DNA from: Ilex aquifolium
Taxonomy: Eukaryota; Streptophyta; Magnoliopsida; Aquifoliales; Aquifoliaceae
Assembly: GCA_951799425.1 (NCBI GenBank)
Contig: OX637410.1
Coordinates: 4,464,001 to 4,528,000 of the forward strand
DNA length: 64,000 nt
Reading direction: 5' to 3'
The notes beneath the pieces are model-generated. The model saw nothing but the letters and a program-made list of their open reading frames with translations. It searched no databases and had not been told where the DNA came from. The position numbers and the translations under genes are program-made. The first letter of the stretch is position 1; each line of letters opens with the position of its first letter. Below, in pieces: positions 1 to 64,000 of this stretch.

Positions 1-660
1 GTAGGAACAACGAGGGCTAAGCGGTTAGTGGGCCTCAATGCCAGAAGAGCAAATATACAAGGTAACACATTATAAGCGAGAGAAAACCTCAAGAAGAGAT
101 GGTAGACTAGAACCACCCAAAATCTGAGAGCAAATAGACTCATAATCAGGTCTCAAACCCATCAGAAAATGAACAACATTTATATCCTCATGCTGCTTCT
201 ACCAAACTGTTGAATCAGTAATGAAAGGGTGGTAGAGTTTCAATTCCTCACAAACCTCCTTAACGTGAGAATAAAAATCCGCGACACTCAAATTCCCTTA
301 GTCTAGGCAAAAAAAAATGTTATTGGCACACCTAATATGCATCAGTAAAATTACATGTATCCGAATACATAATGGCTAAGTGATCCCAAATTTCTTTGGC
401 CGTGGCAAGATAAAGCAAAGTGGGGATAATACTAGCCTCAATGCTATTCAATAATAATGAAATAATCTGAGCATTTACCTGTTCCCACTAATCATACCAA
501 GGAGTGCCTTCCTTGAGTTTAAGGTCCACTAAATATTTCTTAAAGCGTTTGTCCCATTAAGCTTAACAGAAGTCATGGGACCATTAAGGAGAATGGTAGG
601 AGACAAACTCGGTGGCAAAGGTGAAGTAACGACTGACTGATCATCAATCTTGGGTTCCAT
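1..660 (-). CDS. copia gag, partial
   Basis: Minus-strand reading starts at an ATG at 658-660 (MEPKIDDQ...) and continues leftward. It contains the copia gag motif ATAKEIWDHLAIMYSDT near 330-420. Gag forms the virus-like particle of the retrotransposon. This is a fossil gag, visible only in part. Confidence 0.6.
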
Positions 661-794
661 AGTCATATGACAACAAAAAAAATAGTCCAAGAGAGATAAA
701 GAACTCACAAAAAAATTTCACCCGAGTGTGATTTGGACACAAAATTTCGCCCAAAACCATATACACCAAGGTGATCCAGCTGAATAACGAAAGG

Positions 795-1110
795 ACTAGG
801 TCCGAACCGTGCTAAAACAGGCCTCAGACATGCTGAACCGGAGCTAAACCGTGCAAAACAGGCCTGAACCAGCCTAAGATAGGCTGAACCAAAGCTAAAC
901 CGGCTGAACCAAGCCTGGAAGAAGAAGGAACCGTGCTGAACCAGGCTCAACAACGCCTGGACCGTGTTAATTGGTTTCAACAACGCCTGGACCGTGCTAA
1001 ACCGATCGCAACTGCACCTAAATCATGCTAAATTGGTCTCAACCACACCTAGACCGTGCTGAACCGATACTGAACCATGTTGAACGGGTCCTGAACCAGT
1101 TTGAACAGAC
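795..1110. repeat. degenerate short repeats in copia leader
   Basis: The stretch is built from variants of GAACCGTGCTAAACC and CAGGCCTGAACC, recurring every roughly 15-30 bp. It lies between the LTR and gag of the minus-strand copia. It has no convincing coding potential. Confidence 0.55.
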
Positions 1111-1810
1111 TGGGCTAATACCACTCATGGACTGGACTAAACCTTAGTGGGCCTAAACGAGACTGGGATAAATCCTGGGTTGGTCTGGGCTACCAATAGA
1201 CTGGACTAGCCTGGACTTGGGTTGCTAGGCTATAGAACCAATTGAAGCACGCAATTGTGAGAGATCCACTCCGACCCGACCCAAAAAAATGTATCGTCTT
1301 CTTCACTATAAGGATTTCAACGAAACCCTTGCCTCCAACAATAGCTCCCACAGTGTCACGACCAAACGACGGCGACCACAACAAACTTCGTCAACAACCA
1401 ACGACAACCACAACCACAACCACTCCGGTGGCAACCCACACCGACATAGACCACTTTCACGTTACACCATAGTGACGATAGATATCTCCGACAATGGGAA
1501 GACAAATGGCAAACTCGCGACAACAATTCCAAGGACCACCAACAACAGTCGATACAACCACCACCGCACGATCACGGCGATCACCGACCACTTACACCAT
1601 TGATTTCAACAGAAAACAACAAATTATGGGATGCACGATTTTAGTGCAAACCCATCAAACACACTAGCAGAACCAGTATAAAGGGTCTCAAAGAAATGAA
1701 GCGAAAGTGAAAAAATAAAAATAAAAAGAAGGAAAGAAAGAAAGAAAAGAAAAGGAAAAGAGAAGATCATTAATGGGAGATTAAAATTAGACCTAATTCC
1801 TCTGATACCA

Positions 1811-2006
1811 TGTTAAGTTTAGAGGAGAGGCATATTTAACACAATATGAGAAAGGCAAAGAGAGGTTTCAACATACCCTACCTCTCACTATCAATCTTGT
1901 ATTTATAGTTACTGAACAAACATGAAAAAGAAAACTATACTCTCTGTGTAGTATACATATTACAATAAGTGTAAACCCTAATTATATTATAGTAACACAC
2001 TTAACA
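1811..2006 (-). repeat. copia 5' LTR
   Basis: The 196-bp segment begins TGTTAAG and ends CTTAACA, so it has the TG...CA ends and short inverted repeat of an LTR. On the minus strand it is followed directly by the tRNA-Met type primer binding site (TGGTATCAGAGG, plus-strand 1799-1810). The partner LTR lies outside the window. Confidence 0.8.
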
Positions 2007-2360
2007 ATAATCAATTTGAGGTAGAATTAAAGTGGGCTAAGGTTGCTTGTTTCTTAGCAAAAAAAGAGGTCAAAGATAAGTCTAAGATTCCTAAGGAGTC
2101 CAAACCACTGCCTCACAAATTTAAGGGCAATACTCCTAAGGGACTCCCAACCTATGAGAGATATCTATCATTTAACATATCTTATTCTTAGCACACGTCT
2201 ACCTCATTTCCCTCATTATCGCTTGGGCCTATGAGAGGAACATGAGAAGTTGCATGGGCAGATGTTAAAGTTACATAGGAAAGACATGTTGGGAATGTAT
2301 AAGCCCTTGTGCAGTCCAACCCTTTTTACACGAAAGAAGCAAGCCACCTAGTGAATGTGC
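2007..2360 (+). mobile_element. Ty3/gypsy pol scrap
   Basis: Plus-strand frames across this stretch show the start of a gypsy reverse transcriptase (LPHFPHYRLGP near 2200-2240, then KPLCSP and LFTRKK), matching the usual LPNLPHYRM...SPCAVP...KKDG region. Short and badly decayed fossil between the copia LTR and the LINE 3' end. Confidence 0.5.
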
Positions 2361-5054
2361 ATTAAGTTTATGACATGAATCAAATCACCATTAATTATAG
2401 GGGTTTCACACCACACTTCTCCATAGAATCTTGGCTTCATTGCCAAGACCAAGACCATCAAAGTCGATAGTAAAAAGGAGTCACCACACCTTGGAATCAC
2501 CCAAGGAATGCAAAAAAACTGCCAAGAGTCTATTCCACAATTTAGAGACATTAGAACAATGTAGTAACAAGTGAGTCATGCATTCTGAGTCATTCTAAAA
2601 AAAATGCAACACTGTGGTTGAAGAGAATATGTTGGCCTTCTTTTTTGGAGCAACTCATTAGTATTAAGTTTCTTGTATGCAAAAAACCATGCAAATATTT
2701 GAACCTTTAAAGGTGTCTTGGAGTTTCCAAATCATATCGAAAGACTCAAAGATTGGAAGACAATGCCTAACGATCAAGTAATCAAAAAAGGATTTACAAG
2801 TATCCTCCCCAAATGAAGAAAGGATCCATCTTCTTTTATAAACACACAATTATCAAGAATACCCAAGAGAGAAGACAACTTGGCAATTTCTCAATCATTC
2901 AAATTTCTATAGAAGTCAAAAAATCCCTAAAGTCTGGGAAGAAAAGGAGGTGGCCATACTAGTAATGGAAGTAAAATGGGGTCGAGACAAACGATAAACG
3001 AGGGAACATAAAAGCAAAAGATGAAACACTGAACCAAATGTCCTCTCAAAATCTAATCGCATTCCCATTAGCAACAACAAACTTGATCTAATTAGAGGAA
3101 AGAGGTAAACCTTGAAAATGACAAGGAAAATCAGAACACTCTATCTCACACACATTGATATCCCATTCATTATCTTGAATTACATATTTTCTTTTAATCA
3201 CCGAATGCCATAAACTATCAACCTCAATGGAAAATCTCCATAACCACTTGGTAAGTAACGAAATATTTCTAGCCTTAAGTTAACGAAAGCAAACCACCCT
3301 TAATTTTAGGCCTAGACACCACCTTTCAATTCACCCAATGATCTCTTTTTGTCTTCATCACTTTCTTCACATAAGAAATCTCTCATAATTTTTTCAGTCA
3401 TTTTCACCATCTTTTAAGGCATCCTAAAAAAATATATGTAATAAATAGGGATGCTCCCAAGTACATTATGAATTAAAGTTGGTCTAAGAAGACCACCCCC
3501 GGGGAAAAAAAAACAAGAAAATAAGCTTTCTTCCATCCATCGAGCCTCTTTCCAATCTTCTCAGTCATTGGCTCCCAAAAACTTAAACAATTTGGATTTT
3601 CCCCCTCAAGGTAAACCCAAGTACTTTAAAGACCACTTTGAAATAGACCACCCAAGCACATCCGCCGATCTATTCACCTTCTCTTGATGCACATTGATTC
3701 TCTCTATAACAATTTTAGATAAGTTCACTTTAAACCCCGACACCAACTAAAAACATTGCAAAATTGAGGCAATTGAGTGAATATGCCTTTCACCCTTTTC
3801 ACAAAAGAATATAGTGCCATCAGCATATTGAAGATGTATTACCTCCACTCTATTCATATCCATCCTAAACCCTTTAATAACCTCTCTACTACTTTCTCTC
3901 TCCATCCTCCTACTCAACACATCAAAGCAATAAAGTAAACAAGAAAGGTGAACGGTGTCTCCAGCCTAAGACCTCTAGTTGCCTTGAAAACACCCTTTCA
4001 AAGCCCCATTTATTATAGCAGAAAAAATCACCGAGCTTAAGTATCCTATAATCCACTTTCTCCATCTTAACCTACAATTTTTCTCTCTACCACATAATCT
4101 AAGAAATCCCAGTCCACCATGTCAATTATGCTTTTTCAAAATCAACTTTGAATACATAGCCCTCCTTTTTTTTTCTCCATATATTCCTCAGCTATCTCAT
4201 TTGCCACAAGCATTGAAGGACGCTCACCGAGTCCTTCTATCAAATGAAGTTCTCACAGAGGACTCTTCCTCTGTCCATCCTCTACTCAGCCATTTCAGAT
4301 TAAGGAGATGTGAGAGCAACTTTCTCTCTATAAGAAATTATCGTCGCGCGATAACAAAAGGACAACAAAGAAAGCTCCTACCGCGCCAGAGATTACTTGA
4401 AAATTGATGCTTCTTAATCTTAATAATATAGTTTGATCAAGCACCAGATCCAAGATTTGCCTACGCCAAACAAAAGCACCTTGGGAACCCGAGATCTCAT
4501 GTAAGGCTTCCTGAATCCTCCTCCAAAGAACTTTGGCCAAGATCTTATAAAGAGTAGAAACTAGACTAATTGGCCTAAAATCCTTAACCTCTAACAACCT
4601 CGCTTTCTTTGGAATAAGGAAAATAAATGTCGCATTTGTGCAAGAATTTACCACTCCAATTTCAAAGAATTCTTCAAAAACTTCCATTAAAATCCCCTTT
4701 AATAATCTCCCAACATTTTTGAAAAGGAATCATAGTAAAACCATCCAAACCTCGGGACTTATTACCACTCGTTTCAAATACCGGTCCTTTAACTTCCTCG
4801 TCCTCTGAGGATCTCTCAAGCTAACTAGACCAATCAAGCCCCTCAATACTAGGTCTTTCTGTGTCCTAAATAGTATATAATTTGAAGAAATAATTCAAAA
4901 TCTCACTAGTAAGAAGGCTCTCACTCTCAAGGGGCCCCCTAGCTCCTTTAAAAGCCTAGTGATCAAGTTTTTCTTCACTCTATCATTTGCAATTCTATGA
5001 AACAATTCAAAATTATTATCACCCTCCTTAACCCATTTTACTTTTGCCTTTTGT
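2361..5054 (-). mobile_element. L1-type LINE, 3' portion (RT to zf-RVT)
   Basis: Minus-strand reading gives a plant L1-like ORF2. A KVKWVKEGD-like segment lies near 5020-5050, FRPISLVSTLYKILAKVL (RT block) near 4540-4610, and the RT active-site region QYADGT near 3810-3830 in place of the usual ADD. A zf-RVT-like tail with LLLHCSNVSKLWNRLL lies near 2520-2600. Many stops and frame changes show a dead copy. The ORF continues beyond the copia insertion, at 10874 onward. A 3' poly-A tail is not clear, so the left boundary is approximate. Confidence 0.75.
4328..4687 (-). pseudogene. LINE reverse transcriptase core
   Basis: An open stretch of about 119 codons on the minus strand holds the conserved start of a LINE RT: an AxFxxLIPKK-like block (NATFIFLIPKKA), DFRPISLVSTLYKILAKVL and an SQGAFV block. 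These are the standard RT motifs of plant L1 elements, in the usual order. The open frame is a surviving fragment of a longer decayed ORF2, with no independent start signal. Confidence 0.8.
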
Positions 5055-5205
5055 TGTTGTTCTTATTTTATATTATTAATAGTGTAGGGTAATAATGTAA
5101 TTACTCATAATGTCAGTTTATTATAAATAAAAGAGTGTAGAGCAACATAGCCTCTTTTCTTTCTCTCTTCCTTTCTCTAACCCTAATATAGTTTTTACTA
5201 TTTCA
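5055..5205 (+). repeat. copia 5' LTR
   Basis: It starts TGTTGTTCTTATT and ends TATTTCA, with a conserved ATAAATAAAAGAGTGTAG core. It aligns with LTR sequences at 9952-10060 and 10729-10873, and more loosely with the LTR at 21246-21457. The tRNA-Met primer site follows at 5209. Confidence 0.75.
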
Positions 5206-6149
5206 ACTTGGTATCAAAGCATTAATTCGAGACAAAAAATCATCAGAAAAAATAGGAAATTGACGTTCGCGGTTTTTTTTCTATTACTAACATCATCGTT
5301 AGTGGTTGACGTCAGCATCATCCAACGCCGAAAACCTACCATTTGACTCGTTTTTTGGTGCTGATAATTATGGTAATTTATGTATAATTTTTTGAGGCCA
5401 TCTGAAGAGGATTTCCTATTTTTGAATAACTCAATTTCACAGATCTGGAGTTTTTGGCCAATTTGGAGTGATTTGTTGCTTGGATCCTTACCTCAGGAGA
5501 CTGATTAGAACTCGGGAGGAGTTTTGCGAGAAGCCCAGCTCTCCACATTGTTTAGCCTCTGATTAGAACAGTGCACGAAGCAGCTTGTTGGGTTGTTTTG
5601 GCCTCTCTAATCATCTAGTGTGGGGTTTTTATCGAAATTCTAAGTTGCCCAGCCTAATTTGGTGTTTGGAGGTGGGGTTTTTGGAGCAAACTCATGCCGA
5701 CAACACTATTCACACTTGAATAGTGTTTGACCTGCTCCTAAGTTATGAACTTTGGTTGTTCTTGGCCCCTATGGTGTTGTTTGAGTCCTCGTGACGTGAT
5801 TTGGTGCTGATTCTCTTTGGGTTACACTGGTGTGATCACTCAACTCATGGTTGTTTATGATGTGTTTTGGTGCCTCCATACATTTGGCTCTACTATTTAG
5901 AAGCTAAACAATGTGGATTATCCCAACCTTGTGGTTTTCATTATTATTATTATTATTAGTTTTTTTTTTTGGCATATGTATGTTATTTTTTTTTTGGGTT
6001 GTTGTTTTTGTCTTCTTTCGGTTTGTGGCTTTGATCTGACGGTGATTTAAATATTTCGAGTAATTTCTTTGACTCCATTCTTGGTTGTTTATGTGATTGA
6101 GGATTGTTTGTAGTTTATTGGTTCCCATTGTTACATAGTTGACTGTGGG

Positions 6150-9100
6150 TTTTGTGATGGCAAACTTGAATGATGGTTTTGGTGGCGATCCAAGTGATGG
6201 ATGTGATCCACTCTATTGTGTCAGTCTTGGTGGTTGAGGTATTGATCGCGGTAGACGTGGTGGTCGTAGTTATCATTGTGTGTGAAAATGTACTTATTGT
6301 GGTGGCACAAGACATACTAAGTATTATTGTTGGGATAAGTATAGGAGGCCAACACATGCTAATCTAGCTTCAGGTGATACTTTGGGTTGAATAATACATC
6401 AGTCTTCTACCAATGGCCCAGTTGCACCTGGTTCTAGCTTTCATGATGATCTTTCTCATCAACTTAATCAATTCCTTCACAAGTTGTCTTTACTTTCTTC
6501 ACATTTGTCTGCTTCTACTACCAATTTTGCTAATGGAAATAACTCAGTATGTGTGGTTGCTAAACCTTTTTTTTTCCTTTTGAATCATTGATTCTAGAGC
6601 GAGTGCTCATATATCTGGCATGTCGTCCAAGTTCTCTAATTTACATTCATCTCACTCACGTATTATGTTAGTTAATGGCTCCTCTCGACCATTACATGAG
6701 ACTGGCGATCATCGTCCTACTCACATTGTGCTATTGACCACTGGTTTATTTGTTCCTAATTTTTCCTTTAATTTATTGTATATGAGTCAATTAGCTAAGT
6801 CATTACAGTGTTTTGTAATCTTTTCTCCATTCTCTTGTGTCTTTCAAGACCTCAAGACGAAGAAGGTGATTGGTCTAAGACATGAGAACAATAGTTTGTA
6901 CTACTTAGATCATGGTGGTTCTGTTCCTCTTTGCACAAATTGCGCCAAGTTATCTCCGGTGTGAGTTGTTCTTCAGTGTTAGAATGTAATGCTTGTCAAT
7001 TAGGCAAGCATCATTGTAGTTCTTTCCTCCTAGTTCTTCAAGTTGTCAATCAAGTCCGTTTCATGTTGTTCATATAGACATTTAGGGTCCTACAAGAGTC
7101 AAAAATATTTTTGATTTTCAATATTTTGTCATCTTTGTTGATGATTTCTCTCGTATTAGTTGTTTCTTATGAAAGATCGATCTGAATTGCCTAAGATCTT
7201 TACCACATTTTAGAATGAAATTCTAGTTCAGTTTGATATACGTATTAAAGTTATTCAATCTAACAATGCACTTGAGTATATCGTAAGCATCCTCATACCA
7301 CACCTTCATGTTTAACATGCATGTGTCAAAATCATATTGAGCTAATGATGTCCTTACTTCAATTTATCGTATTAATCGCATGTCTTCCCCATTTTGGACA
7401 ATAAATCTCGTTTCTCATTTCTTTATTCTGATAAACTGCCATTTGAACTCCCTCTTCGTGTCTTTGGTTGTGTTGCATTTGTTCATCTTCTTAGTTCGAA
7501 CGGGCTAAACTTTTGTCTCGCACAGTTAAGTGTTTTCTTGGGGATATTCTCGTATGCAAAAAAGTTATCGGTGCTATGATCTTATTTCTCGCTGATACTA
7601 TGTCAGTGTTGATGTTACCTTTTTTTAGTCATCTTCTTTCTTTTTTTGTGTCAAAATATACTCTTTCCCCAGATTTAACGTTTCCTAGTCAGGGGGAGCC
7701 TTTGCTCCCTCTATTATACTAGACTATATATCTTCTTCCCCCCATATTAATACTCCTCCCTTACAAGTTTACCATCGCTCTAAGGACAAATAGGTTGTTC
7801 CATATGCTCCAGCCCCAAAGCCATTATTTGATTCTACTGAAATCCTACCTTCTGAGCCGTCAGCTAGTTCATCCATTTCTGATTTGTCTATTGTATTGAG
7901 AAAAGATACCCGTACTTGTACCAAGCATTCCATTTTAAATTTTGTTTCTTTGCATCGACTTTCATCATCTTTCTGTTGTTTTGTATCAACTTTGTCTTCT
8001 ATATTTGTGTCTAGTTCTTTAAAACAGGCTTTGGCATCTCCCAATTGGAAATTGACAATGGATGAGTAAATGAAAGCTCTTCATCAGAATCAAACATGGG
8101 ATCTTACTACTCTTCCTTCTGGTAAGGAGCCTGTTAGTTGTCATTGAGTATACACAGCGAAGTATCATCCTGATGGTTTAGTTGAACATTTGAATGCACA
8201 CTTGGTTGCCCAAGGCTACACACAGACATATAGTGTGGATTATTGAGACTTTTTCCTCCGTTGCTCGTCTTAACTCTGTATGAGTTCTTATGTCTATTGC
8301 AGTTAGTTATGATTGGCCTTTGTATCAGCTATACATCAAGAACGCCTTTTTATATGGAGACGTACATGAGGAAGTATATATGGTACCAGGTTATGTTACA
8401 TGCGGTAAGAACCAATTAGTGTGTCATCTGAAGAAAACACTATATGATCTGAAACAATCACCACATACTTGGTTTAATAAGTTCAGTATTGTTGTACTTC
8501 AGTATGATTTTTAGCGCTCAACCTCAAACCCCATTCAGTCTTTATTCGTCGCTCTTCCAAAGGCGTTATTATTCTTCCTATATATGTTGATGACATCATC
8601 ATTAGTGGGAATGACTCAGATGGTATTGTCCACTTCAAGATCCATTTGGGGAAGCAGTTTCATACTAAAGACCTAGTCCTCCTTCGGTATTTTCTTGGGA
8701 TTGAGGTTGCTCGATCAAAAGAAGATATCAGTTTATGCCAATGAAAGTATGTATTAGATTTATTGTCTGAAACTAATACTCTTGGTATACATCCAGCTAA
8801 TATTCCCATGAATTCTACAGTTAAGTTAGATGTTGAGAGTGGTAAAAGTTTTGATGATGTAAAACGCCACCGGAAGTTGGTAAGCTGATTTATCTTACAG
8901 TTACACATCCTGATATTACCTATATTGTTGGTGTAGTTAGTTAGTTCATGCATGCTCCTCGTAAGCCTTAATGAGAACTTTGTTTTCTGGTTGGAAAGAG
9001 TCTCTGTCCTTTTCACTTCTTATTACTCTTTTCGCTCACTTTTTCTAACATTTCTAGTACCAACTAATTCATTCAGGCCAGACATCTTACAATGTCATGA

Positions 9101-9945
9101 TGCACTCCTTTAATACTTTTGGCTCTCGGGAGTCTCTTTGTAGGATAGCCAAACTGTGATCCGTTAGCCCATAAGTACGTACTGTGACGAACCAGTTGTT
9201 GCTCACCCGACACGATCGTACGAGGTCACAATTCACCCAACAAGATCATCTAGGGTGAACAAGAATTGGTGATCGGATGCGTCTAAAATTCCCGCCAATG
9301 GCTAAGATGTTCAGTCGACTCCCCCCCCCCCCCCTCCTTTGTAGGGGTCCAGACCCCTACGAGTGAGCAGAAAAGAGAGGAGGAAAGAGGTAAGCTTTGC
9401 TGCCCGACATTATGGAGTACTCCTCGTAAGCCTCATTAGGAGATTATCTGTCGTATTCTTCAATATCAGAAAGGAACACTAGGTCAAGGATTATTATACC
9501 GTCCCTCATCATTCTTAACTATTCCTAGTTTTTCTAATACTGACTGGGCATGTAGTCTTGTTAACAAACAATCTACTTCATGTTACAGTACATTTATTGA
9601 TCGAACGTGCAACAGCTAAATACCAGATCATGGGTCATATGTGTGTAAGATGTTGTGGGTTCGTTCTTTACTTTATAATATGGGTATCAGTGTGCCCTCT
9701 CCTATAGAGATGCATTGTGACAACCGGGCAATTATTTTCATTGCCAAGTATTTCATGAGAGGACTAACACATCGAAGTGGATTACCATTTTATTCGAGAT
9801 CTCTTCATGCAAAAGGAGATTATCACACCATACATCAAGTCTAGTGATCAATTGGGTGGCATCCTTACCAAACCATTGGCTCGATCTGTCTTCACTAATC
9901 TTTGTTCCAAGCTAGGCATATTTGATCTTTATGCTCCAACTTGAG
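6150..9945 (+). pseudogene. copia gag-pol remains
   Basis: Recognisable parts in order are the gag zinc knuckle (near 6289-6330), GAG-pre-integrase and integrase (near 6600-7500), RT (IKNAFLYGDVHEEVYM near 8335-8380, then YVDDIIISGND near 8583-8615) and RNase H (MHCDNRAIIFIA near 9709). These are the copia domain order and motifs. Between RT and RNase H a foreign 451-bp segment is inserted. The coding region is a decayed fossil with many breaks. Confidence 0.75.
8969..9419. mobile_element. unclassified 451-bp insertion with 14-bp target duplication
   Basis: The segment is flanked by perfect direct copies of CTCCTCGTAAGCCT (8955-8968 and 9420-9433). The related copia fragment at 20656-20690 shows the uninterrupted site. 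Inside are a run of C residues near 9320-9334 and a hairpin GTAGGGGTCC/AGACCCCTAC near 9343-9362. There are no terminal inverted repeats, no clear A-tail and no convincing pol III A and B boxes. The duplication length fits target-primed (LINE/SINE-like) insertion, but the family is unknown. Confidence 0.7.
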
Positions 9946-9951
9946 GGAGAG

Positions 9952-10060
9952 TGTTAGAGTTCTTATTTTATATTATTAATAATGTAGTGTAATAATATAA
10001 TTACTCATAATGTCAGTTTATTATAAATAAGAGAGTGTAAGACAATATAGCCTACAAAAC
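9952..10060 (+). repeat. copia LTR copy (left piece at 3' end)
   Basis: It begins TGTTAGAGTTCTTATT directly after the purine tract TTGAGGGAGAG and matches the first part of the 5' LTR and of the sibling LTR at 21246. It gives way to the foldback element near 10060. Confidence 0.7.
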
Positions 10061-10728
10061 CTAATTATTCTTTTTTGGGGTGGAGCCAAATATCACTCTT
10101 AAGGGGACACTTTAGCTAATTTAATTTTCTCCTAATCGATAAAAGTAAGATGATACATTTGTACTTATTTATATCTTATTTGATACTTATGCTTTTTTTA
10201 TCAATTTGATCCTCAATGTATCAATTTTACTAATTTAGTTCCCAAAGTATTCAATTCGTGTTTAAATGGTACTTGCATTAACATTTCATTAAGCTTTTGA
10301 AAGAAGTGACCACATGTCAATCACGTGAAAATATCTAAATAAATGACAGTGATCACTTCTGTCAAACAACCTGACGGATTGTCTATGTAAGGACCACTTG
10401 GACGTGAAGTAGATATTGTAGGACCAAATTGACAAAACTGATACACTTAGAACTAAATTGACAAAATGTGCATACTTTAATAACCAAAATTGCTATTAGC
10501 CCAAATAACTAATTATTACCTTTTAAAAAACTGGGTTAAATACATCCATTTACAATTTACTTGGATGAGTTTTCATACTTTTAAATTATTGCATTATAGC
10601 TTCATTATTAATATAACTGAAAATATAGGGTAGGCAAAATTAAGAATACCTAGGAAATATTTGAGATATATATGTATAATGTTAAGGAAAAAAAATTGAG
10701 GGTTGGCACACTAGCTCCGCCAATGATT
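10061..10728. mobile_element. foldback/MITE-like DNA element in copia LTR region
   Basis: Arms of about 60-80 bp are inverted copies of each other: 10175-10245 against 10425-10505, both with a TATCAATTTTACTAATTTAG-like core. Inner inverted pieces lie around GAAGTGACCAC and GTGATCACTTC. The outer ends (GGGTGGAGCCA and, reversed, TGGCGGAGCTA) also resemble each other, so two layers may be nested. There is no coding capacity. The superfamily is not determined. Confidence 0.6.
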
Positions 10729-10873
10729 CTTTTATATTATTAGTAATGTAGAGTAATAATGTAATTACTCACAATGTCAATTTATTATAAATAAGAGAGG
10801 GTAGAGCAACATTGCCTCTTCTCTTTCTCTCTTCCTCCTTTCCTCTAACCCTAATATTGTTTTTACTATTTCA
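10729..10873 (+). repeat. copia LTR copy (right end)
   Basis: This is nearly a full LTR, from TTCTTTTATATTATTAG to TTTTTACTATTTCA, closely matching 5055-5205. The LINE sequence resumes immediately after it. Confidence 0.75.
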
Positions 10874-11547
10874 ACTGTCGCCAACTACCTTCTTTCTTCA
10901 ACAACACATTCACACTTATTCCTAAGATCACTATGTTCCCTTATAAAATCATCCATAATACCACCTGATGCTTCCAATGAATCGATTTCCTCAATTATTT
11001 TCAAAATAATTTATTGCTCCAATCTCATCTCTTCGAACAAGCTCTTATTCCACTCTATCACTTGTTGGGTAATAAATTTCAACATTTTTATGAACTAGAA
11101 ACCTTCTCAACCCTCCACATCTACCTTAGCCCACCAATTAACTACAGCTACACAAAAATAATCCACATGCTCTCAAATCTAAAAAGCACTTGGCCCCACT
11201 TAAACAAAGAAGTAACAAAAGACAACGGGCAATGATAAGAGATAGCCATAATTAAGAGCTCTTGTGTCACCTTTGGGAAAAGTTCTTCCCAACCTGAAAA
11301 AAGAGAAATCTATCCAATCTATTACAAATTAAGTTTTCTTCAAGAAGTTGGACCATCTAAAATTAGCATTCTGCAAGGGAGGATCAACAACAATGCAATC
11401 CGTAATGAACATATCAAATGTTCTCAGACTTCTTGTACTCCTAATGCCATTAAACTTTTTAGATACAAATATGACAACATTAAAGTCACCATTAGTGATC
11501 CAACTAGGACTACAAAGTCTGTAGAGATTATATAGCTCTCCCAAAAG
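10874..11547 (-). mobile_element. L1-type LINE, 5' portion (endonuclease side)
   Basis: This is the minus-strand continuation of the LINE at 2361-5054. It contains the endonuclease segment SWITNGDFNVV and VDPPLQNANFRWSN near 11340-11510, matching the GGDFNVV...DxPLxNxxFTWSN pattern of plant L1 endonucleases. It is separated from the RT part only by the copia insertion. Decayed. Confidence 0.75.
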
Positions 11548-12047
11548 CTAGGATGCATGAGCACGGATACGAACACAGGGCTATGGCAAAATTCAAAAAT
11601 ATAAGACATGGGTATGACAAAGATACGGCTAATTAAAATAATATTATATATTTTTTAGACAATAATAAAATTGTAATATATTAAAAACAAATAATATATA
11701 TTATAACAATATTAATAATAAGACCTAGCAAATATTAAATTTTTTATTAAAATTGAAATAGATCAAAATAAACATTCACCATTTTCATCAAACATCATTA
11801 TATCCATTAACATTCAGTTTATAAATTACATAACAAAAAACACACAAAATAATAAATAATAAAATCACACACCACCTTTAATAGTTAACAGTTGTTTTTT
11901 TTTTTTTTTTTTAAATCTGGTAGTGTCCTAGCTATATCTTGGTCGTGTTCAACTAAGATCACTATTCAGAACACCTCTAGTCGTGTCGGACACCGGCACT
12001 GTCCAACACTACCACAACAACCTTTGGGAATTATCCGTGCTTCTAAG
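11548..12047. mobile_element. non-autonomous DNA element in LINE endonuclease
   Basis: An AT-rich segment of about 500 bp is bounded by CCAAAAG on the left (11541-11547) and CCAAAAAG on the right (12048-12055), as expected for a 7-8 bp target duplication. Its ends share inverted sequence: GAGCACGGATA near 11557, and GAAGCACGGATA when the right end is reverse-complemented. It interrupts the LINE endonuclease reading. hAT-like or Mutator-like origin is possible; there is no transposase. Confidence 0.55.
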
Positions 12048-12120
12048 CCAAAAAGAATTCAAATCCTCGAAGTTTTATGTCCATAAACCCCTAATAACCA
12101 CCACCCACTCCCCCGAAAAT
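12048..12120 (-). mobile_element. LINE 5' scrap beyond the DNA element
   Basis: The minus-strand reading GWWLLGVYG resembles the FTGVYGP segment that precedes the endonuclease motif found on the other side of the 11548-12047 insertion. Very short, weakly supported continuation of the same LINE. Confidence 0.4.
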
Positions 12121-12164
12121 ACTTAAAATTATCAGATGCTGAAAAGCTACCCAAAACCACCTCA

Positions 12165-13330
12165 TGCCTTTAAGCACTCTTTCAATATGGGTTGGGTTTT
12201 TATTCTATTGAACCTGTCTAGTATTCTGAGGGATCTTTTCACGTGAGTCTTATTCATGTTTATATGGTTGGCCACTTCGCACAGCCTAAAATCATTACAA
12301 TTGTTGAGCAAAGTCATTTTTGTCCTGGGTAAAAAAGAGATATTGTTCGTATGTGCGAAGGTGTCGCTCTTGTCAATCATTCAAAGGTTATTCATAGATC
12401 TCAGATTTGTACACTATATTACCTAAACCTAATGGAGCTTAGGAAGATATTTGCATGGATTTCGCTGTAAGCTGCCCAAGTCTCCGAGAAAGTTAGATTA
12501 TGTCTCTTCGGTCGTGGATAGATTATCTAAGATGGCTCATTTCCTTTCATGTCAGAGAACCTTTAATGTGTAAGATATAGCTCATTAAAATAAGTGCATT
12601 TGCATAGCCTTCCTAGGTGATGTATCCCAGGTGGGCCATCTAGTTTATCAATCATTTTTTCGGATAGCTTCATATAGTAAGCTTGGACTACCTTACAATT
12701 TCGTAGTGCCTATCATCCATATAGACGAATGGACAATCAATCGCAAACTGGGTTAGTTAGTTAGACACCTAACTTGCAAGTGTCCACAAGAAAACCGTCT
12801 TTTGAAATAATCTATGGATACCTCATCCTATATTTTTTATCATTGCTCTATGAGTTGTTCATTAGCTTATTAAGCATGTAAGAAATGTGCAGCGAGATGT
12901 AGTTGAGAAGCAGAAAGCTACCAATTCTGAGTAGAAAGAGATGTCAACAACGTAGGAAGCAAATATTTTGGCGAAAGAAATTTCCAGTTGGATATTATGG
13001 CAATGGTGAGTCGCAGAAAGTTTGGACTCGTTTCGAGTCCTTAAGAAGTTTGACACCAATGCTTATCTTCTTGACCTTCCAAATGATGTGCTCACTCATC
13101 CTATCTTCGAGATAGTAGATCTTTTCAAGTTTCATGGAGATCCATCTGAAGTGACAAACATTCACAATAAAAATTCTGCTGACATAAATAGATCGAATGA
13201 GTAGAACCTCGATATCCAGACCACAAAGACAACATCAAGAGGTGACACCAAGAGGGCTTCTTTTAGAGACTTTCAAACACTTTCTTGTCGAAGTCAAGTA
13301 CTTCCCTCGCAGCAGAAGCTGAAGTAGCTT
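12165..13330 (+). mobile_element. Ty3/gypsy integrase-end fragment
   Basis: Plus-strand frames show a gypsy integrase: a zinc-binding region near 12270-12400, DICMDFAVSCP near 12450, VVDRLSKMAHFLS near 12515-12555, and a C-terminal FDTNAYLLDLPNDV segment near 13045-13090. No LTR could be delimited. This is a decayed fossil lacking most of the element. Confidence 0.7.
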
Positions 13331-13669
13331 AATATTTAGGATTTTTATAATATATGTAGGTTTCAAAAAAATAATACATATGTGGGTATACCATTATTTT
13401 GTTTTATGTTAAGTTACTCTTCATCTTATGATGTGGGAGTGTCCCCATCTTCAAGGCATTCACATAGTCACATGATTAATTAAATGACGTAGAAATTAGA
13501 TTTAATATCATGACAACAAATCTAGGGGAAATAAAGGGTTGAGATTCTGTTATTAACACAAACTAATGACAGTTCTTCATTCCAGATGTTTGAAGCAAAT
13601 GCGAGTATCACGTGTTTTCCAACTCTCAATTTTTGAGAGGATAAATGTACTGTATCTACTGGAACAAAC
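13331..13669. other. ARI intron sequence (no gene seen)
   Basis: The minus-strand donor of ARI exon 4 opens into this stretch. I see no further ARI exon, RNA gene or clear transposon in it. Confidence 0.5.
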
Positions 13670-13760
13670 CTTGCCAGCATGTCACACAAAAAGGATGACC
13701 ACAAGCAGCAGCATTCATCCTATCACAAGGAAAAGTTTCAAAGCAGATCCCACAAGTCAG
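13670..13760 (-). CDS. ARI exon 4 (start of RING1)
   Basis: This 91-bp exon encodes [10 protein letters not shown] and [11 protein letters not shown], the first zinc ligands of RING1 in RBR ligases. The acceptor is ...CATTTTGCCAG and the donor AAG|GTTTGT. It ends one base into a codon, normally the glycine after the tryptophan-containing motif. The next ARI exon is not found to the left. Confidence 0.85.
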
Positions 13761-16700
13761 CTGGCAAAATGAGTAGACATGTAAGTAGTAGTTTATACAA
13801 AGATGATAAAGGGTAATTCATCAGATTTCTACTTGTATAGTCAGAATCAAAATATCATGCACAACAACCACAAAGAGTTAATGAGTCCCAAATTAGTGGA
13901 TCACTTACCTCTTTAGCATTGAGAAATGGAACTGGTTTCTCCAGCAAGCCAACAGCCCTGCGTACCTTTTCTTCATCAGAAAACCATTCATCATTCACTT
14001 TACTGACACTCCTGTGAGTCCAAAGTCAGCCAAAACTATTTAGGACATTAACCCCCAAATGTCATTACAACCTCCATACAATAAAAACAAGAAGTAAAGG
14101 AAGATGCAAGGATTACAAGACTAAGAATCTGATAAACAGTAAAATTTGACTTCACATGTCATGTACTTGAACTAAAACCATTATACATGCATCAAATTGT
14201 ATATTATGCACTCGTGCACATTTAAATAATATTAGAACTCGAAAATTCCATGTTATCCTAAGTCACCACAAAGTACATTTCACAACAGGAAATCATATAG
14301 CAAAAACAAATTACCAATTATAGTGGCGAAGAAGGATGCCAGCAGCAACCTTTGAAATGGAAAGCACAGCGGATACTTTAATAATATTTTCCTCTTGGCA
14401 ATGCCGAATATCAGCTTCACTCAAAACGGTATAGCTTTGCTGAGACAAAAAAGTAAAGACATCTAAATTAATAAGTTCATTGACAATAATAGAATGACAG
14501 TTGATGGCAGACATTGTTCTAATTTCCTATGGGGTAAGCAAGTACATGCATGAAATGGACATTTGGTTATTTGAGCAGTCCACAAGGGATTAAAATTTAT
14601 TCATAGCACTAGGGCTGAAAAGAAAAGCTATCCATTTGTCATCAAAAATTAAAAGAAACGGATATAAAACAATCTGATGGAAAATGGCAACGTCCAATAA
14701 ATGTGTATAAAAGACGTGGGCTGGATGGTTCTAAGGTCCAAGCCTTAATTTGGCATATGTTGGATGATGTTGGGCCCACTTGGGATATTGACTAGACATG
14801 GGCTGATTTCTAAAAGTCTGCATGACTTTTCATTTGCCTTATGACCTTTCATTTAGTTTCATTAACCACAGATTTTCTATGCATGTATCAACAGATTCAT
14901 TCATCTACTTTTTTGGGAGTTAAAAAGTTTCAACATTAATTAGTTTATGAAGTCCTATATATTGATGTAACTTCAAGACTTTGAAGTATGATGAATGAAT
15001 ATATGAAATTTTCAAAAGCTTTCTAAGCTTTTAAAATTGTGTGATGCAATCCTTTCTTTGGTGTGATGCTAAAGAGCCCCTAGGTGTGAGGCCTAGAACT
15101 ATCTTCTCTTCCTTCTAATTCTCCTTCTTGTTTTTTATCACTGTATACTGTTCACTGTCTACTGTTCATCTACTGTTCAAGCACAGTTCATGCACTGTTC
15201 ACAGCCCTAAACAACCCTTAAACAGCCCATGTTTCAGTATTTCCCCTTTCCTTAGCCGCCTTCCAATTCTATCCTACATCATTTTTGGTATCAGAGCGAG
15301 GGTAGTACCATGACTACACGATCAGGCAGGCCTTTTAGAGGGAGATTGACAGATAATCAGCGAGATGAAATGCTATTCCGGATTACGGAACAGCTAAATG
15401 GTATAAGCATCCGAATGACCAACTTGGAGACTAGAATTGTTCAACCACTCAACAATGCAGCAGCCCATGAGCAAGGAGAAGCTGCTATCGAGGGTCATGT
15501 GGAAAATGAAAGAGTAGCAGAGGTGCAAGTCCCGAATCCTCCTCCAGTACGTGAATTACCGGTTGGGATACCACAACCTCCCATGCCAGAATGGACTAGA
15601 GAAGTGTTAGAAAGAGGACGGTATGAAACACATGATACGGCCGGAGATATCACAAAGAAGGTTAAAATGGAGGTTCTAGACTTTGAAGGTAAAATTAATC
15701 CTACGTTATTTTCTGATTGACTTGCTTCCATCGAGGAATATTTTGATTGGTTTGATATGACTGACGATTGACAAGCGAGATTTGCTAAGATGAAGCTTGT
15801 AGGATTAGCAAAAATTTGGTGGACAAGCATTGAAGGTGATTTTAGGCAATTGGGACAGCTACCAATTAGTACGTGGGAAGAGATGAAAGCTAAACTTCGG
15901 GAGAAGTACATGCCAGCAAATTACCATGAGAAATTGTGTGAACAACTCATAGAATTAAACCAAAATAGCATGACGGTGGCCGCATATATGCAGAAATTTG
16001 ATGAACTTAAAACAAGGAGTCAAGTGGTTGAAGATCCAAGTCAAACTCTTGCACGATTCAAGATGGATTTGAGGCCAAATATAAGGAGGGAGCTGCTTCG
16101 TCAACCCTTGTACAGTCTTGAACATGCTTTCCAGGTTGCTTTGGATATGGAAGAGTATTTGAAGTACCCAATTACGCGAAAGTATGGGTTTCAAGCTGGG
16201 GAGACAACATCAAAGAAGTACAATGATGCAAGTACCTTTCGGACCAATGGTTCTAAGCCATCTTCTCAAAACATGGCTGACCCAAAAGGCAAAGCTCACC
16301 CAACTAACAAATTGGGAGGAAAGAAAAGCAGGTGTTTCAAATGTGGGGAGACAGGTCACATGGTGTTTCAATGCCCAAAGAGAAACTTACATATGGGAGT
16401 GGAGCATAATAAGGAACCTGACCAACAACACCATGAGGATGAGGAGGAATGGTTTGATGTTGGGGCCTTCAATACTGATGATTTAGAAGACGAAGAGATT
16501 GACACTTCGTTGATTTCGGTTGTTAGGCGTATCCTTGCAGCCCCTAAAGTTGAGAAAGAAGATTGGAGGCGCACTTCTATTTTCCAGATGCTAGTTCGTT
16601 GTGGAGATCAAGCCCGTAAGCTTATTATTGACGGTGGCAGTTGCATGAATGTTGTATCATCATCCACGGTTGAGCGCCTTAAGCTTCTCATTCAACCACA

Positions 16701-19700
16701 TCCTCAGTCATATAAGGTAGCTTGGATTGACAGCACTTCTATTCCGATAACTCAACGATGTCTTGTCTCTATTCTTACGGTTCCTATAGTAATTCTATTT
16801 GGTGTGATGTGATTCTTATGAAAGTTACCCACATCCTCCTTGGAAGGCCTTGGCTTTATGATAGAGATGTACATCACTGTGGGAAACAAAATACATACTC
16901 TTTCTCATTTAACAACAAAGATTGTTTTGAAGCCGTTGACTATAGCTGAAATGGAGAAATTCAAAGAAAAGAAGTCGAAGGATGATACTGATGTTAAGCC
17001 AAAGTCCCTTCATGTTCTCACCAAGAAGCGCTTTTAACGAGAGAGCATGGAATAGGGGGTCATATATGTTGTGGTGATGAAAGAAGTATCAAAAACAAAA
17101 GCTGTTTTATCCACTGCAATACCACCGAAAGTGACTGAGCTATTATCTCACTTCTCTGATGTTGCACCCGAAGAGCTACCAAATGAACTTCCTCCGATGC
17201 GCAATGTCCAACATGCAATAGACCTCGTTCCAGGGTCACAATTGCCTAATCTTCCAGCCTATCGCATGAATCCAAGTGAACATGCAGAGGTTAAACGGCA
17301 AGTAGATGAGCTGCTGTCCAAGGGATTTATTCGTGAAAGTTTAAGCCCTTGTGATGTCCCCGCATTACTCACGCCAAAGAAATATGGCAGTTGGCGCATG
17401 TGTGTTGACAGTCGTGCTATAAACAAGATCACAATCAAATACCGATTCCCCATTCCAAGGCTTGATGATATGTTGGATATGTTGGCTAGTTCTTGTATAT
17501 TTTCAAAGATAGATCTAAAAAGTGGATACCATCAAATACGCATAAGACCAGGAGATGAATGGAAGACAGCTTTCAAAACATGGGATGGCCTCTATGAATG
17601 GCTAGTCATGCCATTCGATCTTACAAATGCCCCTAGTACCTTCATGCGCTTTATTGGTCAATTTCTGGTTGTCTACTTTGATGATATTCTAATATATAGC
17701 AAGACCAAGGAAGAACACATCTTTCATCTTCAACAAGTCTTGAGGGTTCTCCGCCACGAGAAGCTCTACATGAATTTAAAGAAGTGTTCTTTCATGAGCC
17801 CAAGTGTTCTATTTTTGGGCTTTGTTGTTTCATCTAAAGGAGTGGAGGCTGATCCAAGCAAGGTGAAAGTCATTCTAGATTGGCCGATTCCTAGTTCCTT
17901 GCATGAAGTACGAAGTTTTCATGGGTTAGCGACTTTTTAACGTTGCTTTATCAAGAATTTCAGAACAGTTATGGCACCTATAACTAACTGTATAAAGGCG
18001 GGACAGTTTGTTTGGACCAAAGTAGCAACAAAGGCCTTTGAAAAAATAAAGAAAATGATGACTGAAGCTCTAGTACTACATCTTCTTGATTTCTCAAAGG
18101 TGTTTGTGGTGGCTTGCGATGCATCCTATGTTGGGATTGGAGGTGTGCTTACTCAAGAAGGGCACCCGGTTGCTTACTTCAGTGAAAAGCTCAACGAAGC
18201 CAAGCAAAAGTATTCTACCCATGACAAGGAGTTCTATGCAGTAATACAAGCACTTCGGTATTGGCGCCACTATCTTCTTTTTAAGGAGTTTGTGCTGTAT
18301 TCCGACCATGAAGCACTCAAATACATTAACTCTCAAAAGAAATTGAATCAGCGGCATGGTAAATGGGTCTCATTTCTGCAAGAGTACTCTTTTGTTATCA
18401 AACATAAAGCTGGTTATGAGAATAAGGCAGCTGATGCACTTAGCCGAGTGGTGTATGTTCTTTCTTCCATGGCGATACAAGTTATGGATTCTGATTTGCT
18501 CAAAGGGGACTATCCTTCTTGCAAGGATTTCAGAGTTATACATGCTAAGTTATTGGCTAGACAGCAGGGAGGATATGATGATTTCTCCTTAAATGACGGC
18601 TACCTCTTCAAGGGAACCCGACTTTGCTTACCCGACACTTCTCTTCGTGAACAAGTGGTTTGAGAATTACATTCTGGAGGGGCAGCTGGTCATTTTGGAA
18701 GAGATAAGACAGTTGCAATGGCTGAAGATCGCTTTTATTGGCCAAAGCTGAAGCGGGATGTAGCCAAGATAGTTTCACAGTGTCGAACTTGCAAACTTTC
18801 AAAAGGAAGAAAGAAGAATACTGGTTTATACACCCCACTACCTGTGCCACACAAGCCATGGCAGGATTTAAGTATGGATTTTGTCCTTGGATTGCCCAAA
18901 ACCCTTCGAGGACACGACTCCATTTATGTGGTTGTGGATCGCTTCTCAAAAATGGCTCACTTTATTCCTTGTTCAAAGACATCCAATGTTGTTCACATTG
19001 CTAAGCTTTTCTTTAAAGAAGTTATTCATCTTCACGGATTACCTCGAACTATTGTATCTGATCGTGATGTGAAGTTCGTAAGTTATTTTTGGCGTACTCT
19101 ATGGAAGTTGCTGCATAGATGGCTGAAGTTTTCTTCCGCTTTCCATCCGCAAATTGATGATCAAACGAAGGTTGTCAACCGCAGTTTGGGAGACCTAATT
19201 CGCTGCCTTGGAGGGGATCATGTTAGTAGTTGGGATCAGGTACTTCCTACGGCTGAATTCGCATATAATAGCTCTGTCAATAGATCTACAGGTCGCAGGC
19301 CATTTGAGATTGTTACAGGTTTGCTTCCTAGAAAGCCAATTGATTTAGTTTCGTTACCTATCGAGGCTCGCCCAAGTGCTAAAGCTGAAGCCTTTAGCAA
19401 GCATATTTTTTATATACATGTTGAGGTTCGACGAAAGATTGTCATAAGCAATGAGAGCTACAAACAACATGCTGATTTAAGGAGAAGGTTTGCTGAATTC
19501 GAGGAAGGAGACATGGTTATGGTCCAAGTGAGGCCTGAGCGGTATCCTATAGGTGCTTATAAGAAGCTTCATTCAAAGAGTGCTGGTCCATTTAAGGTTC
19601 TCAAGAAAATTAGCTCCAATGCTTACGTTCTTGACTTACCTGAAGATATGGGCATCAGTAATGTCTTGAATATTGAGGACCTTACTAAATACCCTGGATA

Positions 19701-22700
19701 CACCATCAATGGTGTACACCCTGATCCAGTTACTTCTCTCACAAGCCACATATTTAAGGGATAAAATTGAAGACGTGGTTGATCATCAGATTGTTTCAAC
19801 TAGAAGTGGTGGTTATCAGAAATATCTCGTTAAATGGAAGGGGCGTCCACTTTTTAGATTGCACCTGGATTACCGACGAACAGTTCCAACATCTCAACCT
19901 TCTCTCAAGCCGGGGAGAGTTGATGGAAAATGGCAATGTCCAATAAAGGTGTATAAAAGACGTGGGCTAGATGGCTCTAAGGCCCAAGCCTTAATTTGGC
20001 ATATGTTGGATGATGTTGGGCCCACTTGGGATATTGACTAGACATGGACTGATTTCTAAAAATCTGCATGACTTTTCATTTGCCTTATGACCTTTCATTT
20101 AGTTACATTAACCACAAGTTTTCTATGCATGTATCCACAGATTCATTCATCTATCTTTTTGGGAGTTGAAAAGTTTCAACATTAATTAGTTTCTGAAGTC
20201 CTATATATTGATGTAACTTCAAGACTTTGAAGTATGATGAATGAATATATGAAATTTTCAGAAGCTTTTCTAAACTTTTAAGATTGTGTGATGGAATCCT
20301 TTCTTTGGTGTGATGCTAAAGAGCCCCTAGGTGTGAGGCCTATAACTATCTTCTCTGCTCACGTACTGTTCACATATTGTTCACGTACTGTTCACGCATT
20401 GTTCATGCACTGTTCACAGCCCTAAACAACCCCTGTTTCAGTATTTCCCCTTGTTTCAATATTTCCCCTTTCTTTAGCCGCCTTCTAATTCTGTCATACA
20501 TCACAGTCATTACAAGCAACGGATAGATATAGAAAAAGCCTTATGTACACTAACTAATCAGGGGCAGTACATTTTTATTAGCACTAGAACAATAAGTATG
20601 GAACAAAGAATTGACAATTGTTGAACACCATGTGGTGTAGTTAACTAGTTCATACATGCTCCTCGTCAACCTCATTGGGAGGCTGTCTGCCGCATACTTC
20701 GATACCTGAAAGAAGCTCTAGGGAAATGATTGTTATATCATCCATCATCACCCATAACTATTGTTGGTTTTTCTAATGCTGACTGGACAGGTAGTCATGG
20801 TGATAGACGATCTACATCTAGCTACTGTACGTTTATTTGAAATAATCTTGTTACTTGGCGTAGTAAGAAGCAGAATATGGTTGCATGCTCTAGTGCGGAG
20901 GGTGAATATCGTGCTATGGCCCATACTGTTTGTAAGATGTTATGGCTCCATTCTTTGCTCCGTGATATGGGACTTGATGTGTCTTCATCTATGAAGATGC
21001 ATTGTGACAATCAAGTTGCGATTTTCATTGCTAGTAATCCGGTATTTCATGAGCGTACCAAACACATTGAGATGGATTGTCCTTTCATCAAAGATCTATT
21101 AATGAAAAAGGAGATCGTCACTCCACATATTAAGTCTGGTGATCAACTGGGTGACATTCTTCCCATACCATTGGCTCAACCGACCTTTAGTAATTTATGT
21201 TCCAAGTTGGGCATTTTTTATCTTTATGCTCCAGTTTGAGGGGGGTGTTAGAGTTCTTATTTTATGTATTAAATCATAAGTCTATTAGTGTAGGGTAATA
21301 TTGGAATTACCTAAAATATTGCTCAGTTATAAATAAGATGGTGTAGGACAACATAGCCTACACACAACTGATTCATTATTCTCTGTCTATTCTTTATTCT
21401 CCTTATCTTCTCTTTTCTCCGTATTTCTCTAACCCTAATATTAATTTATTACTTTCAACTCTTTTATTTCCTCTGTTATAGCTTCTCTCCATTTAGAATC
21501 ACTAAGTGCCTCTTTCCAACCCTAAGTAATAGATACGAAAGACAAGAAAGAAACAAAAGTACGATAGGATGAACACAGGAAATCATAACAGACAAAACTA
21601 GAGACAGGATGTTGAGTACAAGCTCCAACACCCTTTCTGACTACAATAGAAATATCAGAGTCATCAACAACTGGATTATTAATAACAGGAGTAACATCTG
21701 GAGGTTCATTACCTGATAAATCAATAAAAGATGAAACTGGAGTTAAAGAATCCGACTGCTGCAGCGGCACATGGGTATTATGTACTTTTTGACGCCGATA
21801 ATAAGTCTTCAAGATTTTTCTTGTGAATGTGAACACTATGTGGATCACTACCATCACCTTTTTTCTCCATAAATTGTTGTTTCATTAACTAACATTCCAC
21901 CGAACAGACAATTGAAGAAGAGGTTCCTGACAAAACATCCCTTCCCCTATAGTGGTATTCTCCCCTAAAAGAGATGTCAAGGTAGTAGAGAAGGACACAA
22001 ATTCACAAAAAGTAACATCCATGCTAACATACATTTTCTGTGACTTTGGATGATAACATTTATATCACTTTTGGGTGGCAGAATAACCAACAAAAACACA
22101 TCTGAGGTCAAGTTTTCCCCTAGAGGGTCTGTAATCGTCTACAAAACACACCCAAAAGCTTTAAGGGAAAGGGAAGAAATATAAGGAATAAAAAAAGATT
22201 CAGAAAGGCAGCCGATAGAAGACTTAAACTAAAGGACTCGAGGGTAGACAATTAATAAGATAAGCAACAGTAAGAACTGCATCCCTCCAAAAATATTAAG
22301 AAACATTCATAGTAAACATCAATGAGTGAGCAACCTAAAGAAGATGACAATTTTTCCGCTCAACAACACCATTTTACTCAGGAGTACTCACACATGTAGT
22401 TTGATGTTGGATGCCATTTTCATTTAGATAATAACGTTCCCCATCAATATACTCGATTCCATTATCACATCAAAGAATTTTGACTTTGGCGTAAACTGAG
22501 CACTCACCATTTTATGGAAAGATCTAAAGCATGAGAAAACTTCACCTTTACTGCATAGTAGATAAAACCAAGTAAGACGAGAATAACAATCAATAAAGGT
22601 AACAAACCCATGGTAACTACAAGTAGACACAGCACGACAAGGACCCCACACATCTGAATGAATAATGACAAAAGGTGCAGTGCTTCAATGGTTAGTACTA

Positions 22701-25700
22701 GGATAAAATGAACGCTCATCCTTGGCTAATTAACAAGCATCACAAACAAAAGATTGTCTATTACACTACTTCACTAGACTAGAAAAAATATGCTCTAAAA
22801 CACCAAATAAGGGATGCTCCAAACGTTTATGCCACTGATGTAAGAGCTAAAAGGCTGAAACACCATCTGCATGAAAAGATTGACAGATAGACTAAGAATA
22901 AGCTTAGTGGATACAGTTGGTTGCCATGATTTAAGTGGTGAGATCTCTGGGGAGTTAATTTTTCCCTTAATTGATAAGGCCATTGCTATTTCAAAAGGAG
23001 TTCAAATAGGAGATGGAAAGAATAACAATAGGGGTCCTTATTAGCAGAAGCTTTTTATCCACCAAGTCCAGAAGGTAGGTTCACAAAAGATGTGGGGACT
23101 TAAGACCTTTCTATGAAAGCCCAAGTAATATTGAGGTCCAGTGGGCAACTTCAACATCCAAGAGGTACAAACCACCATGTGCTTTACCACTACCAATCGT
23201 TTTCCCTAATTCTGGTTCCTAGAAGATGCAATAAGTAGGAAAAAAAGTAACTGAACAATTTAAGAATTTGGTAATACTACTAACAAAGTCACAGACAATA
23301 AACTAGTGAAAAAATTGGAAACATGAAGAACAAATGAGAGAGATAAAGAGGGAGAACAATTAACTGAACATTTCCCAAAAATAGAGGATAAAGATCCATC
23401 AGCCACCTTAACTTTATCCTAGCAGAACAAGTAGAATGTGAAGAGAAAAGACTAGAAAAACCCGTCATGTGATCCGTAGCTCCAGAATCTATTATCCAAG
23501 AAGTATATGAGGATGATGCAGTAAACACACTATCAGATATATTTGTATGAGCAAAATTGGAAGAAGAGGTAGGATTAAGAGATGTAGCAAAGGAAATATC
23601 AAGTCAAGACATCACGCGAAATTACCATATGTTACACTCCCTTCCGACATGTCCACACAATAAGGTTAAACAATTAAAACGACAAGTCACAAAACCAATA
23701 GAATAGCCACTACTTCCAATAGTAGCCAAAAATACACAAAACCAATAAGCAAATACAGCCCGAGTAATATCCCTCAACTTGATAAAAAAAAAAAAAAAAA
23801 AACCTCGACAATGGCTAAACAAATTTTTGGACGGCGGTAGAAGCAAAATATGAGGTTGCCGAAGTAGAAAAAAGGTAGGAACAGTGATGTCGAGCCTAAA
23901 AAATGGCCAAAAATGTCATAATCCAATCCAAATGCAACAAATCTCTCTAGTTAAGTTAAACTGCCTCCAGTTGCACCTCATAGAATAGGATTGACCACAA
24001 AAAAAGCAATTCTAGAGCAAAAAAAAAGGCCATTGGACAGCCAAAAACCCAATACCGGCAGCAAGAAGTCCCTAAAAAATTGCATAGATCCAACCTAAAT
24101 GCAACAAAGGGAACTGGGCATCACTTATAAGCCCTTATCGCACCCCAATCAAATAGGTTTGGCTCAAAAATAGCTCCCCAAAACTCTGAATCTACAGATC
24201 TGAGAAGAAAAATACTACCAAAGAAGTAGCCCACAACCAAAATTTACTCCAATAGCAGCCAAAAAGTACCAGTGGAACAACCCGAAGCAAAAGCAAACTT
24301 GGAAGAGCCTCTGTGAAGCAACCAAAGCAAACCAGGTCCCTGAAGCACCAACAATGGTGCCGAGGGTCTGTGAAGGAAAAAAAATCCACCGAAAATCACT
24401 CCAACTGCAACAAGGGATGATGGGCACAACATAAGAGCCCTAGTCAAGCCTATTCAAACAGATTCAACTCAAAAAAATAGCCAGATTGCTAAAAAAACAG
24501 ACCAGATCTGGAAATCGAGTCAAAAAATCAAAAATATATATATATTAAAAAAATCCAAAAAAATTCAAAGATATAGTTGAAGAATCCTTCTAGAAATCAA
24601 AAAATTGTGATACAAGTTGATGCTAACGTCAGCATGTCAGTGCTTGACGGGCGTCAATATTTGTTGTGAGACACAATTTTCGATGAATTCCAACAACTTT
24701 GATGCGTTAGATTTGATTTTTGCTCTAATACCAAGTTAGATTGTGAGACCGTGAGGTTTAGGAAACGAATAGAAAGTGAAAAAGAAAAGAATATGGAAGA
24801 GGGTAGTGTATTAGGTTACACAGCTACACCAACTTTTTATATATAATCACAAAGTACAAAACTGTCCTTACTCTAGAAATAACACATAATATAACAAAAC
24901 ACAATATTTATCTTGTACCTAAGCGTAAGGCATAGAAAAGATATAGTGGATTAAGCAACAAGGATTATATGTACAGAATGTGTTTAAAGACATCAGAACA
25001 TGGGACGAGATTAAACAAGCTAGGGCTGAACATCTCCTGTTTCCAAACCACAAGTGACGAAATCATATTTTGCTCATTAGTTTACAACAAGAAATTTCGT
25101 CAACGAAACACAGCTATGGTTTCTATGATTTAGCTACCAAATCGGATTGTGCATGGAACTTGCAATACAAAGAAAAGGTTGGTTGGAAACAGCAACATTA
25201 CCAGCCACTTGTCACTTAAGCAATACAAGCAATGGAGATAGCATATCAAAATGGGGAAGAACTAGAAAAGAAGTCTTAGTAAAGGCAACCTTCCAATATT
25301 AGACTAAAAAAGGAGACATGATTTAAGTTTGCTTTACTTACAAAAGCTCCTAAAGAAGTTTAGGAATGGGTCTTTCCCTACTAATTGGTTCAAAGTTGGA
25401 GGGAATTAAAACAAGAACAAACATTGCTTAATCCAAAATCGAAGGGAACTATAGCAAGGGCGAACCTTACCTAATCATTCAATTCTCAAATGACAGTTGG
25501 ACGTAAGAAGAAACTATGCAAAGGACAATCGATCCCTATACCTACACTACTGCAGCATCCCATGACGAAGTGAAGATGAAGAAGTAAGGAGCGGGAAGCC
25601 AGGCTGCCATAAGTCACACGTGGCTTGGTTGAGGAACATCATTTATATAACTCATGAGACACATTTGCTTACCTATTCAATTGGTGGGTCAATCAACATT

Positions 25701-28700
25701 GTGAATATAGAACATCAAATCAAACTTGATCTACTTCAGTCTGAGTCCAGTGCTATAAAATAGGAGAAGATATGATCATGTGCTAGATATATAGTATGAA
25801 ACCAATTGTATATGCTATCAGTCAATTTTAGGAGTCTTGTAGCCATACACTTATGCTCCGTTTGGTACGCTGGAAAAATGGAAGGATGGAAAGTTGGAAG
25901 GATGGAAAGTTAGAGGGATAGATAAAACATCATGTTTGGTAAGGAAGGAAAGTAGGAAGGATGGAAAAGTGGATGAATTAACTTTCCTTCCAACTCACTA
26001 AAATCAATCCCTCCAAAATCGGAAGGAAAGTTGATGGAAAGTTAATTATTTGTGTTGAGATGTATGTTATATGTCTATATATCTTTTAATATATACATAT
26101 ATTATATATACATTAATTTCATATAAAAATACAATGATAAAATATGTATTTATATATATATTTTTTAAAAAAATTAAAAATTAAAAATTAAAATTAAAAT
26201 TAAAAATTAAAAATTAAAAATTAAAAATTAAAAATTAAAAATTAAAAATTAAAAATTAAAAATTAAAAAATTAAAAAATTAAAAAATAAACAGGTCAACT
26301 CGCAACTCGACACAACACAATTAGTTAAATGAGTTGATTTAGGTTTGACTAATGTTAGACATAAACCCGTAATGACTCAACACGAATCTGACACGACACG
26401 ACTCGATTGTCACCCCTAATCTTAGCCAGTACAAAAAAAAAAAAAAAATTAGTCATTTTTACTTTCCATCCATCCAACCAAACACAACGAAAGAAAACTG
26501 TATCCCTCCTACTTTCCTTCCTTGAAGGATAGAAAGTGCATCCCTCCTGCTTTTCATCCTTCCTACCAAACGGAGCATTAGGATCAAAACAGTTGTAAAT
26601 CAAGTATAAATACTTGTACTTGCTATCTGATAATTGATATGAGAAATAATACATTTTCCTATTATTCTACATGGTATCAGAGTAGCAAGACAAATGTCCA
26701 ACCAAGATGTCTTCTCCTAACTCCTCTTTTGACAAACGTCCAACCAAGATGTCTTCTCCTAACTCCTCTACCTCAAATGAAACTGCTCAACCCTCTCTCC
26801 CAACCTTCTCTACCACTCCAAACACTATCACGGCCAAACTGACCCAACCTAATTATCCTCTTAGAAAGCACAAGTTGTGCCCTACTTCCGTGGCCAAGGT
26901 GTATTTGGCTACATCGTTGGAACGATCCCTGCTCCTCCTGCAACTGTTGATGCTCTTCATCCAGAGACTTATGCTATTTCTGCTGTACCAAATACTGCCT
27001 ACGAAACTTGGATGAAATAGGATGCTCTTGTTTTGAGCATTCTCCTCTCTACACTGACAGACAGTGTTCTTATCCAAGTTCTTTCTTATAATACTTCCAC
27101 ATAGGTCTGTGAGGCCCTTGAGCAAAATTTTGCTTCTATTTCTCGTGCAAAAGCAGTTCAAATTCGAACTCAATTGGCAACTGCTCGCAAGGGTTCCATG
27201 TCTACCAATGACTACTACTTACATATCAAAAAGCTTGCTGATGAACTTGCAATTGCAGGGCAATCTCTCACCAGTGATGATATCATCACATATGTTCTTG
27301 CAGGACTTGGACATGACTACGACACTCTTGTCTCCACAATTACACCCCGCAAAGATCCAATAACCTTAGAAGAGGTTTAATCACTTCTCCTGATCAATGA
27401 GCCTCGAACCCAATCTCTCAATCAACCCCTTTCCCTCAATGGTTCAGCTAACGTTACCACCAAACAGAACAATCAAAACTACAACAGAGGCTGTGGCGGT
27501 GGTGGAGGCAACAGAGGAAGGGGTCGCAATGGTGGTCCCAGAATAGGCTACAACAACAACTCCAACAATGCTCATCCCCCTACTTCTGGACAGCATAGCC
27601 GTAAACCTGTGTTTTGTCAAGTCTGTGACAAACTAGGGCACTCGGCTAAGAAGTGCTTCCACAAGTTTGACATAACCTACCAGGACAACCAACCCACTCG
27701 ACATCCCCAACAATGATGGCTACGAACCAGCATCATGCAGACAAGAAGTGGCATCCCGACACTAAAGCCACTCATCATCTCACAAATGATATGGCTAATC
27801 TAAATCTCAGGCATGATGACTATGATGGTGACGATCAGATCCAAGTGGGGAATGGTCCCGGTTTGAGAATTTCTAAAACTGGAACCTCTCTTATTTCCAC
27901 TGCCTCTAAATCCTTCATACTAAATCAAGTGCTTTTGATCCCTGATATTCAAAATTCTTTAATATCTATTCATAAATTCTTCTTTACAATCATGTCTACT
28001 TTGAATTTCATGATTTCTTTTTCCTTGTCAAGGTCTACTCAGGGACCATCCCCTCCACAGAGGGCACAGACCAAGACTCTCAGACTATTCTTCCTACTAA
28101 TATAAATATCTCTCCTTGTCTTTCTCCTCCAACTAATAATCGTGCAGGTTCCACTCGATCTCTCTCATTACCTCTACTTCAGGATTTGACAGTTCAACCT
28201 CACCGTCCTCATTCCAGAGATACAAAACCAGAAGTTCCAGCAAGGGATGTTGCATCAGAATCTGCTTCTGCCCGAGTTAATAGTCACATACCTCAAGAAC
28301 CTCAACCTCCTTCAGAACAGTAAAGACCAGCACCACCTTCTCACCATATGGTCACACAATCAAGGAACAATGTACTTAAAACCAGAAAATTCACAGATGG
28401 CCGAATCAGGTATCCTCTGCCCAAAGCACTCATAGCTGCCATTACTTCACCAGAACTTGAGCCAACATCATATATAGAGGCTTCCAGGTCTCCTAATTGG
28501 CGCATGGCAATGAATCAAGAGTTCGATGCATTACTAAAGAATGGCACTTGGTCTCTAGTGCCACCAAGATTTAATCTGAACATTGTAGGTAGCAGACGGG
28601 TCGACAAAGTCAAAAGAGAGGCAAATGGAACAATAGATAGGCATAAAGCACATCTAGTAGCCAAGGGCTACCATCAACAAGAAGGTTTTGACTTCAATGA

Positions 28701-31700
28701 AACCTTTAGTCCTGACATAAAGCATTCTACAGTTCGTTTAGCATTATCTATTGTAGTTTCTCAAGGCTAGAAATTGAGACAAATAGACATACTTTCCGCA
28801 TGGTTTGTTAGAAGAAGAGGTCTACATGACACAATCTTCGGGTTATCAGCATCCACAGTATCCTAATCACATCTACAAGCTCCTTAAATCACTGTATAGT
28901 CTACGGCAAGCACCTAGAGCTTGGTTCTCTAGGCTGACTGACAACTTGCGTGAACTATGTTTTCATGTAAGCAAAGCTGATAGTTCTTTGTACATCTATT
29001 GGAAACAAAAGGAAGTCATTTACTTCCTCATTTACATGGATGATATCATAGTTACTGGTTCAAGTTCTGCTGCTGCAAATAGAGTTATTGCACAGCTCCA
29101 TCGTGACTTTTGCAGTAAAAGATCTTGGGGAGTTGAGAGCTTCTTCCTTGGAGTGGAAGCTTTACCACATGCGGAAGGTTTGTATCTCACACAAAGTTAG
29201 TATATAGTTGATTTGCTTCGAAGGTCAGACATGGACAAAGCAAAACCTTGCCTAAGTCCCATGTCTACTACCTGTTCTCTCACGGCTAAAAAAGGTGAAG
29301 ATTTTGATGACCCTCATCTCTATCGAACTGTGGTAGGGGGCTGCAATATTTAGCTTTTACAAGGCCAGACATTGCCTTTTCAGTTCACAAAGTAAGCAAG
29401 TTCATGCACAAACCCAAACAACTTCATTGACAAGCAGTTAAAAGAGTTATACGCTATCTAAAACAAACTATTTCTTATGGCTTTCTTATTCGAAGAAGTT
29501 CACAAATGGTTTTCGAAGCATTCTCAGATGGCTCTAGGCTAGAGACAAAGATGATAGGAGGCCAGTTGGTGCTTATTGTGTTGTTTTTAGGCGATAACAT
29601 CATCTCCTGGAGGTGCAAACAGCAACAAGCTATTGCTAGAAGTAGTACTGAGGCAGAGTATAAATCCTGAGCTAACACAGCAGAAGAGTTACAATGGTTG
29701 CAGTCTGTTATGCTTGAACTTGGATATCAGTGTCCACAGCCCCCAATTTTATACTACGACAACATTGGAGCTACATACTTAACAGCTAATCTTGTCTTTC
29801 ACGCTAGAACAAAGCATATAGTGGTTGATTTTCAATTTATGAGGGATCAAGTTGTCAACAAGAAGATCAATGTTCGTTTTATCTGCAGCAAAGTGCAACA
29901 AAGATCAACTCGCAGATATGCTCACCAAGCCACCGTCCACCACTTGGTTTAATTTCTTACGAAACAATCTCAATGTTCGAGAATTGCCATTCAGATTGAG
30001 GGGGCGTATAGAAGATCAAGTCAACCTTGATCTACTTCAAACTGAGTCCAGTGCTATAAAATAGGAGAAGATATGATCCCGTGCTAAATATATAGTATGA
30101 AACCAATTGTAGGAGTCTTGTAGCCATACACTTAGGACCAAAACAATTGTAAATCAAGTATAAATACTTGTACTTGCTATCTTATAATAGATATGAGAAA
30201 TAATACCTTTTCTTATTATTCTAAATTGAAGAATGATATCCTACTGCTGGCATATTCATCAGGGACCTTGCAGGTGTTTTGCCAGAAAAGGCCACCAGAA
30301 TGTCATCACATCACATATAAATTGGGGAACAAAAGGGATTGGATAAGATTAAATTAAAGAATTAAATTTTATTAAATATTCTATTATTATATTATTTTTG
30401 GAATATTTGTTTGACTAGAATGTTTAGTAATTTTGATAGAAGAGTCTAGTTAGGAAACTACCTATTTTGATAAAAGATTTTAATTAGGAAACTACCTATT
30501 TTGATAAAAGATTTAAATATTGATGTAATCTCTACTATTTCATTAGAGAGTGATATTAAGAAACTTGTTTCTTTGTGGAGAAATTGTGTTTCTTAACATG
30601 ATCCTTGCGAGGGTTTGGTACCTCTTAGTTCTTTCTTCTCCCCTCTCCCATCCAGAGAGCAAAACTCCAATCCAACAGCCTTCCTCTCCTACTTTGGTAT
30701 CATCTTCCAATGTATCAAAAGATTCAAAACAGGTGTTGCAATCACACGAATCAGTTGTGGCTGATTGAAGAAGAAATATGACTATCTGTTGTTAAAGAGT
30801 CTTGATTGTTAGGTCTAGATCACGCTCAACAACCTTATGTTCATGGTCCAGCAATTTCGTGACTCCTTGCTCAAGAGAAAATTTTCAAATCTCTACTTTC
30901 ATCAAGATGTTGACCGGCGCCGAATTACTTGCAAAGATTGACATATGTGATGCTAAGATATATTTACCCCAAGCATCAACAGATTCACTCCAAGAATCAG
31001 GGAATTCACTCCAACCATCAGTGAACTCAATAAAGAAAGTATAACCAAGCTGGTTGCTATCCATGGAGTTATGTTGGCCATTAACAAGTGTTTGAACAAG
31101 ATAGATACTGATTTATCCTCTTCATTCATTAGTCATCAACAAATGGTTATGCAACCACAAGCTCTAGTCTGACAATCAAAAACTATCCAATGTTGATGAG
31201 CCCAAAAGTTGTCCTCAACCTACATTGATTGTTTTTGATAATACAATTTTAAAGGGTGTTGATACCGATGAAGTTAAACAAGTTTCGAAAGTAGTTTCTT
31301 TAGATAGGGTTGCTACTTTTTCACCACCAATTCTTATTCTTTCTTTATCACCATCCTTTATAGGGAACAAAATGTGAAGGTTATGGAGATTCAAGACATA
31401 GATATTCTTTCTTTATCACCATCCTTTGTATGGAACAAAATGTGAAGGTTATGGAGATTCAAGATATAGATTTCTCTCATTGTGATACCAAGTATTATCT
31501 CGTTTAAGAGAGATTTTGTCCCCATGTTATCAAGATGGAGGATCCATTTTGTCAACTGACGTCGATTCTCTTGGAGTGCTCTTGTTATTAGAACTTCTCG
31601 CGAATCGATGGGGATTGAAAAGGGATTGAATAAATTTAAATTGAAGAATTGAATTTTACTATCTATTTTAGTATTACATTATTTAGGGAATATTTGTTTA

Positions 31701-33721
31701 ACTGAGAGTGTTCAATAATTTTGAATTAGTTAGAAAACTACCTCTTTTGATATAAAATTTTAATGAGAAAAAAATTGTTTCTTTATGGAGAACTTGTGCG
31801 TTTTGTAACCTTATCCTTACAAGGGGGTTTGGTACCTCTTAATTCATTTTTCTACTCTTTTTTCTTGTCCTGCATGACTTGTCAGGTTAGAAGCTTATCC
31901 TTAACACTCTCATCCAACGGTATTTCAGGCTTGATAATGTGAAGCTACAGAATATTGTAGGATCAATGATATGAAGATCAAAATAATTGCAAGCTATTGG
32001 TGTCCCAGATACATAACTCAATCTTCATAAACTGCATTTTGTCAAAGATACTTAATCCAGCCCCTTTATTGACAAATCAAATAACTCTTAGAGGAAAAGA
32101 GATTTGTAACCTATGGTTGTTCAAGAAATCCCTAATTTTCCTCCCAAGCCACTCATCTATCCATTTCCTAGTACCCCATATCTTTCATATTCAATCTGGT
32201 CCCTTAATCATCATTAAATCCTAAATCTTTAAAATATTTCACTTAGCCAATCATCCCTTTCAACTTGCACAAAGAAGATTCCTAGCAATTATCTGGTATC
32301 CACATTATTTTGTTAATGTTATGTTCAACTCATGAGGATGCATCACTCGCCTACGCAAAAATGGCAAAGGAAAAATAACAAATACATGGGAGTTATAAGC
32401 CTCATGTAACATTGAGTACTCAAAGGTTTAATCTCATGTTTTGCAAAGAGTACATTCAAATCGATATTTTGGTTGATGCTTTAATGTTTCTGGTCCTCTT
32501 ACATTCAAAATAAGCTTGATAAGCACATATGCCGAAACATAGGACAGTCTCTCATGCTAATGATAAGTGTATTCAGACGTCAACTGAAAGGGTGCATGAT
32601 GTCATGTTCACCAATGTCCAACACTTCATTGGACAATTATTGAAGTATTCACTTCCCTTCATTTAAGAAAAAGCCAAATTTTCATCCTATAATCAAAACA
32701 AACGTGAACATGGACAAATATGTGCAACTAAAAGAACGAACTCAAAATATCTCAATGGTGATCATGATGCAGCCCAAGAAAACAACACCTATTTAAGTTC
32801 CAAAACTTATTAGAAAAATTCGCCAATTGTCAGCTTCTAAACATCCATGCACATCTTAATCCTCAAAACACAAAACCATTGTTCTATAAACCATAATCAT
32901 CATCTGTAATATGTAGGGTCTGTCATTCTAAACCAATCTTTATTAAACAAAAAAAATTAGCTAAAAACACTTCACAGGTTTACATTTTATAGTTAATACA
33001 GGAATAAAACTATTAACAGAATATATCTCGGTCAATTTACCTATCAAATTCATCTAAAAACTATTAGGGCCAAGCCAATAATCAGCTTATTATCTGTATC
33101 CCACTTTTTGATTTACCACTTAAAACTCAGCCAGCTTCAATTCAATCAACGTAAACCCAAATATCTTGAACCTGAAAATAGTAAATCCGACTACATTTCC
33201 ACTCAAATGGTGGGCCATTATGTTCCCTTGTCTCACCTTAGGGGGAGAACTAGGAAGAGTTTATGTGGATTGACAGCTCCTATCCTAGCAGCTAGTAGTC
33301 CTATCCTATCTAGCGGACAATGGGCATTCTCGTCCGAGGGACCCTTATTTACTTTACTCAGATTGCTGGACAGACCAGGCTCATCCTTTTATGTTGAGGT
33401 GTTAATCGATCAATTAAGACTCAATCAGCCAGCTTCAGTTCAATCAATCTAAAACCAAGCCTTCATTTGTTATCGAACTAAAAACAAATAGATCTTCAAA
33501 GCACAATCATTATAATAAAAAATTGAAAAGAAAGAGAAAATCATTGGCTTTTGGATTGATACCTGATAGCGATGAGATAGGACATCGTCGGAATCATCGG
33601 AGTCATTGTCCATGAACTCGTAGTCCATGGCGTTGGCATCATCAGATTCAACGGCTGTCTCGCCGCTATAGAAGTCGTCATCGAAAGATTCTGCGTCGTG
33701 CATATCATCCTCTGATTCCAT
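13670..33721 (-). CDS. ARIADNE-like RBR E3 ubiquitin ligase, N-terminal exons (gene model)
   Basis: The proposed CDS joins 33721-33563, 14439-14315, 14011-13909 and 13760-13670 on the minus strand. All visible junctions are GT-AG, and the frame is continuous for 159 codons. The protein has an acidic N-terminus, the conserved ARI block [11 protein letters not shown]...LLRHYNW...[11 protein letters not shown], and the first RING1 ligands CGICF, CGHPFC and TCW. In plants and animals ARI proteins take ubiquitin from an E2 onto a RING2 cysteine and pass it to substrates, often with cullin partners. IBR, catalytic RING2 and Ariadne domain are absent from the window. The frame is intact, so this is either a real gene with very large introns or a partial paralogue. 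Confidence 0.85.
13909..14011 (-). CDS. ARI exon 3
   Basis: This 103-bp exon completes the split tryptophan codon, then encodes 34 residues including [20 protein letters not shown], the signature just before RING1 in plant ARI proteins. The acceptor is ...ACTCACAG and the donor GAG|GTAAGT, both strong. Confidence 0.9.
14315..14439 (-). CDS. ARI exon 2
   Basis: This 125-bp exon encodes [18 protein letters not shown], then the helical [17 protein letters not shown] block, as in plant ARI5/7/8-like proteins. The acceptor is TTTTGTCTCAG and the donor TTG|GTAATT. RHCQ replaces the more usual RQRQ, suggesting a somewhat divergent copy. Confidence 0.9.
14675..15281 (+). repeat. gypsy 5' LTR
   Basis: It runs from TGATGGAAAATGGCAACG to CCTACATCA, 607 bp, matching 19921-20503. 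The primer site TGGTATCAGAGC follows at 15286-15297 (tRNA-Met type). Near its 3' end are several copies of ACTGTTCA. Confidence 0.9.
15310..19915 (+). pseudogene. gypsy gag-pol with chromodomain
   Basis: Domains in order: gag from the ATG at 15310 with zinc knuckle [14 protein letters not shown] near 16331-16372; protease [11 protein letters not shown] near 16624-16656; RT near 17200-17940 with YFDDILIYS near 17674; RNase H near 18080-18450 ending [10 protein letters not shown]; integrase near 18700-19350 with MDFVLGLP and IVSDRDVKF; and a chromodomain ([14 protein letters not shown]) near 19805-19850. The chromodomain frame stays open into the 3' LTR, as seen in some chromovirus lineages. 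Fossil, several breaks. Confidence 0.9.
19921..20503 (+). repeat. gypsy 3' LTR
   Basis: It starts TGATGGAAAATGGCAATG after the purine tract CCGGGGAGAGT and ends CATACATCA, 583 bp. It differs from the 5' LTR in the number of ACTGTTCA-like units. Confidence 0.9.
20504..20631. other. residual intron sequence
   Basis: Sequence between the gypsy right end and a copia fragment; no feature recognised. It should have been contiguous with the sequence left of 14675 before the gypsy inserted. Confidence 0.5.
20632..21457 (+). mobile_element. Ty1/copia 3' end fragment (RNase H plus 3' LTR)
   Basis: It starts inside the RT/RNase H border (VVNxFMHAPR-like reading, parallel to 8930-8970), continues through RNase H motifs [18 protein letters not shown] and [13 protein letters not shown], and ends with an LTR at 21246-21457. 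It is the same broad family as the copia at 5055-10873. Truncated fossil. Confidence 0.8.
21246..21457 (+). repeat. copia 3' LTR
   Basis: It begins TGTTAGAGTTCTTATT after TTTGAGGGGGG (polypurine tract) and ends TTTATTACTTTCA. It shares start, ATAAATAAGA core and CTCTAACCCTAATATT end with the LTRs at 5055 and 10729. Confidence 0.75.
21522..23600 (-). pseudogene. copia protease-integrase remains
   Basis: Minus-strand frames carry [14 protein letters not shown] (aspartic protease region) and [16 protein letters not shown] (integrase core), followed by the low-complexity linker before RT with [12 protein letters not shown]. These are standard copia features. The reading is interrupted several times; fossil. 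Confidence 0.75.
24738..24905 (-). repeat. probable copia 5' LTR
   Basis: An AT-rich segment lies directly upstream (minus strand) of the primer site TTGGTATTAGAGC. It has a promoter-like TTATATATAAT-like stretch near 24835-24848. The partner LTR is absent, so the outer edge is approximate. Confidence 0.5.
24906..25705. other. ARI intron sequence, nothing recognised
   Basis: About 800 bp between two copia elements. I see no open frame of note, no domain motif and no repeat structure. Confidence 0.4.
25854..26577. mobile_element. PIF/Harbinger (Tourist)-like MITE
   Basis: The terminal inverted repeats are TGCTCCGTTTGGTA at the left and TACCAAACGGAGCA at the right. The flanking TTA on both sides (25851-25853, 26578-26580) is the 3-bp duplication typical of PIF/Harbinger. 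The 3' LTR at about 30125-30160 preserves the empty site. The interior has subterminal GGAAGGATGGAAAGT repeats and an AAAATT array; no coding capacity. Confidence 0.85.
26165..26290. repeat. AAAATTA microsatellite
   Basis: Reiterated AAATT/AAAAATT units inside the MITE, roughly 125 bp. Confidence 0.85.
26700..29990 (+). pseudogene. copia gag-pol remains
   Basis: Gag begins near 26709 (MSSPNSS...) with the capsid-like segment near 26830-27380 and zinc knuckle [14 protein letters not shown] near 27617-27658. A protease-like [11 protein letters not shown] lies near 27750-27785. RT runs near 28480-29200 with [20 protein letters not shown] and [11 protein letters not shown]. RNase H lies near 29480-29990 with [20 protein letters not shown]. 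Domain order is that of copia. Fossil, broken in several places. Confidence 0.85.
30007..30225 (+). repeat. copia 3' LTR
   Basis: 219 bp following GAGGGGGCG; matches the split 5' LTR at 25706-26671 and lacks the MITE. Confidence 0.85.
30320..31835 (+). mobile_element. candidate short non-autonomous LTR-like element
   Basis: Two imperfect direct repeats (about 30320-30635 and 31605-31835) share GGGATTG..ATAA..TTAAATT, GGAATATTTGTTT, AAACTACCT.TTTTGAT and GGGTTTGGTACCTCTTA. About 970 bp lie between them without recognisable gag or pol. The arrangement suggests a TRIM- or LARD-like element. Terminal TG/CA, target duplication and primer site could not be fixed, so boundaries are approximate. Confidence 0.45.
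31331..31475. repeat. tandem duplication of about 73 bp
   Basis: Two nearly identical copies contain TTCTTTCTTTATCACCATCC and then AATGTGAAGGTTATGGAGAT, within the interior of the candidate short LTR-like element. Confidence 0.8.
31836..33562. other. ARI intron 1 proximal part
   Basis: Mostly unclassified sequence next to ARI exon 1. The only structure seen is a pair of imperfect direct repeats (AGCCAGCTTCAATTCAATCA near 33129 and AGCCAGCTTCAGTTCAATCA near 33429) enclosing about 280 bp. No gene recognised. Confidence 0.45.
33563..33721 (-). CDS. ARI exon 1 (start codon, acidic N-terminus)
   Basis: The 159-bp exon starts at the ATG whose complement lies at 33719-33721 and encodes 53 residues, starting [12 protein letters not shown] and ending [12 protein letters not shown]. 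Strings of Asp and Glu followed by SHR/YQ are the typical N-terminus of plant ARI proteins. The donor is CAG|GTATCA. The start is chosen because the acidic leader begins at once and the length matches the family. Confidence 0.9.
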
Positions 33722-33990
33722 CTTCGCTATTCAAATCCGACCAAGCCCTACAACAATTGGAATTGATATCAAGCTGAAGAAACACGTACTATTATTCTCT
33801 CGTTCTCTCTTTAGAGAAGGTACAATTATTGAGGTTGTAGATTTGGGTACGTACGTAAGCTCCGATATTGATCGGAAAATGAGAGAGAGAGAGAGATGAC
33901 TTTTTAGCTTTTTGATGGTGTACAAGGACTCGGGCGAAGAAAAAAGGAAAGAAATGGCGAACAAAAAAGGCTGCGTTTGGACATTTAATT
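33722..33990 (-). promoter_or_regulatory. presumed ARI 5' UTR and core promoter
   Basis: Upstream of the ARI start codon on the minus strand lies a CTCTCTCTCTCTC pyrimidine patch (33881-33894), common near plant transcription starts, followed by GTACGTACGTAA-like sequence and an AT-rich leader. No TATA box is obvious. A poly-T tract of over 20 bases at about 33989-34011 ends the region. Inferred from position only. Confidence 0.4.
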
Positions 33991-34844
33991 TTTTTTTTTT
34001 TTTTTTTTTTTTGCAGGAGTGGCTGTCTCCCAACGGGCTCAAATTTGAGATAATGGAATGGGGTACCTTTTTCAAAACTTAGTTGGCTTTAAGTTCAATC
34101 TCCAAACTTATTCTCCTTTAAGTCCTATAATTGATGACTTATTTGTCAATAAGTACACATTTTAAAAAAAATCAAATTCTTTTTGAAATGTATTCCATAT
34201 TTTACCCCTACCATAAATAGTTCATACCTAATAGACAACTTTTATTTTTCCAATATCTAAATATTAGAATGTGAGACTTTCAAGAGTCATTTTGATATTT
34301 GTGTATCATTTGAATTTTGAAATTTCAAAACATATTGGTATTTCTGTAACACCCCGCATTTTCTTTTATATATGTATATAGATATATAGTAAATAATTGT
34401 TGTAAAAATGTGGATATGTAGAGTGACGGTAGGAATAAAAACAAAAACAAAAACTAGAGATACAAATTGATTAGGAAGTTAAGTTTCGAAGGTGTAAACT
34501 TGAGAAGAGTGATTATGGAAGTTTCTAAATATTGTTAGGTCAAAATAAGTTCTCCATTGAATCTGGAAGGTCGAAAAATATTGGGAGAGGTAATGTGGGT
34601 GTATTGGAAGTTAGGAAGTATTCCGGAGTGAAAACACACTTTGAGAGAATTTGGGTAGAAGAATTTTAGACACTGTCTTAGTGTTTGGTTCATAACTTTT
34701 TATCCTAACTTCCATTTGATCTGAAATTTTGACAGTAGATAGGAGACTTCCAGGGCTACAAAAGTATATTTCACGAAAAATTTCCAAATCAATCTCTAAA
34801 TAGGCCAAAACTTCACTGGAAGTTTCAGCAAAAACAGGAATTCC

Positions 34845-34980
34845 GTTCGAACGTGAAATGACATTCGAACGTGAATCGACGTTCGAACGTGAATAAACGT
34901 TCGAATAAAAGTGCGTTCCAGTACTCTTGTCTGATGGAAAAACAGAAGTACTAGGAGCAACGACCGTTCGAACGCCAATG
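34845..34980. repeat. CGTTCGAACG palindrome cluster (outer solo LTR)
   Basis: Four or five copies or near-copies of CGTTCGAACGTGAA within about 135 bp of the outer solo LTR. Confidence 0.8.
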
Positions 34981-36764
34981 ACGAATCTGAGTCACAAGAG
35001 ACAATTTCTCACCCTATAAATACATAAGGATGCCTCTCTTTACATCATTTCAACATTTCTAACCCTAGGAAGACTTAGAGAGGAGGAAAGAAGGGGAAAA
35101 CACAAGATCAAGGGAGGATTTACACATTGAAGAGGATCAAAACTTCAAGTTTTTCAAGAACACTAAGGAAGAAGAAAGTAGGGGTTTTCTTCCATTCTTT
35201 TACATTGAGGCTAGGTTTATTTATATGTATCTCTTCGCTCTAAATGTTATATGTATGCTATCCAAATCCTTAATTCTTGCTATTCTTGCAATTAATGTCA
35301 TGTGAAAAATATTGCGATTGTTGGGTAACCCTTAAATCTCCTTACTGGCTACCAAACCCTAGTCTTCAAGGGAAATGTGTTTTTCTCTTGACTTCTCCTT
35401 TGTTATTGATTTCAATACATGATTGTTTCTTTGTTTTGAATTCTAAGCTTGATATTCAATACTTGATATTCTTTATTCTTGGTTCCAAGACTTGAGTGTT
35501 CTTTTAGTCTTGATTTCTAAGCTTCATAATCATTTGTTCTTGATTTCACACCTTGATAGTCGTTCGTTATTTATTTCCATACATGATTGTTCCGTTAAAT
35601 CTTAATTTCTCCTTTGTCCATGATTTTCAAGCTTAGTGCGCCTTTATTCTTTATACTCCAAGCTTAATATTCATTTGTAATGATTCCAAAGTTGGATTAC
35701 TCATAGGTTCTTGATTTCAAAACTTTAGTATTTCATATTGAACAACAAAATGGTATTTATGATGATCTCTTATACATTTTCTTATATTGCTCTTTGTACA
35801 ACTACGTGAGAAAATTGGGGGTTTATGGAATTGTTTGTTAATTGAGGAAATTGTGGATATCGTACTTCTTGTTTGATTGTTTGGAGGAACATGGGTGAGA
35901 GGTTCCTTGTAAGGATGCTCATTCATTCTCAAGAGGTTCCCGGTAAGGATACTGTAACGCCCCAAATACCACCCTGGACGGCATTACCCTATGAAACCAT
36001 TCATGTCATGAGAGCAACTAAATATATATCCATCAACTAAGAAACATTCTTAATTTTAACAAAATTTGGGCAGAGTCTCCTTTGTACAGGAAGCTCCACC
36101 CAAAAATCACAACCTGTACGTTTATAATGCATTGACCACACCGGGTCTATCTAACCATCAAATCCAAAACATTTTATTCACCATATATACTATCCTTAAC
36201 ATTATCCCAAAAGAATAAGCCAAACCATGGCCATTTACATCCCAAAAGAATTATATGTAACTTCGCAGCGGAATAACAAAAGCATAAACCATACATAGTC
36301 TCAAAATACATTCTCTAGTCTAAAACGTAAGGAAATATAATCCTACACAACCGTCTCAGGATCTATGTTCCCATCCATCGAAGCCTCCCAATGCTCTGGC
36401 TCGTCAGCTCTGAACTCCTCTCCTAGCACATAATCTGAAAAATATTGTTTGTAGGGGGGTGAGCACTAGGCTCCGTAGCAACATTCCTCCCAAACTCAAA
36501 CAAGGTTTTGAAAAGCATTTAAAAAGGTCGGTCTCACTTTTCACAAATAGCATATATATAACATTTGAAAGAAAACAGGACATTTTCAAGTAGATCTCAA
36601 GTTTAAGGAACAACGGTAATTGAATGAGTAAAAGAAACCACTATACATTTATCAAACCATTTCCAAATATAATCCAGTCCTCCATTCACAATTTCCAACA
36701 ATTCTTTCGGTGGGTGGCATACTTTAGGGTAACCTCCACCCCCCGTTTAGGTCATCTTTGATTC

Positions 36765-36990
36765 TCAAGCATCCTTACAAGGAACCTCTTGAGAATGGGT
36801 GAGCATCCTTACAAGGAACCTCTCACAAATCATTACATGGCTTCCCAAGCATCCTTACAAGGAACCTCTTGGGAAGGGGGTGAGCATCCTTACAAGGAAC
36901 CTCTCACAAATCACTTCATGGCTTCCCAAGCATCCTTACAAGGAACCTCTTGGGAAGGGGTGAGCATCCTTACAAGGAACCTCTCACTCA
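36765..36990. repeat. AGCATCCTTACAAGGAACCTCT tandem block, inner LTR
   Basis: Three roughly 74-bp units, each with two copies of GCATCCTTACAAGGAACCTC, in the reverse-oriented solo LTR. The same block appears forward at 52068-52290 and 58848-59070 in the gypsy LTRs. Confidence 0.85.
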
Positions 36991-37627
36991 TGTGCATCAC
37001 AAACAATCCAATCCAAACATACAATTTCAACATTCATCTCAATTTACAAGCATCTATCCAAAATCCCCAAAATAGACATCATGTAACAATTTCACAACCA
37101 ACTAAGAAAATGCATGAGATCAACAATAACATCATCTTTCTACCCAACGCAAAGCACTAAGGTTTTGAAATCCATAATAAAGGAAGCATTAAGGAAGGAA
37201 ATACATCACTCTCTAAAGATTAAGGTTTTTCAAAATAAAAAGGAGATTTCATGGGTTTTAAACCCTCACTTTGTTCAAAACATGTAAAAGCCTAAGAGAG
37301 GATGATTCCATAGCATATATATATACCATTGATAGCCAAAACATATATATATCATAACCCTAACATCAATGTAAGTGAATGAGAGAAAACTCCTACCTCA
37401 ATGTTCTTGAAAACCTAGGTTTAGTGTGAAGAAGATGAAGATTGGATCTTGAATCACCCTTGAATTCCTTATTTTTCACCTTTGATCTTGTGTTTTTCTC
37501 TTCCCCTCTTTCTCTCTAATGTTTTCTAGGGTTTTAAGGTGTGTAATGAAGGCTAAGGGAAGACATTATGTATTTATAATGTAGGAAGAGCCGGCATTCG
37601 CGAAACAGAAATTTTTGGATTTTTACA

Positions 37628-37820
37628 CTAACCTTCCGGAAGGTTTGTGTCGTTCTTCCGGAAGGTTTTGCTCACTGGAAGGTTTTTTTCATCGACCTTC
37701 CGGAAGGTTTTATAGACCTTCCGGAAGGTTTTACCTTCTGGAAAAAAAATTACTACTTACGTTACTGTTTACACTAACCTTCCGGAAGGTTTTTATCGAC
37801 CTTCCGGAAGGTACTTGCCT
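37628..37820. repeat. CCTTCCGGAAGG palindrome cluster (inner solo LTR)
   Basis: Six or more copies of CTTCCGGAAGGTTTT within 190 bp. It occupies a place in this LTR comparable to that of the CGTTCGAACG cluster in the outer LTR. Confidence 0.85.
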
Positions 37821-39852
37821 GCTGAAACTTCTAGCGCATTTTTGACCCATTTAGAGTTCGAATTGGAAAATTTTCATTAGAGACACTTTTGTAGCCCTAG
37901 ATGTCTACTATCTACTGTAAAAATTTCAGATCAATTGGACATAAGAATAAAAATTTATGGCCAAAATACTAGAAGGTGTCCAAGATACTTTTTACCCAAC
38001 TTCACTCTAAAGCGTATTTTAACTCCGGAATCCTTTCTAACCTCTTATACAAGTCATATCACCTCTCCCAATGTTTTTCGACCTCCCGGATTCAATGGAG
38101 ACCTTATTTTGGCCTCAAAGTATTTGGAATTTTGTCTAATCACCCTTTCCAAGTTTAAACGTCTTCGAACTTAACTTAGAAATTCAACATGCATCTCTAG
38201 TATTCTTTTCCTACTATTACCATCCATATGATTTATTCTTACATCATTATCTATATATATGAATCACTAAACCAATACTTTACTATATAATTATAAACAT
38301 GCGGGGGTTTACAGATACTTGAGGAACAAAGATAACATGGAGGGGGTGGAGGTTACTGTTAAGTATGCTACCTGCCAAAGAGAATCTTGAGGGGGGTGGA
38401 GGTTACCGTTAAGTATGCCACCTGCCCAAAAGACTTGTTGGAAATTGTTTATGGTGGAAGGTATTATCTATTGTATATTGGTGATTGTTCATTCTACCAT
38501 AGACGGTTTCTACAAGAGTCTTGGGAAGTATGAGATTCCGTGAGAACTTGTGGAAACAGTGTATGGTGGACTGAATTATATTTGGAAATTGTTTGTTAAC
38601 TGTATAGTGGTTTCACTTATTCATTCAATTACTGTTGTCCCTTAAACTTGAGATCTATTTAAATGTCCTGGTTTTACTTCAAAAGTTATATATGATATTT
38701 GTGAAATGAGACCAACTTGTTTTACATGTTTTCTAAACCTTGTTTGAATTTGGGAGGATTTTCCAACAGAGCTTAGTGCTCACCCCCTACAAACCAACAC
38801 ATTTTTCAAGTGATGCTGTAAAAGATGATCGGTTAGAAGATGAGTAGGGGGATCCAGAGGGGGATATCTCGACGGTCCTTCTTTGTATTAGATTGAAGGG
38901 TTATTTTGGGATCATGTAAAATATAATCTTTTGTTATTCCGCTGCTAAGTTACGTGTAATTCTTTTGGGATGTAATTGCCATGATTTGACTTATTCTTTT
39001 GGGATAATGCTATGGACATGATATATGATGAATTAAATTTCTTTATTGATGGAATTTATTTAGTCGCTCTCATGTTGTGAATGGTCTTAGTTAGTAATGC
39101 CGTCCAGGGTGGATTTTGGGGTGTTACAATTTCATTATCATCTTTTACCAAATTATTTTTTATTTTCAAGTTCATTATCATAGGGCACTAGGGAGGCCGG
39201 TTCAAGTTCATTACCAAATTGTATTTTCTTCCCGGTTCAAGAAGTTGCTATTGTATTTCTTCTTCACCAGTTCAAGCATATCTTACATTGTATCTTTTCT
39301 TCACGTGTTCAAGATTATTCTTTACCAAACGGGACGCCATTAATCTGTAAGTATTCAAGATTCCGGTATTATGGTGTTCAGCATATTCATGAAATTTTCG
39401 AAATTGTGGAGCATTAAATTCATGAAATTTTTTTATTTTATTATGTTGGAATTTTTCAGAAACATGGAACATTATTTTTTGTTGGTCATTTAATATTTTC
39501 AATGTTTAATCTCTTTTTCCATTCCGAAAAGATAAATGAAAATCTCATGCTAAAATTATTTGAAGATTGAAACTAGTTTTTTTAAGCTTCTACGTCACTT
39601 TTTTCATGAAGAGTTTTGATTTTTCTGGAATCGAATATGATTTATTATTTGGTGTCACTCTTTCATTTTTTAATTTTTTTTTTGGTCATTGATGAAATCT
39701 GGAACATGCATTATCGTATATGATTTACTGTTTGTTGTCATTCTTTCGTTTTGGGAACCTGTTACTGATTTTCTGTTTATAAACCTATTGAAGGTCATGG
39801 AAGAAATGACCTTGCTATTATGCAAATATCGTCTTGAGACGTTAGTTATGAG

Positions 39853-42066
39853 ATGTTCAGTTCTATCAAGTTTGATTTCATTTTGCATAGAGTTTGCGAG
39901 GAATGGGATGAGTTGAGAAATTTGGTTGTGCGTATATCATATTCGATTCCAGGTCATCCGAATTGTTCACTACGAAATGATGATGACATGAAGAATATGT
40001 TTGAGTTAGTATGTTTAATTAATGTCAATCATATTGAATTGAGGGTGTATGTGTCTAATGATACTTCAATTGTGTGGTTGATAATTAGTTGCTTGAAGAT
40101 GTTAATGTTGTTGAAGACGGAGTTGAATTTGAGGTCAATTTACTTCCTCGTTTTTGTTCATATACCGAGAAAGTTCTTTTAACATCTGGGTGGGAAAATG
40201 AAATCAAGTGTGGAGGTCAGAAATTTGAAGGTGGTGTTACCCATTTTCGGACTGCTCTATGCAAATATGCAGTTGAGGTTGGGTTTAATTTCAATTATGC
40301 GAAGAATTGTAAGACAAGAGTTGTTGTGAAATGTGCGTCGAAGTACGTTACAGGATGCGAGTGGCATGTCATTGCTACTCTTCAGAGGGTGAATGGTTTC
40401 TTTTACATAAGGAAACTACAAAACCAACACACTTGTGGAGTATCTCTACGTACAACCCAAAACAAGAGGATGTCTTCCAATTTGATTGCAGATCTAATTG
40501 TGGACAATGTCCGTGAAAACACGAACACTCGTCCAACTAAGGTGGTTAGCAATTTTCGTTCATCGTATGGCCTTACAATATCATATGACCAAGCATTGTT
40601 AGGTGTGGAAAAAGCAAAAGCAATGCTTTTTGGGGATTATTCTTTGTCTTATGATCAGTTACGTTGGTATGTAGATGCGGCGAATAATACAAATACCGGT
40701 AGCCATATAGTGCTTGATTGTGATCAAATATCTAACTGATTCTATAGGTTATTTGTATCATTCAGGGCATGCATTGATGGGTTCAACTACTGTCGGCCTA
40801 TTTTGTTTATTGATGGAACATTCCTTAAAGGAAAGTACAAATGAAATATTCTTTCGGCCATTGGAAAAGATGGAAATCAAGGTATAAGTTATTTTGTATA
40901 TGATATTTCTGTATTAATAAACTGTTACTGTTTATTGTCATTCTTTTTTTGTAATTGAATCTATATACTGCATCTATTTTTATTTTTTTTGAATATGTAT
41001 GTTATTACTCTACTTGTCAGGTTTATTCCCTTTAGCCTATGCGGTGGTCGATTCAGAAAATGAGACTAATTGGCATTGGTTCTTACAACAATTGTCGGTG
41101 ATTTTGGATCCCGAATGAGTGGTTACATTTGTGTCTGACCGGAATGCTGGGTTGTTGGAAGCTATGCCCAAGGTTTTTCCGAGGTGCCACCATGTTTTTT
41201 GTTTGCAGCATTTGAAGGCAAACTTGAGGGACAAGTTCAGTGGGTCTCGATTTTCAAATGTCCTGAGAAAGTATCTGATAAATTTGTTTCGTGAGGCCGC
41301 ATATGCTCCAACAATTTGAATATTTAATGAGAAGATTGAAGCTTTAAGACGTGAAGGTGGACCCAATGTGGACAGATTCTTGGAAAATCTTCCTTATGAA
41401 AACTGGGCAAATGCTCATTTTAAAGGCAAACATTATGGTGAGATGACCTCTAATGCAGTGGAATCATTTAATTATTGGATAATTAAGGCATGAAATTTAC
41501 CGATCACAAGCATGGTGGACACTATAAGGGGACAACTTATGAATCAGATGGGGTGCAGGTTGGCTACATCTCACACATGGAAAGAAAAATTGTGTCATGC
41601 TATGGAATCTAAATTACATATTGCATTCGTTGAAGGCAGATCTTGGTTTGTGAGGGTTTCAAGCAACGAAGTCTATGAAGTCAACTCATATCATTCGGTT
41701 TCTGTTGACATCCAGAATGGAACGTGCACTTGTTTTCAGTGGCAAATTAATGGTTTTCCTTGTTCTCATGCGGTAGTTGCGATACGTAAAAGTGGGAGGA
41801 ATATGAACGAGTTTGTGGATTATTATTATCATGTGAGCACCTACAAGAAAGCATATTCTCAAGCTATATTTCCTATTCCGACTCTTGGTCGTCCAGATTT
41901 ATCGGTGGACGAAGCTGAGATATTGCCGCCATTATCTAAGAAGCAGCCTGGTAGACCAAAGAAGTGTAGAATAAGGTCACGTGGTGAACTTATTCAGCGA
42001 ATTCGATGTGGTCGTTGTGGGCGGTTAGGGAGCCACAACAAAAAAACATGTAATGTGGCTTTGTGA
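39853..42066 (+). pseudogene. MURA-type transposase (Mutator-like)
   Basis: The N-terminal plant MULE domain (ISYSIPGHPNC, then the KYVTGCEWHV...HTC zinc-binding region near 40340-40440) is followed by an MULE catalytic core: FIDGTFLKGKYK near 40805-40845, FVSDRNAGLLEAM near 41130-41170, CHHVFCLQHLKANLR, and NAVESFNYW near 41455-41480, giving the DDE triad. A SWIM finger (CTCFQWQINGFPCSH near 41727-41770) and a C-terminal knuckle (CGRCGRLGSHNKKTC near 42010-42055) end the protein. An intron at 40882-41020 (GTATAAG...TTGTCAG) interrupts it. In-frame stops near 40738, 40842, 41116, 41318 and 41491, plus a frame change near 40090, indicate an inactive copy. Confidence 0.85.
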
Positions 42067-42257
42067 TTGGATTACTGTTTTTAATTAATATTTTTCCAGT
42101 GCTCATTTAGTTTTCTTGATGTGAGTTTTTTTTTTCTTTTTATAATTCCATAAGAATTTAAGTCCACAAATAATAAAAATTTATGACAACAAAGAGTGTC
42201 AGCTAATAGTTACTTATATTGCCATCAAATAGTGGACACGAATATCAGACATACAAA

Positions 42258-42850
42258 TAGTGTCACTAAAGATTTACACGAGATAGTGATAAAAATATAC
42301 CAATCAGTGGCGTTATACAATGCACCCTTGGTGCCCAAGTAATGTCAGTAAAGAGTGACAACAATAGATTGTGTGTAAATGATGACAATATATATTTTGC
42401 CCACTCAAAGAGTTGTACCTAGAGAGGGACTCGGAAAATTGTCATGCAAACAGTGTCACCAAAGAGAGACACGAGATAATGACAATGTGGGTCCAATCAA
42501 TGGCATCATGTAATGCCCCCTTGATAGTGCCCAATTAGTGTCAGTAAAGATTGACAACAATAGATTCTATCTAAATGATGACAATATATATTTTGCCCAC
42601 TCAAAGAGTTGCACCTAAAGAGGGATTAGAAAAATGTCCATGTAAACAGTGTCACCAAAGAGAGACACGAGATAATGAAAATGGGGGGCCAATCAATGGC
42701 ATCATGTAATGTCCCCTTGATAGTGCCCAAGTAGTGTCACTAAATAGTGACAACAATAGATTATACCTAAATAATCACAATATATATTTGCCCACTCAAA
42801 GAGTTGTCCCTAAAGAGGGACTCGAAATTTTTTCATGCAAACAGTGTCAC
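42258..42850. repeat. tandem array, about 195-bp units, three copies
   Basis: The start CAGTGTCACCAAAGAGAGAC recurs at 42258 (variant), 42451, 42647 and 42842 (partial). Each unit also has GACAATATATATTTTGCCCA and short GTGTCACTAAAGAGTGAC inverted motifs. It lies in the spacer between the two convergent MULE genes. Confidence 0.85.
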
Positions 42851-43035
42851 CAGAGACATGAAATAGGAAAATTAAATTAATGTAACAAAAGCTGGAATAC
42901 TATAACATTAATAAAAGTGTTATTCAAACACAAAAATTAAAATCTTAACATTTGAACCTTAAATTGCATTTCAAAAATTTGACCAGTCAAAATATGGATA
43001 TATGCAATAAATTCCCAACATTCAATTGTATCCAA

Positions 43036-44061
43036 TTAATCTTTGACTCCATATTTTGTCTTCAGTTTCTTCCGTTCATTGAAATCTTCTTCTGTCCAAG
43101 ATTTGGGATGGTTCAAGAACAGTTCAATCATTTCTGATCGAAATTGTTTCACCTGTGCTATTGTTAATTTCGGTTGTATTTCTTCGCTAAGTGCTGATGT
43201 GTGCTCGCATATCCAAAACTGCAAAATTCAAATACACCATTAAAACAAATGTGTGATGTTTATAAAATAACAACTCATCAGATTGAACCGATGACTTTTA
43301 TTTAAAAAACTAACCGGTATTATAAGGACGCATCCAGTGACTGTGTCAGGTGTCTCTTTTTTTTTTGTAAGGGATGAAATCAGTGCATTGAGTATTGATT
43401 GAGACTAGTTATATTTTCTAATCTCATCCAAATCCTCTATGTATGGAATATACCCCCAGCTTAGTGTTTGCCCCGTCGTAGCAAAAAAAACTGTGACTAA
43501 CAAGTAAAGACATAGTAACCTAGCAACATCCTCAAAATCATTTCCTGTGCTGCCCCTTGATGCTTGTATAAGTCTACTCCTTATAATTGGTCCTGTCAGC
43601 CTTCGATCATTTTTAAATCTCCGTTCAACAAATGGAGTCAACACCTTCCCATTTAATGTTGAGTCAATTTTCTCAAAATCGTCTTGAATCCCAAATATCA
43701 AACTTACATCATTCCTCCGCATTTTTACTTCTTCGGCCCCTATACAAAATCTGGAAGTGTTGGCATTGAAACATAAAATTATCTCAAGGATACTGTTGTC
43801 ACTTTTTCTGCACCATTTTTTGTCAACATGTTTGTCTATAATGCTCTCAAATAGCAACCAAAATGGGGTCTTCTTCAACGTTCTCTTGTGCTCTTCGTTG
43901 AAGATAATTTCATCCATTGCCCGTATAATTGCAATCATATTAGATCTATACTATGGATCATATTTATCCACATTTTGATGTTGTTCAGATTTTTTTTCTT
44001 CAACTGCTTCCCTACACTTGAACTCATTTTTTTTTGCTGATGAGGACCGTGTTTTTGCCAT
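43036..44061 (-). pseudogene. uncharacterised MULE-borne plant protein (DUF1985/PMD-like)
   Basis: Two exons on the minus strand: 44061-43315 and 43218-43036, joined by a GT-AG intron (CCG|GTTAGT ... TTTTGCAG). The reading includes KKTPFWLLFESIIDKHVDKK, EVKMRRNDVSLIFGI, EDVARLLCLYLLVTVFF and, in exon 2, FWICEHTS. This arrangement resembles uncharacterised plant proteins that travel with Mutator-like elements and Ulp1-type protease genes; no protease domain is seen. Two in-frame stops (near 43403 and 43950) suggest decay. Convergent with the transposase. Function unknown; the family assignment is from memory and tentative. Confidence 0.5.
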
Positions 44062-44099
44062 GCCCCCGTATAGTGTTACGGTATACTGTAACTATATTA

Positions 44100-45660
44100 C
44101 AATAACTAAAACCCAATATCAACATCGAAGAGTTTAGTTCAATAATATAGATCTAATGTATTTAACATTAATAAGAAAATTTAAACGAATGCATATCAAA
44201 TTTAAACGAATTTATGAATTTTCAAGGAATAAATTATTCAAAATATGTGATTTTGCACATCAAAGAGCTTTGAATTCTCAAAAAGAGATTCATCATATAG
44301 TAACACAATGCATAGAGTTTTGAGCAACTCATATAATTCATGGAAAACGAATGTATTTAACTTTAAGGAAAAAAAATTAAAGTCATTCTCACTATATTTA
44401 TTATTATGTATTTTAGGTTTTCAAAATTTTAAACTAATGTAAAACCTAAAATCTAAAACACTCAAATATACGTTGAATATATTTCAATTATCAAAATAGA
44501 TTCACCATACAGAAACACCATACCTACAGAAACTCTTATAATTCGTAGAAACTAAAGTCAATGTCGAATAGTTTCCAATATCTCAAAAGAGATCCACCAT
44601 ATAGTAACAACATTTTAACCGTTTCAAAATCAAAAGTTTCATGGAATTCTCAAAAGAGATACACCACATACAGTAACTAAAATCAACTTCAAACAGTTTC
44701 AAAATCTCAAAAAGATATACACATTACAATAACAACATGTTTACATTTTTTATGGAACTCTTATAATTCATGGAAAAAATTGTATTTAACATTAAGAAGT
44801 AAATTTAATATCATTCTCACTAAAATCATAGCTATGTTTTTTATGTTTTTTTATTTTTCAGCAAAGAACAAAAATTAAAATAGATACTTTTCAAAAAAAC
44901 TCAAATGTACACCGAATATCTTCGAATTCTCATAAGAGATTCACCGTACAGTAACACAACGCCTAAGAGTTTCTGAAACTGTTAAAATTCATGGAAAACA
45001 ACTGAATTTAACATTCATAAGCAAATTTAACACCAATAACCAATAAAAAATGTCAAATGGCTGATTATCGATAAACCAAAAATCAATGACGAAAAGTATC
45101 AAATTATTAATAGAGATTCACCAAAGAGAGACATCATGCATACAAATAATGAAACTCTTATAATTTATGTAAAACAAATGTATTTAACATTAAAAAGAAG
45201 TTTTGAAGAAATTTTCACGAAAATTAGGGCTCTGTATTTTATGTTTTTTTATTTTTCAGCAAAGAAAAAAAAATTAAAATAGATACTTTTCAAAAAAACT
45301 CAAATGTACGCCGAATATCTTCGAATTCTCAAAAGAGATTCACCGTATAGTAACACAATGCCTAAGAGTTTCTGAAACTGTTAAAATTCATGGAAAATAA
45401 CTGAATTTAACATTCATAAGCAAATTTAACACCAATAACCAATAAAAAATCGGCCATTGGCCGATTATCGACAAACCAAAAATCAATGTCGAAAAGTATC
45501 TGGATTTATTAATAGAGAATCACCAAAGAGAGACACCATGCATACAAATAATGAAACTCTTATAATTTATGTAAAACAAATGTATTTAACATTAAAAAGA
45601 AGTTTTGAAGAAATTTTCACTAAAATTAGGGCTCTGTATTTTATGTTTTAATATTTTTTA
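44100..45660. repeat. repetitive 5' region of MULE second gene, about 393-bp tandem copies
   Basis: TTTTTCAGCAAAGAACAAAA through AAAATTAGGGCTCTGTATTT is present twice in tandem (about 44855-45245 and 45248-45650). The sequence before it has weaker copies of AAAGAGATTCACCATATAGT and ACTCTTATAATTCATGG. AT-rich and without coding capacity. Confidence 0.75.
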
Positions 45661-46385
45661 AGCAAGAACAAAATTTGATATATGTGATTTGCTTACTGTT
45701 TGAGATGACCCATTGAATCCAAAGTAAATATTCGCAAAAAATCCAACAAAAAAACAAAGCAAAACTTATTTTTCCAACCAAATTAGGGCTTATCTCTTTC
45801 TAATTTGGGGATTTTTCAAGTAATAAAAAAAAATTAAATAGTAAAAATTAATAACGTTAGCAAAGAAGAACTCAAATAATCCGGCGAAGAACCGCAAAGA
45901 TTTCCGACGAAGAGCTTCAAAATCAATGTCGAAGACCTTCTACTTCCTTCTCCATATACACGCTATTGACACTATAAGCATAATGCAGCTCACAAATCCG
46001 GCGACAATAGTAATGTAGAATACCCAACTCCGGCGACAATAGAGATTCACGCTTCCGGCGACTGTGTTCGAAGATATGGAAGAATTTTTTTGACAAACAA
46101 ATATTGAAGATTTGATGGTAACGAATGAAATGACAAAATCTTTGGAAGTCAAAAAGTTTTAGGAAAGGTTCAGTTTTGGATATTCCCATTAATGGCTCTT
46201 TGGAAAGTGATGCCAGGAAAGTAATGATACTGATTCCCAAAACCGATAGTCTATTCGTCTTCCTCATTTAAAAAAGGGCTTTTATGTCTTTGTCTAAGCA
46301 GATGTCCTTCTATTCCACATATTTTAAAAAGTGGACTTTTGTCCTAATAAGTTTTGGGAAAGATACTGGCCTCCCTACTGCCCTA

Positions 46386-46876
46386 GAAATTTTAGGGGCA
46401 ACCTATTTTTCAACCTAAGGGAGGGCCGGCCCAAAAAAATTGGTCGAACATTTTTCAAGATCATTCCATGGCCAAGCTTCTAAACTTCGGGGTCGATCTA
46501 GGAGCATCTTTAATTTTTACTTTTTTTTTAATTTAAATTTAAATTTGAGTAAAAAAATTTTTAAAAAATTTCTTTAATGTTAGATTCATACTTATATCAA
46601 ATTAAAAAATACTCATTTTTTGACTCAAATCCATGAAGACTCAAATTTTTAATGATAAGATTTCACCCTCTTTTAAAGATTCAATGGTCATATTTTACTC
46701 TAATTTAAATTTTGGTTTTTCCTTATTTAAATTTGGATTTCTCCTCCTTTAAATTTGTATTTTTCCATTGAAGAGATTTATATCAAATCAAGTTTTTTAT
46801 CTTTTTTTTTACTCAAATTTGGGTAAGGATTTAGATTTCCATTGGAGATGATCTAACATGGTCTAAAATAATACAT
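46386..46876. other. AT-rich intergenic stretch
   Basis: About 490 bp between the MULE right end and the LINE tail. It holds A/T runs and AAATTTAAATTTGAG motifs; no gene seen. Confidence 0.4.
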
Positions 46877-48190
46877 ATTTTTTTTGATAAGAAATGATCA
46901 AAACTTTCGTTAATTCACAAAAAAAGATATATGATCTAGAGTAGAAATTAAAAACTCAGAAGCATCATTCCTCCAAATACAAGAATTTTACAATTAACAG
47001 CATATCTAGCCAAAACATGGACTGGTTCGTTTACAGAACGACGAATCCATGAATACGAAAACTTGGGCAATCAGTTTGCATACTTCTGGATTAAGTCAAT
47101 GAATGGCTCAATATCTGAACAGTAATATTATACTTAGTAAGTTTCTTACCAAATTTTTTTTCTCAAGTGATATGGCACAATCTCAATCATTGAATATTAA
47201 TGAAACACACTTATTTGATAGTGAAAATTATGTCACATCACTTGGGAATGAAAACTTAGTAAGAAATTTTGGTCAATATAGCATTATATAACATTATTGA
47301 TATCTAAAAGGTTTCTTTGCTTATTTCCAATGGCATCAATGATCTCCTTCGAGTCACCTTCTAGAATAATATTAGAGCACCCCCATTTCCAACGCAACAC
47401 CCGCTGCTTTAGATGCCACCAAAGCTTCAATGTGTTTAGGATCAGAGAGACCTTGAACAAAATGATAAAGCCTTGCCACAAAAGCACCATTAAAATCCCA
47501 GATAACAACACCAGAACCCTCTAGCGTGTTCTTCATAAAAAGAAGGCACCATCAAAGTTAACTTTAAAACAACCAGTAGGAGGCGGATACCAGATGCCTT
47601 GACCCTCATTCGAAATTTCTTTCAATCCCAAACTCAAAGAAGAGTTAAATTGAATGAGAACAAACTGGTTGAGATAAGATTCTACGAAGATTACAATTTG
47701 ATTAGGGGAAAATACTTCTTGATCAAGTCTAGCTTTATTACGGATATACCATATAGACCACAACAATACCAGGACAACATCAACCTATTTAGTTTGAAAC
47801 TCCTCCATAATAATCAGCACAAAGTCTTGAATTGAGAGAAACTTAAGCAGAGGAAAAATAATATTAGCAGCTTCCTATACTTTTGCAGTGAATAGGCACT
47901 CCAAAAATAAATGCACCATTTCCCATATGGATTACCACAAAGGAAGTAACCATCATTTACTAGCAGATGCTTATGATGGAGATTACATTGGGTAGGTAAT
48001 ATATCATGAAAAAGCCTCCAAACAAAATGTTTAATCTTATATGGGATCATTAATTTCCAAAGAAAATTCCCCTTCCATAATCCAGAACTTGAACATGCCA
48101 CATCCACTTTACCATTTAATACATGAAGATTTTGCTCCATTATCAACCGATACACACACCACAAGTTATTGTAAAGCACACTACACATAC
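46877..48190 (-). mobile_element. second LINE, 3' end (zf-RVT and RNase H)
   Basis: Minus-strand reading: a zf-RVT region (KIKHFVWRLFHDILPTQCNL near 47990-48050), WSIWYIRNKARL near 47720-47766, and an RNase H-like domain (CFKVNFDGAFF near 47533-47570, VVIWDFNGAFVARLY near 47475-47515, EALVASKAAGVALEMG near 47380-47430). WIRRSVNEPVHVLARYA follows near 47000-47055 beyond a MITE. A poly-T tract at about 46877-46887 fits its 3' A-tail. Truncated at its 5' side near 48190; broken. Confidence 0.75.
47120..47290. mobile_element. MITE in LINE RNase H
   Basis: A 170-bp AT-rich palindrome. Left TTCTTACCAAATTTTTTTTC..AAGTGATATGGCACAA pairs with the right arm when reversed (TTCTTACTAAGTTTTCATTCCCAAGTGATGTGAC). 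It separates two parts of the LINE RNase H reading. Superfamily not determined. Confidence 0.65.
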
Positions 48191-48199
48191 ATTTATATT

Positions 48200-48620
48200 T
48201 TTGAATCCCAATAGATAGCTCCCTGTGAGTTCGACCTCGGACTTAACTGAGTAATACTACAATTTGACCTCTTATACTTAAGTGTATGATTTAAATCAGG
48301 TCAAACTTTTGGCGTCGTTGCCGGGAAATCACGGTGATTTGACAATGGACAGGAAAGTTGTCTAGATTACCACCCTAGTAAGGTAAATGTGGTGGTTGTT
48401 GCACTCAGTCGGAAGTCAGGAGGAGTCTTGACTAATATAGTTTCCCAGGAGTGGCGGATGCTTGAGACTGTGGGACATTTGGGCTATACTACAGAGATCA
48501 AGCTCAGGGCACTTTGGGGAGTCTAGTGGCTATGCCTTCCCTATTGAGCAAAGTGATCAAGTCCCAAGGGCATGACACGGAGATATTTGATTAGTAGTTA
48601 AAATTATCAACTTACTATGC
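48200..48620 (+). mobile_element. Athila/Tat-type LTR end and primer site beside a gypsy RNase H scrap
   Basis: The LTR 3' end motif (TGTGAGTTCGACCTCGGACT near 48225) leads to TGGCGTCGTTGCCGGGA (48310-48326), the tRNA-Asp type primer site of Athila/Tat elements. Immediately after, plus-strand codons read DYHPSKVNVVVVALSRKSGG (about 48358-48420), the end of a chromovirus-type RNase H. Two different gypsy pieces therefore meet here. Fossil fragments. Confidence 0.6.
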
Positions 48621-48769
48621 CCTTTTTAAGACTAATTATGCTTTGATAGAGTTTCAATGATGACATTTCAGGAGAAAGATTGTACAAGGGCCTAAAGTCA
48701 ATGGATACCAAACTTTCATACAACACCCACATGTTCTGAAAGAAAATTTGAGAAGTTTGAAACAAGGCA

Positions 48770-49115
48770 TGAACGTTCAAACGCCAATCTACGTTCGAAC
48801 GTCCTCTTGAATTATTTGAGGACCAGACTGCTGAGGTGATGCTACATGGCGTGTTGCAGCTATTCCCTAAGAAGAAAAACAAAGAGGTACTTGAGTACCA
48901 CGTTCGAACGTCAATCCACGTTCGAACGTTGGCTTGAATTATTTGAGGACCCCCTGGAAGAGTGCTAGGGCAATGTTATATGGTGTATTGCAGTTACTCT
49001 CACCGAAGAACAAATGCCACTTGAGTAGGAAGTTCAAACTCCATCCAACGTTCGAATGCCCATCATGTAAGACAAGAGACAACGTTCGAACGTCATCTAA
49101 CGTTTGAACGTTGTC
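48770..49115. repeat. CGTTCGAACG palindrome-bearing tandem units
   Basis: Three imperfect units of roughly 120-130 bp, each with ACGTTCGAACGTC pairs and TTGAATTATTTGAGGACC. The palindrome is the same as in the solo LTR at 34845-34980, though the surrounding family differs. Confidence 0.7.
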
Positions 49116-49535
49116 CCCAGACAGCCTGTAGAGTGGTTGATATTCTATCCGGACCTTGGGGCACTCACTTGGACTTTGAAGACCTTTTACTAATGATTAA
49201 CCTTAATTAGTGTATAAATTAGGATGATTAAGTAATCAGTTTTGTAAGATAAAACAAGTAAATATTATGAATTATAGTTTGTGCTTAAATTAAAGTTTTA
49301 AATACTTTATGTTGAAAGTTCAGGGTCAAATGCAGAAATACTGAAGAATACAAGACCAATTTGCAAAGCTTGAAGTCACGAAGGACCAAGGTGCAATAAA
49401 GAAACTTGGACCAATAAGAAGCTGACAAGTGACAACCCAAGAAGACGACACCTAGCACCACTGCAAGTCACCAACCTTCCGGAAGGTTGGGCTAGTGGTT
49501 GGGACCACCCTCCTTGGCCGAAAGTTTCCACCCCT

Positions 49536-49545
49536 CTATAAATAG
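49536..49545 (+). promoter_or_regulatory. TATA box of LTR remnant
   Basis: CTATAAATAG followed about 30 bp later by the presumed transcript start; typical of a retroelement U3 promoter. Confidence 0.5.
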
Positions 49546-49636
49546 GGGTGCCTTGTTCATTCTTCAAGCAATTCCTTCCAAGCCTTCCAATACCTCTCAA
49601 AGCCTTGTTCATTCTTCAAGGCCGGCCACACCAAAG

Positions 49637-49712
49637 CCAAAGAGAGAAAGAAAGAAAGAAAGCCAAAGAGAGAAAGAAAGAGAGAAAGAAAGAGAGAAAG
49701 AAAGAAAGAGAA
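49637..49712. repeat. GAAA/GAGA microsatellite
   Basis: Runs of GAAAGAAAGAGAGAAAGAAA in the LTR remnant's transcribed part. Confidence 0.85.
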
Positions 49713-50139
49713 ACTCTTAGCCGGTCCGTGATACACTTTTATTGTTACTCTGTATTTCTACATTTCTATTGTATCTTTCTATTCGGATAGTTGAACTACC
49801 GCCACTTTTGTGTCTTAAATGATAATAAAGGTGGTTGTGTTTCAATTGTTCCTTGTGAAAGAAGTTTTACAATTTACCGTTTAATTTTAGTTGTAATGAC
49901 GAATAGTCACACTCCTTGTTTGTCTGTAGCAATGGAGCGTGAGTAGTCGTTTATACCCTTCAAACTAGGGTAAACATATGTATAATATAGATTATGGAAA
50001 TGCTGATGTTTTATTTATATGTTTATTTATATATGTATTATATGCTTAATGCGTGATATAGTGATGTACGTAATTCTGGTGCTGTGCCTGGAATTATGTC
50101 ATCAGTGTATCATAAGACCAGCCAGTTAAAGATCCACGA

Positions 50140-50790
50140 TGTTCCTATCGGTATGGCTTGTCCTCCATTGGAACGTTGAGGATTTTCTACTGATGTGTGG
50201 TACAAAACCTAAATGATCCTCATGAATAGCTTGTCCTTCTGGGTTATTAGAGTTTCTTTACTTATTATATATCTAACTATACTGACAGTTTAACAACCAC
50301 GGTGTTCCTACTAGTATGGCTTGTCCTCCGATGGAACGCCGAAGATGTTTAACTGACATATATATACCACGGTGTTCCTACTGGTATGGCTTGTCCTCCG
50401 ATGGAATGCTGAGGATGTTTAACTGGCATGCATATATATATATATCACAGATGACCTATTGGGTAATTCAAGTATTCCTCGTGAATGACTTGTCCTTCTG
50501 GTTCACTTGAATTAGTTAATTGGTACGTCTATAACCAACTTTCCTAAGAAGTTGCTGTGTTATGCTATATTACCACCAGTTAACCTAAGAAGTGGCTGTG
50601 TTATGGTTTAATCTTTATGTACTTGCTATCAAGAGATCAATTGAATAACTCAAGTATTCCTCACGAATGGCTTGTCCTTCTGGTTTGCTTGGGTTAATCA
50701 ATTGACGTAAATATAACCAGCTTTCCTAAGAAGTTGCTGCGTTATAATTTATTACTACCAGTTAGCCTAAGAAGCGGCTGTGTTATAGTT
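50140..50790. repeat. LTR tandem repeats (GGCTTGTCCTCC and AAGAAGTTGCTG families)
   Basis: One series has units with CACGGTGTTCCTACT.GTATGG and CTTGTCCTCCGATGGAA (50140-50430). A second has units of about 175 bp with TCAAGTATTCCTC, CTTGTCCTTCTGG, TTTCCTAAGAAGTTGCTG and GCCTAAGAAGCGGCTGTG (50465-50790). The second series is interrupted by the gypsy insertion. Confidence 0.75.
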
Positions 50791-50792
50791 TA

Positions 50793-53049
50793 TGTAACAC
50801 CCCGCATTTTCTTTTATATATGTATATAGATATATATTAAATATTTGTTGTAAAAATGTGGATATGTGTAGTGATGTGTGTTTGAATTTGGTAGATTGGA
50901 AAAGTAAAGATTTAAAATGTTAGTGGAAATAATAGTTGAAATTTAGTTTTAATAAGTGAAAATATGAAATTTTAGGTTCTAGAACTTGTATTAAATAGGT
51001 TTGGTGTAGAAATATGTGTTGGAGAGATTTGGGATGGATTTGGTTGGCTTAGGAATGGATTGGAAATGGAAAAAGGGATAAAACAGCTGTGAACAGTGCA
51101 CTGGCTGCAACTTCAAGCTCGATTTCGACCTTGATTCAGTCAATATCTCTAAAAACTCAAATCATGAAAGTTGCAGAGCTCTTTCTGATAATTCCATATC
51201 ATCTTGAATCATCTCAATCGGAGCTCGGATGAGTGAGTTATGCCCAGATAACGAAGCGATGTCAAAACAGTCCATTTAGCTTGAACAGTGCACTGGCTGC
51301 AACTTCAAGCTCGATTTAGACCTTGATTCAGTCAATATCTCTCAAAACTCAAATCATGAAAGTTGTATATCTCTTTCTTAGCGTTCCATAACATCTTGAA
51401 TCATCTCAATCGGAGCTCGGATGAGAGAGTTATGCCCAGATAACGAAGCGATGTCAAAACAACCCATGAACAGTGAAATTCGGGGCAACTGTGTTTAAAA
51501 CCCCATTTACATTACATTTTCTCTCATTTCATACATTTCACTCTCAACCCACATCTCTTAGAGCCCTAGGAGAAGATAAAGGGAAGAAAAAAAGGGAGAA
51601 ATAGAGTCTCTAAAGCTTGGGCTTTGGTTTGAAATTCTTGATTTCAAGGTAGGGGTTTTCTTCCATTCTTGTCCATTGAGGTTAGGGCATAAATATATAT
51701 GTATGTTTTCACTCTCATTCTTATATATATGGTATGAAATACTTGATTCTTGAAATTCTTGCAAAGATTATCATGTTTTAAACAAATCTATGGTGGAATA
51801 ACCATTAAATCCCTTTTTCTCATCTTCAAACCCTAGGTTTCAAGAGAAAGGGGTTTTTCTTTTGATTTCTCCTATGTTCTTGATTTCAAAACTTTAGTGT
51901 TTCATATTGAACAAAAAAATGGTATTTATGATGATCTCTTGTACATTTTCTTATATTACTCTTTGTACAACTACTTGAGAAAATTGGGGATTTATGGAAT
52001 CGTTGGTTATGTGTGATGATTGTTGGTATGATATGTTCTTGTATGGTTGTTGGTATGAACATGGGTGAGAGGTTCCTTGTAAGGATGCTCATTCCTTCTC
52101 AAGAGGTTCCCGGTAAGGATGCTTGGGAAACAATACCGTGATGAGTGAGAGGTTTCTTGTAAGGATGCTCATTCCTTCTCAAGAGGTTCCCGGTAAGGAT
52201 GTTTGGGAAACAATGTAGTGATTGGTGAGAGGTTCCATGTAAGGATGCTCATCCATTCTCAAGAGGTTCCAGGTAAGGATGCTTGAGAATCAAATGTGAC
52301 CTAAAAGAGGGTGGAGGTTACCACAAAGTATGCCACCTACCGAAAGAATTGTTGGGAATTGTTTATGGCCATTAATGGTTATTATTTGTATGTGGTGCTC
52401 GTTTATTCATTTAAGTAATGTTTTTACATAAACTTGAGATCCTTTTTAAATGTCACTGCTTTAATTCAAATTATGTATCTATGTTATGTTAAAAATGAGA
52501 TCGACCGTTTTAAATGTTTTTTTTCTAAACCTTGTATGGGTTTGAGAGAATTTCTCTACAGAGCTTCGTGCTCACCCCCTACCGCTAACATTTTTCAGAT
52601 TACCTGCTTGAGGAGGATGTAAGGGTTGAGGATCCCGCTACTTGGGAGACTCCACTTGACGGGAGTGTGGATCCCGAGGTGGACACATAGAGCGACCTCC
52701 CTTCCTTTTGTACTAGACTAGGACATTCTTTTGGAACATTGTGTAGTCTAGCTTCTTTTGTTTATTCCACTGCGCTAATTTAATTAATTTTTAAGATGTA
52801 ATAGCCATTACTTGGGCTTATTCTTTTGGATAATGTTGTAAATATTTTATGGATAAATGGATCCGATGTGGTCAATGTAGTATAATTGCACAGGTTGTGT
52901 TTTGGGTAGAGCTCCCCGAACAAAGGAGACTCTGCCCGAATTTTATTAAATTAAGGACCCCCGGTTATTTATGGATTTTATTAGTTGTTCCCATGGTATG
53001 AATGGTTTTAAAAGGTAATGTCTTCCAGGGTGATTTTTGGGGCGTTACA
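50793..53049 (+). repeat. gypsy 5' LTR (2257 bp)
   Basis: TGTAACACCCCGCATTTTC to GGGGCGTTACA. It contains an internal duplicated unit of about 215 bp (GAACAGTGCACTGGCTGCAA near 51094 and 51282) and the GGTAAGGATGC tandem block. The 3' LTR is about 235 bp shorter because this unit differs in copy number. Confidence 0.93.
52068..52290. repeat. GAGGTTCC..GTAAGGATGC tandem block, 5' LTR
   Basis: Three units of about 70-75 bp, each with two copies of GAGGTTCCYKGTAAGGATGC. Also in the 3' LTR at about 58848-59070. Confidence 0.85.
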
Positions 53050-53200
53050 AAGTTGGTATTAGAGCTTAGGCTTTAGGTCTTACATGGGAGCTGTAGGTTA
53101 TGGAATCACCTCTAGAGCTTTAGGATTAGGGTGAATCAAATCCTTGAGTGAAATTTTATACACGTTGTATGCCTTAGCTTAACCTAATATTTAGGATGTC

Positions 53201-56200
53201 TTGTACATCCATGAACTAAGTTGTGAATTGATGTGCCGGATGAACGGCGAACAAAGACGGGGACGCGGACGTGGGCGTGGCCGTGGAGGTCAAGCGAATC
53301 CACCACCACTACCACCACCACCACCTCGGGATGCCATGCAAGGCATTTACCAATGCTTGAGGGAGCTCACCACTTTGGTACAAAACCAAAATGGTAACAA
53401 CAACCACAATGGTGGAGCTCATCCTCTCGCTCAAGTACCTGACAATGGGAACAGAGACCGAAGGATGATAGCTCTTCGGGAATTCTTAAGACAACGACCA
53501 CCTAACTTCCAAGGGAGCTCCAATCCTTTGGAGGCGGATAGATGGATCCGCCGAGTGAAGAAGATTTGTGACGGCATGGGAGTTGCCGAGGAGTTGAGAG
53601 TTGGTTTGGCGACTTACCTGTTTGAGGGGGAGGCCGACTATTGGTGGGATGCCATAAAGAGGAGAAGGGACACCGACACACTCACTTGGGAAGAGTTCGA
53701 TCAACTTTTCCAAGATAAGTACTTCCTTGAATCGGTCAGAGACCGAATGAAGGCGGATTTTCTTGCACTACGATAGGGTAGTATGACCGTGGCTGAGTAT
53801 GAGAGGCGGTTCGACGAGCTCTCCCGTTATGCTACGGGATTTATAGCTACTGAGGCCGACAGGGCCAAGCGCTTCGAGCAGGGTCTGAGGCCGATCATTA
53901 GGGAGAAGTTGGTGGCTCTCAGAATCCGTGAGTTTGGGGACTTAGTGGACAGAGCTGCACTGGTAGAGAGAGACATAGATGATAGCCAGCGACGACAGGG
54001 CTTCTCGAGAGGAGGTCCGATCCGGACGGGTGCTAGCACTAGTGGGGCACAGAGACCGACACCATACCGTCGCCCAGACCCGACAGGTGGACAGCGACTT
54101 TTGATAGCCCGAGGAGAGGGAGACACTCAGACTAGAGCCGGTATTACCCCACGATCCTGCTTTGCATGCGGAGGTGTGGGACATATTCGGATGCATTGCC
54201 CAGTTTTTCCACCTCAGGGGCCTATCCAGACCGCCAGACAGGCACCAGCAGCCCAACCACCACCACCGAGGCCTGCACCGCAACGACCGATACAAGCTCA
54301 AGCCCCCGGCGGCGCCAACCAAGGGCGAGTATTTGCTTTGACTCAGCCGGAGGAGGACATTGCCAATGCCGTTGTGGAAGGTATTGTCCTTATTTATAAT
54401 TCGTGGGCCCGAATATTATTTGACCCCGGTGCAACACACTCATTTGTACGCACGACATATGCACTTGATTTGAGATTGAGTTTCGCGAAGCTAGAGCATG
54501 TTATGAACATTAGCTTGCCCACGGGAAAACGGTTAGATACTAGCAGAGTCTGCAAGGGTTGCGTGCTTCGCATTGGGGAGCACGAATTGATTGTGGATTT
54601 GATTGCTTTAGAGATGAAGGGGTATGATGTGATTTTTGGGATGAACTTGTTGTCCGCTTTCCGGGCGGTAGTGGATTGTTTCCGCAAGCGGATTACATTT
54701 CAGTTGCCGGGAGGAGTCGTTTTTAGTTTTGTGAATAACCGAGATTCTTTCCATCCATTTCCTACTACGGGTAGTAGATTCTTAAAAGCGAAAGCGGGAA
54801 GTCAATTGAGTTTCTTAACTAGCTTGATGGGAGATGACAGGGATAAACTCCATACGGATGTATTGTTAATTGTATCGGAGTTTTCAGATGTTTTTCCCGA
54901 GGAATTACCCGGATTACCGCCACATAGGGAAATTGAGTTCAAGATCGATCTCTATCCGGGAACCGAACCCATATCCATTGCTCCCTATCGGATGGCACCT
55001 TTGGAGTTGAAGGAGCTAAGGAAGCAGTTGGATCATTTGTTGGCGATTGGGTTTATCCGTCTAAGCACTTCACCCTGGGGAGCCCCGGTCCTCTTTGTGA
55101 AGAAAACGGATGAGACTCTACGTTTGTGCACGGATTACCGGAGGTTGAATCGGGTTACCGTGAAGAATAAGTATCCGTTGCCGAGAATTGATGACTTATT
55201 TGATCAGTTGAAGGGTTCGAAGTATTACTCCAAGATTGATCTTCACATGGGGTATCATCAGCTGCGGATTAAGGAGGAGGATATTCCTAAGACTGCTTTC
55301 TGTACCTGGTATGGTCATTTCGAGTATACGGTGATGCCGTTCGGATTGACTAATGCCCCCGCAGCCTTCATGGATTTGATGCACAGACTCTTCCGGTCTT
55401 ACCTCGATCAATTTGTCATTGTGTTTATTGATGACATATTGGTTTACTCACAGACTCAGGAGGAACATGCTCGTCATCTCTCTATTGTGCTACAAACATT
55501 AAGAAAACATAAGTTATATGCGAAGATGAGCAAGTGTGAGTTTTGGATGAAGGAAGTGAAGTTCCTTGGCCATGTTGTGTCCGAGCAAGGAGTAGCGGTT
55601 GATCCCGCAAAGATTGAGGCCGTGATGAAATGGGAACCACCAAAGAACGTGACGGAAGTACGGAGTTTCTTGGGGTTAGCCGGCTATTATCGTAGGTTTG
55701 TGGAAGGGTTCTCCAAGCTTGCGATGCCGATGACTCGCCTTACAAAGAAGGGGGAGAAATTTTTGTGGACTCAAGCGTGTGAATTAGCTTTTCGCACCTT
55801 GAAGGAGAAGTTGACGACGGCACCTATCCTCCTTATTTCGAGTAGTGGGGAAGGCTACGATGTCTACACCGATGCTTCACTATGAGGCTTGGGATGCATT
55901 CTAATGCAAGGAGGGAAGGTAGTGGCTTATGGCTCGAGGCAACTCAAGGTGCATGAGCAGAATTATCCCACACACGACTTGGAGCTGGCTGCGGTGGTGT
56001 TTGCTCTTAAGTTATGGAGATGTTATTTATACGGGGAGAAATTTCAAGTGTTCTCGGACCATAAAAGCCTCAAGTATATCTTCACACAGAAAGACTTGAA
56101 TCTCCGGCAGAGAAGGTGGATTGAGTACTTGGAAGATTATGAGTTCACGCTTAACTACCATCCGGGGAAGGCCAATGTAGTTGCCGACGCTCTTAGCAGG

Positions 56201-57765
56201 AAGTCTCGGGGTGAAATCAATTCTCTTGCGGTAACTAGGTGGAAAATGATTGATGCATTGGAGGAGTACGATCTATGGGTGGATGGACCGGAGTATCAAC
56301 CATATCTATTCAACCTTGTAGCTCAACCGACGCTTCGACAACGGGTTATGGAGTTGCAATGCCTGGATTCGGAACTCGATTTGATTAGAGCCCGATTGGA
56401 GAATGGAGAAACAATGGAAGGATGGTCTTGGAAGAATGGAGAGTTGAGATATGGGGAGAAGCTATGTGTTCCCGATGATTCATCCCTAAAGGAGGAGATA
56501 CTTGGAGAGTGTCATCGCTCCAAGTTTGCTATCCACCCCGGTAGCACAAAGATGTATAGGGACATGAAGCGTCAATACTGGTGGAGGGGAATGAAGCGAG
56601 ATGTGGCCAAGTATGTGGCAAAATGTGCGGTGTGCCAGCAGGTGAAGATTGAGCATCAAAGGCCAGGAAGAGTCCTACAGTCTTTGCCTATTCCAAAGTG
56701 GAAGTGGGATCACATCACCATAGACTTCGTGTCGGGTTTACCACGGACGTCGCGCGGGCATAATGCAGTGTGGGTCATTGTGGATAGACTCACTAAGTCC
56801 GCTCACTTTTTGGGTATGAAGACCACAGATACATTCGAGACTTTGAGCCAGCTATATATCCGTGAGATAGTGAGGTTACACGGCGTTGCGCTCTCGATTG
56901 TGTCAGATCGTGACTCTAGGTTTGTGGCGAGATTTTGGCAGAGTCTACAACAAGCGATGGGGACAGAGTTACACTTCAGTACGACTTTTCATCCCCAAAC
57001 GGATGGCCAATCCGAGAGGGTGATACAGGTTGTGGAGGATATGTTACACGCTTGCGCGTTGGACTTCAAGGGGAGTTGGAGCGACCACTTACCGTTGGTG
57101 GAGTTTGCTTACAACAACAGCTATCAGGGAAGTATTATGATGACACCGTATGAAGCATTGTATGGAAGACCATGCCGATCACCGACGTGTTGGTCAGAAG
57201 CCGGCGAGAGCAGTGTATTTGGACCGGACATTGTTCGAGAAACTACGGAGAAGATTCAACTCATCCGAGAGAGAGGCTACGGACGGCGCAAAGTAGACAG
57301 AAGAGCTATGCGGACCACAGACGAAGACCCTTAGAATTCAAGGTGGGAGACTACGTATTTCTCAAGGTGTCACCTAAGAAGGGCGTGTTTCGATTCGGCA
57401 AGAAGGGGAAGTTAGTGCCAAGATATACCGGACCGTTTGAGGTAATCAAAGCGGTAGGCAAGGCGGCATATCAACTTCGACTACCAGCCCAGCTATCCGG
57501 AGTACATGACGTGTTCCACGTGTCCATGTTGAGAAGGTGTCACTCGGATGCAACTCCAGTCGTGAACTTGGAGGAGATTGAAATTCAAGACGGAGCAACC
57601 TACGAAGAGCAACCGGTAGAAATTCTCGACACCAAGGAAAAAGTGTTTCGCAACAAAGTTATCAGATTGGTGAAGGTTTTGTGGCAACACCATGGAGTGG
57701 AGGAAGCTACATGGGAACTGGAGCAAGAAATGCGGGAGAAGTATCTATATTTGTTCGCTACTTGA
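53201..57765 (+). pseudogene. Tekay-like gag-pol polyprotein region
   Basis: Domains in order: RGRGRGRG-rich N-terminus with capsid region (WIRRVKKICDGMG and LFEGEADYWWDA near 53540-53650); zinc knuckle [14 protein letters not shown] near 54157-54198; protease [10 protein letters not shown] near 54418-54448; RT near 54930-55700 with FIDDILVYS near 55424-55450; RNase H near 55860-56205 ending [10 protein letters not shown]; integrase near 56510-57200 with HxxxH/CxxC zinc ligands, [13 protein letters not shown] and IVSDRDSRF; and a C-terminal EEATWELEQEMREKYLYLF chromodomain-like tail near 57690-57760. Lengths match the clade. Near-complete fossil with about three breaks. Confidence 0.93.
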
Positions 57766-57806
57766 GGTAAGTTTCGAGGACGAAACTTTCTTTAAGGGGG
57801 GTAGAT

Positions 57807-59828
57807 TGTAACACCCCGCATTTTATTTTATATATGTATATAGATATATAGTAAATATTTGTTGTAAAAATGTGGATATGTGTAGTGATGTGTGTTTGAA
57901 TTTGGTAGATTGGAAAAGTAAAGATTTAAAATGTTAGTGGAAATAATAGTTGAAATTTAGTTTTAATAAGTGAAAATATGAAATTTTAGATCCTAGAACT
58001 TGTATTAAATAGGTTTGGTGTAGAAATATGTGTTGGAGAGATTTGGGATGGATTTGGTTGGCTTAGGAATGGATTGGAAATGGAAAAAGGGATGAAACAG
58101 CTGTGAACAGTCAATATCTCTCAAAACTCAAATCATGAAAGTTGTATATCTCTTTCTTAGCGTTCCATAACATCTTGAATCATCTCAATCGGAGCTCGGA
58201 TGAGAGAGTTATGCCCAGATAACGAAGCGATGTCAAAACAACCCATGAACAGTGAAATTCGGGGCAACTGTGTTTAAAACCCCATTTACATTACATTTTC
58301 TCTCATTTCATACATTTCACTCTCAACCCACATCTCTTAGAGCCCTAGGAGAAGATAAAGGGAAGAAAAAAAGGGAGAAATAGAGTCTCTAAAGCTTGGG
58401 CTTTGGTTTGAAATTCTTGATTTCAAGGTAGGGGTTTTCTTCCATTCTTGTCCATTGAGGTTAGGGCATAAATATATATGTATGTTTTCACTCTCATTCT
58501 TATATATATGGTATGAAATACTTGATTCTTGAAATTCTTGCAAAGATTATCATGTTTTAAACAAATCTATGGTGGAATAACCATTAAATCCCTTTTTCTC
58601 ATCTTCAAACCCTAGGTTTCAAGAGAAAGGGGTTTTTCTTTTGATTTCTCCTATGTTCTTGATTTCAAAACTTTAGTGTTTCATATTGAACAAAAAAATG
58701 GTATTTATGATGATCTCTTGTACATTTTCTTATATTACTCTTTGTACAACTACTTGAGAAAATTGGGGATTTATGGAATCGTTGGTTATGTGTGATGATT
58801 GTTGGTATGATATGTTCTTGTATGGTTGTTGGAATGAACATGGGTGAGAGGTTCCTTGTAAGGATGCTCATTCCTTCTCAAGAGGTTCCCGGTAAGGATG
58901 CTTGGGAAACAATACCGTGATGAGTGAGAGGTTTCTTGTAAGGATGCTCATTCCTTCTCAAGAGGTTCCCGGTAAGGATGTTTGGGAAACAATGTAGTGA
59001 TTGGTGAGAGGTTCCATGTAAGGATGCTCATCCATTCTCAAGAGGTTCCAGGTAAGGATGCTTGAGAATCAAAGGTGACCTAAAAGGGGGTGGAGGTTAC
59101 CACAAAGTATGCCACCTACCGAAAGAATTGTTGGGAATTATTTATGGCCATTAATGGTTATTATTTGTATGTGGTGCTCGTTTATTCATTTAAGTAATGT
59201 TTTTACATAAACTTGAGATCCTTTTTAAATGTCACTGCTTTAATTCAAATTATGTATCTATGTTATGTTAAAAATGAGACCGACCGTTTTAAATGTTTTT
59301 TTTCTAAACCTTGTATGGGTTTGGGAGAATTTCTCTACAGAGCTTCGTGCTCACCCCCTACCGCTAACATTTTTCAGATTACCTGCTTGAGGAGGACGTA
59401 AGGGTCGAGGATCCCGCTACTTCGGAGACTCCACTTGACGGGAGTGTGGATCCCGAGGTGGACACATAGAGCGACCTCCCTTCCTTTTGTACTAGACTAG
59501 GACATTCTTTTGGAACATTGTGTAGTCTAGCTTCTTTTGTTTATTCCGCTGCGCTACTTTAATTAATTTTTGAGATGTAATAGCCATGACTTGGGCTTAT
59601 TCTTTTGGATAATGTTGTAAATATTTTATGGATAAATGGATCCGGTGTGGTCAATGTAGTATAATTGCACAGGTTGTGTTTTGGGTAGAGCTCCCCGAAC
59701 AAAGGAGACTCTGCCCGAATTTTATTAAATTAAGGACCCCCGGTTATTTATGGATTTTATTAGTTGTTCCCATGGTATGAATGGTTTTAAAAGGTAATGC
59801 CTTCCAGGGTGGTTTTTGGGGCGTTACA
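57807..59828 (+). repeat. gypsy 3' LTR (2022 bp)
   Basis: TGTAACACCCCGCATTTTA to GGGGCGTTACA, preceded by AAGGGGGGTAGAT. Nearly identical to the 5' LTR apart from the repeat-unit difference. Confidence 0.93.
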
Positions 59829-60235
59829 GTTTATATACATCAGACCTGCCGATTGACTTTCCAGTAAAATGGAAGTTAATTGTTGTGAGGTAGCATTTCC
59901 AGTAATCAACCAATATAAAGCATATGGATCGTTAAATTGAAGGGTATCTTTTATATTGTTATCACTTATACGCTTTACTTACGCATTTTTATTATCTCCG
60001 CACTTTATTTCCGCAGTGTATTTAAATTAAACTAGTTATCAATCTAAGCTCACATCACAAGCTATCAAACATCATACTACTCCAAACAACAAACTTTACT
60101 TTTTTTCTTTATTTTAAAATCTAAATTACTAAAACTCTTCGTGGGATCGATACTTGGACTTAAACCGAGAAAACTACAATTTGACCATTTATACTTGGGT
60201 GTATAATTAATATAATTCAGATCACAAAAAAGTGG
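59829..60235 (+). mobile_element. gypsy LTR remnant, right part
   Basis: This continues the LTR interrupted at 50792. Near its end are TCTTCGTGGGATCGATACTT and AATTTGACCATTTATACTTG, the conserved 3' end of Athila/Tat-type LTRs seen also at 48225 and 61340. A normal primer site does not follow. Confidence 0.55.
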
Positions 60236-60239
60236 CGAA

Positions 60240-61425
60240 TCAACTAATATTTTCACACTTCCTTGCCCCCTCCTCATTGCCTATAAATACTCCCATTGTG
60301 GGAGCTTCAACGGGGACTTACACTTAGGAGAGTTAGTCTTAGATTTAGACTTACATTTACTTGCATAGAGAGAGATAGATCATGTTTTGGTTGAGGAGGA
60401 AACCCTCCAAAAGTGACTAATTTTCTTCTACTTTCATTATTAGTTTCATTTTCTTTCATTATTTGAGTTTCCTTCTTCCCTTAGAGGAGTGAAACTCTTC
60501 CACTTTTCTAGAGCTTTACCAAAGCCGTGAAGGGTGGAACGTGATTCACTCATTCTTCGTCGAAGATCGGCTCCTTGTGTAGTGTGTTTTACCTTGTAAC
60601 TCTTCTACTTGGAGGGATGAGAATCACTCACTTTTTTAGCTTTACCAAAGTCATGAAGAGTGAGTAGTTTCTCATTCACTCTTTAGTAAGAGGTGATGAA
60701 CATGTATAAATCGTTCGGAAGTTATATTTGTGCATTTCGTTTATGCTTAATGCTTTATCTCTTACTTGCTTATTGAATGATTGAATACAAATAGCAAAGG
60801 TAAGGTACTTTGCACAACCATGAGTCCTTTCTCTGACATAGATGACTCTTGGCATAGGAAGACTCATTGGTCCTTTGCAAGTACTCCATCTAGATCTTCA
60901 TGACTAACTTTCAATCTTCACTATTATTGTGCTTCAACTAAAGAATGGAATACCAACACCATGGTTGGATGCCTTGTAGAAACACTTGCTTGTTTGTAGA
61001 CGGGTTGAGTCTCGGTATAGACAATTCTTGTAAATCTCTACAAAGACATCGGAACTATGCTTTTAATTCTCACAATCCATTTTTATCCTCCGATTAACTT
61101 TATGTTGACACAGGAGTTCATTGAATTTCCAAGCATAAGTATAACAACCGGATGATTGACTACATGTCCAGATCTTCGAGCTAAAGGGTGACTTTTACAT
61201 TTGAGATTATATTATAGAAAATCCTCTTGGAAAGAATTTTATATTCCGTCCAGGAAAATCCATAAACATCATAACTTTAAATTTCAAGGGTTCTAGTCAC
61301 TTTGGTCTCTGTCACTGCTTACTTCGAAACACCAACATTAGTTCCTTGTGGATTCGACTCCGAACTTAACCGGATTATTATTACAACTTGACTACCTGCA
61401 CTTAGGTGTATACATTTCAGATCAA
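60240..61425 (+). repeat. Athila/Tat-like 5' LTR (left edge approximate)
   Basis: The TATA box CTATAAATAC (60281-60290) lies before a transcribed R/U5 part. The 3' end carries TTGTGGATTCGACTCCGAAC and CACTTAGGTGTATACATTTCA just before the primer site. No partner LTR in the window, so the left edge is a guess. Confidence 0.55.
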
Positions 61426-61539
61426 GTCAAATTTTTGGCGCCGTTGCTGGGGAACTAAAAAGGCGTTTTAAGGTAAAAGATAAAAAAACCTTCATTTTTG
61501 TATATTTTTTTTTTGATTTACCGTGTATAATTTTATTTT

Positions 61540-64000
61540 ATGTCTGAGGATGATCCTCACTTTCAAAATTTGCCAGAAGAATCTGTTGGGTCTGTAAATT
61601 AGTCTGAACCATCTTTACCTCGATCAGTAGCAGAATCTTTTGAAAATAGCATGACAAATAATGAGAGACAAGGGGAAGTTCTTGAGAGAGAGGGAGAAGT
61701 TCCTAACATTCAAACTCTGCGGGATTACTTGCATCCCACAAGAAATAGTGTCCCCTCTTGTTTTGTGTTTCCTGCAAATGCGCCCCTCTTTACTGTAAAG
61801 GCGGGGACAGTGCAACTACTACCTCAATTTCATGGACTCGAAGCAGAAAACCCATATCTGCATATAAAAGATTTTGAGGAGGTATGTGGAACATTCCAAG
61901 ACAATTTTGAACTGGCCAAGTTGAAACTTTTTTCTTTCTCTTTAAAGGACAAAGCTAAACAATGACTAAACTCTTTGAAAGCCCATTCAATACCAACTTG
62001 GCATGCATTACAGAATGAGTTTTTTAGAAAGTTTTTTCCCCTACACCGTACCAATGCACTCAAAAGGCAAATCGTGAATTTTTCGATCAAAGAGGGGGAA
62101 ACATTTTACCAATGTTGGGAGAGATTCAAGGATCTTCTCCAATCTTGCTCACACCATACTTTTGAAAATTTGACTTTGGTAGGATTTTTCTATGACTCAT
62201 TGCCCACTAGACTACGTCAGTTTTTAGAAATGATGGTTCAAAGAGAGTTCTTGGGAAAGAGTCCAGAGGAGGCATTCAATTTTTTTGACACCATATCTAA
62301 TAGTTCTCAGATGTGGGACTCAGCCTCTCCAACCACTGTTGAAATCAGAAAATCTAATTCCCAAGGGGGTAAGTATGTCTTGAAAGAAGATGATGACCTG
62401 AGAGCAAAAATGACTATCTTGTCTCGAAAGCTTGAAACTCTAGAGATGAAAAAGGTACATCAAGTTGATGTTGGTCCTCCCACAGAACAAGCGTGTGTGA
62501 TTTGTGCACTGACAGGACGCCCTACTGGGGAGTGTCCTACCATTCCAACATTCAAAGAAGTCTTGTTGGAACAAACAAATGCAATTTTCAACTTCAACAA
62601 GCCTTATTCCAACCCGTATTCTGAAACATATAATCTAGGGTTGCGGAATCACCTGAACTTCAGTTGGAGGAACACACAACCAACTCCCATGAATCCACAA
62701 CAAAGTTCACAACCACCACCTCAAGGACCTTCTACATATCAACCATACCAACCACCACACAAGAGAAGTCTTGAGGATACACTGAATCAGTTCATGCAAA
62801 CCCAAATGAACTACAACATTCAATGATTTCAAGGCACAAACCACCCAGTCTTTCGAGGATCTCAAAAGCCACATCCAAAAATTGACCCAATCAATGACCA
62901 CATATGAGAAGGGCAAGTTTCCTGCCTAACCAAAACAATCACAAGGTCAATTTGATGTGGGAAATCCTTCAATCATGGAAACCCCACAAGACCAAAATCA
63001 AGCTATCACTACACTGAGAAGTGGCAAGGTGATTGACAAAACAATCATAAACATATTAATTTCAAAGCCAAAACCTGAGTCAATCCCAGTCACTGAACTA
63101 GTTGAGCCTGAACCTGTGATTGAAAAAGAGTCAAAACCATCAAAGGAAAAAGATCTTTCTTGTCCTATTCTTGCTCCTTTTCCTCAAAGACTCAAAACAG
63201 TACATAAGTTGAATAACCATCTAGAAATCTACGAGCTCTTTAAGCAAGTAAAAATTAATATTCCACTTCTGGATGCATTCAAGCAGGTTCCCTCTTATGC
63301 CAAGTTTCTAAAAGACTTGTGCACAATCAAGAGAAGACAAAATGTTCAGAAAAGAGTCTTCTTGACAGAACAAGCTAGTGCCCTACTTCAACACAAAACC
63401 CCTCCAAAATACAAGGATCTAGGGTGTCCAACTGTGTCATGTGTCATTGGAAACTTCAGAATAGAACAAGCTCTGCTTGATCTTGGAGTTAGTGTCAATT
63501 TGCTCCCTTTCTCTGTCTATCAACAATTGGGTCTGAGTGAACTCAAACCCACTTGTATTACACTCCAGTTGGCAGATAGGTCTGTCAAATTCCCGAGAGG
63601 CATTGTTGAGGATGTCCTTGTTCAGGTAGACAACTTCATCTTTCTTGTTTGATTTCATTGTTTTGGACACTCAGCCAGCAATGCATGCAGAGAATCAAAT
63701 TCTCGTCATTCTTGGTCGACCTTTCCTAGAAACCTCCAATGCATTGATCAATTGTAGGAATGGAGTCATGAAATTAAATTTTGAGAATATGACTCTTGAG
63801 CTTAATATTTTTAATATTGCCAAGCACCCAGGAGAGGACAGGCAAGTGAGAAAAGTAAATTCCATTGAGTCTTTGGTCTACGAACATTTAAATGATACAT
63901 TTTGTGAAACCTCTATTGAATCCTGTCTATTGGAACCTATCACATCTGAGTTAACAGATGATGATCAAAATCCACAAAGTTGCCCCACTCATGCTGTTGA
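61540..64000 (+). pseudogene. Athila/Tat-like gag and protease, partial
   Basis: A gag start lies near 61540 (MSEDDPHFQNLPEES). Capsid-region motifs follow: LLPQFHGLEAENPYLHIKDF near 61813-61875, then FFPLHRTNALKRQI near 62030-62075 and EGETFYQCWERFKDLLQSC near 62092-62150. Further on come an acidic and proline-rich stretch and a TTLRSGKV element near 63010. The protease region has LLDLGVSVNLLPFSVYQQLGL near 63475-63535, LQLADRSVKFPRGIVEDVLV and ILGRPFLETSNALI near 63700-63755. These match Athila/Tat gag-protease. The region continues past 64000. Fossil with a few breaks. Confidence 0.85.

Follow-up and report, generated by a model that had tools for sequence, protein, structure and literature searches.

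Four exons of an Ariadne-family ubiquitin-ligase gene and a 19-kb first intron composed largely of transposons in Ilex aquifolium

In the window (the whole 64-kb stretch of DNA analyzed here), four minus-strand exons form the start of an ordinary plant Ariadne-family ubiquitin-ligase gene, and the 19-kb first intron that separates exon 1 from exon 2 is largely transposon, with 12,905 of its 19,123 bp assigned to elements. On balance, we consider that these exons probably belong to a live or recently live plant Ariadne (RBR) E3 gene in which nested retrotransposons have swollen introns 1 and 4 and which continues past the left edge of the window.

Exons, reading frame and family membership

The gene model comprises the following parts, listed in the order of transcription:

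33563-33721, minus strand: exon 1, 159 bp; ATG and acidic N-terminal leader, 53 codons; ends in phase 0 at CAG/GTATCA
14440-33562, minus strand: intron 1, 19,123 bp, of which transposons account for about 67% (54% firm)
14315-14439, minus strand: exon 2, 125 bp; bulk of the UBA-like domain; ends in phase 2
13909-14011, minus strand: exon 3, 103 bp; end of the UBA-like domain and linker; ends in phase 0
13670-13760, minus strand: exon 4, 91 bp; first half of RING1 with six zinc ligands; ends in phase 1 at CAAG/GTTTGT
1-13669, minus strand: intron 4 or the region past a truncated gene; no ARI exon found; at least 13.67 kb to the window edge

The initial annotation had described four in-frame minus-strand ARI exons with GT-AG sites, and both its coordinates and its junction bases proved exact. 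GT donors and AG acceptors are present at 33563/14439, 14315/14011 and 13909/13760, and a fourth GT follows exon 4. Joined, the exons measure 478 bp (159 complete codons plus one base) and contain no stop codon, the intron phases run 0/2/0/1, and introns 2 and 3 are 303 bp and 148 bp long, respectively. The frame and the splice-site bases are intact across exons 1 to 4 as seen in the window. Reading past exon 4 without splicing yields GLFQ, the first codon of which is split by the donor, and then a stop.

The N-terminus of an ARI protein, which the initial annotation had recognized, was borne out by profile and structure comparisons. Following the acidic leader, the product of exons 1 to 4 matches the Pfam family PF21235 UBA_ARI1 (34.8 bits, cut-off 26.9; E 1.4e-8), and among proteins of solved structure human ARIH2 (E 4.7e-8) and ARIH1 (E about 5e-7) come closest to it. 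Exon 4 carries six RING1 zinc ligands, i.e., all that this exon encodes, and the Pfam RING models stayed below their cut-offs; the final two ligands would be supplied by a further exon, which was not found in the window. We also aligned the exons by tblastn to an ARI8-like probe that covers the whole protein (about 575 residues) and itself scores as a complete, true Ariadne protein. Each exon alone matches this probe, with 48.9, 62.4, 51.2 and 56.6 bits for exons 1 to 4, respectively, and with 48-66% identity; the exon-3 alignment extends past the exon. The next-best match in the 64-kb window reached 23.5 bits (E 1.0), and the best probe score in 40 Markov-shuffled windows was 26.6 bits. Thus, exon scores of 48.9 to 62.4 bits, compared with at most 26.6 bits in shuffled windows, indicate that the similarity is not due to chance. 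With this probe as reference, the gene is probably of the ARI5/7/8 type. Relatives were also sought in viral and prokaryote contigs, where none of the 4 and 29 pattern matches, respectively, was confirmed.

Transposons in intron 1 and in the flanks

The elements within intron 1, and those downstream of exon 4, are as follows:

14675-20503, plus strand: gypsy LTR retrotransposon, antisense to the ARI gene; LTRs 14675-15281 and 19921-20503
20659-21378, plus strand: probably a 3' remnant of a copia, its DNA about 69% similar to 9420-10056; without a Pfam match
23292-23603, minus strand: probable copia protease-region remnant, sense to the gene; PF22936 Pol_BBD at 25.5 bits, below the cut-off of 27
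25706-30226, plus strand: copia retaining pieces of gag, the protease region and RT; K 0.072 between its LTRs (220 sites)
25854-26577, no strand given: MITE of 724 bp inside the left LTR of the preceding copia; 14-bp terminal inverted repeats, TTA target duplications on both sides
30331-31853, no strand given: candidate short LTR-like element with direct repeats at 30331-30639 and 31618-31853 (K 0.18)
5063-10876, plus strand: copia with LTRs of about 150 bp, K 0.088; apparently nested in a minus-strand LINE
4729-4331 (RT-like piece) and near 11547-11332 (endonuclease-like part), minus strand: probable LINE; RT at 22.7 bits, below the cut-off of 29.6, endonuclease part by eye

All of the intron 1 contents that had been named beforehand (a gypsy, three copia pieces, a MITE and a short LTR-like candidate) are present, those at 20659-21378 and 23292-23603 being the less firmly supported. 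Of the intron, 10,350 bp are firmly assigned, namely to the gypsy and to the larger copia including the MITE inside it. The statement that everything around the exons is transposon went too far, in that intron 1 is 67% assigned and introns 2 and 3 match no repeat within the window.

The gypsy lies 235 bp upstream of exon 2 and is flanked by CAATC and CAGTC, which are alike at four of five bases. Its gag, RT, RNase H and integrase domains were recognized (the integrase core below cut-off), and its coding frame is interrupted by stop codons. Its LTRs have diverged by K 0.083 across 575 sites, and by 0.052 when the 438 well-aligned sites are taken alone. As for the MITE, the right LTR of the copia at 25706-30226 retains the uninterrupted insertion site. 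The single Rfam match, snoZ247, was rejected as an intronic small RNA; it sits in copia gag coding sequence.

Downstream, a probable LINE on the strand of the ARI gene appears to be split by the copia at 5063-10876, and a copia gag-like frame, identified by eye, extends past the left window edge. Upstream, repeated sequence starts at 34341, 620 bp from the ATG, and has other copies at 50789 and 57807, which lie beside and inside a young gypsy. Pieces of MuDR-type transposase occur at 40089-42063. The ORFs of at least 150 codons that we examined were transposon-like or remained without assignment.

Substitution rates commonly used for plants are 0.7-1.3e-8 per site per year; at these rates, the gypsy would date back about 2-6 million years and the copia at 25706-30226 about 3-5 million years. 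We simulated an unselected 478-bp frame together with its 14 splice-site bases (seven dinucleotides), at a per-lineage divergence of about 0.026-0.04 and with indels at one tenth of substitutions. A copy dead since the gypsy insertion remained intact with a probability of about 0.06-0.16 when indels were included, and of 0.29-0.43 when they were left out. Because an unselected frame of gypsy age survives by chance this often, exon intactness is weak evidence of selection, and the alternative of selection or very recent loss that had been drawn from it is not established. Intactness leans toward function during the insertions, and does not by itself separate present function from recent loss.

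CpG observed/expected ratios differed among the exons, with 1.39 in exon 1, 0.25 in exon 3 and 0.0 in exon 4, compared with 0.43 in intron 1; exons 3 and 4 are no richer in CpG than the transposons. Exon 1 taken together with its 5' flank (33563-33960) reached 1.31, a value equaled or exceeded in 7 of 1,273 windows of 398 bp, and this excess was not significant relative to the region's own base composition (p 0.06-0.08). The high CpG at 33563-33960 is suggestive of, and fits, a promoter region that has not long been methylated.

The missing remainder of the ligase and competing explanations

The locus had been annotated as a ubiquitin-ligase gene. Its Ariadne N-terminus is present, but RING1 is incomplete, and the search yielded no IBR, catalytic RING2 or Ariadne domain: tblastn in six frames detected no exon for the end of RING1 or for any of these domains in the 64 kb, including the 13.67 kb downstream of exon 4, and beyond exons 1 to 4 no probe match exceeded 23.5 bits on either strand. 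Taking the protein length from the probe, the window encodes 159 codons of a ~575-residue protein. The power of this search was assessed by cutting the remaining protein into 11 equal pieces of about 37 residues each and planting them (E at most 0.01; 15 replicates per level). On average, 10.7 of 11 simulated exons were recovered at 57% identity (minimum 10), and 7.6 of 11 at 40% identity (minimum 6). Since simulated exons of similar divergence were nearly all recovered, the 13.67 kb downstream very probably contain none of exons 5 onwards; a single real exon much shorter than ~37 residues could be missed, though not all eleven. In soybean, Ariadne B genes have at most 15 exons (PMC3904995), and if the present gene likewise has 15, about 11 exons would be missing. 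Either intron 4 is also transposon-inflated, to at least 13.67 kb, or the gene is truncated after exon 4, and the former seems to us the better supposition.

A long gene is thus weighed principally against a 5' fragment, i.e., a duplicated or broken Ariadne copy that ends after exon 4 and is either silent or encodes a short N-terminal protein without ligase activity. We judge the long gene rather probable, and the fragment a serious possibility of clearly lower standing. In favor of the former, the four homologous exons are ordered, lie on one strand and in phase, and have intact splice-site bases; a phase-1 GT donor follows exon 4; all six zinc ligands of exon 4 are kept; the downstream filling resembles that of intron 1, with a probable LINE containing a nested copia and then the copia gag-like frame; CpG in exon 1 and its 5' flank is 1.31 versus 0.43 in intron 1; and a copy dead since the gypsy inserted would remain intact by chance with a probability of about 0.06-0.16, indels included. 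Two of these observations also weigh on the fragment: its frame and splice-site bases, including the exon-4 donor, are intact although dated insertions have added at least 10 kb to intron 1, and the downstream filling is like that of intron 1. The long gene is in turn opposed by the apparent lack of any of the expected later exons (11 if there are 15) in the 13.67 kb, by exons 3 and 4, which are CpG-poor like transposons (0.25 and 0.0), by the CpG excess that is not significant against the region's own composition (p 0.06-0.08), and by a chance survival that rises to 0.29-0.43 without indels. The fragment draws support from the 64 kb without a later exon, in which simulated exons of 57% identity were recovered at 10.7 of 11, and from short-term intactness, which is cheap by chance. 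A precedent for it also exists in ARI-T, a truncated ARI copy that stands beside an ARI7-like gene at the Hypericum HAPPY locus and for which no matching transcripts are reported (PMC6543059, PMC4451943).

The remaining explanations are considerably weaker. The exons might have been captured or carried by a transposon of the Pack-MULE or Helitron type, and so not form a resident gene; they do sit among transposons, with pieces of MuDR-type transposase at 40089-42063, but no bracketing inverted repeats with arms of at least 60 nt were found in window positions 1-40000, exons 1 and 2 lie 19 kb apart with nested elements between them, and introns 2 and 3 are of normal length, which together make such an origin improbable. 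Slightly less probable again is that the locus makes a spliced N-terminal Ariadne protein devoid of ligase activity (acidic leader, UBA-like domain and half of RING1), which would have arisen as a regulatory by-product of transposon truncation. A parallel to this putative protein would be the truncated ARI allele linked to apospory in Hypericum, which makes a truncated product. Least probable is chance similarity or a misassembly that joins unrelated pieces: nested repeats are prone to misjoins, and 19 kb of mostly repeats separate exons 1 and 2, but each exon scores 48.9-62.4 bits versus at most 26.6 bits in 40 shuffled windows, and the junction of exons 1 and 2 is in phase at the matching protein position.

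If the long gene is real, it would measure at least 33.7 kb and extend beyond the left window edge. Transcription by Pol II would run across the silenced elements, and the spliceosome would connect 33563 with 14439, 14315 with 14011 and 13909 with 13760; an exon 5 lying beyond the window would then be spliced to 13670. Heterochromatic introns of Arabidopsis require IBM2 and EDM2 for full-length transcription, and by analogy the same may apply here. Exons 5 onwards, and with them ligase activity, are predicted.

Relation to known loci and biological meaning

As far as it is encoded in the window, the product resembles plant ARI7/ARI8-type RBR E3 ligases and human ARIH1/ARIH2 in its acidic leader, UBA-like domain and first half of RING1 with zinc ligands. 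It departs from those proteins in that the window yielded no RING1 end, IBR, RING2 catalytic cysteine or Ariadne domain.

Enlarged introns of this kind have counterparts in other plants. In the soybean RBR gene GmARA54, a Ty1-copia lies in an intron of more than 5 kb, and an EST exists (PMC3904995). As in GmARA54, a retrotransposon enlarges an intron of an RBR gene and leaves the splice sites untouched; whereas the soybean intron holds one element and measures about 5 kb, in a gene expressed according to its EST, several elements and 19 kb are involved here. Large grapevine introns, found from ESTs, consist of more than 80% repetitive elements and are rich in LTR elements and LINEs (PMC3058033); the present locus is similarly large and LTR-element- and LINE-rich, although the grapevine case is founded on transcripts. 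In Arabidopsis, introns of more than 10 kb with silenced T-DNA inserts are transcribed and spliced with the help of IBM2 and EDM2, whereas in an intron of more than 20 kb with a T-DNA insert splicing was never restored (PMC5364540). The latter case speaks against a 19-kb intron being spliced with ease. Le et al. state that heterochromatic marks are retained within transcribed Arabidopsis genes (PMC4417168). Intron 1 is comparable to these heterochromatic introns in being large and presumably of the silenced-insert type; the Arabidopsis evidence comes from transcripts and mutants, and ours from the DNA itself. At the Hypericum HAPPY apospory locus, a truncated ARI-T without matching transcripts adjoins an expressed ARI7-like gene (PMC6543059, PMC4451943). 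ARI-T is, as the present exons may be, a partial ARI gene in a transposon-containing region, but it adjoins a fuller ARI gene.

Transposon-inflated introns in live plant genes are already well documented, including in another RBR gene, and neither the long-gene nor the truncated reading alters the general view. If truncated, the locus would be one more partial ARI copy. At most, it offers one further example of a conserved ubiquitin-ligase gene in which retrotransposons have lengthened an intron, with the exons seen undamaged and the insertions roughly dated; if expressed, it would be suited to testing how plants transcribe across tens of kilobases of silenced transposons.

Repeats upstream of the Ariadne gene

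Inverted and direct copies of repeats lie clustered at 34341-39137, beginning about 0.6 kb upstream of the start codon of the minus-strand Ariadne-family gene. This cluster is in part related to the LTR of a young gypsy element:

51329-59828, + strand, young gypsy element, LTRs of 1,721 bp

The two LTRs of this element are 99.1% identical (K, the divergence between them, is 0.009), and tandem repeats with a unit of about 80 bp were found within them.

Transposase pieces, tandem arrays and CpG richness

Tandem repeats at 42250-42872 adjoin a fragmented transposase:

40089-42063, + strand, MuDR type, with DBD_Tnp_Mut and SWIM zinc finger pieces

A diverged, A+T-rich tandem array, the copies of which are mostly ~69-83% alike, occupies 44257-45673. 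CpG richness is highest in the window in the middle (26001-26548) of the MITE within the left LTR of the intron 1 copia element, where observed/expected values reach 2.1 in 398-bp windows.

A snoRNA family match in copia gag

The sole Rfam match at gathering threshold in the window was RF00321 (snoZ247) at 27264-27402 (+), scoring 39.9 bits against a cut-off of 38. This segment falls within the gag coding sequence of the same copia element, the surrounding frame of which matches PF14223 in Pfam (E 1e-8). Among the papers listed by a literature search, none was, judged by its title, a report of misannotation of snoZ247. The Rfam consensus itself forms a single open frame of 46 codons, and the sole Pfam match of that frame is a weak one (E 0.15) to the same gag family, at almost the profile positions matched by the copia frame. 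Because the consensus is one open frame weakly matching this gag family, the snoZ247 family may rest on coding DNA from a retrotransposon and not on a snoRNA.
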